Assembly (NCBI GenBank): GCA_016926755.1
Contig: JAFGNZ010000193.1
Span: 1 to 48,868, forward strand
Direction: 5' to 3'
Length of the DNA: 48,868 nucleotides
From: Myxococcaceae bacterium
Lineage (GTDB): Bacteria; Myxococcota; Myxococcia; Myxococcales; Myxococcaceae
Positions 1 to 48,868 of this stretch are shown piece by piece. The translations under genes were made by a program, and so were the position numbers. How positions within the stretch are numbered: the stretch's first letter is position 1; every line of letters starts with the position of its first letter. The notes beneath the pieces are model-generated. The model was given only the letters and a program-made list of their open reading frames with translations, had not been told where the DNA came from and searched no databases.

Positions 1-1
1 C

Positions 2-640
2 GAGGCGCCGAATGTCTCCCTGCGCTTCGTGCCCGTCACCGTCGATGATGCGGTCCCGCTGCGCGAGGGGGCCGCGGATCTCGCCATCGGCATCTACGGG
101 GGGCTCCCTCCCGAGATGCGCATCCGCCAGCTGCTCACCGACCGCTTCGTCTGCGTCGTGCGGCAGGATCACCCCACCGTGAAGCAGCGGTTGACCCTGG
201 AGCAGTTCTTGCGCCTGCAGCATGTCCAGGTGGCGCCGCGCGGAAAGCCCGGGGGCTACGTGGATGACGTGCTGCGTGAGCAGGGCCTCGAGCGGCGCGT
301 GGCACGCGCGGTGCCGTACTTCATGACGGGGCTGATGCTGGTGGCGCGGACGGACTACGTCCTGACCATCTCCGAGCGGCTGGCCCAGCGCCTGGCGCCC
401 CAGCTCGGCCTGCGCATCCTGGAGCCGCCTCTTCCGCTGCGCCCGTATGCGCTCCAGCTGGTCTGGCACCCTCGGCAGGATGGGGACGCGGCCCACCGCT
501 GGCTGCGGGAGACGCTGGTGCGCGTGGCGCACTCCGTCGCTGGCGACGTGCACCCCAACCCGCGCACTCGGCTCGACGCCACGGATCCCACGAGCGGCGT
601 TACGCGGAAGCGGCACCCCCGCCCGCGCCGGCGGCCATAG
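2..640 (+). CDS. LysR-type regulator, effector-binding domain (5' partial)
   Basis: The reading frame enters from the left edge, so the DNA-binding winged helix lies outside the window. What remains matches a LysR substrate-binding domain: an early segment ending in DLAIGIYGG, then a strand with RFVCVVRQDHP, which is typical of the hinge region of the LysR fold, a GGYVDDVL segment and a C-terminal VWHPRQDGDAAHRWLRE helix region. The usual end of the domain is followed by a basic, proline-rich tail of about 35 residues that carries no recognised motif. It reads in the same direction as the DJ-1/PfpI gene 108 bases downstream, which it may regulate; that link is inferred from position only. The family call is firm; the ligand is unknown. 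Confidence 0.88.
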   Translation, partial: EAPNVSLRFVPVTVDDAVPLREGAADLAIGIYGGLPPEMRIRQLLTDRFVCVVRQDHPTVKQRLTLEQFLRLQHVQVAPRGKPGGYVDDVLREQGLERRVARAVPYFMTGLMLVARTDYVLTISERLAQRLAPQLGLRILEPPLPLRPYALQLVWHPRQDGDAAHRWLRETLVRVAHSVAGDVHPNPRTRLDATDPTSGVTRKRHPRPRRRP

Positions 641-748
641 TTGCATCCCGTGAAAGGAGTTGTTTCGAGAGTGCTCGTTGATGGCGACGTGCTCCGGCCT
701 GAATAGTTCCCGTGCACCTCAACCCGCCGCCGAGCGGAGGAGCGTCAC

Positions 749-1519
749 ATGAGCCTCAAGGATCCGAACGTCGTCAACCCGAAGCAGAAGAAGCGCGTCG
801 CCATCGTCATCGCCAACCCCGCGACCTCTGTGACGACGGGCTGGCCCGTGGGCTTCTGGTGGAGCGAGCTGACCCACCCGTACTTCGTGCTCACCGAGAA
901 GGGCTACGAGGTGGAGGTGTTCAGCCCGAAGGGCGGCAAGTGCGAGGCGGACGGGTTGAGCGATCCGAGAGATCCCAGCGGCTACTCCGCCAGCGATCTC
1001 ATCAGCATGGGGTTCATCGCCACGCCGAGCCTGGCGAAGCTCATCGAGCAGACGCGGAAGGTGTCCGAGATCGACGTGTCGAAGTTCGACGCCATCGTGG
1101 TGGCGGGCGGCCAGGCGCCCATGTTCACCTTCGAGGGGGCCACGGACCTGCACAAGAAGTTCGCGGAGTTCTACGAGGCGGGGAAGATCGCCTGCGCGCT
1201 GTGCCACGGGGTGGCCATCTTGCGCTACGCCCGGCTGAGCAACGGGGAGTACCTGGCGAAGGGCAAGACGGTGACGGGCTTCGCCAACGTGGAGGAGGAC
1301 TTCGCGGACAACGCGGTGTGGAACATGGGCGCGCTGCCGCGCGACAAGCACCTGATGCCCTGGCGCGTCGAGGACGAGCTGAAGCGGATCGGGGCCAACT
1401 ACGTGCAGGCGGGCCTGTGGCGCGAGTTCGCCATCCGGGACGGCAACCTCATCACCGGGCAGCAGAACTTCTCGGGGAGCGCCACGGCCGAGCTGCTGGC
1501 GCAGGCGCTGGGCGTCTGA
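749..1519 (+). CDS. DJ-1/PfpI family protein (class I glutamine amidotransferase-like)
   Basis: A 256-residue protein of the ThiJ/DJ-1/PfpI superfamily. The nucleophile elbow is ACALCHGVAIL, with Cys152 followed by His153, and the acidic residue that normally activates the cysteine is Glu40 in WWSELTHPY. This Glu/Cys/His arrangement resembles the Hsp31/glyoxalase III-like branch, whose members detoxify methylglyoxal or act as holdases. The exact substrate cannot be read from the sequence. No signal peptide is visible, so it is probably cytoplasmic. The ATG start is supported by a GGAGGAG ribosome-binding site just upstream. It follows a LysR-type regulator gene on the same strand. Confidence 0.92.
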   Translation: MSLKDPNVVNPKQKKRVAIVIANPATSVTTGWPVGFWWSELTHPYFVLTEKGYEVEVFSPKGGKCEADGLSDPRDPSGYSASDLISMGFIATPSLAKLIEQTRKVSEIDVSKFDAIVVAGGQAPMFTFEGATDLHKKFAEFYEAGKIACALCHGVAILRYARLSNGEYLAKGKTVTGFANVEEDFADNAVWNMGALPRDKHLMPWRVEDELKRIGANYVQAGLWREFAIRDGNLITGQQNFSGSATAELLAQALGV

Positions 1520-1641
1520 GCCGCGCGCACGAGGACCTGGCGGCGAACGCGCCTGGGGCCTGTCGGGAAGGGCTATGAAAGAGCTCTCTGCATAGTTCTT
1601 CCGCCTCGGGGCTCTGATGAGCAGAGGGACCCCGACTGCTC

Positions 1642-2108
1642 ATGTCGCATCACGTAGAGCCGACTGAATCTCCGTGTCTGACCGATGACATCGTGGCCCA
1701 GCTGCTCGACGGGCGGCTGGCTTCGGACGAAGTGTCCCTCCTGCATCGTCATGCCGCGGAGTGTCATGAGTGCCAGGAGCTCCTGATCTGGGTGGTGCGC
1801 GGAGACGAGCACCCGGAAGAGGGCCCCGAGCCGCCACCCAGGCCGCTCGCCGCACCCCAATGTCCTCACCGTGTTCCGCATCGGTGAGGCCGGGGGGCAG
1901 CCCTACATCGAGGCATCGACGCCGACTTCGCCTCGCTCATCGAGCGCTGCCTCCACCCGGAGCCGCGGGCGCGCATCGCCTCGGCGGAGGTGCTCTGCGC
2001 CCGGCTCGAGCGGCTCCAGCCACCTCACGAGCTCTCCGCCGGCAATCCATAGCGGGGCCTGGCCGCCTTCGAGGCCGAGCACCGCGCGCTCTCTTCCTTG
2101 GACGAGAT
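1642..2108 (+). pseudogene. Decayed myxobacterial Ser/Thr protein kinase (zinc-finger N-terminus, two kinase fragments)
   Basis: Pieces of one kinase gene survive in order. The first frame encodes an anti-sigma-like zinc-finger start (VAQLLDGRLASDEVSLLHRH..CHEC). From 1853, in the next frame, comes an N-lobe piece HPNVLTVFRIGEAGGQPYI. From 1918, back in the first frame, comes the end of a C-lobe, FASLIERCLHPEPRARI. This reaches a TAG where related proteins read NPYRGLAAFEAEHRALFFGRD. RGLAAFEAEHRAL is still readable after the stop, and FLGRD appears one frame over at 2094-2108. The glycine loop, catalytic HRD loop and DFG are gone. At least two internal deletions, one nonsense change and frameshifts are therefore present. 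The comparison with intact kinases is from memory of the family. The 5' portion alone could still be translated as an 81-residue peptide. Confidence 0.78.
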
Positions 2109-2374
2109 CCCTGGGCGGCCTCTATGGCGGGCCGCGGCTGCAAGCGCACCTGGAGACGCAGCGAGCGCCGCCAGCAGCACCTGGCAGGTCAGCGAGCAGG
2201 CCGCCGCGAGGACGAGCGGCATGGGAGGTGCTTGGGGTTTTGTGCCACATTCCGGTGGCGCTTGCCCAGGGGGGTGAATCCCGATTCAGCCTGGGGTGCG
2301 GAGCACCTCATGTATTCGAAGCAAGAGGTGCGGCATGCTGCGGCTCGTCAGGTTATTGATGGTGGCCAGAGGGC

Positions 2375-2380
2375 GAGGAG
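2375..2380 (+). promoter_or_regulatory. Ribosome-binding site deciding a TTG start
   Basis: GAGGAG lies six bases before TTG at 2387. No ATG or GTG nearby gives both this spacing and the full N-terminal beta-strand of the next protein (PPIRFLIYPSLG), so the site supports TTG initiation for the histidine kinase. Confidence 0.6.
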
Positions 2381-2386
2381 CACCGT

Positions 2387-4552
2387 TTGGCATCGTTGAG
2401 TCCTCCTATCCGCTTCCTCATCTATCCGTCGCTTGGAGAGGTCAGGGAGCACGTCAGGACTGAGTTCTTCGGGAGGCTGCTCTCGCAGCGCGCGGGGCGG
2501 CCCATCGTGGTGGAGCTGGCTCGGACCTATGAGATGGTCGAGCAGGAGCTGGCCGCGGGCCGGGTGGACATGGCGTGGGCCACCGCCGAGCAGTGCAATG
2601 CCTTCGAGCCCCAGGCCCGCGCCATCCTGCGCGCGGTGAGGTCCGGGCGCTGGTTCTACCACGCCGCCCTCATCTGTCGGTCGGACGCCCCCCTCGGCAT
2701 GGAGCAGCTGCGAGGTGCGCGCGCCGCCTGGGTGGCCCCCCTGTCCACCGGAGGGCACCTGCTGGCCCGGCGCCACCTGGAGGCGCGGGGCACGCCTCCA
2801 GAAGAGGTCTTCTCCAGCCAACACTTCCTGGGGAGCTACCGCAACGCCCTGCTCGCGGTGCTCCAGGGAGAAGCGGACGTCACCTCGCTCTTCACCACCC
2901 ACCCGGACGAGGTCACCGTGCGTGCGGGCCTGGCTCAGCGCGTGGGCGCCGCCGAGCGCGGGCTGACGCCCTTCGCCTTCACCGAGCCGACCCTCTCCGA
3001 TGGGATCATCCTCACCCAGCAGCTGGCGGAGGCGGATGCCGCCGCCATGATCTCGGCCCTCACCGCGATGACGCATGACGGGAGGGGAATGGAGCCGCTG
3101 CTCGGCCTCTTCAACATTGAGGGCTTCGTGCTCGCGCGCGACGCGACATCCCCGCGGCCCGAAGCCCTGCCGGTCCGGCGCGCGGAGTCCCTCGCGGTGC
3201 TGCTCGATCAGGAGGAGCGGTGCCAGCGCCTGTGCTCCTCCACCGGCGTGGCCTTCGGCCAGGAGCTCCAGGACGGGGGAGGGCAGCGGCTGACGGAGGT
3301 GCTGCCCCCCGAGGCGAGTGCTCCCCTGGAGACGCTCGCGCGCGCGGCGCGGCACAATGGCATCGGCGGCCGGGTGGAGTACCGCCTGGAGGTGGACGGG
3401 GAGACGCGGCTCTACGCCGCCGAGGCTACGCCACAGGCGGCGCGCTCGGGAGCGACCTCGCCGGGCACGGCCCTGTTGGTGCGCGACATCACCGAGCAGC
3501 ACGCGTTGGAGACGGAGCTGTACCGGCTGGCCTCCTTCCCGCTCCTCCACCCCGAGCCGATGCTGGAGCTCGGGCAGGACGGCACCCTGCACTACGCCAA
3601 CCCGGCCGCCACCACCGCCTTTCCGGACCTGCTGGTGCTGGGCGCGAGCCACCCGCTGGTGGAGGCCTCGCTGGCGGGGGTCCACCGGAACACGCCCAGC
3701 GGCGGACCGCCCCTGGTGCAGATCGGCCAGCATCACTGGGAGCTGGTGATCTTCTCCCTGCAGGAGGCCGGCGTCATCCGGGTGTTCGCCAAGAACGTGA
3801 CGGCGCGAAAGCAGATGGAGACGCGCCTGCTCCAGGCCGATCGCATGGGAGCGCTGGGCCGGCTGGCCTCGCGGGTGGGCCATGAGATGAACAACCCCCT
3901 GGCCTTCCTGATGGCCAACCTCTCCTTCGCCAGCGAGGAGATTGGCCGGCTCCGGGAGGCGCTGCTCAGCGGGCAGGGCATGGCCGCCCTGGGCGGAGTC
4001 GACGAGATCCTGGATGCGCTGAGCGAGTCCCGCGAGGGCGCCGAGCGGCTGAGGCTGATCGTCCAGGATCTCCACCTGATGGTGCGCGAGCCGCCGGCGC
4101 ACCGGACGTGGGTGGACGTGCACCAGGTGCTGGAGGACAGCCTGAAGCTGGTCCGCAACGAGCTGCGCCACCGCGGCCGCCTGGAGAAGGACTTTCGGCC
4201 CGTGCCGCTGGTGGAGGCGGACGAGGCGCGGCTCGGTCAGGTGTTCCTCAACGTGCTGCTCAACGCGGTGCAGGCGATGTCGGATAAGCACGCGGCGCGC
4301 AACCTGCTGCGCGTGAGCACCTACACCAGCCCGCGGGGGGATGTGGTGGTGGAGGTGCAGGACACCGGCGTGGGGATGAAGCCCGAGGTGCTCTCGCGCC
4401 TCTTCGAGCCCTTCTTCACCACGCGCCCCAACAGCATGGGGATGGGGATGCCGGTGAGCCACGCCATCGTCACCAGCCTGGGAGGCACCCTGCGCGCGGA
4501 GAGCCAGCCGGGCGCGGGCACGCTCATCACCATCACCCTGCCCGTGGACTGA
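2387..4552 (+). CDS. Soluble sensor histidine kinase with PhnD-like substrate-binding domain and PAS region
   Basis: A 721-residue kinase. Residues 7-250 resemble the PhnD/SsuA-type binding proteins of phosphonate ABC transporters: IRFLIYPSLG, ARTYEMVEQELAAGRVDMAWAT, then FSSQHFLGSYRNALLAVLQGEADV. A degenerate PAS region spans about 265-470. The kinase core has phospho-acceptor His499 in RVGHEMNNP, N-box NVLLNAVQAM, G1 DTGVGM and F-box LFEPFFTT. The final glycine box reads MGMGMP rather than the usual GLGL. There is no signal peptide or membrane helix, so the binding-protein fold appears to work in the cytoplasm, presumably sensing a small anion or metabolite. No response regulator lies next to it. 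The domain calls are good; the ligand is unknown. Translation starts at TTG. Confidence 0.87.
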   Translation: MASLSPPIRFLIYPSLGEVREHVRTEFFGRLLSQRAGRPIVVELARTYEMVEQELAAGRVDMAWATAEQCNAFEPQARAILRAVRSGRWFYHAALICRSDAPLGMEQLRGARAAWVAPLSTGGHLLARRHLEARGTPPEEVFSSQHFLGSYRNALLAVLQGEADVTSLFTTHPDEVTVRAGLAQRVGAAERGLTPFAFTEPTLSDGIILTQQLAEADAAAMISALTAMTHDGRGMEPLLGLFNIEGFVLARDATSPRPEALPVRRAESLAVLLDQEERCQRLCSSTGVAFGQELQDGGGQRLTEVLPPEASAPLETLARAARHNGIGGRVEYRLEVDGETRLYAAEATPQAARSGATSPGTALLVRDITEQHALETELYRLASFPLLHPEPMLELGQDGTLHYANPAATTAFPDLLVLGASHPLVEASLAGVHRNTPSGGPPLVQIGQHHWELVIFSLQEAGVIRVFAKNVTARKQMETRLLQADRMGALGRLASRVGHEMNNPLAFLMANLSFASEEIGRLREALLSGQGMAALGGVDEILDALSESREGAERLRLIVQDLHLMVREPPAHRTWVDVHQVLEDSLKLVRNELRHRGRLEKDFRPVPLVEADEARLGQVFLNVLLNAVQAMSDKHAARNLLRVSTYTSPRGDVVVEVQDTGVGMKPEVLSRLFEPFFTTRPNSMGMGMPVSHAIVTSLGGTLRAESQPGAGTLITITLPVD

Positions 4553-4558
4553 TGCGGC

Positions 4559-6268
4559 TCAGCGCGGGGGGCCAGGCTCCTGCGGGGATGGGGGCTCGGG
4601 GGACCGGGGGTTCGGCAGGTTCAGCTGCCGGGCCAGGGCGGCGCGCAGCGCGGCGTCGAAGCCCTCGCCATAGACATGGATCTCCACCTCGCCACAGCGG
4701 AACGTCTCCCGCGGGGGGCCGTACTGCCGCTCGAAGGCCGCGGTGTCCATGCCGCGAGGGATGAGGAAGTTGTAGTCCGGGCGCGGGCCGCGCTCGTCGA
4801 GGTACCAGTCAAGGTTGTTGATCCAGTGATGGGCCTGGCCCTTGGGATTGAGCTGGTTCACGCGCAGCCCCGTGCGCGAGAACATCGAGACGAGCTTGGC
4901 GTTCCAGTAGTCCGAGACGCCCCGGCCCAACCCGCGGCGTGCCTGGTTCTGGTCCAGGCACTCGACGAGGGGCGGGTAGAACCCGGAGAGCCTCGGCCCC
5001 TGGGTGTGCCAGGGCGAGCGGAGGATGAACGCGCCCCACGCCACGACGGCCAGCCCGAGCGCCCCGGCACCGAGCCGCCGCTGCCACCGCTCGCGAGGCA
5101 CCCGTGCGCCGACGAAGGCCCCCGCGAGGAACGGCAGCACCAGGGGCAACACCAGGTAGCGGAAGCTCTCCGGATCCGTGAAGAGCCCCGTCAGCACCAC
5201 GGCGCTCGCGTTGGCCCCCACCATCAGCACCGTGTAGAGGCATACCGTGTACAGGCCCGACCACGGCGAGTCGGGTGCCGTCCAGCGTCTGCGCTGCGTC
5301 ACGGCCACGGCCACGGCCCCCAGCACCAGTGATGCCCAGACCCCCATCACGACAGGCCTGGCCTGGAACTGCTCCCCCACCGCGGCGCCGAGCTGGCGCA
5401 GACTCTCCCACGCCTGCCCCAGACGCAGCCGGGTGAAGCCGGCGTTCGGGCGCCTGGGCGTGAGCCAGCGCACCGCCCAGAAGCCCAGCAGCGTACTCAC
5501 GCTCAGCACCCCGAGCATCAGCCCCAGCCGTCGCCACCGCGCGGGGCGCTGCAGCCATGCCAGCAGGACGAAGCCGATCCCCACCGGCGCGGTGAAGGCG
5601 ACCACGAAGAGGCTGTCCGAGGCGCTCGCCAGGAAGCACACCCCACCCAACAGCCAGGGCGCCCCTCGCGAACCACCCTGGTAGGTGCGAAGCGCGAGCG
5701 CGAGCGCCACCACCGCCAGCAGGACCACGCTGAAATGGAAGGCATTGAGGAGCGCGTACCGCATGAACGGGAAGTGGCCCGCCGCGTAGCCGAGCAGCAG
5801 CGCATCCACCACCACCACGGCCAGCAGGTGCCCCAAGGCCCCTGTGCCTGGCGGCGACACGGTGCGCACGAGGTACCGCAGGGCCAGCACCAGCAGGACG
5901 AGCTGCACGACTCCGTACGCGAGCGCGGCGTGCACGAAGGGATCGATCAGCGCGTCCAGCAGGAAGTACAGCGCCATGTCCGGGAAGAAGTACGGCGCGG
6001 GTGTCAGCCGCCAGCCTGCCCACCGGCCCTCCGCTTCGAAGAGATCCTGGTAGAGGGCTGGCAGGTAGAGGTTGTCCGCCGTGAAGAGGGCGGCAGCGTC
6101 CAGCGAGCCGTCGCTGAAGCGGAAGAAGAGGTCCACCAGCGCCACGCCGAGCAGCGCCCACGCCCCCGCCTCCAGCAGCCACCGGACCGGACCGCGCAGG
6201 GGCTCTGGCGTCGGGGCTCGATGGGGCGTGTCGGGCCCGAGGGGCGGAGGAGCGGGAGGCGGGTTCAT
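4559..6268 (-). CDS. Polytopic membrane protein, possible GT-C-like glycosyltransferase
   Basis: About 569 residues. After a proline-rich start (MNPPPAPPPLG) there are roughly ten hydrophobic segments, followed by a soluble C-terminal domain of about 150 residues (WNAKLVSMFSRTGLRVNQL, HHWINNLDWYLDE, FRCGEVEIHVYGEGFD). The first large loop holds FTADNLYLPALYQDLF. The layout of many helices with an acidic first loop and a soluble C-terminal part resembles GT-C lipid-linked sugar transferases, but I see no family-defining motif, so this is inference. An upstream ATG at 6340 (MDFVASS..) is possible; I prefer 6268 because codons between them (GAT, GTT, TAT) lack the third-position G/C of this genome. 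Neither start has a clear ribosome-binding site. It converges on the histidine kinase and is divergent from the Rieske gene. Confidence 0.75.
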   Translation of the reverse strand: MNPPPAPPPLGPDTPHRAPTPEPLRGPVRWLLEAGAWALLGVALVDLFFRFSDGSLDAAALFTADNLYLPALYQDLFEAEGRWAGWRLTPAPYFFPDMALYFLLDALIDPFVHAALAYGVVQLVLLVLALRYLVRTVSPPGTGALGHLLAVVVVDALLLGYAAGHFPFMRYALLNAFHFSVVLLAVVALALALRTYQGGSRGAPWLLGGVCFLASASDSLFVVAFTAPVGIGFVLLAWLQRPARWRRLGLMLGVLSVSTLLGFWAVRWLTPRRPNAGFTRLRLGQAWESLRQLGAAVGEQFQARPVVMGVWASLVLGAVAVAVTQRRRWTAPDSPWSGLYTVCLYTVLMVGANASAVVLTGLFTDPESFRYLVLPLVLPFLAGAFVGARVPRERWQRRLGAGALGLAVVAWGAFILRSPWHTQGPRLSGFYPPLVECLDQNQARRGLGRGVSDYWNAKLVSMFSRTGLRVNQLNPKGQAHHWINNLDWYLDERGPRPDYNFLIPRGMDTAAFERQYGPPRETFRCGEVEIHVYGEGFDAALRAALARQLNLPNPRSPEPPSPQEPGPPR

Positions 6269-6380
6269 CGGGAGCCAGGGAGCCTGCGCGGCGGCGGCGG
6301 CGAGCGGGTTGTCATAGTGGCTCGAGGCAACGAAATCCATCGAGGTGACACCCACGGGCGGATCCGCGAGACTGCAGGGC

Positions 6381-7463
6381 ATGGGTTCCCGAGAGGAGGC
6401 GCGCACGCCAGGTGCGCCCGCCGGCAACATCTCCGTGGTCCGGCTGCCGAACAGCTGGTTCATCCTTTGTGCCTCCCGCGAGCTGGGGCACAGGCCGATC
6501 GCCCGCATGCTGCAGGGCACCCCCCTCGTGCTCTTCCGAGGGGTGGGGGGCCAGCCCGCCGCGCTCCTGGATCGCTGCCCGCACCGCAACGTGCCGCTGT
6601 CGTTGGGGCGCGTGGTGAGCGGCCAGCTCCAGTGCGGCTACCATGGGTGGACGTTCGACGCGGCCGGCGAGTGCCGCGCCATCCCGGGGCTGTCGGGGGA
6701 CACGCGCGCCAAGGCCCGCTGCGCGGCCTCGTACGCGGTGCGCGAGCAGGACGGCTTCGTCTGGGTGTACTCGACGCCCGGGGTGGAGCCGACGACGGAG
6801 CCCTACCGCTTCCCGCTGCTGGACGCGAAGGGCTACAGCACCGTGCGCCGCACCGTGCGCGCGCCGGGCTCGCTGCACGCGACGCTGGAGAACACGCTGG
6901 ACGTGCCGCACACCGCGTTCCTCCACGGCGGCCTGTTCCGCACGGCGAAGAAGAGCAACGAGATCGACGTGGTGGTGCGGCGGAGCGCGGATCGCGTGGA
7001 GGCCGAGTACATCGGCGAGCCTCGCCCGAAGGGGCTGGTGGGCAGGCTGCTGGCGCCGGGCGGCGGGGTGGTGCAGCACTTCGACCGGTTCCTGCTGCCG
7101 TCGATCGCCCAGGTGGAGTACCGCATTGGCGACGACAGCCACCTGATGGTGACCTCGGCGATGACGCCGGTGTCCGACTGGGACACGCTCGTCTACGCGG
7201 TGGTGACGTTCCGGCTGCCCATCCCGCACTGGCTGGTGAAGCCGTTCCTCACGCCGGTGGCGCTGCACATCTTCTCGCAGGACGCGCGCATCCTCCGGGA
7301 GCAGACGGACACCATCCACCGCTTCGGCACGGAGATGTACGTGTCCACGGAGCTGGACGTGCTGGGGCCGGCCATCCTCCGGCTGCTGCGCTCCGTGGAG
7401 CGCGAGCAGCCGGGCGCCTCCTCGGAGCCGGTGCACGAGACGCGGCTGAAGATGCTCGTGTGA
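6381..7463 (+). CDS. Rieske non-heme iron oxygenase, catalytic subunit
   Basis: A 360-residue Rieske oxygenase. The [2Fe-2S] ligands are Cys66-x-His68 (DRCPHRNVPLSLG) and Cys85-xx-His88 (LQCGYHGWTF). The mononuclear iron site is Asp174-xx-His177-xxxx-His182 in NTLDVPHTAFLH. These are complete, so an active enzyme is expected: O2-dependent hydroxylation, desaturation or demethylation using electrons from a separate reductase. Overall it resembles the single-component alpha-subunit branch that includes VanA-like demethylases and tetrapyrrole or sterol oxygenases; the substrate cannot be assigned. No ferredoxin or reductase gene is adjacent. A GTG at 6345 in the same frame is an alternative start; ATG at 6381 leaves more room for the divergent promoter. 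Confidence 0.9.
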   Translation: MGSREEARTPGAPAGNISVVRLPNSWFILCASRELGHRPIARMLQGTPLVLFRGVGGQPAALLDRCPHRNVPLSLGRVVSGQLQCGYHGWTFDAAGECRAIPGLSGDTRAKARCAASYAVREQDGFVWVYSTPGVEPTTEPYRFPLLDAKGYSTVRRTVRAPGSLHATLENTLDVPHTAFLHGGLFRTAKKSNEIDVVVRRSADRVEAEYIGEPRPKGLVGRLLAPGGGVVQHFDRFLLPSIAQVEYRIGDDSHLMVTSAMTPVSDWDTLVYAVVTFRLPIPHWLVKPFLTPVALHIFSQDARILREQTDTIHRFGTEMYVSTELDVLGPAILRLLRSVEREQPGASSEPVHETRLKMLV

Positions 7464-7685
7464 GCGAGGGGCTCAGCCCCGGGGCCGACGGATGGGAGGA
7501 AGCGGCCATCGGCGGGCAACGGAGGACGGGGGGGCGTGGGGAGGCATGGAGTGACTTGTACCGGACAGGATGCCGCCCTTTCAGCGCCTCCTCCGCGCGC
7601 GGAGGGCCGCCGAGCTTCCACCAGCCAACGGAAGGAGGGGCGAGGCAGTCGCGTGTCGCCGGAGTTCCCTGACAGGCTCCCGCGC

Positions 7686-8270
7686 ATGCCGAAAGACAAG
7701 CTCGTCTTCGCCCAGTCCGTGGAGGCCCTCTTCGTCCGGGCGCTCGGGCCGCACCTGACCTCCGAGGGGCGGCGCTGCCTGCGCGATGAGGGGTTGGACC
7801 TGTCCGAGCCGCTGCGGCCCGCCTATCCGCTGGAGCAGTGGCGGGCCTTCCTGCGCGTGGCCGCGCTGGATGTCTTTCCGGGCGAGCCGCCCCAGGGGGC
7901 CTACTTCGGCCTCGGCGAACGGTACGTGCAGGGCTACCAGCAGACGGCGGTGGGCCGGGCGAGCATGGCGCTCGTCGCGCGCCTGGGCGCGCGCGGCACG
8001 CTGGAGCGCATCACCCGTGGGGCGCGCGCCGGCAACAACTTCAACGAGGTGTGGGTGGAGGAGCTGGACAAGCAGGCGGCCACGGTGTGGATGAAGGACG
8101 TGTCCGCGGACAACCCCTTCTTCGCCTGCGGCTTCCTGGCGGAGACGCTGCGGGGCTCGGGCGCCACGGACATCCACGTGGAGCCCATCGCCTTCGACGG
8201 CACCGCGGCCACCTTCCGGCTCGCCTGGGAGGCGGCAGGCCGGCGCCCCACCGGGGTCGCCGTGGAGTGA
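7686..8270 (+). CDS. DUF2378 (TIGR02265) family protein, Myxococcales-specific
   Basis: A 194-residue protein that reads throughout like the DUF2378 family, found as many paralogues in myxobacteria: KLVFAQSVEALFVRAL near the start, YPLEQWRAFLRVAA, ERYVQGYQQTAVGR, and a late GFLAETLRGSGATDIHVEP. The family's function is unknown, although members are often linked to signalling loci. No signal peptide or membrane segment is visible. The frame is open further upstream, but family alignments begin near this ATG. The 222 bases between the Rieske gene and this start contain no other gene that I recognise. Confidence 0.85.
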   Translation: MPKDKLVFAQSVEALFVRALGPHLTSEGRRCLRDEGLDLSEPLRPAYPLEQWRAFLRVAALDVFPGEPPQGAYFGLGERYVQGYQQTAVGRASMALVARLGARGTLERITRGARAGNNFNEVWVEELDKQAATVWMKDVSADNPFFACGFLAETLRGSGATDIHVEPIAFDGTAATFRLAWEAAGRRPTGVAVE

Positions 8271-8357
8271 GCCAACTCCCCGAACTTCCTTGGGCTCGGG
8301 ACCGCCTCGAGGCGGATTGACGGCGCCCTGCACCTGTGTTCAGGCTGTGGTTGCGCC

Positions 8358-11300
8358 ATGGCCCCGCAGATCTCGATCGATTTCTACGCCGCTCAGGCGG
8401 CGCACTCCTCTCTGATGCCGTTCCACCCGGTGGTGCGGCGGTGGTTCGCCGAGCGGCTGGGCGAGCCCTCGCGGCCCCAGGTGGAGGGCTGGCCGCTGAT
8501 CCAGGGCGGGCATGACGTCCTCATCGCCGCGCCCACGGGCAGCGGCAAGACGCTGACGGCCTTCCTGGCCGCGCTGGACGGGCTCTTCCGGCAGGCGCTG
8601 GAGGGCACGCTGCCGGATCACACCCAGGTGCTGTACGTGTCGCCGCTCAAGGCGCTGGGCAACGACGTGCAGAAGAACCTGCTGCAGCCGCTGGAGGAGC
8701 TGCTGGCGCGGGCTCGCGCGGAGGGCTTCGCGCCCCAGGAACTGCGCGTGCAGGTGCGCACCGGGGACACCTCCGCCTCCGAGCGCGCGCAGATGATCAA
8801 GCGCCCGCCGCACATCCTCATCACCACGCCGGAGTCGCTCTACCTCTACCTCACGGCGGACCGGGCCCGGGCCACGCTGCGCGCGGTGCGCACCGTCATC
8901 GTCGACGAGATCCACGCGCTGGCGCGGGACAAGCGGGGCAGCCACTTCACGCTCTCCATGGAGCGGCTCAAGGCGCTGACGGAGGTGCGCCCGCAGCTCA
9001 TCGGCCTGTCGGCCACGCAGAAGCCGCTGGACCGGATCGCCGCCTTCCTCACGGGCGCCTCGCACGTGGAGTGCAAGCGGGTGGAGGTGGGGCACCTGCG
9101 GCCGTGGGAGCTGAAGGTGGAGATCCCCGACGCGGAGCTGGGCTCGATGGCCACCCATGAGATGTGGGGGCAGATCTATGACCGGCTGGTGCAGCTCACC
9201 TCGGAGCACCGCACCACGCTGATCTTCGTCAACACGCGGAAGATGGCCGAGCGCGTGGCGCATGATCTCGGCGAGCGGATCGGCAAGGAGAAGGTGGCGG
9301 CGCACCACGGGAGCATGTCGCGGGAGATCCGCCTCTCGGCGGAGGAGCGGCTCAAGAGCGGGCAGCTCTCGGTGATGGTGGCCACCGCCTCGCTGGAGCT
9401 GGGCATCGACGTGGGCAACGTGGACCTGGTGGTGCAGCTGGGCAGCACGCGCGCCATCTCCGTGCTGCTGCAGCGGGTGGGCCGCGCCGGCCACTACAAG
9501 GGCGGCATCTCCAAGGGCATCCTCTTCGCGATGACGCGCGACGAGCTGGTGGAGTGCGTCGCGCTGCTCAACGCCGTGCGAGAGGGCGAGCTGGACGCGG
9601 TGCGCATCCCGGAGAAGCCGCTGGACGTGCTGGCGCAGCAGATCGTCGCCGCGTGCGCGTGCGAGGAGTGGGACGAGCGGGCGCTGTACTCCCTGTTCCA
9701 GCGCGCGTACCCGTACCGGGAGCTCACGTGGGAGGAGTACCTGGCGGTGCTGGAGACGCTCTCGGAGGGGATCTCCCTGCGCCGGGGCCGCAGCGGGGTG
9801 CACCTGCACCGCGATCGGGTGAACCACCGGCTGAAGGGGCGGCGAGGCGTGCGCATCACCGCGCTGACCAACGGCGGCGCCATCCCGGACACCTTCACCT
9901 TCGCCGTCACGGCGGAGCCGGAGGGCAAGGTGGTGGGGCAGCTGGACGAGGACTTCGCGGTGGAGTCCTCGCCGGGGGACATCTTCCTGCTGGGCTCCAC
10001 GGCGTGGCGCATCCAGCGCGTGCTGGGCAGCACGGTGCAGGTGGAGGACGCGAAGGGGGCGCCGCCCACGGTGCCCTTCTGGCGCGGCGAGGCCCCGGGG
10101 CGCACGGACGAGCTGTCGCTGCAGGTGGGCCGGCTGCGCGAGGAGCTGCCGCGGCACGAGGACCCCGCCGCCTTCCTGGAGAAGCAGCTGGGGGTGCCCG
10201 CGCCCGCGGCGGACGCGCTGCTGGGCTACCTGCGGCTGGGGCAGAAGATGCTGGGCGTGATGCCCAGCCACACCACGGTGGTGGCCGAGCGCTTCTTCGA
10301 CGAGGCGGGCGGCATGCAGCTCATCATCCACGCGCCCTTCGGCAGCCGCATCAACCGCGCCTGGGGCATGGCGCTGCGCAAGCGCTTCTGCCGCTCCTTC
10401 GACTTCGAGCTGCAGGCGGCGGCCACCGAGGACGGCATCCTCCTGTCCCTGGGCGAGCAGCACTCCTTCCCGCTGGGGGACATCTTCGACTTCCTCCACC
10501 CGGACAACGTGGAGGAGGTGCTGGTGCAGGCCATCCTCCAGGCGCCGCTGTTCGGCACGCGCTTCCGGTGGAACGCCACCCGCTCGCTGTCGCTCAACCG
10601 CTTCTCCGGGGGCAAGCGTGTGGCGCCCAACCTCCAGCGCGCCCGGAGCGAGGATCTGCTGGCGGCCGTCTTCCCCGCGCAGGTGGGCTGCCAGGACAAC
10701 CACGGCGGGGCTGACCTCGAGCTGCCGGATCACCCGCTGGTGAAGCAGACAATGGACGACTGCCTGCGCGAGGCCATGGACGTGGACGGCCTGCGCGAGG
10801 TGCTGCGCCGCCTCAGGGACGGGCGCATCCGCCTGGAGGCGCGGGACGTGCCGGAGCCCAGCGTCTTCGCGCACCAGATGATCCACAGCATGCCGTACAC
10901 CTTCCTGGATGACGCGCCGGCCGAGGAGCGGCGGGTGCGCAACGTGGCGCTGCGGCGGGCGCTGCCGGCCGAGGACGCGGCGGCCTTCGGGGCGCTGGAC
11001 GAGGCGGCCATTGCCCAGGTGGTGGAGGACGCGGCGCCGCCCATGCGGGACGCGGACGAGCTGCACGACGCGCTGCTGCAGCTGGTGATGCTGCGCGCGG
11101 AGGAGGTGCCTCGGGGGCTGGAGGTGCCGCTCTTCCAGCAGGGGCGGGTGGCGTGGCTGGAGCTGCCGGGCGGGCGCTTCCTGGTGCCGGCGGAGCGGGG
11201 CAGCGCGGCGCGAGCGCTCTTCCCGGACCGGGTGACGCAGCCGCCGCTGCCGGTGCTGGAGGGGGACCGGCCCATGGAGCGGGAGGCGGCGATGCTCCAG

Positions 11301-12692
11301 GTGGTGCGCGGGTACATGGAGATGCTGGGGCCGACGACGGCCGGCGAGCTGGCGCGGCGGATGCTGCTGGACGAGTCCGAGGTGAACTTCGCCCTGCACC
11401 AGCTAGAGGGCACGGGGGGAATCCTCCGCGGCCAGTTCCGCCCGGCGTCCGGCGCCCGCTCGCCGGAGGCGCCGCTGCCGCTCGAGTGGTGTGACCGGCG
11501 CCTGCTCCAGCGCATCCACCGGCTCACGGTGGGCCGGCTGCGCAAGGAGATCGAGCCGCTGAGCGCGCAGGACTTCATGCGCTTCCTCTTCCGGTGGCAC
11601 CACCTGGAGGAGGTGGACGCGCTGCGCGGCTCCACGGGCCTGCTCAAGGCCGTCTCGCTGCTGCAGGGCTACGAGGCGCCGGCCTCGGCCTGGGAGCGCT
11701 TCCTGCTGCCCGCGCGCATGAAGGGCTACACGGGCGAGCTGCTGGAGCGCGCGTGCTACGGCGGCGAGGTGGCCTGGGGCCGGCTGACGGTGAAGGACGC
11801 GCGGCCGGTGCCGGGGCCTCGCCGGGGAGCGCCGGTGGCCACGCTGGAGCCGGAGGCCCCCCGTGCGCGCGCTCCGCAGCCCACGCGCAACGCGAGCCTC
11901 ACCTTCGCGCGCCGGGAGGACCTGGACTGGATGCTGGCCTCCGCGCGCCCCAACGCGGTGCTCTCGGACGGGGGCGTGTGGCTGCCGCAGGAGCTGTCCG
12001 CCGCGGCGCGGGACGTGGTGGCGGTGCTGGAGCAGCGCGGGGCGTGCTTCTTCAATGATCTCGTCTCGCGCGCGCGCCGGCTGCCGGCGGAGGTGGAGGA
12101 CGCGCTGTGGGAGCTGGTGGCGAGAGGGCTCGTCACGGCGGACGCGGTGCAGAACCTGCGCGTGCTGCAGAGCCCGGTGCAGCGGCGGCGGCAGAAGCTG
12201 TTGCAGCGCGGCGGCCCGGGACGCTGGAGCCTGCTGGTGCCCTCCGAGCCGAAGCAGGCCGACGAGGTGTTGGAGCCGCTCGCGCGCCTGTTCCTCCAGC
12301 GCTACGGCATCATCTGGAGGGATCTGGCCATGCGCGAGGCGCTGGCGCCCACCTGGCGCGAGCTGCTGTTCGTGTACCGGCGGATGGAGGCGCGCGGGGA
12401 GGTGCGCGGCGGGCGCTTCGTGTCGGGCTTCGTGGGCGAGCAGTTCGCGCTCCCGGAGGCGGTGGACATGGCGCGGGCGGTGCGGCGCCAGGCGCCCTCG
12501 GGCATGCGGGTGCAGCTCTCGGCGGTGGATCCGCTCAACCTCACGGGCGTGGTGACGCCGGGGCCGCGGGTGCCCGCCATGGTGGGCAACGTCGTTACCT
12601 GGGTGGACGGCATTCCGCAGGGCGTGGACGCGCTCGCCGGGGACGAGGACGAGGGCACGGAGACGCCCGAGGGCGAGGCGGCGGCGAGCTGA
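8358..12692 (+). CDS. lhr: Lhr-family ATP-dependent DNA helicase
   Basis: A 1444-residue superfamily-2 helicase close in length and plan to bacterial Lhr. Visible motifs are Walker A APTGSGKT (58-65), motif Ia YVSPLKAL, TTPESLY, DEIH (183-186), SAT (218-220), and the motif V/VI region around LELGID and QRVGRAGH. A winged-helix/beta-barrel region and a long C-terminal extension follow, as in long-form Lhr. Lhr proteins are 3'-5' translocases that unwind RNA:DNA hybrids and are tied to DNA repair. The usual accessory nuclease or ligase genes are not adjacent, and no cysteine cluster like that of some Lhr-C-terminal proteins is seen. The start follows the first ATG; its ribosome-binding site is weak. 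Confidence 0.92.
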   Translation: MAPQISIDFYAAQAAHSSLMPFHPVVRRWFAERLGEPSRPQVEGWPLIQGGHDVLIAAPTGSGKTLTAFLAALDGLFRQALEGTLPDHTQVLYVSPLKALGNDVQKNLLQPLEELLARARAEGFAPQELRVQVRTGDTSASERAQMIKRPPHILITTPESLYLYLTADRARATLRAVRTVIVDEIHALARDKRGSHFTLSMERLKALTEVRPQLIGLSATQKPLDRIAAFLTGASHVECKRVEVGHLRPWELKVEIPDAELGSMATHEMWGQIYDRLVQLTSEHRTTLIFVNTRKMAERVAHDLGERIGKEKVAAHHGSMSREIRLSAEERLKSGQLSVMVATASLELGIDVGNVDLVVQLGSTRAISVLLQRVGRAGHYKGGISKGILFAMTRDELVECVALLNAVREGELDAVRIPEKPLDVLAQQIVAACACEEWDERALYSLFQRAYPYRELTWEEYLAVLETLSEGISLRRGRSGVHLHRDRVNHRLKGRRGVRITALTNGGAIPDTFTFAVTAEPEGKVVGQLDEDFAVESSPGDIFLLGSTAWRIQRVLGSTVQVEDAKGAPPTVPFWRGEAPGRTDELSLQVGRLREELPRHEDPAAFLEKQLGVPAPAADALLGYLRLGQKMLGVMPSHTTVVAERFFDEAGGMQLIIHAPFGSRINRAWGMALRKRFCRSFDFELQAAATEDGILLSLGEQHSFPLGDIFDFLHPDNVEEVLVQAILQAPLFGTRFRWNATRSLSLNRFSGGKRVAPNLQRARSEDLLAAVFPAQVGCQDNHGGADLELPDHPLVKQTMDDCLREAMDVDGLREVLRRLRDGRIRLEARDVPEPSVFAHQMIHSMPYTFLDDAPAEERRVRNVALRRALPAEDAAAFGALDEAAIAQVVEDAAPPMRDADELHDALLQLVMLRAEEVPRGLEVPLFQQGRVAWLELPGGRFLVPAERGSAARALFPDRVTQPPLPVLEGDRPMEREAAMLQVVRGYMEMLGPTTAGELARRMLLDESEVNFALHQLEGTGGILRGQFRPASGARSPEAPLPLEWCDRRLLQRIHRLTVGRLRKEIEPLSAQDFMRFLFRWHHLEEVDALRGSTGLLKAVSLLQGYEAPASAWERFLLPARMKGYTGELLERACYGGEVAWGRLTVKDARPVPGPRRGAPVATLEPEAPRARAPQPTRNASLTFARREDLDWMLASARPNAVLSDGGVWLPQELSAAARDVVAVLEQRGACFFNDLVSRARRLPAEVEDALWELVARGLVTADAVQNLRVLQSPVQRRRQKLLQRGGPGRWSLLVPSEPKQADEVLEPLARLFLQRYGIIWRDLAMREALAPTWRELLFVYRRMEARGEVRGGRFVSGFVGEQFALPEAVDMARAVRRQAPSGMRVQLSAVDPLNLTGVVTPGPRVPAMVGNVVTWVDGIPQGVDALAGDEDEGTETPEGEAAAS

Positions 12693-12742
12693 GCCAGGGG
12701 TGAGCTGCTAGGGTTCCCCTGTCCGAGCGAGGGGAAACGCCG

Positions 12743-15268
12743 ATGCGCCGTCTACTCATACTGGGGCTGCTGCTGCTCACCGCCTGTCCGAAGGAGGAGA
12801 AGGAGGAGGAGGTGCCGGTCACCACGGGCCTCATCCAGGGCAAGCTGAACCCGTTCAAGGGCGCGGGGCAGTCCGCGGAGCCGACGGTCGCCCGCCCCCC
12901 GTTGCTCCAGGGGGAGAGCGCGGAGGCAGTCTCCCGAGCCATCTCCCGGGCGCTGGCGCGGCAGCAGCAGCAGCGGTTGGAGGTAGGCCGCTCCTCCCTG
13001 GAGGTGTCGCAACCGCTCGCGCGGCTCCCCGCGACGGAGCTCACCATCCCCGGTGAAGTCATCGTCCGCTTCGAGCGGGCGGGGCTGAGCGCGGCGCTGG
13101 CCGTGGAGGAGCTGAAGGTGCCTGGCTACCGCGTGGTGCACAAGGGCTACGCCAGCGAGCACCTGCACCTGCTGGGCTTCGAGCCGCTCGACGGCCGCGG
13201 GCTGACGGTGGCGGAGACGGGCCAGCTCGCCGCGCAGGTGGCGGAGTTACCCGGCGTGCGCTTCGCGGAGAACAACCTGCGCATGTACCCGTTCCGGACG
13301 CCCAACGACAGGAACTACCCCGGGCAGTGGCACTACCCCGCGATCAACCTGCCAGCCGCCTGGGAGGTGAGCGTGGGCGCCGCCGCCGTGACGGTGGCCG
13401 TGCTGGACAGCGGGATCGGCGTCCACCCGGATCTCACCCCGCGCATCGTCGGCGGCTACGACATGATCTCGGACGCGGCCAGCGCGGGGGATGGCGACGG
13501 GCGCGACGGCGACCCCACGGACATGGGGAAGGACGAGCCAGGAGGAGGCTCCTCGTGGCACGGCACCCACGTGGCGGGCACGCTCGGCGCGGCGACGGAC
13601 AACGCTGACGGGGTGGCGGGGGTGACGTGGGCCGCGCGCATCGTGCCGGTGCGCGTGCTCGGCAGGGCAGGGGCCAGCATGTTCGATGTCGTCGCGGCGA
13701 TGAGCTGGGCCGCGGGTGGCAGCGTGCCGGGGCTGCCCCCCAACCCGCACCCCGCGAGGGTCGTCAACATGAGCCTCGGGGGAGCCGCCCCGCCGCAGCA
13801 GGCGTACCAGGACGTCATCGACGAGCGCCTGGCGGCGGCCGGCACCCTCTTCGTCATGGCCGCGGGCAACGAGAACACGAACGCGGCCAACATCACGCCC
13901 TGCAACCAGCAGAACGTCCTCTGCGTGGGCGCGACGAACTTCGCCGGCCGGCGCAGCAGCTACTCCAACTTCGGCGCTCCGGTGGACGTGATGGCCGCGG
14001 GCGGCGAGATGACCGAGGACCTCAACGGAGACAAGCACCCGGATGGGGTGCTCTCCACCTGGTTCGACGCGAGCGGCCAGCCGGCCTACACCATCAAGCA
14101 GGGGACGAGCTTCGCCGCTCCGCACGTGGCGGGGGTGGTGGCGCTGATGCTGGCGGTGGATCCGAGCCTGAGCCTGGCGCAGGTGGAGAACATCCTGACG
14201 CTCACCGCGAGCGCGAGCAGCCAGTGCCCCGAGGGCTGTGGCGCGGGCCTGGTGAACGCGCAGGCGGCGCTCAAGAAGGTGGCGGGAGGCTCCGAGGGGG
14301 ATCCGCCCAGGCTGGGCGTCACCACCTCGCTGCTGTCCTTCCGCGGCGGTGGCGAGGCGCAGCGGCTCCTCCTCTCCAACCTGGGCGCCGGCACGTTGCG
14401 GGTGACGGTGGCGAAGTCGGGGCCGCAGGCCTCGGCGGTGTCCCTCCCGACCGACACGGTGTCCGTGCCGGCCTTTGGCACGAAGCCGCTGGTGGTGGAG
14501 GTGAACACGGCGGGGCTGGCGGACGGGGAGTACTCGGCGACCCTCGCGCTGACGGGGACGAATGAGGACACCGGCGCGGAGGCGGGCACGGCGACGGTGG
14601 CGGTGAGGATCCGGGTGGGCGTGGCGGCGGACCGGGATGCGGTCATCCTCTTCGCGTGGCAGGACGAGCTGAAGGCGTGGCACATCGAGGAGGAGGCCGC
14701 GGCGGTGGTGACGGTCGCGTCCGGCTACCAGTACTCCATCCAGCTGCCGCCGAGGACGTACTACACGGTGGCGGGCATCGACGACGACGCGGATGGCAAG
14801 TTCTTCGAGGATGGTGAGCGTACGGGCTTCTGGCGGAACGTGGATGACTTCGAGCCCATCCCGCTGGAGGTGGGGCAGACGGTGTCGGGCATCAACTTCG
14901 ATCTGGTGCCGCTGGCGACCATCGACGACACGCCGGCGCTGGTGGTGGGGAGCGCGTGTAGCAGCAACGCGGAGTGCCCGGACGGCGGCCAGTGTGAGCT
15001 GGGCTACCCGGGGGGGTACTGCACCCGGGAGTGCGCGACGCAGCCGTGCCCGGCGGGCTCCAAGTGCTACGTCGTGAACTCCTCCACGGGGGCGAAGGCC
15101 TGCCTCGCGAGCTGCTCGGCGCCGGGCCAGGGGCGGAGCGACTGCCGCGCGGACTACGTCTGCTACGACGATAGGGCGGGAGCGGGCGAGTGCCTGCCGA
15201 GCTGCGGCGTCTTGAACATCTGCGGGGGGGCGACCCCCACCTGCGCCGCCAGTGGCTACTGCCAGTAA
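12743..15268 (+). CDS. Subtilisin-like (S8) serine protease lipoprotein with cysteine-rich tail
   Basis: An 841-residue exported protease. The N-terminus is a lipoprotein signal with lipobox LLTAC (Cys15). An inhibitor-like propeptide (VIVRFERAGLS..) precedes the catalytic domain. The catalytic triad is Asp222 (VAVLDSG), His273 (HGTHVAG) and Ser456 (GTSFAAPHVAG), with oxyanion Asn in MAAGNEN, so it should be active. After the protease come a beta-rich domain of about 200 residues and a C-terminal region of about 100 residues with many spaced cysteines (CSSNAECPDGGQC, CPAGSKC, CGVLNIC), which are probably disulfide-bonded. This fits a secreted or surface protease of a predatory or saprophytic myxobacterium. 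It converges on a histidine kinase gene. Confidence 0.93.
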   Translation: MRRLLILGLLLLTACPKEEKEEEVPVTTGLIQGKLNPFKGAGQSAEPTVARPPLLQGESAEAVSRAISRALARQQQQRLEVGRSSLEVSQPLARLPATELTIPGEVIVRFERAGLSAALAVEELKVPGYRVVHKGYASEHLHLLGFEPLDGRGLTVAETGQLAAQVAELPGVRFAENNLRMYPFRTPNDRNYPGQWHYPAINLPAAWEVSVGAAAVTVAVLDSGIGVHPDLTPRIVGGYDMISDAASAGDGDGRDGDPTDMGKDEPGGGSSWHGTHVAGTLGAATDNADGVAGVTWAARIVPVRVLGRAGASMFDVVAAMSWAAGGSVPGLPPNPHPARVVNMSLGGAAPPQQAYQDVIDERLAAAGTLFVMAAGNENTNAANITPCNQQNVLCVGATNFAGRRSSYSNFGAPVDVMAAGGEMTEDLNGDKHPDGVLSTWFDASGQPAYTIKQGTSFAAPHVAGVVALMLAVDPSLSLAQVENILTLTASASSQCPEGCGAGLVNAQAALKKVAGGSEGDPPRLGVTTSLLSFRGGGEAQRLLLSNLGAGTLRVTVAKSGPQASAVSLPTDTVSVPAFGTKPLVVEVNTAGLADGEYSATLALTGTNEDTGAEAGTATVAVRIRVGVAADRDAVILFAWQDELKAWHIEEEAAAVVTVASGYQYSIQLPPRTYYTVAGIDDDADGKFFEDGERTGFWRNVDDFEPIPLEVGQTVSGINFDLVPLATIDDTPALVVGSACSSNAECPDGGQCELGYPGGYCTRECATQPCPAGSKCYVVNSSTGAKACLASCSAPGQGRSDCRADYVCYDDRAGAGECLPSCGVLNICGGATPTCAASGYCQ

Positions 15269-15280
15269 GGCCGGGCCACG

Positions 15281-15300
15281 GCTCGCCAGGGCGTGCGAGC
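15281..15300. terminator. Possible hairpin between convergent genes
   Basis: GCTCGC and GCGAGC form a 6-bp inverted repeat in the 49-base gap between the protease and the convergent kinase gene. There is no T-run, so the terminator role is tentative. Confidence 0.22.
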
Positions 15301-15317
15301 AGCGCCTCGCGCGAGCC

Positions 15318-17027
15318 TCAGTTCGCGGGCCTGGCGGAGGGGAGGGTGACGCGGAAGGTGGTGCCTTGGTTGAGCTCGCTCTCCACGGCGATGGAGCCGC
15401 CGAGCGCGGTGATGATGCTGTGGACGAGCGCGAGCCCCAGCCCCGTGCCTTCCCCCACGGGCTTCGTCGTGAAGAACGGATCGAAGATGCGCTCCAGGTT
15501 CTCTCGAGGGATGCCGCAGCCCGTGTCGCGAACCTCCACCAGGACCAGGCCCGTGGGCTCCTGGCGCGCCGCCACGCGGACCTCGTGCTGCTCGGCGCGG
15601 CCCTCGGGGATGGCCTGCGCCGCGTTGATGAGCAGGTTGAGGAACACCTGTCCCAGGCGTGACGCGCTGCCTGGCACCCGCGGCACCTCCCCCAGCTCCT
15701 CCACGAGCCGCGCGCGGCGGCGGATCTCATGCGCGGCGATCTTCACCGCGGCGCGCAACACCTCCTTCAGGTCCACCTGCCCGGTGCTGGCGTCATCCGG
15801 GCGCGACAGCATCTTGAGATCCTGGACGATGACGCGCACCCGCTCGGCGCCCTCCTTCGCCTCGGACAGCGCGGTCAGCAGCTCCCGCCGGTCCTCCTCG
15901 GACATGGAGGTGGCCTGCGTGTCGTGGAGCTCGCTTTGCAGGTAGTGGAGGTTGGTGATCACGTAGGTCAGCGGGTTGTTGATCTCGTGTCCCACGCCCG
16001 CGGCGAGCCGGCCCATGGCCGCCAGCCGGTCGGCGAACATGAGCTGCGCCTGCATGGTCTGGAGCTGGTGCAGGCTGTTGGCCAGCTGGGAGTTGGCGCT
16101 CTCGAGCTCCAGGGTGCGCGCGCGCACCACCTGCTCCAGCGCGGCGTTGTAGCGGAGGAGGTCGCGCTCGGCCGTCTCCACGTCTCGGCGACGCTCGTGC
16201 TCGGCCGTCTCCGCCTCGGCCTGCCGCATCCGCTCCTTCTCGGCCAGGCTCTCTCGCAGCTCCTGGGCCAGCCGATTGATGGCTTGCGCGAGCGCGCCCA
16301 GCTCATCCTCGCGTGAGGCGGGGAGCTCTGCCTTGAGGTCTCCGCCGCGGATGCGATCGGTGCCGGCCCGGAGCTCGGCCAGCTCACGCGGCACGGGTAG
16401 CAGGAGCAGCACAGCCAGCAGCCCCAGCAGCAGGCCCGCCGCGACGGGGGCGAGCCCGCCAGCCTGCTGGGCCCGGTGGAGGTGCTCGTCCAGCAGCGCC
16501 TGGAGCTTGCGCTGCTTCTCGATCTTTGCGCCCATGGCCTTGTCGAGGTGGGGGCCCACCTCCTGCTCATAGGTTGCGAATAGCTCCCACCACCCCGAGG
16601 GGGCGGGCGATGAGCTGACCGTAGCTGGTCGCAGGACGACCTCCGCGCCCTCCGCCCACTGTCGCCGGGCCTCGTAGAGGGCTTGGAGGAGCTGCGGCTC
16701 GTTCACATCTCCCGGGAGCTCCTGCCACTGCTGCTCGGTGCGGAGGCCTTCCTGGAGCTTCTCGAGATCCTCGTGGAGGAGCTGCTCGTGCTCGCGCAGG
16801 AGCTCTCGGGTCTCTGTCCCCAGGCGCCCCGCCTGGAGCATGCGCCCGAGGTAGGTCCATGCGCGGCTCTGCATCCCTGCAAAGAGGCCGAGCTGCTGGT
16901 CCAGGGCGGAGATCCGGGCGCGGAGCTCCCGTGCGCGCGAGGCGCTCTGGAAGAGCACGCCCCCCATGGCGGCCACGAGGCCGAGCGCCACGCCCACGAA
17001 CAGCAGGATCCTGGTCCGGATCGACAT
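15318..17027 (-). CDS. Membrane sensor histidine kinase (periplasmic domain, HAMP, HisKA, HATPase)
   Basis: A 569-residue kinase. A first membrane helix (about 7-27), an extracytoplasmic helical domain (about 28-190) and a second helix (about 191-212) are followed by HAMP (PRELAELRAGTDRIRGGDL..) and a long charged coiled coil (about 250-330). The phospho-acceptor is His347 in GVGHEINNP, with N-box NLLINAAQAI, G1 DTGCGIP, F-box IFDPFFTT and G2 GTGLGLALV. It is complete and probably active. The four-helix-bundle sensor resembles those of chemoreceptor-like kinases; the ligand is unknown. No partner response regulator is adjacent, so it is an orphan kinase, as is common in myxobacteria. The ATG has no obvious ribosome-binding site. 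Confidence 0.92.
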   Translation of the reverse strand: MSIRTRILLFVGVALGLVAAMGGVLFQSASRARELRARISALDQQLGLFAGMQSRAWTYLGRMLQAGRLGTETRELLREHEQLLHEDLEKLQEGLRTEQQWQELPGDVNEPQLLQALYEARRQWAEGAEVVLRPATVSSSPAPSGWWELFATYEQEVGPHLDKAMGAKIEKQRKLQALLDEHLHRAQQAGGLAPVAAGLLLGLLAVLLLLPVPRELAELRAGTDRIRGGDLKAELPASREDELGALAQAINRLAQELRESLAEKERMRQAEAETAEHERRRDVETAERDLLRYNAALEQVVRARTLELESANSQLANSLHQLQTMQAQLMFADRLAAMGRLAAGVGHEINNPLTYVITNLHYLQSELHDTQATSMSEEDRRELLTALSEAKEGAERVRVIVQDLKMLSRPDDASTGQVDLKEVLRAAVKIAAHEIRRRARLVEELGEVPRVPGSASRLGQVFLNLLINAAQAIPEGRAEQHEVRVAARQEPTGLVLVEVRDTGCGIPRENLERIFDPFFTTKPVGEGTGLGLALVHSIITALGGSIAVESELNQGTTFRVTLPSARPAN

Positions 17028-17126
17028 ATGGAGGGGGGATTAAGGGAAACGTGGCGCGCGCACAAGCCACCCTTGCATTGGGGCACGCGGTGAGAGGCAT
17101 TGCGCCCGACATGAAGGGGAAGGCCA

Positions 17127-17186
17127 CCGTCCGGCACCGTGGACGCCCGTCCGGCGCCGTGGACGCCCGTCCGGCGACGTGGACGC
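17127..17186. repeat. Three tandem copies of a 20-bp unit
   Basis: The unit CCGTCCGGCGCCGTGGACGC occurs at 17127-17146, 17147-17166 and 17167-17186, with copies differing only at one or two central positions. It lies in the 337-base gap (17028-17364) between the divergent histidine kinase and the cysteine-rich protein gene. I recognise nothing else in this gap. Tandem operator sites or replication slippage are both possible. Confidence 0.85.
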
Positions 17187-17364
17187 TCAGGGGGGAATTC
17201 CTGGACCTCACGTCAGCGGTACCGGAGGTCGGCGCGCGCAACAGCCCGAGATGACAGGGCTTCGACGGCAATCCGGGCCTGACGAGCTGCGCGGAGAAGG
17301 GCTGGCCTGGGACGTGCATCAACCGTTCGCCAACACGAATCCACGTAGTCCACCGAGGGTCCGC

Positions 17365-18144
17365 ATGTCGTCCAGGCTGTTGGGCGTGATGATGTCGTTG
17401 TTCCTGTCCCTTCCCTTTCTTGCGCTCGCGCAGACAGAAGTCTGCGAGCCGTCCCAGGTCGAGCCCTGTCAGCTCGCCAATGGCTGTGGGGGGACGAAGG
17501 TCTGCAACCGCTTGGGGACAGGGTATGGGCAATGCAAGTCGGATCCGGAATCCGTGCTCGGAGCAGCCTGCACTGGGTGTGGCGGGAGGGCAGGGACGAT
17601 GGTCTGCGACTGGTTCGGGAACTACACCGGCTGCCGGGTAGCGGATCTCGAGAGCTGCAACAACTGCGATGACAATGGCGACGGGTTCAAGGACAACGAT
17701 GTGGGCGTCCGCCAGGACAACTCTCTCGTGAGCGTCTGCAACCCGAACGCGTGCAGCGTGGCGGGCCACAAGACTTGCATCAACGGGGCGTGGAGTTCCT
17801 GCAGTGGATGTGGCGGGACGGCCCCGTGCACGGGCTGCCGGAATAAGAGCGGCACGACATCCTGCGACTGGAACTGCGGCAAGGGCGTGTGCAACGTTGG
17901 CCCGGAGACCTGCAACGACTGCGATGACAACGCCGACGGCTACCAGGACAACGCGCCCGGCGTCCCCCTGCACAACTCGCTGACGCTGACCTGCGGCCCC
18001 AACGTCTGTGGCCAGGCGGGCACGCAGGCGTGCACCGACGGTGTTCCCTCGACCTGCGTGTTCGCCGAGGGCTGCAACAACTGCGACGACGACAGTGACG
18101 GCGTCGTGGACGAAGGACTGTCCTGCCAGCCGTGTGACTTGTGA
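17365..18144 (+). CDS. Secreted cysteine-rich protein with MopE-like acidic repeats
   Basis: A 259-residue protein with a Sec signal peptide (LFLSLPFLALAQ, cleavage after ALA). The mature part is rich in Cys, Asp, Asn and Gly. Three copies of a motif of the type CNxCDDNxDGxxDN begin at Cys98, Cys183 and Cys237. Related Asp-rich motifs in MopE-like and other myxobacterial surface proteins are thought to bind calcium or copper; that role is inferred here. Between them are CxGCGGT-type segments that may form disulfides. It precedes a small lipoprotein and the RHS protein on the same strand, with gaps of 36 and 63 bases, so the three may be co-transcribed. ATG is chosen because it immediately precedes the signal peptide. 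Confidence 0.8.
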   Translation: MSSRLLGVMMSLFLSLPFLALAQTEVCEPSQVEPCQLANGCGGTKVCNRLGTGYGQCKSDPESVLGAACTGCGGRAGTMVCDWFGNYTGCRVADLESCNNCDDNGDGFKDNDVGVRQDNSLVSVCNPNACSVAGHKTCINGAWSSCSGCGGTAPCTGCRNKSGTTSCDWNCGKGVCNVGPETCNDCDDNADGYQDNAPGVPLHNSLTLTCGPNVCGQAGTQACTDGVPSTCVFAEGCNNCDDDSDGVVDEGLSCQPCDL

Positions 18145-18180
18145 GCCAGGGCCCGCGTGGCCGGCTCTTGGAGATCCATC

Positions 18181-18633
18181 ATGATTCGACGGAGTGTTCC
18201 TCGGTCCGCGCGTGCGGGCCGTTTCGGGTACTGGCTTGCGCTCGGGTGGAGCGCTGCCCTGGTGTGGGGCTGCGGGGTGCAGCAGGAGGAGGCGCTCCAC
18301 GCGCCCAGTCCAGCAAGCAGGAGGGTGCTCACCGAGCATCGCCCCCTCATCCCTTCCCATCCTCCCAGCAAGAGCGTGGGAGAGGACTGCACCACCTACG
18401 GTCGGGCGGAGTGCCTCTCCGGGATCTGCCTGCACGTGAAGCCGCGGCGCGACGCGGGCTACTTCTGCAGCCAGATGTGCCTCGGCACCGCGGAGTGCCC
18501 GGAAGGCTGGCGGTGCGCACGGCTGATGCCTGGAGGCGCGGAGGATGGCGTGTGCCAGCCGCCCTCGAGCTGGGTCTCGGCGGCGGCTCAGCCCCGCTCG
18601 CCCGTTCTTCAGCACGAGCCCTCGAGCCCCTGA
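18181..18633 (+). CDS. Small cysteine-containing lipoprotein
   Basis: A 150-residue protein with a basic N-terminus, a hydrophobic stretch and a lipobox-like VWGC (Cys31), so probably a lipoprotein. The mature part contains CTTYGRAECLSGICL and CSQMCLGTAECPEGWRC, a spaced-cysteine pattern like that in the C-terminal region of the S8 protease in this window and in many myxobacterial secreted proteins. No enzymatic motif is seen. It sits between the cysteine-rich secreted protein and the RHS gene. The ATG at 18181 is preferred over an in-frame GTG eight codons upstream. Confidence 0.7.
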   Translation: MIRRSVPRSARAGRFGYWLALGWSAALVWGCGVQQEEALHAPSPASRRVLTEHRPLIPSHPPSKSVGEDCTTYGRAECLSGICLHVKPRRDAGYFCSQMCLGTAECPEGWRCARLMPGGAEDGVCQPPSSWVSAAAQPRSPVLQHEPSSP

Positions 18634-18696
18634 GTCACCTCTTCACCTTCAACCCTGAGATGAGCCGGCCGTGAAGGCCAGGCTCCGAGTCGATCC

Positions 18697-21600
18697 ATGC
18701 GAGTGTTGAATCTCTTCTCGTGGCTGGCGCGTCGGTGCCAGCGTGTCGTGTCTTGCAGTCTGGTGGTGTTGGGCCTGGGCCTGGGCGTGGCCCTGGCCTC
18801 GGGAGAGAGCGCGGAGGAGGTGGCCGGGCGCGCGGAAACCATCGCCCAGGCGGCGCTCGTCCCGCGTCCATCGCTGGGCGGACCGAAGGACTTTGGGGCC
18901 TCGAGCGAGCCTGTATCGCTGGGGAGCCTGCGTCCCCTGCACAGCGTGGTGGACGTGACGGTGAGGGGCAGCGTCGGGGACTTCTCCCTGGTGCGGTACT
19001 ACTCCTCGACGGATGACACCTGGCGCGTGCGGAGCGGCGACCCGGAGAGCGAGCCCTTCGGCACCGCCCCGCTCGCCTCGGGAGGGAGCTCCACGGGCAG
19101 GGCTCTGCGGTGGTGGCACAGCCTCTACAGCTTCGTGCAGGTCCGCTACCCCCATTGCACTCCCGCGCAAGAGGCGGATGGGACGTGTGACTCCAGCATT
19201 CCCTACTACGTCGTTCGGGACACTTCGGGGCGCAAGCACCAGTTCATGTTCTGCGAGCCCCAGTTTCCGCAGTCCACGTGCATGACCGTGAGCGAGGCCG
19301 AGCCGGAGCTGAAGCTCACGCAGGGAGGCGGCTTCGTGCTGCACACGCCGGAGGGGCGCTACCACTACCGGACCCAGGTGGGAGAGACCTACCTGCTCAG
19401 CTATGTCGAGGATGCGCAGTACGACGAATCAGCCAACTGCCAGGGTCCTCTGGGGTGCCGCCGGCGAGTCACCCTCTCCTATGTGGCGCCTCCTGCCTGT
19501 CAGGGGACGACCGTGGACTCGGGGGAGCTCTTCGTGGACGAGGCGCTCACCGGGAGCGGAGCGAGGCTCAAGTTCAACTATGGCCAGCTCCCACGTAGGG
19601 GCGGGGCCGCCGGCGAGCATGAGTGTGTCCTCAGCTCTGTCGGCCTTGTTGGCACGGATGGAGCCCCGGCGCGGACGGTGGTGCAGTACGAGTATACGGA
19701 GGACCAGGCCGCGCTGCTCTCGGCGGCGTACCGCCCCGAGACTCGCAGCCGGACGACGTACGAGTACAACCTGGCAGGGCAGCCTGCGTGGATCATCAAG
19801 CAGGACGGGAAGCTCATTACTCAGAAGCTCCTCGACACGGAGCGTGGGCATCTGCTGCAGGACTCCGGGCCGGATCGGGCCTATGCGGTGACGGCGGAGA
19901 ACAACCGGGTCGGGACGGTGGTCGAGATCTGCCACCCAGGCGTCTTCGGTCCCGAGAGCCTCCTGGACCAGGTCAACAGCTCCTGCAAGCCGACACAGTG
20001 GCAGTACTTCAAGGATCCCCAGGCGAGCTCCGGTGACGGCACAGGGGGAGCGGTGCAGCTGAACCAGGACTTCCTCCTGAAGAACTACGACAAGCAGGGG
20101 CCATTGCTCACCAAGACGATCATGAGCTGTGAGCCGACCGCTGGGAGCTGCATGGGAGCGCCGACCGCCGAGTGGGTGTGGCAGATCGACAAGCTCACCT
20201 ACTACGACAACAGGACTCGGGAGGTGCCCCGAGCAGAGCGGGACAGCAATGGGGGGTGGAAGGCCTATGTGCACCAGATCCCGGTGAGCTCCATCGGAGC
20301 GCAGAACTACCTGGCACCTCCAGAGCTGACGACGATCTACTCAGGCGCTGAGGGCAACACGGGCGCTGGCGCGCTCCTCACCCAGCACTATGGCTACACG
20401 TATGGCGAGCGGGCCCATGAGCAGCTGGTGAAGCAAGTGAAGGTGGACTCGGTGCTCCCGAACGGCACGAGCGGGACCGAGAGCACCACCACCTATCAAT
20501 ATGACTCGGCGACGAACCGGCTTCTCTCGGTCACCCAGGAGGGCAACACCTGGATCTTCCAGGGTGGGACATGGCAGGCGAGTCCTCGCAAGGTTGGCAC
20601 TTTCTTCCTGACGCACCGCACGTGCGGCAATGGAGCGAATCAGGCCGACCCACTGGGCCGGGTGCTGGAGGTCCACGGCCCATGCCTCGTGAACGGTACT
20701 CAGGATGGCTGCAGCGGCGTGGGCATCGTCCCCATCACTCAGTACGAGTACTACCTCGCCAGCGAGGCGGGGAACAAAGCCAACCGCCTGAAGCGCAAGA
20801 CGGTCTTCACGAACATTGTCGGCGCGAGCTGCGCGGGAGCGCTCGCGCTGACGACGACCTATGACGTCTACGACGCGCGAGGCAACGTGCTGGCCAGCAC
20901 GGACGCCAATGGAGTGGCGACGACGTACGTGTACGAGGGCGAGAGGCTGCTGGAGAGCTCCACGGCAGGCGTGACGACGCGCTACGGCTTCGATGACGGT
21001 GCCACCCACGGCGACTACATCCTCCACTCGGCGGGCTACTACGAGGTGATGTGCTTCCGGGCGGGCACGCCGGGGGCAGCGTGCGTGGGCGGGACGCTGA
21101 CGGACAAGCTGCAGTGGAAGGCGAAGTCCGCGTTCGCCGACGGGCGCACCTGGACGGAGAAGGTGGTGTACACGTACCGAGCCGGTGCGCTCGCGAGCGA
21201 GATGTACCTGGATGCCTCGGGGGCGGTGCGCCGCACCCGGCGCTACGAGACGGATCCGCTGGGCCGCACCACGTTCGAGGCGTGGGGCAGTGGCGCGGGG
21301 AGCTATGCCTCCACGGCCTTCTTCGACGCGGAGGGCAACCGCAAGGGGCTCGGGCTCCCGCACAACACGGCGCCGGGGGCCTCCACGCCGCCTCCGTTCT
21401 GTGACGGGCCGGGCTGGAGCACGTCGGTCAACTCCTTCATCTGCAACCACTTCATCTACGACCGGCTGAACCGGCTGACGGGCATGGTGGAGTATCCCGA
21501 GTCCGAGTCGCTCTCCTCGAAGACGTGCATTGGTTACGACAAGCAGGGCAACGTGGAGCGCGTCAAGACGGGGTGCCCGGAGATCTCCATCCATGGTGAT

Positions 21601-24564
21601 TGCGGAGCTTGCACACAGCCGGAGACCCGCTATCAGCACGACGATTTCGGCAACCTGGTGTCCGTGACGGCTCCGTGGACGGACGATGGAAATGGAGGGG
21701 CTGGCACCACTCATTACGAGTACGACGCCGTGGGCAACCTCGCGCGCAAGCAGACGCCCGCCATGGCGGCTGGGTCGAGCCTGGAGTACACGTATGACAG
21801 CCTGAGCCGGCTGAAGGAGGTGCGGCACCTCTCCGGAGTTGGGAGCGAGACGCTGTACGTGCTGGCGTACGACAACTCGGAGTCACCCCCGGCGGGTTGC
21901 CCGGCCATCCAGACGAGCCGGACCCTGGGACGCCTCCAGGTGCGGACCGACTCCTTCGGGGATGCGTGGTACCAGTACGACGCATGGGGACGCGTGACGG
22001 CCATCTATCGGCGGCGCGCGGGGGCAGGGGCGGCCCGTGAGGTCGCCTGTGAAGCGGACCCCAGCCACGACACGCCCAACAGCCGTTTCACCTACAGCCC
22101 GGATGGGCGGCTCATCGCCGAGCAGTATCCCCACGGGCGCGAGATTCGCTACCGCTACCACCCCGCCGGGAGCGGACAGGAGGATCGTGTCCAGTCCATC
22201 GAGGTGGATCTCTACGGAATCGACTCGACGGGAGCGGTGACGATCTCCTCGCGCACCTTGCTGCGCAACGTGCAGTGGGAGCCCTTCGGCGGGGTACGTG
22301 CGTATGAGGTCGTCGCGCCGCTGGCCCCTGCCGGTCAGGAGGTCGCGAGCATCGAGTACCTGCTGGGCGGTGACAACACGCCTGCGACGAGCTGCAACGC
22401 CTCGCGCTCTGGAGCGGGAGACACCTCGGGCCACCTGCGGGCGTTGTGGGTCTCGGGTGCGGCGCTCTCGTCGCCCGAGTCCTCTCGCAGCGGAGACATC
22501 TTCCGCCGGACGTATACCTGGAAGGCGGATCAGCTCGGGCGGGAGGACACCTGCGTCCTGGACAACGGGGGCACCGCTCCGCAGTCGGTGCTCTACGCCT
22601 ACGACGAGCGGTTGCGGTTGAAGGAGGTCTCCCGTCCAGCGCAGCAGTTCTCCACGCGGGGTGGGACGGTGGGGAAGCGCTCGTACACGTATGACCGGCG
22701 TGGCAACCGGCTGGCGGACAGCGGGCGAGAGGGAGAGACGGAGGACTGCTGGGATTTCCAGCTCACGTCAGGCGCAGGGCCTCACGTGGACTGGTTGCTG
22801 CAGCGCCAGGCGTGGGGGACTCGGTGCTCCGCGCCGATGCAGAATGTCTGCCCGGGTCCCTCCCTCTACGGCCACAGCTTCACCTACGACCGGGATGGCC
22901 GAGTGGCCCGGAAGAGCTGGCCGGCCGACTCGAGCGGCGAATCCTACAGCCTCGACTTCGCGTATGAGGAGGGCAGCGAGCCCGACGCGTCGAACCACGC
23001 CGCGGTGGGGATGGTCTACCGTTCCGTGAGCGTGGGCGGCAACACCTACGAGTACTTCTACGACGCCAACGGCCGTCGTCGGCTCAAGCGATACCCCACA
23101 GGAGAGGAAGACGAGTTCTTCTACGACGGGGACAAGCTGCTGGAGGACAGGGGGAACTCCGACATCCAGGATGGGGCGCCGGAGGCCTACACCCTGGACG
23201 AGTACCTCTGGTTGGACGGGAGGCCAGTGGCGCTGCTCAAGTCGAAGTTCGACACGGGGTGGCAGCGTCAGCCTGACCTCACGGGGGAGTGCAAGCGCAA
23301 CGGGGAGGCTGCTCCATGCGGTGTCTACTTCCTGGTGACGGACTACCTGAAGAAACCGGTGTTGATGCTGGACGCCCATCGCAGGGTGGCTGGGATGGCG
23401 GAGTATGCGCCCTTCGGCCACGTGAACCGCGTCACCTACCTGGCGGACACCGCACATCCCTACGCGAACAACACGCGCAGTGTGCTAGGGTACTTCAATC
23501 AGCCGTCTCCCAGCCCTGCGCTCCTTTCTCAGCTCCGGGCGCGCTATGCGCTCGTGGATGTGGAGGAGGGCTACGACTATGCGTACCTGAGCGACCAGAA
23601 CGGGGGCGAACTCTGGACGGTGTCTGGGGCGCCCACTCGAGTCACGGGCCGGCAGCAGGGCCCTGTAACCGCGGGATGGGTGGAGGTGCCCCAGCAGAAT
23701 GGCCAGGGACGAGTCCACGCGCGCTTCTCCTCGGACTCTGCGGGGAACTCCAAGGGCATCATCCTGGAGGGGTACGAGTACCGTCACTTCCAGCAGGGCG
23801 CATCACCGGTGTGGATGCCGCTGCGCTTCCCTGGCCAGTACCACGACACCGAGACAGACCTCTTCGAGAACTGGAACCGTTACTACGACCCGAGCATTGG
23901 CAGGTATTTGGGGTCGGAGCCGAAGATGCAAGAGTCAAGATGGACTCTTGAGCAAAGCATGGTTGGTCAGGGGGTTCCAATTTACGAGTACGCGTACAAC
24001 AACCCGATCATTTTCGCTGATCCAACAGGTCTGGAAGGCGGGAGTGATGGCAGTTTCGGTGATTACCACTGGGGCGCTCACTCAGGCGAGTTGGCCCGAG
24101 AGTGTAATGAAGGCAACAAGGCAAGTTGCGACACGCTTGAGCGCTCGGCTCTTGCGGCCATTACGATCGTTGGCGGAGGAATAGTGGGGGCGAGGGTTGT
24201 TGCTGCTATTTTTGCGAGGTTGACCCCAAAGATCGCTGCTACGGCAACCGCTGTAGGAGGTGCCGCATCCACGCCGCAAGGGCAGCGGACGATTGAAGTG
24301 TTTCATAAGGGAATGTTGACAAATCCGTTCAAGCCTTACTTGTCTACAGGTATGGAGAGGGCGGCGGTCGCGGCGCTCGAGAGGCCGGGGATTGTATATT
24401 CTTTCCGTGTGCCTGTGCAGAAGTTTCTTGAATGGGAGAAGAGCGGCCTTGTTCAGAGGCTCGTAGATTTTGACCAAAAGACGGGCGTAATTAATCGTGA
24501 GGTTCGCTTCAATCATGCCATTGTTCCAGAAGTCATGAAGATGATGGTCGATCCGAAGAATTGA
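18697..24564 (+). CDS. RHS/YD-repeat polymorphic toxin with distinct C-terminal tip
   Basis: A 1955-residue protein. It begins with a signal peptide (LVVLGLGLGVALA). The long middle carries many YD-type repeats (for example TYDVYDARGNVLASTDANG, YEYDAVGNLARKQTP, YFYDANGRRRLKRYP), which in this family build a cocoon-like shell. The RHS core-end signature is present: NWNRYYDPSIGRYLGSEP, then YAYNNPIIFADPTGL with Asp1775. Beyond it is a C-terminal tip of about 180 residues with a hydrophobic segment (ALAAITIVGGGIVGARVVAAIF) and a final domain from Thr1865. Bases from about 23,900 onward are visibly richer in A/T than the preceding repeats, consistent with exchange of toxin tips. It has no PAAR or other type VI N-terminal domain; export by Sec is suggested. 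A likely immunity gene follows nine bases later. Confidence 0.9.
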   Translation: MRVLNLFSWLARRCQRVVSCSLVVLGLGLGVALASGESAEEVAGRAETIAQAALVPRPSLGGPKDFGASSEPVSLGSLRPLHSVVDVTVRGSVGDFSLVRYYSSTDDTWRVRSGDPESEPFGTAPLASGGSSTGRALRWWHSLYSFVQVRYPHCTPAQEADGTCDSSIPYYVVRDTSGRKHQFMFCEPQFPQSTCMTVSEAEPELKLTQGGGFVLHTPEGRYHYRTQVGETYLLSYVEDAQYDESANCQGPLGCRRRVTLSYVAPPACQGTTVDSGELFVDEALTGSGARLKFNYGQLPRRGGAAGEHECVLSSVGLVGTDGAPARTVVQYEYTEDQAALLSAAYRPETRSRTTYEYNLAGQPAWIIKQDGKLITQKLLDTERGHLLQDSGPDRAYAVTAENNRVGTVVEICHPGVFGPESLLDQVNSSCKPTQWQYFKDPQASSGDGTGGAVQLNQDFLLKNYDKQGPLLTKTIMSCEPTAGSCMGAPTAEWVWQIDKLTYYDNRTREVPRAERDSNGGWKAYVHQIPVSSIGAQNYLAPPELTTIYSGAEGNTGAGALLTQHYGYTYGERAHEQLVKQVKVDSVLPNGTSGTESTTTYQYDSATNRLLSVTQEGNTWIFQGGTWQASPRKVGTFFLTHRTCGNGANQADPLGRVLEVHGPCLVNGTQDGCSGVGIVPITQYEYYLASEAGNKANRLKRKTVFTNIVGASCAGALALTTTYDVYDARGNVLASTDANGVATTYVYEGERLLESSTAGVTTRYGFDDGATHGDYILHSAGYYEVMCFRAGTPGAACVGGTLTDKLQWKAKSAFADGRTWTEKVVYTYRAGALASEMYLDASGAVRRTRRYETDPLGRTTFEAWGSGAGSYASTAFFDAEGNRKGLGLPHNTAPGASTPPPFCDGPGWSTSVNSFICNHFIYDRLNRLTGMVEYPESESLSSKTCIGYDKQGNVERVKTGCPEISIHGDCGACTQPETRYQHDDFGNLVSVTAPWTDDGNGGAGTTHYEYDAVGNLARKQTPAMAAGSSLEYTYDSLSRLKEVRHLSGVGSETLYVLAYDNSESPPAGCPAIQTSRTLGRLQVRTDSFGDAWYQYDAWGRVTAIYRRRAGAGAAREVACEADPSHDTPNSRFTYSPDGRLIAEQYPHGREIRYRYHPAGSGQEDRVQSIEVDLYGIDSTGAVTISSRTLLRNVQWEPFGGVRAYEVVAPLAPAGQEVASIEYLLGGDNTPATSCNASRSGAGDTSGHLRALWVSGAALSSPESSRSGDIFRRTYTWKADQLGREDTCVLDNGGTAPQSVLYAYDERLRLKEVSRPAQQFSTRGGTVGKRSYTYDRRGNRLADSGREGETEDCWDFQLTSGAGPHVDWLLQRQAWGTRCSAPMQNVCPGPSLYGHSFTYDRDGRVARKSWPADSSGESYSLDFAYEEGSEPDASNHAAVGMVYRSVSVGGNTYEYFYDANGRRRLKRYPTGEEDEFFYDGDKLLEDRGNSDIQDGAPEAYTLDEYLWLDGRPVALLKSKFDTGWQRQPDLTGECKRNGEAAPCGVYFLVTDYLKKPVLMLDAHRRVAGMAEYAPFGHVNRVTYLADTAHPYANNTRSVLGYFNQPSPSPALLSQLRARYALVDVEEGYDYAYLSDQNGGELWTVSGAPTRVTGRQQGPVTAGWVEVPQQNGQGRVHARFSSDSAGNSKGIILEGYEYRHFQQGASPVWMPLRFPGQYHDTETDLFENWNRYYDPSIGRYLGSEPKMQESRWTLEQSMVGQGVPIYEYAYNNPIIFADPTGLEGGSDGSFGDYHWGAHSGELARECNEGNKASCDTLERSALAAITIVGGGIVGARVVAAIFARLTPKIAATATAVGGAASTPQGQRTIEVFHKGMLTNPFKPYLSTGMERAAVAALERPGIVYSFRVPVQKFLEWEKSGLVQRLVDFDQKTGVINREVRFNHAIVPEVMKMMVDPKN

Positions 24565-24573
24565 GGGGATTGC

Positions 24574-24891
24574 ATGAAAGGCGTCTCGTGTTGTGGAGGG
24601 TTTGAAGGGTTGCTGGACGCTGCTGGTCAGCGCGGTCTATCAGTCATTGCCGCGGAAGAGGCGGGTCAGCGCGGGTTTCGATTGCAGGCCAGGGCCTGTG
24701 ATGCCGCTGATATCCCGATGTTGGCCAAGCGGCTTGCGGGCGAGCGAGAAGGCTTGAGCAACGTCTCGTTGGCTGCCCAGACAGGGATGCGTTACTGCCC
24801 ATTTTGTGGCACCGAGCTCGATCAACTCATCGGGCGCAGGGTGGAAGAGTTTGGGGTGCTTCTTGAAAAGCACCGGCAGCTTGCCCTGTAA
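24574..24891 (+). CDS. Candidate immunity protein for the RHS toxin
   Basis: A 105-residue protein without a signal peptide, beginning nine bases after the RHS stop. Its GAGGGG ribosome-binding site overlaps that stop, so translation is probably coupled. It has a Cys6-Cys7 pair near the start and a zinc-ribbon-like RYCPFCGTEL (Cys75, Cys78); together these could form a metal site. I do not recognise a named family. Position, small size and the A/T-richer base use shared with the toxin tip support an immunity role, which is inference. It could instead be an unrelated small zinc protein. Confidence 0.6.
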   Translation: MKGVSCCGGFEGLLDAAGQRGLSVIAAEEAGQRGFRLQARACDAADIPMLAKRLAGEREGLSNVSLAAQTGMRYCPFCGTELDQLIGRRVEEFGVLLEKHRQLAL

Positions 24892-24931
24892 GGGCAGCAT
24901 GTGCGCGGGAGTGTCTTGTGGAGGGCGTGGT

Positions 24932-24952
24932 GGCGCCTACTGAGTGGGCGCC
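24932..24952. terminator. Possible hairpin between toxin/immunity and phytochrome genes
   Basis: Two GGCGCC arms flank a nine-base loop in the gap before bphO. There is no T-run. A further short repeat, TGCCCT-GTA-AGGGCA, overlaps the preceding stop codon at 24882-24896. Either could end the upstream transcript; both are weak. Confidence 0.2.
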
Positions 24953-25029
24953 GGGACTCGGTGGGTGGTGGACACTTCGCTCGGGACCCGGTTCCCTTCT
25001 CCAGGCGCCCTGTCCATCTTCCCGGTGCC

Positions 25030-25653
25030 TTGCGCCCAGAGCCTCTTACCCTCCTCCAGCGTTTGAAGGCGGAGACACGCCCTCACCACGAGCGCGCCGA
25101 ACGCACCGTGCGCCTCGTGGATCCCGGCCTCACGCCCGAGCACTACCGCCGCCACCTGGAGGCGCTCTACGGCTTCCATGCACCTCTCGAGGCCGCCCTC
25201 GCCCGAGCGCTCTCCGGGCGCCTCCCCGAGCTGCGCGCCGCCGAGCGCTGGAAGCTGCCGCTGCTCGCGCGGGATCTGTTCGCCTTCGGGCATCATGCCT
25301 CGTCCCTCTCGCGCCTGCCTCGCGCTCCCTGGCTGCCGCCGCTCGCCGGCCTGCCCGAGGTGCTCGGCTGCTTCTATGTGCTGGAGGGCGCCACGCTCGG
25401 GGGCCAGCTCATCCTCCGCTACCTCCAACGCCACTTCGCCCGTGTCCCCGTGGGTGACTTCGCCTTCTTCCGTGCCTACGGAGAGCAGGTGGGCCCCATG
25501 TGGCGCGCCTTCGGCGAGGCCGTCACCCGAGCCTCCTTCGCCGCGGCCTCCGAGGCCTTCGATGCCCGCGTGGTGCAGGGCGCCAGGGACACCTTCGACG
25601 CCTTCGAGGCATGGCGGAGACAAGAGGTGGCCCGTGTCTCCATCCGAGCCTGA
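25030..25653 (+). CDS. bphO: Biliverdin-producing heme oxygenase
   Basis: About 207 residues matching bacterial heme oxygenase of the BphO type. LLQRLKAETRPHHERAE contains the expected proximal heme-ligand His region, and GCFYVLEGATLGGQLI is the conserved distal helix with its glycines. It opens heme to biliverdin IX-alpha, the chromophore of the phytochrome encoded next; the genes overlap by 20 bases, so the two steps are coupled. The start is uncertain: TTG at 25030 places the N-terminus where the family normally begins, but in-frame GTG codons at 24961 and 24901 would add residues with no visible homology. No good ribosome-binding site distinguishes them. The 138-base gap before it shows only weak hairpins. 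Confidence 0.88.
   Translation: MRPEPLTLLQRLKAETRPHHERAERTVRLVDPGLTPEHYRRHLEALYGFHAPLEAALARALSGRLPELRAAERWKLPLLARDLFAFGHHASSLSRLPRAPWLPPLAGLPEVLGCFYVLEGATLGGQLILRYLQRHFARVPVGDFAFFRAYGEQVGPMWRAFGEAVTRASFAAASEAFDARVVQGARDTFDAFEAWRRQEVARVSIRA
25623..25627 (+). promoter_or_regulatory. Ribosome-binding site for bphP within bphO
   Basis: AGAGG ends six bases before the GTG at 25634, fixing the phytochrome start inside the 3' end of the heme oxygenase gene. Confidence 0.6.
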
Positions 25654-27877
25654 ACTCGACCTGAGCCAGTGCGACCGTGAGCCCATCCATCTGCTCGGGG
25701 GCATTCAGCCGCACGGCGTGCTCCTGGCCTTCCGCGGCCCCGAGCGCACCCTCGCCGTGGTGAGCGCCAACACCCAGGAGCTGCTCGGGCGCCCACCGGA
25801 AGCGCTGCTCGGCCTGCCCCTGGCGCAGGTGCTGCCTCCAGACATGCTCCTCCAGCTCGACGCGGCTTCCGCCCAGGGCTTCGCGCGCGTGGAGCTCCAG
25901 GGGCGTGCCTTCCGCGCCCTCCTCCATGCGAGCGATGGCCTCACGGTGCTGGAGCTGGAGCCCGCCGAGAGCGAGCCGCACGCGGAGGAGCATGCGCTCG
26001 AGTGGGTAGGGAGGCTCGTCTCTCCGCTGCCGGGCGCCCGGGGGACGCAGGCCCTCCTCCAGGCCGCGGCCGAGGCCGTCCGCGCGCTCACGGGCTTCGA
26101 TCGGGTGATGGTGTACCGCTTCGACGCGGACTGGCACGGCGAGGTGCTCGCGGAGAGCCGCCGCGAAGGCGTGGACGGCTTCCTGGGCCTGCACTTCCCC
26201 GCCAGCGACATCCCCGCCCAGGCCCGCGCGCTCTACACCCGCAACCCCCTGCGCCTCATCGCCGATGCCCGCGCAGCTCCCGTGCCCCTCGTGCCCTTCA
26301 TGCTGCCGGAGCTGCGGCGCCCGCTGGATCTCTCGGGCGCGGCCCTGCGCAGCGTCTCCCCCGTGCACCTGGAGTACCTGCGCAACATGGGCGTGGTGGC
26401 CTCCTTCTCCCTGTCCCTGCTCCAGGAGGGAGCGCTGTGGGGCCTCATCGCCTGTCACCACCACGCTCCCCTCCATGTCTCCCACGAGCGGCGCAGGGCC
26501 TGTGAGGTGCTCACGCGGCTCCTGACGCTGCAGCTCGCCGCGGAGGAGCGCGCGGCCGAGGCCACCGAGCACACCCGGCGCTCCGCCCTCCTGGGGCGGC
26601 TCGCCACCCAGTTGGAGCAGAGGAGCTCGCTGGCGGAGGCCCTCCCTCGGCACGCTGTCCTCGTGCTCGAGCTGACCGGCGCCACCGGCGCGGCCCTGTT
26701 GCTGGGAGAGCAGCCCCTGCTCGTGGGCACCACGCCTCCTGCCGCCGAGGTGGAGGCCCTGGCCACCTGGCTCGCCGCGCAGCCCTTCGAGACTGTCTTC
26801 CAGACCGAGCGCCTCGGAGCCCTCTTTCCGCCCCTGGCGCCTCGAGCGGACGTGGCGGCCGGGCTGCTGGCCGTCCGACTGGAGCCCGCCGCGCCGCGCT
26901 TTGCCCTCTGGTTCCGGCCGGAGCTCCCGCGCACCGTCACCTGGGGCGGCGACCCCCAGAAGCCGGTGAGCGCCGAGCCGGCCGGGGCGCGCCTCCACCC
27001 GCGCGCCTCCTTCCACGCCTGGGAGGAGACGGTCCGCGGCGCCAGCCGGCCCTGGGCTCGCGCGGATCTCGAGGCGGCGGAGGACTTCAGGGGCGCGCTC
27101 GTGGGGGTGGTGCTGCGCCAGGCCGAGGAGCTGACCCGCCTCACCCGCGCCCTGGCCCGCTCCAACGCGGAGCTGGATGCCTTCGCTTATACCGTCGCGC
27201 ATGATCTCAAGGAGCCGCTGCGCGGCATCCAGGTCTACGCGGACATCCTCCAAGAAGAGCACGGCGGCGCGCTCGGCGAGGAGGGGCAGCGCGAGCTGGA
27301 GTTCCTGAAGTGGCTGGCGCAGCGCTCTGGAGCGCAGCTGGAAGCGCTCTTCGAGTACAGCCGCCTGGGCCGCCTGGAGCTGTCCTGGGGCCTGGAGGAC
27401 ATGCAGCGGCTGGTGGAGGAGGTGCTCGGCATGCTCACGGCCCGCCTGGCGGAGGGGCGGGTGGAGGTGCGGATCCCCCGTCGCCTGCCCCAGGTGCACT
27501 GCGATGGCGTCCGCATCCGCCAGGTGTGGGCCAACCTGCTGTCCAACGCCGCCAAGTACCAGCAGGGCGAGGAGCGCTGGATCGAAGTGGGCTTCCATGG
27601 GCCCGGCGAGCCACGCCCCGAGGCTGCGAGCCGGTACGAGGCGCCCTACGTTTTCCATGTGAGAGATCCGGGCATCGGTATCCCCGAGCAGTTCCATGAG
27701 GCGATCTTCGAGCTGTTCCGCCGGCTGCACCCCGAGCGGGCCTACGGTGGCGGGACGGGCGCGGGGCTGGCGATCGCGCGGCGGCTCGTGCGGCTCCACG
27801 GGGGCGAGCTCTGGGTGGACTCGGCGCCAGGGAAGGGCTCCACCTTCTATTTCACGCTGGGCCGGAGGGCTGGGTGA
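25634..27877 (+). CDS. bphP: Bacteriophytochrome sensor histidine kinase
   Basis: A 747-residue bacteriophytochrome. The N-terminal biliverdin-binding Cys13 sits in LSQCDREPIHLLGGIQPHG, leading into the PAS domain. The GAF domain carries DRVMVYRFDADWHGEV and the chromophore-contacting FPASDIPAQAR. The PHY domain includes the tongue-like RTVTWGGDPQKP. The kinase part has phospho-acceptor His523 (TVAHDLKEPLRG), N-box NLLSNAAKY, DPGIGIP and GGGTGAGLAIARRL. All key elements are present, so a working red/far-red light sensor is expected. No receiver domain is attached; a receiver-kinase protein is encoded immediately downstream, overlapping by one base. The GTG start gives a normal distance to the cysteine. 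Confidence 0.95.
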   Translation: MSPSEPELDLSQCDREPIHLLGGIQPHGVLLAFRGPERTLAVVSANTQELLGRPPEALLGLPLAQVLPPDMLLQLDAASAQGFARVELQGRAFRALLHASDGLTVLELEPAESEPHAEEHALEWVGRLVSPLPGARGTQALLQAAAEAVRALTGFDRVMVYRFDADWHGEVLAESRREGVDGFLGLHFPASDIPAQARALYTRNPLRLIADARAAPVPLVPFMLPELRRPLDLSGAALRSVSPVHLEYLRNMGVVASFSLSLLQEGALWGLIACHHHAPLHVSHERRRACEVLTRLLTLQLAAEERAAEATEHTRRSALLGRLATQLEQRSSLAEALPRHAVLVLELTGATGAALLLGEQPLLVGTTPPAAEVEALATWLAAQPFETVFQTERLGALFPPLAPRADVAAGLLAVRLEPAAPRFALWFRPELPRTVTWGGDPQKPVSAEPAGARLHPRASFHAWEETVRGASRPWARADLEAAEDFRGALVGVVLRQAEELTRLTRALARSNAELDAFAYTVAHDLKEPLRGIQVYADILQEEHGGALGEEGQRELEFLKWLAQRSGAQLEALFEYSRLGRLELSWGLEDMQRLVEEVLGMLTARLAEGRVEVRIPRRLPQVHCDGVRIRQVWANLLSNAAKYQQGEERWIEVGFHGPGEPRPEAASRYEAPYVFHVRDPGIGIPEQFHEAIFELFRRLHPERAYGGGTGAGLAIARRLVRLHGGELWVDSAPGKGSTFYFTLGRRAG

Positions 27878-29103
27878 TGGGTCGCCCACGGAGCGGGGAG
27901 GGCGCGGCGCCCCTGGTGCGCGTGCTCCAGGTCGATGACAGCACCGGCGACCAGCGCCTGGTGCGCCGCGCGCTGGAGAAGGATCCGGACACACAGTGGG
28001 CGCTGGAGCAGGTGTCCACCGCCGAGGAGGGGCTGGAGCGCGCGGCCTCCGCTCCGCCGGAGGTGGTGCTCCTCGACTTCCGGCTGCCGGGCATGAGCGG
28101 GGTGGCGCTGCTGCGGGCGCTGCGCGAGCTCAGCCACGGCCGCTCGATCGCGGCGGTGGTGCTCACCGGGACTGGCAGCGAGCACCTGGCCGTGGAGGCC
28201 ATGAAGGCCGGCGCCCAGGACTACCTCGTCAAAGGCGCCTTCACCCCGGAGCGCCTCCGCCACAGCCTGCGCTCGGCGCTGGAGACGGTGCGCCTGGAGC
28301 GGGCGCTGGAGGAGCGGCGCCTCCAGGCCGAGCGCGCGGAGCGGGCGGCGCGTGAGGCCCTGGCCGTGCGTGACGAGCTGTTCGCCCTGGCCACGCACGA
28401 TCTCAAGGGGCCGCTGCAGATCATCACCCTCAACGCCCAGCTGATGCGAGGCAAGCTCCCCAAAGAGGTGCGCTCGCCGGAGATGGAGGCGCGCCTGTCC
28501 AGCATCACCCGGGCGGCCCTGCGGATGGGGGAGCTCATTGATCACTTCCTGACGGTGACGCGGGGCCAGGAGCAGCCGCTGCACCGCGCGCGGATGGACC
28601 TGCTCCCCCTGGTGCGCGCCAAGGTGCGCGAGCTGGAGAGCGCGACGCCCCGGCACGCCTTCTCCCTGCAGGTGCGGGGGACGGACTTCGCGGGCTTCTG
28701 GGATGGGCTCAGCCTCGAGCGGGTGCTGGACAACCTGCTGAGCAACGCCGTGAAGTACAGCCCCGCGGGAGGGCTCATCACGGTGACGCTCGCCGAGGAG
28801 GCCCCCGGCCCGGACGGCCAGGTGTGGCTGCGCGTCGAGGATCAGGGGCTGGGCATCCCCAAGGAGGACCTGCCGCACGTGTTCGAGCGCTTCCACCGCG
28901 GCCGCAACGTGGCCGGGAACATCTCCGGCACGGGCATCGGGCTGGCGAGCGCGCTCCGGCTGGTGGAGCTGCACGGCGGCACCCTCCAGGTGGAGAGCGA
29001 GGAGGGGCGCGGCTCGGCCTTCACCCTCCGGCTGCCGCGCGAGCTCGCCCGGAGCGCGGCGAAGGAAGGGGCGCATGCCGCCCTCTTCGAGGGCGCCCTG
29101 TGA
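27877..29103 (+). CDS. Receiver-histidine kinase hybrid
   Basis: A 408-residue protein with an N-terminal receiver domain: acidic pair in VLQVDDS, phospho-acceptor Asp67 in LLDFRLPGMSG, and Lys120 in DYLVKGAF. A short helical linker follows (about 135-165), then a kinase core with His175 (ALATHDLKGPLQ), N-box NLLSNAVKYSP, DQGLGIP and SGTGIGLASALRL. The ATG shares one base with the TGA of bphP, so the two are translationally coupled. A phosphorelay from phytochrome His523 to this Asp67 is the natural inference. No DNA-binding output is present, so the signal must pass to another protein not in this window. Confidence 0.92.
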   Translation: MGRPRSGEGAAPLVRVLQVDDSTGDQRLVRRALEKDPDTQWALEQVSTAEEGLERAASAPPEVVLLDFRLPGMSGVALLRALRELSHGRSIAAVVLTGTGSEHLAVEAMKAGAQDYLVKGAFTPERLRHSLRSALETVRLERALEERRLQAERAERAAREALAVRDELFALATHDLKGPLQIITLNAQLMRGKLPKEVRSPEMEARLSSITRAALRMGELIDHFLTVTRGQEQPLHRARMDLLPLVRAKVRELESATPRHAFSLQVRGTDFAGFWDGLSLERVLDNLLSNAVKYSPAGGLITVTLAEEAPGPDGQVWLRVEDQGLGIPKEDLPHVFERFHRGRNVAGNISGTGIGLASALRLVELHGGTLQVESEEGRGSAFTLRLPRELARSAAKEGAHAALFEGAL

Positions 29104-29112
29104 GCGCCTCCC

Positions 29113-29679
29113 TCAGAGCGCGGCGGGCAGGCTGCCGCGCAGCAGGAAGTAGACCAGCACCCCCGTGACGGACACGTAGAGCCAGATCGGCGCCAGCCAC
29201 CGCGTCACCTTCCGGTGCCGCCGGAAGTCCTGGCGCCACGCGAAGTAGAAGGCCACCAGCGCCAGCGGCACCACCGGCATGGACAGCAGCACGTGGCTGG
29301 CGAGCACCACCAGGTATACCGCTCGCAGCACCCCGTCCCCCGCATAGCGCGTGTCCCCGTGCACGTAGTGGTACGCCAGGTACCCCACCAGGAACAGCGC
29401 CGAGGCCACGAAGGCGGCCACCATCAGGGACTGGTGCACCCGCCGCGCCCCTCGCTTGATCGCCACCCACCCCGCCAGCAGCAGGCTCGCCGCCACCGCG
29501 TTGAGCCCCGCGTTCACCGCCGGCATGAAGCGCAGATCCACCTGCGCCGCGCCGCCGCCGCGCCGGATCAGCAGCAGCCACGCCAGCAGGGCCAGCGCCG
29601 TCGCTGAGACGACGCCCGTGAGGACGTAGAAGGTCCGATCGCTGAGGCGAGACGCAGGAGCTTGGGCCGCATTCGTCAT
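29113..29679 (-). CDS. DUF420 family membrane protein
   Basis: A 188-residue protein with about five membrane helices and the conserved histidine pattern of DUF420: RRVHQSLM, YHYVHGDTRYAG and LASHVLLSMPVVPLAL. DUF420/CtaM-type proteins are needed for maturation of heme-copper oxidases in some bacteria, and members often lie near cytochrome oxidase genes. None is visible here, so the role is by family only. The ATG chosen gives a short polar N-terminus before the first helix. It ends only nine bases from the convergent receiver-kinase gene and is divergent from the DUF1501 cluster. Confidence 0.85.
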   Translation of the reverse strand: MTNAAQAPASRLSDRTFYVLTGVVSATALALLAWLLLIRRGGGAAQVDLRFMPAVNAGLNAVAASLLLAGWVAIKRGARRVHQSLMVAAFVASALFLVGYLAYHYVHGDTRYAGDGVLRAVYLVVLASHVLLSMPVVPLALVAFYFAWRQDFRRHRKVTRWLAPIWLYVSVTGVLVYFLLRGSLPAAL

Positions 29680-29836
29680 GGCCCCTGAATGTCTGGAACC
29701 ACGCACACTTGCAACTGATCCGGTCAGGGTGGGACATGCGTCCACCTACACGGAGGGTGAAGTGGGACTGGCTAAAGATCTGATTTCCGTGCATAACGCG
29801 GCGCCGAGTCTCCCAGTACCCCCCCCGGAGGTCCGT

Positions 29837-31867
29837 GTGCCTCGCGTGCGTAGCTCCCTGGTCGCTCTCGCGGCCTTTGCCCTGATGATGGCTGCCCCTG
29901 CCTCGGCCGAGGAGGCGGTGTGCGAGCCTGTGGCGAAGGTCCCCCTGGAGCGGCACCTGCGTCAGCTCTCCCTGGATCTGCTCGGCCGTCCCCCCACCAT
30001 CGAGGAGTACCGCGCCTTCCAGGCCAAGGGCTCCGTCACCCCCGAGGACGTCCGGCAGATGATGTCCTCGGAGGAGTTCTACGGGCGCATGCGCGGCTAC
30101 CACCGCGCGCTGATGCGCTCGAACATCCGGGCCAGCGTCTTCGACAATGGCAACACGCGCCTGACGGGCAACGGCCAGACGCTCGATCTGCCTGGGAGCC
30201 CGGGGGCCAAGTACTACACGCCCTACGAGCTGCGCGGCAACGCCAGCACCGCCCTGCGCGGCGCCAACAACCAGGGCTGTGACACCCTCATCCTGCAGAG
30301 CGCCTGCGGCGTAGGAGGGCCTCCGCTCCAGGATCCCCACAACGCGGACCAGGTCGTCACGGCGTGCAAAGACTCCAAGGACGTCCCGCTGCCCGTCAGC
30401 TACGACTACGACAGGAACTTCTACACCTGCGAACGGCTGCAGAAGACGGGCGTCGTCATCGACTCGTGCACCCAGGCCGTGAGCGAGGGGGTGCTGGAGG
30501 ATAAGTACCTGTACTTCTGCGACATGCAGTGGGTGTCGACCTCGACTGAGAAGACGCTCGCGCCGTTCCTGTGCAAGCCGGACAAGAACCGCGTCACCAC
30601 CGCCGCGCTGGCGGAGGACATGGCCGGCGGCACCAGGGTGGTGGCGTGGGTCCACCCCAACCCGCCCTCGGGCACCACGCTCACCCGGCTGGATCGGTGC
30701 ACGCTGAAGCAGACGGAGCGCAACGGCGTCAAGGGCACCTACGTGCCCCAGCGTGGCTGCGTCCAGCGCGAGGGCGTGGTGATGAAGCCGGCGCCCTTCT
30801 TCGCCACGGACACGGCGAGCGTGGCCGTGTGCGCCGTCCAGGCCCAGGATCGTGACGCCAACCCGTGGACGATGGAGTCCTGCGAGACGGCGCGCTTCAG
30901 CCAGGATCGGACGTGTGGCTGTGGTGTCGGGATGCGCCGCTGCGAGCTGGCCTCCACCCACGAGGTGCGCCTGGAGGCCATCAACAAGGAGCCGGAGCTC
31001 ATCGCGGACTCGGTGGTGCGCCGGGACGAGCCCTACTTCAACATCCTCACGACGCGCCGCTCCTTCGTCAACGGCACCCTCTCCACGTTCTACCGGCAGC
31101 GGCAGGGCGTGGGCATCTTCACCATCTCCGCGCCGGCCAGCGAGGAGGTGATCCCGGAGATCTCCTACGCGCAGGCGGACACCTGGAGCGAGTACACCCG
31201 GGATGCGCAGCACTCCGGCGTGCTCACCACGCCCTCGTTCCTCTACCGCTTCCCCACCCAGCGCGCGCGGGTGAACCACTTCTACGAGGCCTTCCTCTGC
31301 AAGACGTTCGTCCCGCCCTCGGGTGCGCTGCCCCCGCCGGAGGACAACTGCAACCGCGAGAACAACCTGGCCAAGCGCTGCGGCTGCAACTACTGCCACG
31401 CCACCATCGAGCCCACGGGCGCGCACTGGGGCCGCTACGACGAGCGCAACTCGCTCTTCCTGGCCCCGGAGCGTTTCCCCCGCTTCGATCCGAAGTGCCG
31501 CGACTGCGCCCTCGCCGGGGACACCAACTGCGGCGGCGAGTGCGGCCAGTACGTGATGCAGGCCTTCGACGGCGACGGCGCCAACTCGCTGGGCATGCTC
31601 AAGACGTACCTGTACCGCACGCCGGATGAGGAGGCGAACATCGAGGCGGGCCCCACGCTCCTGGTGGAGCGCATGATGCAGACGGGCGATCTGGAGCGCT
31701 GCGCCGTGCGGCGCATCTGGAACGAGTTCCTCGGCCGGGCGATGACGGCGGAGGAGCAGCGGCTCTACCTCGACGAGCTCTCCCAGCACTTCTCTCGCAA
31801 CAACCACAGCCTCAAGGCGCTCATCGAGCAGATCGTGATGACGGACGCCTATCGGAGGATCGACTGA
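29837..31867 (+). CDS. Exported CxxCH protein, DUF1588/DUF1585-like
   Basis: About 676 residues with a signal peptide (LVALAAFALMMAAPASA). The N-terminal part (RHLRQLSLDLLGRPPTIEEYRAF) resembles the DUF1549-like helical start of planctomycete cytochrome-type proteins. CNYCHATIEPTG (Cys517, Cys520, His521) resembles the DUF1588 heme-binding signature. The end (RIWNEFLGRAMTAEEQ..LIEQIVMTDAYR) resembles DUF1585. Many other cysteines lie between. It probably binds one c-type heme outside the cytoplasm. Its function is unknown. GTG at 29837 is chosen because GGAGGT lies just upstream and the signal peptide starts there. It leads a five-gene cluster; the next gene overlaps by one base. Confidence 0.78.
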   Translation: MPRVRSSLVALAAFALMMAAPASAEEAVCEPVAKVPLERHLRQLSLDLLGRPPTIEEYRAFQAKGSVTPEDVRQMMSSEEFYGRMRGYHRALMRSNIRASVFDNGNTRLTGNGQTLDLPGSPGAKYYTPYELRGNASTALRGANNQGCDTLILQSACGVGGPPLQDPHNADQVVTACKDSKDVPLPVSYDYDRNFYTCERLQKTGVVIDSCTQAVSEGVLEDKYLYFCDMQWVSTSTEKTLAPFLCKPDKNRVTTAALAEDMAGGTRVVAWVHPNPPSGTTLTRLDRCTLKQTERNGVKGTYVPQRGCVQREGVVMKPAPFFATDTASVAVCAVQAQDRDANPWTMESCETARFSQDRTCGCGVGMRRCELASTHEVRLEAINKEPELIADSVVRRDEPYFNILTTRRSFVNGTLSTFYRQRQGVGIFTISAPASEEVIPEISYAQADTWSEYTRDAQHSGVLTTPSFLYRFPTQRARVNHFYEAFLCKTFVPPSGALPPPEDNCNRENNLAKRCGCNYCHATIEPTGAHWGRYDERNSLFLAPERFPRFDPKCRDCALAGDTNCGGECGQYVMQAFDGDGANSLGMLKTYLYRTPDEEANIEAGPTLLVERMMQTGDLERCAVRRIWNEFLGRAMTAEEQRLYLDELSQHFSRNNHSLKALIEQIVMTDAYRRID

Positions 31868-32532
31868 TGCGCCGCCTCGTTGCTGTCGCGCTGCTCGCGC
31901 TCGCGCCCGCCTGCTCCCAGGAGGAGAAGGCCCCCGCGCCCCCCATGGAAGGGCAGCTGGAGCCCATCCCCAACCCCCACGGCTCCGTCACGCCGCTGCC
32001 GGACCCGGAGCTGCAGGAGGGCTCCGTGGGCCGCGCCCCGCGCCGCATCACGGTGGCTCAGCTCCAGACGTCCATCCTGACGACGGTAGGCATCCCGTGG
32101 GCGGAGCTCGACGGCGGCCTGGGCACCACCCTGGGCCGCGCGGACTACGCCAACATCGTCACCGAGAACATCGAGCCCAACCTGGTGTTCGCCAAGTTCC
32201 TCGAGGACGGGGCCCGGAAGGTCTGCAAGGCGCGGGCGAGGGCGGAGCTGGACATCGTGGATCCCACGGCCCGCACCCTCAGCCGCAACATCCCCAACCT
32301 GAGGGACGCGGCCACCAACCTCACGAAGCTCAGCGACGCGCAGGTGACGGAGCTGCTCGTCTACCTGTCCACGCGCTTCTGGGGCGCGCCGCTGTCCGGC
32401 GATGAGCTGACGCGGTGGAAGAGCCTCTTCACCCAGGTCGCCGCGCGCGCGGAGACCGTCAGGGCGCGAGATCAGGCCTTCGCGGCCATGTGCATCGCGA
32501 TGATGACGGATCCGCGCTTCCTCACCTACTGA
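31867..32532 (+). CDS. Lipoprotein of the DUF1501 cluster
   Basis: A 221-residue protein with a lipoprotein signal (LALAPAC, Cys16). The mature part begins with a proline-rich linker and continues as a helical domain (ITVAQLQTSILTTVGIPWAEL, LSDAQVTELLVYLSTRFWG) with two cysteines. Its ATG shares a base with the preceding stop (TGATG), so the two are made together. The segment around LVYLSTRFWGAPLSGDELTRWKSLF resembles C-terminal parts of the DUF1549/DUF1585-type proteins, suggesting a related structural role. I recognise no enzyme motif. Confidence 0.72.
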   Translation: MRRLVAVALLALAPACSQEEKAPAPPMEGQLEPIPNPHGSVTPLPDPELQEGSVGRAPRRITVAQLQTSILTTVGIPWAELDGGLGTTLGRADYANIVTENIEPNLVFAKFLEDGARKVCKARARAELDIVDPTARTLSRNIPNLRDAATNLTKLSDAQVTELLVYLSTRFWGAPLSGDELTRWKSLFTQVAARAETVRARDQAFAAMCIAMMTDPRFLTY

Positions 32533-32553
32533 CACTTTCTCGGGAACCCTGCC

Positions 32554-33936
32554 ATGAAGAAGAACCCGAATCCTCTCCACCTCGAGCGCCGCGGCCTCCT
32601 CAAGGCGCTCGCCGGCGTCGCGGGCACCACCCTCTTCGGAGGGCTGCCCTTCCGGGCCTTCGCCCAGACGGCGAGCCTGCAGCCGGCGGATCGCTGCTTC
32701 GTCTTCGTGTACTTCTCCGGCGGCTGGGACCAGCTGCTGGCGTTCGACCCGAGGGATCCGACCGTCTTCACCCCGGAGCGCATCTCCGAGACGCGCATCC
32801 TGCCGGGCTACAACCTCATCAACGACTCGCGCTTCGAGACGATGCCGCTGGTGCCTGAGAAGAACGGCGTGCGGTCGAACATCGCGTTCGGGCCCGCGGT
32901 GGGCCAGCTGTCGACCCACTTCGATCTGATGACGGTGGTACGCGGCATCAACATGAACACGCTGGGCCACGAGGTGGGCTACCGCTACTTCAACACCGGC
33001 AAGCGGCCCATCGGCAGCGCGGCGCGCGGCTCGTCCACGGCGACGGAGATCGTCGGCCAGTTCGCGCCGGTGGTGCCCATCCCCTCCATCGCCTACAACA
33101 TCGAGACATACAACGACCGCTACCCGGGCCACGCCAACGCGCTGCGGGTGAGCCGCTCCAGGGATCTGCTGGACACCCTGAAGGCGAGCACGGACGTGCT
33201 GGATCCGGAGATCGAGCAGCAGCTGCTGGGCTTCCGTGATCAGCCCACCTCCTGCGAGGCGGAGGCCTACGCCGCGCGCGGCGTGGGAGAGACGTACGCG
33301 AATAGCCGGGAGCAGGTGCAGTCCGTGCTCGCCAGCCGGCTGGACAACGCGTTCCGGTTCGAGCTGGCGGAGAACGCGGCGGTCCGCCAGAGGTACGGGC
33401 TGGCGTCCTCGGGGCCCTACGACAACGAGGCGGGCCGCGCGGCGCTGATCGCCACCGCCCTCAAGAAGGGCATCAGCCAGTGCGTCTCCATCAACCTCAC
33501 GGGCGGCCTGGACACGCACTTCGGCACCCAGCTCACCCAGGCCAACAACCAGCGCCGGGGCTTCGACGCGCTGGCCACCCTGGTGGATGATCTGCGCACC
33601 ACGGATCACCCGAGCGGCGACACCTTCATGGATCACACCACCATCCTGGTGTTCTCCGAGTTCTCCCGCACGCCGCTCATCAACGCCAACGGCGGGCGTG
33701 ATCACCACCTGTCCAACAGCTGCCTGCTGATGGGCGCCGGGGTGAAGCACAACTACGTGTTCGGCGCGAGCGGTGACCTCGGCATGGCGCCCGGCACGTT
33801 CGATCTGCGCACCGGCGCCGCCACGCCGACCGGCGAGAACATCCTGCCCGAGCACATCATCGCCACGGTGCTGGCCTCGGCGAACCTGGACTACAGCATC
33901 ACGCGCGTGGAGCCCCTGAAGCCCATCCTGGCTTGA
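32554..33936 (+). CDS. DUF1501 family Tat-exported protein
   Basis: A 460-residue protein with a twin-arginine signal (LERRGLLKALAGVAG, ending in AFA-Q). Family features are FVFVYFSGGWDQLLAFDP near the start and SEFSRTPLINANGGRDHH near the end, which match the DUF1501 branch of the alkaline phosphatase/sulfatase superfamily. The Asp/His residues of RDHH and the GGLDTHFGTQ segment are likely metal ligands by analogy. Tat export implies that it folds, perhaps with metal, before crossing the membrane. In other phyla DUF1501 proteins pair with DUF1549/cytochrome-type partners, as here. The substrate is unknown. Confidence 0.87.
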   Translation: MKKNPNPLHLERRGLLKALAGVAGTTLFGGLPFRAFAQTASLQPADRCFVFVYFSGGWDQLLAFDPRDPTVFTPERISETRILPGYNLINDSRFETMPLVPEKNGVRSNIAFGPAVGQLSTHFDLMTVVRGINMNTLGHEVGYRYFNTGKRPIGSAARGSSTATEIVGQFAPVVPIPSIAYNIETYNDRYPGHANALRVSRSRDLLDTLKASTDVLDPEIEQQLLGFRDQPTSCEAEAYAARGVGETYANSREQVQSVLASRLDNAFRFELAENAAVRQRYGLASSGPYDNEAGRAALIATALKKGISQCVSINLTGGLDTHFGTQLTQANNQRRGFDALATLVDDLRTTDHPSGDTFMDHTTILVFSEFSRTPLINANGGRDHHLSNSCLLMGAGVKHNYVFGASGDLGMAPGTFDLRTGAATPTGENILPEHIIATVLASANLDYSITRVEPLKPILA

Positions 33937-33947
33937 GCCTGAAGCAC

Positions 33948-35483
33948 ATGAAGACTCACACCCCGTCGTTCCGGGAGAGGGGCGGCCGAGCTGTCTCCGC
34001 CCTTCTCCTCGCCCTGGCCACCGCGTGCGGTGACTCCTCCTCTTCCCTGCCGCTGGAGCGCCCCCAGCCCGCGGCCTTTCAGCCCAGCCAGGTCAGCTCG
34101 CAGGTGGCGCTGGCCTCGGGCTCGGGCTTCGCGGACCAGACGGGAGGTGGCGTCTTCATCTCCACGACGGGGCAGGCCGTGCGGCTGCGGCTGGACGGCT
34201 CGCGCGCCCTGCTGGAGAGCCACCCGGGCAACACCGTGGCGCCGGGCACCGCGCGCGCGGCCTTCCGGCTGGGGCCTCGCACCGCGCTGGTGGAGACGGA
34301 GACGGGCCTCTTCCTGGCGGACAACGGCTGGCTGATCGCCCCGCCCTGGCGTGATGCGCTGGGGCCCGGGACGGTGGCCACCGCGCAGAGCGCGGATGGG
34401 GCGGTGTGGCTGGCGCACGCCTCCGGGCTCTTCCGGCTCAACGCCGGGCAGCTCTCCGCGCTCAAGGTGGACGGCGCCGCGCTGGAGGGCATCACCGAGC
34501 TGGCGGCCGCGCCCGCGGAGGACGGGGCCCCGGGCGTGTGGATGCTGCGCGGCGGCGCGCCCTACGTGGCGGTGGCCACGGGAGCCACCGCCTACCAGGT
34601 GCGCCCGGCGGTCATCCCGCTGGGGGAGAAGGAGACGCTGGTGTCCATCGCGGGCCTGACGGCCTCGAAGGATCAGGGCGCGGAGCTGTGGGCGCTCACC
34701 TCGGAGCGGCTGCTGCGGCGCAAGGATGGGGAGTGGCGGCGGGTGGAGTTCGTCGACAGGCCGGTGCAGCTGCTGGGCGCCGGGCGCTTCCTCTGGGTGA
34801 AGTCCAGCGATCAGCTCCTCGTGTATGACGCGGACGCGGACACGTGGGGCGTGGCCACGGGCGTGGACACGCGCGAGTTCCGCTTCCTGGCGGCGGACGA
34901 GAGCGGGTGCGCCTGGGCGCAGCTCGGCGCCGAGTCCATGGCGATCAGCCGCGCCCCGGTGCCGCGAGTGCTGGGGCTGAACCAGGGCATGCGCGTGGTG
35001 GAGGATGGCCTGGTGATCCGCGCCATCCCGCCCGTGGGCGAGTCGCCCGTCGTCCTCTTCCGCATCGGCGGCGCGGAGATCGCCGCGCAGGCCCCCGAGT
35101 ACAGCCTGGGCGGCCTGGAGAAGGATGGCTCGCTGAAGCCCTTCTCCTTCGCCATCCTGGAGCCCGGCATGCACTCGCTGGAGGTGGTGGCGCGCTTCCT
35201 GAGCGGCACGGAGACCCGGCGCACGGTCCACTTCGACTTCCAGCCCGCCGTGCCGCTGGCGGTCGGCTGGGAGAAGGACATCCTGCCCATCTTCCAGGCC
35301 CGCTGCGCCAAGTGCCACACCACCCAGCCGGGCCGGCCGCTCACCACCTATGAGTTGTGGAAGGAGAACGTGGACCTCATCACCGCGGCGGTGCGCGACC
35401 AGCGCATGCCCGCGGACGGTCCGCTGGATCCCCAGCTCATCGCCCTCATCCAGCGCTGGGCCGCCTCTGGCACCCAGCCTTGA
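33948..35483 (+). CDS. Beta-propeller-like lipoprotein with C-terminal c-type heme motif
   Basis: About 511 residues. A lipoprotein signal (LLLALATAC, Cys27) is followed by some 350 residues of repeated short beta segments (GVFISTTGQAVRLRLDG, AVWLAHASGLFRLNAG, ELWALTSERLLRRKDG) that read like a propeller. A beta-sandwich-like stretch follows, then a C-terminal LPIFQARCAKCHTT (Cys453, Cys456, His457), a planctomycete-type cytochrome c signature. Electron transfer at the cell surface or in the periplasm is plausible but inferred. A TTG at 33933 overlapping the previous stop is an alternative start; ATG at 33948 is simpler. Confidence 0.78.
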   Translation: MKTHTPSFRERGGRAVSALLLALATACGDSSSSLPLERPQPAAFQPSQVSSQVALASGSGFADQTGGGVFISTTGQAVRLRLDGSRALLESHPGNTVAPGTARAAFRLGPRTALVETETGLFLADNGWLIAPPWRDALGPGTVATAQSADGAVWLAHASGLFRLNAGQLSALKVDGAALEGITELAAAPAEDGAPGVWMLRGGAPYVAVATGATAYQVRPAVIPLGEKETLVSIAGLTASKDQGAELWALTSERLLRRKDGEWRRVEFVDRPVQLLGAGRFLWVKSSDQLLVYDADADTWGVATGVDTREFRFLAADESGCAWAQLGAESMAISRAPVPRVLGLNQGMRVVEDGLVIRAIPPVGESPVVLFRIGGAEIAAQAPEYSLGGLEKDGSLKPFSFAILEPGMHSLEVVARFLSGTETRRTVHFDFQPAVPLAVGWEKDILPIFQARCAKCHTTQPGRPLTTYELWKENVDLITAAVRDQRMPADGPLDPQLIALIQRWAASGTQP

Positions 35484-35506
35484 GATTGACCTCGGAGGCC
35501 CCCCTC

Positions 35507-38500
35507 ATGTCCCGACTGCTCGCTCGCGCGGCCCCTCTGCTTGCGTCCCTGATCCTGGCCTGTGGTGAAGAGGAGCCCGGTCCGCCTCTACAGCCCCCCG
35601 TGCTGGATCCCTGCGAGGGGTTGCAGCCGCTGACCCTCAAGGCAGAGCCCACCCGGCTGCGGGTGGCCGGCGCGGTGAACCTCACCGCCACGGGCGGCAG
35701 CGGGCACTACCGCTTCCGCCCCGAGCCGGGCGGCTCCAGCGGTGAGGTGCGCGGGGACCGCTTCATCGCGGGGCCCACGCCGGCCACGGACACGCTGGTG
35801 GTGGAGGACCTCCAGTGCCCGGGCTCCGCGCAGGCCACGGTGGAGGTGGTGGCTGCCTTCGACGTGGCGCCGGCGCGCGCGATGGTGCGCCCGGGCACCT
35901 CCTTCCAGGTGGCCACCGCGGGGCTGCTGGGCAGCGCCGAGTTCACCCTGGTGAGCAGCACGGCGGGCAGCACGCTCAGCAGCTCGGGCGTGTACACCGC
36001 GGGCACGGGCCAGGGCCTGGACCTGCTGCGGGTGCGCGATCTGCGGACGGGAGACGAGGCCCAGCTCGAGTACGAGGTGAGCGCCAGCGCGCGCCTGCGC
36101 GGCGAGCCCACGGCGGTGGCGCTGCCAGCCGGCTCCTCCATTCCGCTGGGGACCACGGGCGGCAGCGATCGGGTGACGTGGACGAAGTTGTCCGGCCCCG
36201 GCACCGTGCTGGCCGGGCGCTTCATGGCCGAGCCGGGCGCCAAGGGCCTGGCGGTGCTGGAGGCGGCGGATCCCTTCACCGGGGACAAGGCCCAGGTCTC
36301 CGTGCGCGTGCTGGACGAGCTGACGCGCCCCACTCAGCCCCATGGGCACATCACGGACGTGGCCACCGTCATCACCGCGGACTTTGACGGGGACGGCTTG
36401 CAGGACGTGGCGGTGGGGCGGCGCGAGAGCGATCTCTACCGGCCGCTCGGGGGCGCGGTGTTCATCTTCAAGGCCGGCGCCGCCGGCCTGTCCGCGCAGC
36501 CCACGTGGGTGCTGACCGGGCAGACGGATACGGCGGCCTTCGGTGACATGCTGGCGGCGGGCGATCTCGACAAGGACGGGAGGGCGGAGCTGGCGGTGGG
36601 CTCTCCCGGCGCGGACATCACGGGCGCCGACTCGGGCGCGGTGTACCTCTACCGCTGGGGCTCCAACGGGCCGGAGCTCATGCGCCCGCCGCTGACGAGC
36701 GTCGCCCGCGGCGGGGCCTTCAGCACGGGCCTGGCCATCGCGGACGTGGATGGGGATGGGGATCTGGATCTCATCGTCGGGGCGCCCACGGGGGACCTGG
36801 CGCCCTCGAGCGCGGTGAACCGCCGCGGCACGGTGGACATCTTCACCCTTACGCCGGGCCAGCCGATCCCGGATCTGCCGGCCATCCGCCTGGGAGGCTC
36901 GGATCTGTCGAGCACGGGCAGCCCCATGGCTCGCAGCAACACGGACCTGGGCCGGGCCGTGGTAGCGGCGGACCTCAACGGGGACGGGCTCGCGGACGTG
37001 GCGGCGTTGAGCAAGGTGTCACGGTACCTGCCGGACGGCACCACGCAGGCCACCGCGCTGGTGGCCGTGTCGGTGCACTTCGCGCGCGCCGAGGGGCTGC
37101 GCTTCCGAGCCACACCGGACGTGTACGTGCTGCCCAGGAATCTGGCGGATGGCACCGAGGGCACCTTCCGCCTCGACTTCGTTCCGGGCGAGGGGAGCCG
37201 GGCGCCGCTGCTGATGGTGCTGGTGGACCGGACGGACTCGCCGAGCGTCACGGGTGGTAACCCCGCGGCCGTGGATGCGGGCGGGGCGCTGCTCTTCGAT
37301 CTGACCGCCTACAAGCCCACGGGAGAGCCCTCGAGCACGCCTGTCCAACTCGCGCGCGATACGGCCTTCGCCCAGATCTACGGTGAGGCGAGGGACATCT
37401 GGGCCGGCCGGAGCTGGGCGGTGACGGATGTGGACGGGCAGCCCGGCCCCGAGCTGGTGCTGGGTGCGCCGAATGCCGCCGCGCCCGGCCCGAGCGGCAC
37501 GCTGCGCCTGGCGGGCCGGGTGCTGGCGTATCCGCTGGCGACGCTCGCCAGGGGCAGCATCATCAACAAGCCGCTGGCGGTGATCCACGGGCAGAACCGC
37601 TCGGACACCTTCGGCGTGGGGCTCGCTCCGTGGAGCGGGCCGGGCGGCGCGGGGCTGGTGGTCTTCTCCGGGCGCGCCTCCTCGGAGGCCGGCGCCTTCG
37701 TCGGCCGCCTGGAGTCCTTCACGCGGCTGGGCGCCTCCCTCACGGATTGGCCCCGGTCCATCAGCCTCGTGTCCGCGAAGCCGGCGGTGGAGCGCTTCGG
37801 CGAGGTGGTGGCGGCGGCGACGGGCGTGGGTGGCCGGGCGCTGGCGCTCGTGGGCTCCCCGGGCTACGCGGGGCCCGGCGGGTCGGCGGACGGGAACGAG
37901 TTCAACGCGGGCCGCGCGTGGGCCTACGACGTGACGCAGGGGACGGCGGGGGCCATGGTGGCGCAGGGGGCCGGCTCGCCGCTGGCTCGCGGGCGCACCG
38001 TGGGGACGGACGTGGCGTTCACGGACTTCAACGGGGATGGGCGCGCCGACCTGGTGATGGGCGCCTCGAGCTTCATCGTCCCGAGCGCTGGCCAGACGGC
38101 GGAGCTCGCCGCGTACGCCTCCACGAAGGCAGAGTGCATCACCACCACGGGCACCTCGAACGGACCGAACGTGGGCGGGCTGCTGGTGTCGCTCGGGCAG
38201 GCGGACGGCACCTTCAAGGAGGCCTACCGGCTGTGGGCGCCGCTGCAGATCCCGGGCTGCACGCCGGAGACGGAGACACGCTGTCGGCGCAGCCAGATCG
38301 GCCGCGGGGTGATTGGCGACTTCGACTTCAACGGCGACGGCCTGGAGGACATCGGCGCGCTGCGAAACAACGGCTTCGAGCTGTTCCTCGGGCACGCGCC
38401 GGAGGATGCCTCGCTGGCGAAGCTGACGATGGCGTGTGACTCCGTCTACTTCACCGAGGGCTCCTCGACGCGCCAGACGTCCGCGCCAGCGGCGCTGGGG

Positions 38501-39223
38501 GACCTGAACGCCGACGGCTGCGACGAGGTGGCCTGGCGCTACACGGAGACGAACCGCTCGGGCATCATCATCCTCTTTGGCCATGATCCGGGTGGCTCGC
38601 GCTGCAAGATGCAGACGACGCCGCGGTGGGTGCGGCTGGCGGGGGACGCTGAGGTGGGCGGCAACTTCCTGGGCCTGGGCGTGGCGACGGCGCGGGCGGG
38701 GAACTTCCTCAATGATGGGAAGGACCGGATCGCCATCAGCGCGACGGCGGTGCCCTTCGACGGGGTGACGCAGCCCGCGGTGCTGCTCTTCGACGCGGCG
38801 GAGCTGACGAGCGGCCTGCCGGGCTCGGGCGAGAAGCTGCGGGGTGCGCTGGGCGACGGGATGGAGCCCGTGACGCTGGTGCACCGCACGCGCGCGGTGA
38901 ACTTCGGGCGGGCGCTAGAGGGGGGCAGGGACCTGACGGGCGACAGCATCCCGGATCTGATCGTGAGCGCGCCGGGTGCCTCGGAGGCCTCCGACGGCGG
39001 GGGCGCGGTGTTCCTCTACGCGGGCGGCGCGAGCTCCACGGGGAGGTTGATGCCATGGCTCACCGTGATTGGCGATACCTCCGAGCGGTCCAACTTCGGG
39101 CAGGACCTCTCGCTCTCGCCGGGTGGTGCGGGCAGCCCGCCGACACTCGTCATCGGCGCGCCGACGAGCTACCGCACGGGCACGCAGAACGGCACGGCCT
39201 TCTCGCTGCCGCTCGGGTTCTGA
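35507..39223 (+). CDS. Large FG-GAP repeat (integrin-like propeller) lipoprotein
   Basis: A 1238-residue protein with a lipoprotein signal (LASLILAC, Cys19) and a CGGAGG-like ribosome-binding site. Residues of about 40-270 form Ig-like beta domains. From about 280 on there are at least eight FG-GAP-type repeats with calcium-loop motifs: DFDGDGLQD, DLDKDGRAE, DVDGDGDLD, DLNGDGLAD, DFNGDGRAD, DFNGDGLED, DLNADGCDE and DLTGDSIPD, several followed by VGAPTG-like turns. These build seven-bladed propellers used for binding partners or carbohydrates. It is the last gene of the DUF1501 cluster and probably the surface-exposed ligand-binding part. The ligand is unknown. Confidence 0.88.
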   Translation: MSRLLARAAPLLASLILACGEEEPGPPLQPPVLDPCEGLQPLTLKAEPTRLRVAGAVNLTATGGSGHYRFRPEPGGSSGEVRGDRFIAGPTPATDTLVVEDLQCPGSAQATVEVVAAFDVAPARAMVRPGTSFQVATAGLLGSAEFTLVSSTAGSTLSSSGVYTAGTGQGLDLLRVRDLRTGDEAQLEYEVSASARLRGEPTAVALPAGSSIPLGTTGGSDRVTWTKLSGPGTVLAGRFMAEPGAKGLAVLEAADPFTGDKAQVSVRVLDELTRPTQPHGHITDVATVITADFDGDGLQDVAVGRRESDLYRPLGGAVFIFKAGAAGLSAQPTWVLTGQTDTAAFGDMLAAGDLDKDGRAELAVGSPGADITGADSGAVYLYRWGSNGPELMRPPLTSVARGGAFSTGLAIADVDGDGDLDLIVGAPTGDLAPSSAVNRRGTVDIFTLTPGQPIPDLPAIRLGGSDLSSTGSPMARSNTDLGRAVVAADLNGDGLADVAALSKVSRYLPDGTTQATALVAVSVHFARAEGLRFRATPDVYVLPRNLADGTEGTFRLDFVPGEGSRAPLLMVLVDRTDSPSVTGGNPAAVDAGGALLFDLTAYKPTGEPSSTPVQLARDTAFAQIYGEARDIWAGRSWAVTDVDGQPGPELVLGAPNAAAPGPSGTLRLAGRVLAYPLATLARGSIINKPLAVIHGQNRSDTFGVGLAPWSGPGGAGLVVFSGRASSEAGAFVGRLESFTRLGASLTDWPRSISLVSAKPAVERFGEVVAAATGVGGRALALVGSPGYAGPGGSADGNEFNAGRAWAYDVTQGTAGAMVAQGAGSPLARGRTVGTDVAFTDFNGDGRADLVMGASSFIVPSAGQTAELAAYASTKAECITTTGTSNGPNVGGLLVSLGQADGTFKEAYRLWAPLQIPGCTPETETRCRRSQIGRGVIGDFDFNGDGLEDIGALRNNGFELFLGHAPEDASLAKLTMACDSVYFTEGSSTRQTSAPAALGDLNADGCDEVAWRYTETNRSGIIILFGHDPGGSRCKMQTTPRWVRLAGDAEVGGNFLGLGVATARAGNFLNDGKDRIAISATAVPFDGVTQPAVLLFDAAELTSGLPGSGEKLRGALGDGMEPVTLVHRTRAVNFGRALEGGRDLTGDSIPDLIVSAPGASEASDGGGAVFLYAGGASSTGRLMPWLTVIGDTSERSNFGQDLSLSPGGAGSPPTLVIGAPTSYRTGTQNGTAFSLPLGF

Positions 39224-39248
39224 GCAGTCACTGCCTCGCGCGAAGCTC

Positions 39249-39277
39249 CTGCGCAGCGACCCCGCTCATCTGCGCAG
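39249..39277. terminator. Possible hairpin at the convergent gene ends
   Basis: Two copies of the palindrome CTGCGCAG, 13 bases apart, can pair as a stem between the FG-GAP gene and the methyltransferase, partly inside the latter's 3' end. No T-run follows on either strand. Confidence 0.22.
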
Positions 39278-40297
39278 CAACAGCCGCTTCACCGCGTGCT
39301 TCACCGGCTTGGGGATGGAGGGGCCCACCACCCGGTTGAGCAACTCCAGCCCCTCTCCCCGCAGCGGCAGCGTGCCTCGGGCCATGTCCGCCAGCAGGTC
39401 TACGTACAGCGCCCACCGTGAATCCCCCCCTACCACGCGCGAGGCGGCCTCCACCCGGGCCCTGGCCTGTCCGACCCGGCGCAGCACGTAGAAGGCTCGC
39501 ACCGAGTGCGGCAGCCAGATGTCATGCACGGCGTGCAGCGCCTGCTCCAGCTCCGGGATGCGCTCCAGCCCGAGTTCCTTGAAGCGCGCCTCCCACCACT
39601 CGGTGTGCGCCCAGATGAGGTGCCCCGAGGCCGGAATGAGCGGCTCGGTCTTCTCGGCCAGCAGGTAGCGAAAGGGCTCGCGCTTCTCGAAGTCCCGTCG
39701 ATTCTCTTCGAACTCCAGCGGGAAGGGCTCGCCGAAGACGCGGTCCCAGCCAAACGCGGGCACCACGAAGAAGAGCAGGCCGTCCTCCCGTGCCACCGCC
39801 ACCGCCGCGCGCAGCGCGCCCTCCAGCTCACGCGGGTGCAGGTGCTCCCAGATGTCCAGCCCGCACACCGTGTCGAAGACGCGCCCACGCGCGGCCAGCG
39901 ATTCGCAGGTGGTCCGCAGATCGCCGAGCACCAGCCGGCCTTTCAGCTCCGGCCAGGCGCGTGCCTCGGCATCCGCGCTGAAGTCCACGCCGGTGACGTC
40001 TACGCCCCGGCGCTGAAGGAACCACAGCATGTCCCCGCGCCCGCACCCCACATCCAGCGCCGAGCGCCCGCCCAGCAGCCGAACCATCCGCGCGACCAGC
40101 CACAGGTGCGGAATCTTCCGTGCGTCGCGCTGGCCGCTGTGCGACTCGAAATACGCCGCGTCGTAGTACCCAGCCGAGAGGATGTTGTCGAGCAGGCTGT
40201 CGTAGTCCTCGAGGCGCTCCACCGCGATGAGCGTCGCCTCCTGCCCCTGGTTGAAGCCCCGGCCATCCGCCAGGTAATGCGTCCGAACCGTTCTCAC
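39266..40297 (-). CDS. Class I SAM-dependent methyltransferase
   Basis: About 343 residues. The SAM-binding motif I is SALDVGCGRGDML, followed by VTGVDFSADA (motif II acidic end) and FDTVCGLDIWEHLHP (motif IV region), then LLFFVVPAFGWDRVFGEP. This resembles methyltransferases found in surface-polysaccharide clusters, but the acceptor is unknown. The frame is open as far as a GTG at 40456, but GTG at 40297 has a GGAGG site six bases upstream and the longer form adds a low-complexity segment without one, so I use the shorter form. It converges on the FG-GAP gene. Confidence 0.85.
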   Translation of the reverse strand: MRTVRTHYLADGRGFNQGQEATLIAVERLEDYDSLLDNILSAGYYDAAYFESHSGQRDARKIPHLWLVARMVRLLGGRSALDVGCGRGDMLWFLQRRGVDVTGVDFSADAEARAWPELKGRLVLGDLRTTCESLAARGRVFDTVCGLDIWEHLHPRELEGALRAAVAVAREDGLLFFVVPAFGWDRVFGEPFPLEFEENRRDFEKREPFRYLLAEKTEPLIPASGHLIWAHTEWWEARFKELGLERIPELEQALHAVHDIWLPHSVRAFYVLRRVGQARARVEAASRVVGGDSRWALYVDLLADMARGTLPLRGEGLELLNRVVGPSIPKPVKHAVKRLLLRR

Positions 40298-40303
40298 CGC
40301 TGG

Positions 40304-40308
40304 CCTCC
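40304..40308 (-). promoter_or_regulatory. Ribosome-binding site deciding the methyltransferase start
   Basis: On the minus strand GGAGG is followed by six bases and then GTG at 40297. The alternative GTG at 40456 has no such site. Confidence 0.6.
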
Positions 40309-40501
40309 ACGACTCCCATGCTGGCAGAGGGGCACCAGTGTTACGAAGGAACTCCTCGGAGGGAAGAGGAAGCGCATAGCGCAGAGTGTGTCCGAGCGGG
40401 CTCGTGCCTGCCGGTTCGCTGGTTGGCTTCGCTCGAGTGCCAGACTGCTGGAGCACCGCAGCGCTGTTGAGGGAGCCCGCTTCCTCGCGCGGACGGGGGC
40501 C

Positions 40502-40808
40502 TCACAGCTTGTAGCCGAGCTTGCGCAGCAGCGCCTTGCGCTCGCGCACGTCATGCTCCTGCTCCACCCCGAGTGGCGGCTCGCCATCCACGACGCCCAG
40601 GATGCCGCGTCCCTGCTCCGTCCGGGCGATGATCACCTCGACGGGGTTGGAGGTGGCGCAGAAGATGCGGCACACCTCGGGGACCTGCTTGAGCGGAGTC
40701 AGCACGTTCAGAGCTCCGGACGAGCCGGGCCCCGGACGCCTCGCAGAAGGCCAGGCCGAACTCGAGATGAGGCGAGGTGCCCACAAGCGCCTCGTAGATG
40801 CTTGTGGG
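40502..40808 (-). pseudogene. Remnant of an adenosine-specific kinase family gene (PF04008)
   Basis: Two parts of one small conserved protein remain. The 5' part reads YEALVGTSPHLEFGLAFCEA followed by SGARLVR. At about 40715 the frame changes and the 3' part reads ALNVLTPLKQVPEVCRIFCA, TSNPVEVIIARTEQGRGILG and, at its end, RKALLRKLGYKL before a TGA. In intact members these are separated by a segment of roughly 35 residues that includes GAGHxFI; this is missing, as is the usual N-terminus. The gene is thus internally deleted, frameshifted and 5'-truncated, and its upstream side abuts the promoter region of the divergent lipoprotein gene. The family name is historical; the true role is unclear. 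The alignment is from memory. Confidence 0.75.
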
Positions 40809-40849
40809 CTATCATCGTGTCTCCACTTCTTCACGGGAGGAGCCCCCCC

Positions 40850-41614
40850 ATGCAAAGAGTCCTCGCTTTCCTCGTCGCGGTCTTCCTGGTCGGGTGCGGT
40901 GCGGAGGCGCCTGAGCTTCCACCCAAGGAGTCGATGACCATCGACTTCAAGAGCCTGGACAGCAGCAGCCAGGGCCTCCAGCCGGGCCAGCAGAGCGTCG
41001 ATCCGGGGGCCAGGACGCACTGGACCCAGGCGGCGCTGCGGGTGGGAATCCTCAACCTCTGGGTGGGCGTGGGCCTTGCCCCGCACGTGGCGGTGTTCCA
41101 CGCGGCGCACTCCCAGGCGGCCAAGGCCCAGGGTGATGAGTGGGTGTGGACCTACTCCGTCAAGAACGGCACGGTCGACGCCACCGCCACGCTCACGGCG
41201 CGCATGGATGGGAAGGCCTCGGTGTGGCAGATGCGCATCGACGGGAAGGTCGGCGCCGAGCAGCTCTCGGACTTCCTCTGGTACGAGGGGCGGTACGAGG
41301 TCTCCACCGGGTACTGGCAGCTCTACAACCTGGAGGGCAAGCACATCCGCATCGACTGGGAGCTCAACAGCCCGACCGACAAGGAGCTGAAGTTCACCGA
41401 CAACACGGGCGGCGCCGAGGACGGCAACTTCCTCACCTACAAGCTCGCCGGTGACCAGGCGAGCGTCTCCTACGACTTCAAGTCGAACAAGAAGGCCGAC
41501 ATCTCCTGGAGCGTCTCCAGCAAGGCGGGCTCCATCCTCGCGGCCGACTTCGCGGGGCACGAGAACCAGAAGGCGTGCTGGGACTCGCAGCTCTTCGACG
41601 TGCAGTGCCAGTAG
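40850..41614 (+). CDS. Lipoprotein of unknown function
   Basis: A 254-residue protein with a lipoprotein signal (FLVAVFLVGC, Cys16) and a strong GGGAGGAG ribosome-binding site. The mature part is rich in beta segments with alternating polar residues (EWVWTYSVKNGTVDATATLTARMDG, GKHIRIDWELNS, ASVSYDFKSNKKADISWSVSS), consistent with a beta-sandwich or lipocalin-like fold. Two cysteines near the end (KACWDSQLFDVQCQ) could form a disulfide. I recognise no family or catalytic motif. It is transcribed away from the adenosine-specific-kinase remnant. Confidence 0.75.
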   Translation: MQRVLAFLVAVFLVGCGAEAPELPPKESMTIDFKSLDSSSQGLQPGQQSVDPGARTHWTQAALRVGILNLWVGVGLAPHVAVFHAAHSQAAKAQGDEWVWTYSVKNGTVDATATLTARMDGKASVWQMRIDGKVGAEQLSDFLWYEGRYEVSTGYWQLYNLEGKHIRIDWELNSPTDKELKFTDNTGGAEDGNFLTYKLAGDQASVSYDFKSNKKADISWSVSSKAGSILAADFAGHENQKACWDSQLFDVQCQ

Positions 41615-41660
41615 GGCACGGCTGGAGGCCCCAGCTCGAGCGCGGTCTTCGAGTCCTCGC

Positions 41661-42302
41661 TCAGAACGCCCAGCCCACGCCGAGCGTCATGCGCGGAGAG
41701 AGAGACAACGTGCGCTGGTCAGGGAGGGCTCCCGACTGGAGCCCTCCCGAGAGCGTCCTCGCGCGAAAGTGCGTATTGCGGCCGCCGAGCACCGCGAGCC
41801 CCAGGCCCACCTGCACGGACAGGCCCGGGGCCAGGATGGCGGTATAGCCCGCGCGCACGCTTCCTCCGTACTGAAGCGTGCGCCAGCCCGACTCGAGCGG
41901 GACAAAACCTCCCTCCGGCGCCGAGACATCCGTCACCGTCGTGTGGTGGAGGACCGAGAGTTCGACGTGCGGCCCCACCCAGAAGCCCTCGGGCGCACGG
42001 CCTGCGACGTAGAAATGCACTCCCGGATCCACCCCAACGCTCCAGCGGTTCGTCGAGAACTCCGTTTCGAATTCGGCGTATTGACTGTCATCGAGGTACA
42101 CCGAGGCCTGCACCGTCCCCTGGAGCGCCAGGTGCGTGCCCACCGCGTGTTCCACGCTCGCGGCCACCGAGCCCGTAGAGCCATACACCGGTTGGGCCAG
42201 CACCAGCGTCCGCCGCTCCTCCTTCGGCTCGTCGGCCCGGCCCGTGCCCGGCGCCACCATCAGCACTCCCCCTGCGACAAGAATCCCCCAGTGCATCCGC
42301 AT
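41661..42302 (-). CDS. Outer-membrane beta-barrel protein
   Basis: A 213-residue protein with a signal peptide (ILVAGGVLMVAPGTGRA) and alternating hydrophobic/polar strands typical of small barrels (GSVAASVEHAVGTHLALQGTV, GFWVGPHVELSVLHH, YGGSVRAGYTAILAPGLSVQ). It ends in Phe (MTLGVGWAF), the usual recognition signal for BAM-dependent insertion. The start has a GGGAGG site six to eight bases upstream. The length is right for an eight- to ten-stranded barrel. Transport specificity is unknown. It is convergent with the preceding lipoprotein gene. Confidence 0.82.
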   Translation of the reverse strand: MRMHWGILVAGGVLMVAPGTGRADEPKEERRTLVLAQPVYGSTGSVAASVEHAVGTHLALQGTVQASVYLDDSQYAEFETEFSTNRWSVGVDPGVHFYVAGRAPEGFWVGPHVELSVLHHTTVTDVSAPEGGFVPLESGWRTLQYGGSVRAGYTAILAPGLSVQVGLGLAVLGGRNTHFRARTLSGGLQSGALPDQRTLSLSPRMTLGVGWAF

Positions 42303-42670
42303 CGTATTGCCTCCCTTTCGCCGGCCGGCCCACGGCCTGCCGCGGAGATTGCAGCGCGCATGCCACGCGGCGCCTCAGAGCGAGCGCGAAGGAACATCAG
42401 GGCCGGGACTGACAAATTGGCTCACGCTCCGCGAGAGCCCGCAGGACACTCTGTCCTCCGCCCAGGGCGGCGCGAGCCTGGTGGGTCCGCTGGATGGCCT
42501 CCGCGAAGGCCGGACGGGGCCAGATCGTCCGCAAGCTGTTCGAAAGGACATATCCCTCGCACCAGACTTGCGGGAGGCTCCTCTTGCGTGCTCGAGGGTG
42601 AGCGCGGTCACGCGGGCGTGTCCGGTGATCGGGCCGGCTGCGACACGCCTCTGCTGAAGGATGGTGGCCC
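42303..42670. other. Non-coding stretch upstream of the DoxX-like gene
   Basis: This 368-base interval separates the barrel gene from the divergent membrane gene. I find no convincing gene on either strand. It holds a short inverted repeat AGGACA-CTC-TGTCCT at 42443-42457 and no clear sigma-70 promoter. Both flanking promoters must lie here. Confidence 0.5.
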
Positions 42671-43177
42671 ATGAGAGGCCTTCGAGCCCTGTACGAAAGG
42701 ACGGATGCGCGTGTTGCGGGCTTCATGGCGCGCTACGGCATCGTCCTGTTGCGGATCAACCTTGGCATCGTGTTCTTCTGGTTTGGCGCGCTCAAGTTCT
42801 TCCCGGGACTGAGCCCGGCGCAGGACCTGGCCACGCGCACGATCCACGTGTTGACGCTAGGCCTCATGGCGCCGAGCGTGTCCATTCCCATTCTGGCGAC
42901 GTGGGAATGCTTGATAGGGCTTGGTTTGATCTTTGGCGTGTTCATGCGCGCCACGTTGCTGTTGCTGTTTCTGCAGATGCTGGGCACCGTCACGCCGATC
43001 TTCTTCTTCCCTGGCGAGATCTTCACGGCCATCCCGTACGGGCTCACCCTGGAAGGGCAGTACATCGTCAAGAACCTGGTGCTGATCAGTGCCGGCCTCG
43101 TGATCGGCGCCACGGTGCGAGGTGGCGCTTGGGTGGCCGAGCCGGAGAACGGCCTCGCGAGCGCATCCTCTCCGTAA
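42671..43177 (+). CDS. DoxX/DUF417-like inner-membrane protein
   Basis: A 168-residue protein with about four membrane helices. The segment [26 protein letters not shown], an Arg in the first helix followed by WxGxLKF-like residues, matches the DUF417/DoxX family, which includes RclC, linked to reactive-chlorine resistance. Later helices include [21 protein letters not shown] and a proline-containing loop [21 protein letters not shown]. Family members are thought to act in quinone or redox homeostasis; a link to the transhydrogenase operon downstream is possible, but that operon has its own promoter. Confidence 0.75.
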
Positions 43178-43183
43178 AGGACA

Positions 43184-43212
43184 TTGACGCAGCGCTTCTC
43201 TGTTGGGATAAT
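43184..43212 (+). promoter_or_regulatory. Sigma-70-type promoter of the pnt operon
   Basis: TTGACG at 43184-43189 and GATAAT at 43207-43212 are separated by 17 bases, within an A/T-rich patch unusual for this window, about 100 bases upstream of pntAA. The fit to the housekeeping consensus is good (5/6 and 5/6). Confidence 0.6.
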
Positions 43213-43317
43213 GACACCTATAGATTTTTCTTCTTGAGGCTCACTTGCAGGACTCGGGACGGCCGGTGGCCGCGGGCCCTGGTTGTCCACGGGCCGAAGA
43301 ACCAGCGCAGAGGAACG

Positions 43318-44454
43318 ATGAAGCTTGGGATCCCCAAGGAGACGGCGCCGCACGAGCGGCGTGTGGCGCTCGTCCCCGAGACCGTCAAGAAGCTCGCCAC
43401 GAAGAAGATCGAGGTGGTCGTCCAGAGCGGTGCGGGCGAGGCCTCGTCATTCCTCGATGAGGAGTACCGCGCCGCCGGCGCACAGATCGTGGGCTCGTTC
43501 GAGGAGGTCGCCGCGGCCGCCGACACGATCATCAAGGTGTGCCGGCCTTTCCCCGAGGAGCTCGCGAAGCTCGGGGACGGCGCCGCGCTCGTCACGCTGC
43601 TCTACGCGCTCTCGAGCGCGGACTACGTGAAGCAGCTCGCCTCGAAGCGACTCCTCTCCATCGCCCTCGAGCTCATCCCCCGGACCACGCTCGCGCAGGC
43701 GATGGACGTGCTCTCGTCGCAGGCCAGCCTGGCCGGATACTGGGCGGTGGTCGCCGCGGCAGCGCGGCTCCCGAAGATCTTCCCGATGCTCATGACCGCC
43801 GCCGGCACGATCACGCCCGCCCGGGTCCTCGTCATGGGCGCGGGCGTCGCCGGCCTCCAGGCGATCGGCACCGCCAAGCGCCTGGGCGCCGTGGTCGAGG
43901 CCACCGACGTCCGCCCCGAGACAAAGGAGCAGGTCGAGTCCCTCGGCGGCAGGTTCCTGCAGGTGCAGGGCGTCGAGCTCAAGCAGGGCACGGGCGGCTA
44001 CGCGGCCGAGCAGAGCGAGGAGTACAAGCGGAAGCAGGCCGAGCTGATCTCGAGCGCCATCTCGAGGGCGGACGTCGTGATCACCACCGCCCTCATCCCT
44101 GGCCGGAGGGCGCCGATCCTGGTGACTGGCGCGCAGGTCCAGTCGATGCGCCCCGGCTCGGTGATCGTGGATCTGGCGGCGGAGCAGGGCGGGAACGTGG
44201 AGGGTTGCGTCCCGGGCGAGGACGCCGTCCGCCAGGGCGTGACGATCATCGGCCCGGTGAGCGCGCCCAGCCGGGTGGCGTTCCATGCGAGCCAGGCCTT
44301 CTCTCGCAACATCGAGAAGCTCTTGCTCCACGTCACGGCCGACGGGCGCTGGAACCTGGACCTGGACAAGGACGAGATCGCGAAGGGATGCGTGGTGACC
44401 CGGGAAGGGCTGATCGTGCATCCCAAGCTCAAGGAAGCGGCGGAGGCGAAGTAA
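43318..44454 (+). CDS. pntAA: NAD(P) transhydrogenase alpha subunit, part 1 (NAD-binding domain I)
   Basis: A 378-residue soluble NAD(H)-binding component of proton-translocating transhydrogenase. It starts MKLGIPKETAPHERRVALVP, as in the alanine dehydrogenase/PNT family, and has the nucleotide-binding VLVMGAGVAGLQAIGTAKRL with an acidic end to the next strand (EATDVRPE). The length and the stop before any membrane helix show the three-subunit form typical of Rhodospirillum-type enzymes. It passes hydride between NADH and NADP+ together with PntB, driven by the proton gradient. A ribosome-binding site AGAGG precedes the ATG. Its stop overlaps the next start as TAATG. Confidence 0.96.
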   Translation: MKLGIPKETAPHERRVALVPETVKKLATKKIEVVVQSGAGEASSFLDEEYRAAGAQIVGSFEEVAAAADTIIKVCRPFPEELAKLGDGAALVTLLYALSSADYVKQLASKRLLSIALELIPRTTLAQAMDVLSSQASLAGYWAVVAAAARLPKIFPMLMTAAGTITPARVLVMGAGVAGLQAIGTAKRLGAVVEATDVRPETKEQVESLGGRFLQVQGVELKQGTGGYAAEQSEEYKRKQAELISSAISRADVVITTALIPGRRAPILVTGAQVQSMRPGSVIVDLAAEQGGNVEGCVPGEDAVRQGVTIIGPVSAPSRVAFHASQAFSRNIEKLLLHVTADGRWNLDLDKDEIAKGCVVTREGLIVHPKLKEAAEAK

Positions 44455-44753
44455 TGGACCTCGATACCCTGCTGTTCGGGCTCTACATCTTCATGCTGGC
44501 GGCCTTCCTGGGCTACCAGGTGATCTCGAAGGTGCCCCAGCTCCTGCACACGCCGCTCATGGCGTTCACGAATGCGATCTCGGGCATCTCGCTCGTCGCG
44601 TCGCTGGTCATCGCGGGGGCTGACTGGGGGCTCGTGACGAACCTGCTGGGCGCCATCGCCGTGACGGCGGCGACCATCAACGTGGTCGGCGGCTTCCTCA
44701 TCACGGATCGCATGCTCAAGATGTTCAAGAAGAAGAAGGACGCTACCCCGTGA
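44454..44753 (+). CDS. pntAB: NAD(P) transhydrogenase alpha subunit, part 2 (membrane domain)
   Basis: A 99-residue membrane component with three to four helices: LLFGLYIFMLAAFLGYQVIS, LMAFTNAISGISLVASLVIAG and LLGAIAVTAATINVVGGFLI, followed by the conserved ITDRMLKMFKKK tail. LLHTPLMAFTNAISG is a signature of this subunit. It forms part of the proton channel with the N-terminal half of PntB. The ATG shares one base with the preceding stop, and its own stop lies inside the pntB start (GTGA), so the three subunits are tightly coupled in translation. Confidence 0.96.
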   Translation: MDLDTLLFGLYIFMLAAFLGYQVISKVPQLLHTPLMAFTNAISGISLVASLVIAGADWGLVTNLLGAIAVTAATINVVGGFLITDRMLKMFKKKKDATP

Positions 44754-46195
44754 ACGGCCTCCTCTCCCTCGTGCAGACGTACGCGGCTGACGCCAGCCAC
44801 GGCTGGGACGCGCGGACCCTGATCTACCGCCTCGCGCTGCTCGCGGCGTCGTTCCTGTTCCTCCTCGGCCTGCGCGGCCTGTCGAACCCCGAGACCGCCC
44901 GCCGCGGTATGACTCAGGCGGCCGTGGGCATGCTGCTCGGCGTCCTCGGGACGCTCGTCCAGCGCGACATCGTCCACTACCACTGGATCATCGGTGGCCT
45001 CGTGCTCGGCACGATCATCGGCGCGCCGATGGGCCTGTGGATCCCGATGACGAAGATGCCGGAGCGGATCGCGCTCTCGCACGCGTTCGGTGGCCTGGCC
45101 GTGGCGCTCGTCGGCGTGGCCGAGTACCTGCACCGCGGCGCCCAGCTGAGCAGCTTCAGCATCGGCGCCGTCACCTTCGAAGTGCTGATGGGCTCCATCA
45201 CGTTCACCGGCTCGCTCATGGCGTTCGGCAAGCTCCAGGGCTTCCTGCCCGGCAAGCCGACGACCTTCCCTGGCCAGAACGCGCTCAACTTCATCTTCCT
45301 GAGCGGGTGCCTGGCCGGGCTCGTCGGCCTGATCGTCAAGCCCGAGCTCGCGCCGCTCTTCTATGGGCTCGTCGCGGCGGGGACGCTGCTGGGCATCCTG
45401 CTCGTGCTGCCCATCGGCGGGGCGGACATGCCCGTCGTCATCTGCCTGCTCAACTCCTATGCGGGCCTGGCGGCGGCGGCCTCCGGCTTCGCGCTCGACA
45501 ACAACGTCCTCATCATCTGCGGCGCGCTCGACGGCGGCTCGGGCTTCATCCTGGCCATGATCATGTCGAAGGCGATGAACCGCTCGTTCTCGAACGTGCT
45601 CTTCGGCGCGTTCGGCAGCGACGCCACGGCCCTGGCGGCAGGCCCCGACAAGGGCGGGAACGTCCGCGAGGGCACGATCGAGGACGCGGCGGAGCTCCTC
45701 AAGATCGCCAGCTCGGTCATCATCGTCCCGGGCTACGGCATGGCTGTCGGTCAGGCGCAGCACGCCACGCGCGATCTGGCCAACGCGCTCGCCGCGAACG
45801 GGACCCGCGTCAAGTACGCCATCCATCCGGTGGCCGGCCGCATGCCAGGCCACATGAACGTCCTCCTCGCGGAGGCGAACGTCTCGTACGACCAGCTCTT
45901 CGAGCTCGAGGCGATCAACGACGAGTTCCCGCAGACGGACGTGTCAATCGTGGTCGGGGCGAACGACGTGGTGAACCCGGCGGCGAAGACCGCGCCAGGG
46001 AGCCCGATCTTCGGCATGCCCATCCTCAACGTCGATCAGTCCAAGGCCGTGATCGTGCTCAAGCGCTCCATGGGCAAGGGCTTCGCGGGGATCGAGAACG
46101 AGCTCTTCGTGCTGCCACAGACCATGATGGTGTTCGGTGACGCGAAGGTGACGCTGGGCAGGATCACCCAGACGATGAAGGGCGGAGGGCACTGA
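44750..46195 (+). CDS. pntB: NAD(P) transhydrogenase beta subunit
   Basis: A 481-residue subunit. The first 270 residues are membrane helices with the conserved GAPMGLWIPMTKMPE and GGADMPVVICLLNSYAGLAAA segments. The remainder is the soluble NADP(H)-binding domain, with VPGYGMAVGQAQHATRDLA (Rossmann glycine motif), RMPGHMNVLLAEANVSYDQL, VVGANDVVNPAAKT and KRSMGKGFAGIENELF. All are typical and intact. GTG start overlaps the pntAB stop by four bases. With PntAA and PntAB it makes NADPH at the expense of the proton gradient. Confidence 0.97.
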   Translation: MNGLLSLVQTYAADASHGWDARTLIYRLALLAASFLFLLGLRGLSNPETARRGMTQAAVGMLLGVLGTLVQRDIVHYHWIIGGLVLGTIIGAPMGLWIPMTKMPERIALSHAFGGLAVALVGVAEYLHRGAQLSSFSIGAVTFEVLMGSITFTGSLMAFGKLQGFLPGKPTTFPGQNALNFIFLSGCLAGLVGLIVKPELAPLFYGLVAAGTLLGILLVLPIGGADMPVVICLLNSYAGLAAAASGFALDNNVLIICGALDGGSGFILAMIMSKAMNRSFSNVLFGAFGSDATALAAGPDKGGNVREGTIEDAAELLKIASSVIIVPGYGMAVGQAQHATRDLANALAANGTRVKYAIHPVAGRMPGHMNVLLAEANVSYDQLFELEAINDEFPQTDVSIVVGANDVVNPAAKTAPGSPIFGMPILNVDQSKAVIVLKRSMGKGFAGIENELFVLPQTMMVFGDAKVTLGRITQTMKGGGH

Positions 46196-46228
46196 GCGCC
46201 TTCCCTCTGCCTCGGCCTTCGGCTGCTC

Positions 46229-46248
46229 GGGCCTGCGAAGGCAGGCCC
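46229..46248. terminator. Hairpin between convergent pntB and the UGSC-operon end
   Basis: GGGCCTGC-GAAG-GCAGGCCC forms a perfect 8-bp stem with a four-base loop in the 71-base gap between two convergent genes. No T-run follows, but position and stability suggest a bidirectional stop. Confidence 0.45.
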
Positions 46249-46266
46249 ACCATGAACTCGCCTGCC

Positions 46267-47355
46267 TCAGAGCTGGCAGATGCTGGCCTGCAGCTCGATC
46301 GCGCGCGTCTGGCTGAAGCCGACGGCGAACGTCGGGATCCAGCACGAGTGCTTGCCCGCCCCGCCCGCGACCAGCACGCGAAGGTGCGACGGCTCGCGAG
46401 CCAGGGGGATGCGCCGGCCCCAGGCCTCGAGTCGCTCCGCGTAGCCCCCCCATGACGTGAGCTCCTCGAGCTTCTGCTCGGAGATGCGCTCGACGGGGAC
46501 GCGCGCGTGCTCGTAGAGGTAGCGCGCCACGTCCTCGCGCGAGAAACCCGAGGCCGCGACGGCCTCGGCGTGCTCGGGGCCGAAGACGACGAAATGGTCG
46601 CCGCCGACGTACAGGTTGTTGCTGCCGACGGTGGCCATGGTCTGCGCGATCGTATTGAGGATCGACTCGCCGTCGCTCGAGAGGTGGTCGTTGATGTTGT
46701 GCGGGCCCTCGGCCGCTGCGACCGTCACGCATGAATCCTCGACGCCGAGGCCGAGCGTGGTGCGCAGCGGCGGCCATGGGCTCTCGGCCTCGTTCTCGGC
46801 GAAGCAGAAGCCGTACTTCGCCGGGCCGCCCTGCGTGGCCTTGTCGGTGGTGCCGGGGATCGCGCCGCCGATGTTCTGCAGGACGAGGCGAAGCGCACGG
46901 CCGATGCTGGCGTTGGCGCGCGTGCCCGGCCCCATGCAGCCGTGCCCCGCGTTGAGCCCCAGCTGCGCGACGACGGGCCCCTGCACGATGCAGAGCAGCG
47001 CGCAGGGATGCGTCGTGGTCTGCATGCCGAACAGGTTGAACTCGGGATCCTGGATGGCGGTGATCGCGGCCTCGAGCACGGGCATGTGCTCTGGGAGGCA
47101 GCCGGCCATGACGGCGTTGATCGCGATCTTCTGGATGGTGGCGGCGCCCTCGCGCGGCGCGAGGTTGCCGAGGCTCTCGAGCGGGTAGTGCTTCGCGCCC
47201 GCACACATTCGCGCGACGCGCTCACGGGTCGGGATCACCACAGGGAGCCCGTCCGTGAAGCCCCATGCATGGAAGCGCTCGAGCGCGGCGGCCTCATCAC
47301 CGTCGATCTCGAGCTCGAGCTGTTCGGCTGTGGGGGCCGCCTCCGCTGCGCTCAT
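46267..47355 (-). CDS. Conserved protein of unknown function, partner of the UGSC selenoprotein
   Basis: A 362-residue protein without a signal peptide or membrane helices. Distinct segments are FTDGLPVVIPTRERV, CLPEHMPVLEAAI, QTTTHPCALLCIVQGP, NAGHGCMGPGTRANASIGRA, KYGFCFAENEAESPWPPL, CVTVAAAEGPHNINDH and GKHSCWIPTFAVGFS. Several cysteines and histidines in conserved-looking contexts suggest a metal or thiol active site, but I do not recognise a named family. Its ATG overlaps the TGA stop of the upstream UGSC gene (ATGA), so the two are made together and probably form one enzyme or pathway step. The operon is divergent from MarR and an acyl-CoA dehydrogenase, hinting at catabolism. Confidence 0.8.
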   Translation of the reverse strand: MSAAEAAPTAEQLELEIDGDEAAALERFHAWGFTDGLPVVIPTRERVARMCAGAKHYPLESLGNLAPREGAATIQKIAINAVMAGCLPEHMPVLEAAITAIQDPEFNLFGMQTTTHPCALLCIVQGPVVAQLGLNAGHGCMGPGTRANASIGRALRLVLQNIGGAIPGTTDKATQGGPAKYGFCFAENEAESPWPPLRTTLGLGVEDSCVTVAAAEGPHNINDHLSSDGESILNTIAQTMATVGSNNLYVGGDHFVVFGPEHAEAVAASGFSREDVARYLYEHARVPVERISEQKLEELTSWGGYAERLEAWGRRIPLAREPSHLRVLVAGGAGKHSCWIPTFAVGFSQTRAIELQASICQL

Positions 47356-47888
47356 GCGCCACCTTCCTTCTGCAGGCCCGCGGCGACTGCTGCGATCACC
47401 TCGTCGGTGATCCGCGCCTCGGCCTCCGCGCGCGAGATGCCGCCGACCGGGTGGCGCACGACGGCGAGCGGCAGCGCCTTCGCGTTGCGCTGGCCGAGCA
47501 GCTCGCGGGCGAAGCCCTCGAACGACTGCGTGACGAGGCCGACCACCGCCCGGCCCCTGCGTGCCAATTCAATCTGGTCGTGGACACTCCACGACGTGCA
47601 TGAGCCTCAATCGAGCGCCGCGAGCACGACGGCGTCGCAAGCGTCCCGGCACTGGTCGAGCAGCTCCGCGCCTGCCTCGAGGGAGGGGATCTCCTTCGTG
47701 AAGAAGAGCGGCACGATGCCGAAGCGCGCCTCGAGCTCCGTCGCGGTCCGCCGCAGCAGGACATCGGCGTTGGGCTTGTTGTTGCTGAAGAAGCCGACCC
47801 GCGCCCCGCGCAGGCTGTCCAGACGGATTCCCAGCGCCTCGGGCGGGGGCGGCGCGCTCGTGGGGTTGAGGGCGATGGTGCGAGTCAT
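47352..47888 (-). CDS. UGSC-family selenoprotein with in-frame TGA (Sec94)
   Basis: Read through one TGA (47607-47609), this gene encodes 178 residues. The first 93 include RVGFFSNNKPNADVLLRR and CDAVVLAALD, typical of the UGSC family. The TGA then takes the place of U in U-G-S-C-T-S-W-S-V-H-D, and the frame continues ELARRGRAVVGLVTQSFEGF to AVVRHPVGG and a normal TGA. UGSC proteins are known in Sec and Cys forms. A perfect hairpin just after the TGA fits a bacterial SECIS. Standard gene callers would report two fragments (47607-47888 and 47352-47567). The ATG has AGGAG upstream. The function of the family is unknown; a redox-active Sec is inferred. A nonsense mutation of a Cys form is the alternative. 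Confidence 0.83.
47577..47595 (-). promoter_or_regulatory. Candidate bacterial SECIS hairpin
   Basis: On the minus strand GTCGTGGA-GTG-TCCACGAC makes a perfect 8-bp stem with a three-base loop. The stem begins 11 bases and the loop 19 bases after the in-frame TGA; the loop starts with G. Known bacterial SECIS elements put the apical loop about 16-37 bases downstream with a G in its first two positions. The hairpin uses the uncommon codon AGT, as if constrained. Confidence 0.75.
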
Positions 47889-47914
47889 CGAGCTGTCTCC
47901 TGTGGGTCGGCTCA

Positions 47915-47935
47915 ATACTACGAGTTGCGTACTAT
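47915..47935. promoter_or_regulatory. Palindromic operator candidate for MarR
   Basis: ATACTACG-AGTTG-CGTACTAT has arms matching at seven of eight positions and is rich in A/T, like MarR operators. It covers the -10 of the minus-strand promoter and the -35 of the plus-strand promoter, so one repressor could shut both. Confidence 0.55.
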
Positions 47936-47942
47936 ACCACAA
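47915..47942 (-). promoter_or_regulatory. Promoter of the UGSC operon
   Basis: On the minus strand TTGTGG (47942-47937) and TAGTAT (47920-47915) are 16 bases apart, 27 bases before the start codon of the selenoprotein gene. Confidence 0.45.
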
Positions 47943-47951
47943 ACATATAAT
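47925..47951 (+). promoter_or_regulatory. Promoter of the marR-acyl-CoA dehydrogenase operon
   Basis: A perfect TATAAT at 47946-47951 is preceded by TTGCGT at 47925-47930 with a 15-base spacer. It lies 47 bases before the MarR start and overlaps the palindrome. Confidence 0.5.
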
Positions 47952-47998
47952 ACGGGAGCCATACCGACGCGGACAGTGTCGGAACCACGAAGACGACG

Positions 47999-48439
47999 AT
48001 GGGAAAGAACTACCGAGCCGACGAGAGCCACGGGCGCGCCGTGATGACGCTCATCCACCGCATCACCGCGCGCGGTGCGAAGCGGCCCACGCTGGAGCTC
48101 AACGTGCGACACCGCCTCGTGCTGCAGGCGCTGGGGCTCGAGGGACCTCGGTCGATCGCGGCGATCGGTCAGCAGCTGGGGCTCACACCGTCGACGATGA
48201 CCGGCATCGTCGACCGCCTCGAGGACCTCGGCCTCCTGCGTCGCGAGCGCGATTCGAGCGATCGCCGCGCGACCTTGCTGCACCTGACGCGCAAGGGCCA
48301 GGTCGCGTTCAAACGGGAAGTGGACTTCTACTGCGCCATTCTCGATGGGTTGCTCGAAGCAACGGAAGACACGGCGAGGCCGCTCGTGCTCGAAGTGGTC
48401 ACCCACCTCGGCCGCGCGAAGAGCGCGGTCGCAGCCTAG
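47999..48439 (+). CDS. MarR-family transcriptional regulator
   Basis: A 146-residue regulator. The winged helix-turn-helix is clear: RSIAAIGQQLGLTPSTMTGIVDRLEDLGLLRRERDSSDRRATLLHLT, with the DxRR wing motif typical of MarR. Flanking N- and C-terminal helices would form the dimer interface. MarR proteins repress neighbouring genes and release DNA on binding small aromatic or acyl ligands or on oxidation. A palindrome in the divergent promoter is a likely operator, suggesting that it controls itself, the acyl-CoA dehydrogenase and the UGSC operon. The ribosome-binding site is weak. Confidence 0.92.
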   Translation: MGKNYRADESHGRAVMTLIHRITARGAKRPTLELNVRHRLVLQALGLEGPRSIAAIGQQLGLTPSTMTGIVDRLEDLGLLRRERDSSDRRATLLHLTRKGQVAFKREVDFYCAILDGLLEATEDTARPLVLEVVTHLGRAKSAVAA

Positions 48440-48448
48440 GAGGACGAG

Positions 48449-48868
48449 ATGGACTTCCAGCTCAGCGAGGAGCAGCAGCTCCTGCAGCGCACGGTGCGCG
48501 ATTTCGCCGACCGGGAATGCAAGGAGCTCGCAGCCCGATGGGACCGCGAGGGAGAGATCCCCGACCACGCGATCGTCGACAAGCTGGTGGGCCTCGGTCT
48601 CATCGGCATGTGCCTGCCCGTGAAGTACGGCGGCGGCGGGCAGGAGCTCCTCTCCGCCATCCTGTGCATCGAACAGCTCGCCCGGATCTCACCGCTGTGC
48701 GCCGCCGCGGTGTTCGAGAGCAACGTCGGGCCGGTGCGCGTCATCGAGCTCTTCGGGACCGAGGCGCAGAAGGAGCGCCTGCTCCCGAGGGTCTGCAAGG
48801 GCCAGATGCAGATCAGCGTCGGCATGACCGAGGCCGAGGCCGGCAGCGCGCTCACCGATCTACGCACC
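48449..48868 (+). CDS. Acyl-CoA dehydrogenase (3' partial)
   Basis: The first 140 residues of an acyl-CoA dehydrogenase, cut by the window end. MDFQLSEEQQLLQRTVRDFADREC is the typical start; LGLIGMCLPVKYGGGG and the FAD/substrate-binding beginning of the middle domain QISVGMTEAEAGS (usual form xxALTEPxAGS) are visible. These flavoenzymes form the alpha-beta double bond of an acyl-CoA in fatty- or aromatic-acid breakdown. The start has TAGGAGG seven bases upstream and lies nine bases after marR, so the two are co-transcribed. The catalytic Glu is beyond the window. Confidence 0.94.
   Translation, partial: MDFQLSEEQQLLQRTVRDFADRECKELAARWDREGEIPDHAIVDKLVGLGLIGMCLPVKYGGGGQELLSAILCIEQLARISPLCAAAVFESNVGPVRVIELFGTEAQKERLLPRVCKGQMQISVGMTEAEAGSALTDLRT

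What the first reader, a model, noticed from the sequence alone, without database searches (positions are those of the whole stretch)
47352..47888. A hidden selenoprotein: UGSC-family gene with TGA read as selenocysteine
Two minus-strand fragments in the same frame are separated by one TGA, and joining them gives a full-length UGSC-family protein with the TGA exactly at the U of U-G-S-C. Homology to the family continues on both sides of the codon. The UGSC family is known from selenoproteome surveys but its function is not known; it is unexpected in this kind of myxobacterium and would be split by routine annotation.
Basis: partly seen in the sequence, partly recalled or inferred. Interest (0 to 1): 0.9.

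Follow-up and report, generated by a model that had tools for sequence, protein, structure and literature searches.

The report
Hidden selenoprotein with a constant partner
A gene that looks broken by a stop codon is really a selenium-containing protein of the little-understood UGSC family, and it probably works with the gene beside it as a two-part enzyme that cuts chemical bonds the way proline reductase does.

Summary
Confirmed. Window 47355-47888 (-) encodes a full-length UGSC-family protein (Pfam PF24696, 115.7 bits, cut-off 25) if one TGA (47607-47609) is read as selenocysteine. At that codon 24 loci (window included) have TGA (9), Cys (13) or Met (2). A bacterial-SECIS hairpin follows the TGA in 7 of 7 aligned TGA sequences. 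The genome holds selA, selB, selC (anticodon TCA) and a TGA-containing selD. Contamination is unlikely: the contig is syntenic with all six held genus mates up to ~39.2 kb; UGSC lies in accessory DNA beyond.

New beyond the finding:
(1) A 362-aa neighbour without a Pfam family (46267-47355) is its partner: beside UGSC in 15 of 15 loci, in the same 3 of 195 genomes, fused to UGSC-like domains in five plasmid records.
(2) The UGSC profile is remotely homologous to PrdB, the selenoprotein subunit of D-proline reductase, Sec aligned with Sec (hhalign 92%, E 6.5e-7). It does not match thioredoxin.
(3) Thioredoxin-reductase-like genes lie near the pair in 10 of 25 neighbourhoods (one of them the query's own), in 0 of 65 mostly shorter control loci.

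Best model: a Sec-nucleophile, thioredoxin-system-fed reductase of a carbon-heteroatom bond; substrate unknown.

The parts
47355..47888 (-). UGSC-family selenoprotein gene, 178 aa with Sec94 (stop codon 47352-47354)
   Evidence: Pfam PF24696 115.7 bits across the TGA; homologues with TGA or Cys at the codon
47607..47609 (-). TGA codon read as selenocysteine (U of U-G-S-C)
   Evidence: TGA in 9, Cys in 13 and Met in 2 of 24 loci; Sec machinery
47577..47595 (-). bacterial SECIS hairpin, 8 bp with a GUG apical loop, 19 nt between TGA and loop
   Evidence: same hairpin in 7 of 7 distinct TGA-type sequences; meets the published bSECIS model (PMC13188914); energy -15.0 kcal/mol for the 42 nt after the TGA
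46267..47355 (-). partner protein, 362 aa, ATGA overlap with UGSC, no Pfam family
   Evidence: adjacent in 15 of 15 UGSC loci; same 3 of 195 genomes; fused to UGSC-like domains elsewhere
47889..47998 (.). shared intergenic region with a conserved GCAA..CGTAGTA box, perhaps MarR operator and promoter
   Evidence: conserved against L022 and L023; function inferred
47999..48439 (+). divergent MarR-family regulator
   Evidence: Pfam MarR; conserved at this place in L022 and L023 at about 62% identity
48449..48868 (+). acyl-CoA dehydrogenase, N-terminal part, cut by the contig end
   Evidence: Pfam Acyl-CoA_dh_N; order acyl-CoA dehydrogenase - MarR - UGSC - partner kept in L022 and L023
39244..48868 (.). 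accessory segment carrying the system
   Evidence: window 30000-48868 aligns to all 6 held genus mates only up to about 39.20-39.24 kb; beyond it only short pnt matches elsewhere in two of them

Best explanation
The locus encodes a two-component selenoenzyme. UGSC (178 aa, predicted flavodoxin-like alternating beta-alpha fold) carries Sec94 just after a central strand, with Cys97 next to it. The 362-aa partner is the larger, probably substrate-binding subunit. By homology with PrdB of D-proline reductase, the Sec94 selenolate attacks a carbon bearing a heteroatom (C-N most likely, other C-X possible) of a substrate held by the partner. The resulting selenoether is resolved by a cysteine (Cys97 is the obvious candidate) to give a Se-S bridge. 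NADPH, thioredoxin reductase and thioredoxin then restore the selenol. The cell uses it in the catabolism of an organic acid or amino-acid-like compound, controlled by the divergent MarR regulator. Shown by computation: the Sec gene, SECIS, machinery, partnership and sequence homology to PrdB. Inferred: the chemistry, the electron donor, the role of the partner, the control and the substrate class.
For: Sec gene; machinery; SECIS. Partnership: 15 of 15 loci, the same 3 of 195 genomes, fusions in 5 records. PrdB homology: hhalign of A8 (22 UGSC-like, 21 used by the program) against A7 (13 PrdB-family, 5 from Bacillota of which 4 are annotated prdB) gives 92.0%, E 6.5e-7, score 50.3, Sec on Sec. 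A near-identical pair of profiles built in the script scores 46.8, against 22.8 for the best of 200 column shuffles. With UxxC masked in the smaller PrdB profile the same region still aligns at 32.0 (36.1 unmasked), the motif then one residue out. Two PrdB-like proteins score 35.8 and 34.5, above all of 216 ORFs of the same genome (best 27.5). Thioredoxin reductase: trxB-like gene in 10 of 25 UGSC/partner neighbourhoods, the query's own Arthrobacter locus included; 0 of 65 control loci. Orders: trxB-trxA-partner-UGSC in Arthrobacter, partner-UGSC-trxB in Roseovarius, trxB near the pair in Variovorax SRS16. Proposed PrdB mechanism: PMC3091704, passages.
Against: No Pfam PF07355 (GrdB/PrdB) hit for any of 13 UGSC members at E 10; the similarity covers only about residues 74-175. 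Scored singly, the other six of eight PrdB-like proteins give 13.5-24.2, no better than the top control ORFs. Rossmann-like folds resemble one another. One member hits TIGR01917 (glycine reductase selenoprotein B, E 0.009), but two chance-looking hits in the same scan are stronger. The partner shows no similarity to a 3-sequence PrdA profile, so a pyruvoyl mechanism is not supported. The window, L022, L023, L024 and L025 show no trxB in the stretches held, which are short for L024 and L025. Two of the trxB loci are related Paracoccus plasmids with the gene about 6 kb away. Two distant fused members have Met in place of Sec/Cys, and one partner locus has no UGSC (L085). No substrate is indicated.
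Confidence: 0.6

Rival explanations
1. UGSC is a thioredoxin-like thiol or peroxide oxidoreductase, as surmised in the 2008 survey, and the neighbour is its redox client.
For: U-x-x-C motif; published surmise of a Trx-like fold (PMC2398784, passages); thioredoxin reductase neighbours fit any thiol enzyme.
Against: Predicted topology is b-a-b-a-b-[UGSC]-a-b-a-b with Sec after the third of these strands, unlike Trx; hhalign against one TrxA 0.6% versus 92% against PrdB. The model is only of medium confidence (pLDDT 73, three sequences).
Confidence: 0.2
2. UGSC plus partner is a non-redox enzyme (for instance a lyase or isomerase) in which Sec or Cys acts as covalent nucleophile without net reduction.
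For: Met replaces Sec/Cys in the fused Sporomusa and Vibrio proteins; lyases and CoA transferases occur among the neighbours.
Against: Thioredoxin-reductase neighbours; the Met forms are distant and their loci have no trxB hit; Sec is costly and mostly used for redox or nucleophilic reduction (general knowledge).
Confidence: 0.15
3. The TGA is a real stop, sequencing error or decay, leaving two meaningless fragments.
For: Nothing beyond the stop codon itself. The folding energy after the TGA is not exceptional for the window sequence (380 of 1000 synonymous shuffles as low).
Against: Same codon is TGA in eight further loci and Cys in thirteen; SECIS core kept in 7 of 7; full machinery present; partner gene intact and conserved.
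Confidence: 0.02
4. The contig is a contaminant, so the gene does not belong to this organism.
For: Assembly contamination 3.67%; UGSC absent from 6 genus mates; the window's pnt operon is only 66-70% identical to the copies on own contig C203 and in two genus mates.
Against: Window 8358-15268 is 81-87% identical to all 6 genus mates, 30000 to 39.2 kb 76-81%, tetranucleotide correlation 0.89 with other contigs. The segment is accessory DNA in a native contig.
Confidence: 0.03

Closest known systems
UGSC-containing selenoprotein family (Pfam PF24696, NCBIfam NF041046; GOS selenoproteome, PMC2398784)
   Same: Motif, Sec at the same place, Pfam match over cut-off; fusion with a conserved domain ('Unknown_1') was already noted in 2008, probably the partner described here (not checked, supplement not seen).
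   Different: Below the NCBIfam equivalog cut-off (98.4 against 125); previously 'likely Trx-like fold', here predicted flavodoxin-like and related to PrdB; partner shown as a near-constant companion.
PrdB, selenoprotein subunit of D-proline reductase (PF07355 family)
   Same: Remote homology over about 90 residues with Sec aligned to Sec and UxxC retained; second subunit encoded beside it.
   Different: No PF07355 hit; no PrdA, PrdC or proline racemase gene recognised at the locus; partner unrelated to PrdA by hhalign; occurs in haloarchaea and in Proteobacteria such as Variovorax and Paracoccus.
GrdB of glycine reductase, and the GrdB-like fluoroacetate operon (PMC10838667, abstract)
   Same: Selenol chemistry fed by thioredoxin reductase and thioredoxin (PMC3091704 passages); the fluoroacetate case suggests that this superfamily can take other C-X bonds.
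   Different: Only one weak direct hit of one UGSC member to the GrdB model; GrdA and GrdE genes were not searched for.

Membership tests
Bacterial selenoprotein | In-frame TGA at a position where homologues have Cys or Sec | tested here: met
   24 loci: 9 TGA, 13 Cys, 2 Met
[quoted passage not shown]
   8 bp, loop GUG (or A-GUG-U), 19 nt, -15.0 kcal/mol; model from PMC13188914. Chance level: 327 of 7665 TGAs in stretches of the same genome have a hairpin of 8 bp or more at that place
Bacterial selenoprotein | selA, selB, selC, selD in the genome | tested here: met
UGSC family, Pfam PF24696 | score over gathering cut-off 25 | tested here: met
   115.7 bits
UGSC family, NCBIfam NF041046 equivalog | score over cut-off 125 | tested here: not met
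   98.4 bits: same family in the wide sense, outside the narrow equivalog
D-proline reductase PrdB | homology to PrdB with aligned Sec | tested here: met
   hhalign 92.0%, E 6.5e-7; remote, C-terminal half only
D-proline reductase PrdB | PF07355 match | tested here: not met
   no hit at E 10 for 13 members; none in the own genome at E 0.001
D-proline reductase PrdB | PrdA-type pyruvoyl partner | tested here: not met
   partner against a 3-sequence PrdA profile 0.1%
D-proline reductase PrdB | reduces D-proline | not testable with these tools
   needs an assay
Thioredoxin-fold oxidoreductase | thioredoxin fold or sequence relation | tested here: inconclusive
   hhalign against one TrxA 0.6%; AF2 topology differs, pLDDT 73; best VIA-align rows are receiver and Rossmann-like domains

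The most novel reading that the evidence does not exclude
UGSC and its uncharacterised partner form a further branch, beside glycine and proline reductases, of selenocysteine-nucleophile reductases that break carbon-heteroatom bonds. It is built on a PrdB-like Sec domain but with a new type of substrate subunit, fed by thioredoxin reductase, and spread on plasmids and accessory DNA among bacteria and haloarchaea. [quoted passage not shown]
Probability: 0.45. Interest if true: 0.75.

Novelty: new member of a known kind. Interest (0 to 1): 0.55.

Why it matters
UGSC was the fifth largest selenoprotein family by count in the GOS survey (255 sequences, Table 2 of PMC2398784). A 2026 review still counts it among selenoproteins whose biological functions remain largely uncharacterised (PMC13188914, passages). 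A near-constant partner, a thioredoxin-reductase link and homology to PrdB make its function directly testable. It also shows how such genes vanish in annotation: the Paracoccus ferrooxidans copy is listed as two hypothetical proteins and the Acidovorax copy ends at the TGA.

Tried and rejected
Viral contigs: no UGSC or partner relative confirmed and no SECIS-core match; phage records: none. PDB sequence relatives of UGSC, its profile, the partner and its profile: nothing below E 0.1; for one PrdB-like protein, nothing below E 0.3. Foldseek found only generic matches with low TM-scores. VIA-align ranks receiver, periplasmic-binding and PurE-like folds (Z about 9-11): this fixes the class of fold, not the function; no PrdB or Trx row was among the 50 shown. 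The partner model failed (pLDDT 32, three sequences) and was not searched. The hypothesis that the partner is a PrdA relative was tested and dropped. Contamination was considered and rejected. L026 (22.9 bits, under cut-off; no UGSC or partner hit by tblastn) was dropped as spurious.

Results against my reading: the MFE after the TGA is not unusual under synonymous shuffling for the window (380 of 1000 as low), although only 45 of 1000 reach an 8-bp stem in place; Cys-type genes L028 and L031 also have stems of 7 and 9 bp. Covariation is thin: 6 of 8 pairs never vary, one has a two-sided change in 2 sequences, and 29 of 500 shuffles reach the score. Stronger is the rare Ser codon AGT inside the hairpin: 7 of 7 TGA sequences use it, against 9 of 183 other Ser codons in their UGSC and partner genes; the 2 Cys-type genes of that table with Ser there use AGC and TCC. 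Only two of eight PrdB-like single sequences beat the control ORFs. One partner locus, L085, has no UGSC in its 15 kb. The trxB query came from one of the counted loci, and 49 of the 65 control loci are under 14 kb while most neighbourhoods are 13-17 kb, although the total length of control is larger (497 kb against 398 kb). The homologue sets lean on plasmids, because the other collections gave few.

Literature: UGSC together with PrdB is in 3 papers, 'UGSC family' with thioredoxin reductase in none, selenoprotein with myxobacteria in 2 that look unrelated by title. In the passages I read, none links UGSC to PrdB or GrdB; the held library is open-access only. Papers: passages of PMC2398784, PMC13188914, PMC9312934, PMC5029168, PMC3091704, PMC1088965, PMC1794560; abstract and outline of PMC10838667; all others in search listings only. 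The likeness to the GrdB/PrdB motif was first recalled from memory and then tested.

Full report
Observation. The minus-strand frame 47888-47352 gives 178 residues with one internal TGA at 47607-47609, residue 94, reading U-G-S-C. The protein matches Pfam UGSC over residues 17-172, both sides of the TGA, at 115.7 bits. The NCBIfam equivalog is matched below its cut-off (98.4 of 125). It is the only UGSC match in the genome.

Homologues. I collected UGSC loci from genome contigs (2), the same phylum (2 besides the own one over cut-off; a fourth, L026, under cut-off and dropped), plasmids (10 records) and, through the partner gene, 9 more plasmid records. With the window that is 24 loci: 9 have TGA at the codon, 13 have Cys and 2 have Met. 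C94 G95 S96 C97 S99 D104 G112 F123 are among the invariant residues of the first 13 aligned (Sec written as C). In the wider set of 22, C94, G95 and C97 are at 90% or more.

Selenocysteine. The genome has selA, selB, selC with anticodon TCA, and a selD that itself has an in-frame TGA; that TGA too is followed by an 8-bp hairpin. After the UGSC TGA an 8-bp hairpin with a GUG apical loop is present in 7 of 7 distinct TGA-type sequences (two near-identical Paracoccus copies were left out of that alignment). It meets the four criteria given for bacterial SECIS elements (PMC13188914). Hairpins of 8 bp or more at that place follow 4.3% of TGAs in stretches of this genome (327 of 7665). The nucleotide core is kept in proteins only 27-38% identical to the window's, including the rare Ser codon AGT in 7 of 7 (9 of 183 elsewhere in their UGSC and partner genes). 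One stem pair changes on both sides in two sequences. Energy alone is not exceptional.

Belonging. The window is native: 8358-15268 is 81-87% identical to all 6 held genus mates, and composition agrees. Synteny with all six ends at 39.20-39.24 kb. The last 9.6 kb, with a second pnt operon, UGSC, partner, MarR and acyl-CoA dehydrogenase, is accessory. UGSC over cut-off and partner occur in the same 3 of 195 genomes of the phylum, own genome included, while selB is over cut-off in 137 of 195.

The partner. A 362-aa gene overlaps UGSC by ATGA. Relatives lie next to or fused with UGSC in 15 of 15 loci and are more conserved than UGSC (81-83% against 70-71% to L022 and L023). In plasmids, all 10 UGSC records are among the 24 partner records. 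Of the other 14 I opened 10 (the four left are Neorhizobium records), and 9 have an adjacent or fused UGSC-like protein. The tenth, Haladaptatus L085, has none in its 15 kb. Fusions: Acidovorax (Sec), Variovorax boronicumulans and Neorhizobium (Cys; the Neorhizobium gene is broken), Sporomusa and Vibrio (Met). The 2008 survey saw a UGSC fusion with a domain 'Unknown_1', probably this one. No Pfam, NCBIfam or PDB relative over a cut-off was found.

Relation to proline reductase. Profile comparison of UGSC with the PrdB family gives 51.7% and E 1.5e-4 with the small sets, and 92.0% and E 6.5e-7 with 22 UGSC-like and 13 PrdB-family sequences (the program kept 21 of 22). Sec is aligned to Sec, followed by the same helix, 'GIP' strand and C-terminal region. 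The PrdB set has 5 sequences from Bacillota, of which Peptoclostridium, Terrisporobacter, Enterococcus and Ligilactobacillus are annotated prdB and Acetoanaerobium lies in a record without annotation there. Controls: for script-built profiles of nearly the same sequences the score is 46.8, and 200 column shuffles reach at most 22.8. Among 216 ORFs of the same genome the best scores 27.5, against 35.8 and 34.5 for two PrdB-like proteins; the other six of the eight score 13.5-24.2. TrxA gives 0.6% and PrdA against partner 0.1%. The AF2 model (pLDDT 73, pTM 0.75, three sequences) is a flavodoxin-like beta-alpha sandwich with Sec after the third of its alternating strands; its nearest solved structures by VIA-align are receiver and Rossmann-like domains.

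Neighbours. A trxB-like gene lies in 10 of 25 neighbourhoods, including the Arthrobacter locus that gave the query and two related Paracoccus plasmids, and in none of 65 control loci, 497 kb (controls come mostly from one phylum and are mostly shorter). Arthrobacter has trxB-trxA-partner-UGSC. On the Paracoccus ferrooxidans plasmid selA and selB flank UGSC within about 8 kb. Other recurrent neighbours, where annotated, are CoA transferases, TRAP or tripartite tricarboxylate transporters, GMC oxidoreductases and acyl-CoA enzymes, which suggest organic-acid catabolism. In the two closest relatives the order acyl-CoA dehydrogenase, MarR, UGSC, partner is kept.

Mechanism. For D-proline reductase, selenolate attack of PrdB on the alpha-carbon, a selenoether and its resolution by a cysteine have been proposed, and glycine reductase uses thioredoxin reductase and thioredoxin (PMC3091704, passages). 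A GrdB-like operon is linked to C-F cleavage (PMC10838667, abstract). I transfer this to UGSC by homology: Sec94 attacks, Cys97 resolves, the thioredoxin system regenerates, the partner binds the substrate. This is inference. The gene is a member of a known family; the assignment is the new part.

Noticed in passing
L009 1531 (G000 C263): selD of the same genome has an in-frame TGA followed by an 8-bp hairpin, so SelD is itself a likely selenoprotein.
   Followed up: partly
L037-L058 (PF07355 hits in the phylum): Short PrdB-like proteins with an in-frame TGA: of 22 loci I could frame 13, and 12 of these have TGA at the UxxC, one has Cys; 14 of 195 genomes are over the cut-off. Easily missed by routine annotation.
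   Followed up: partly
L082 6314-8038, L086 6365-8050: Fused UGSC-partner proteins of Sporomusa and Vibrio plasmids have Met (DMGTS) where others have Sec or Cys; both lie near aconitase X and DUF126 genes.
   Followed up: no
L035 1-14679 (Paracoccus pFER4): selA and selB on the same plasmid within about 8 kb of the UGSC gene: a possible mobile Sec cassette.
   Followed up: no
L029, L031, L088, L089: Haloarchaeal plasmids carry two partner paralogues flanking one UGSC gene, possibly a heteromeric larger subunit.
   Followed up: no
window 42661-46195: A second pntAB-like operon, 66-70% identical in aligned pieces to the copy on contig C203, sits in the accessory segment facing UGSC; no pnt match to the window was found in the L022 and L023 loci.
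   Followed up: partly
window 18697-24561 and 35357-39220: Large RHS-repeat protein and an FG-GAP repeat protein with a sub-threshold TcdB_toxin_midN match.
   Followed up: no
G000 C1 (L080): A 6.9-kb contig of the assembly has outlying tetranucleotide composition (mean correlation 0.43), a possible contaminant.
   Followed up: no
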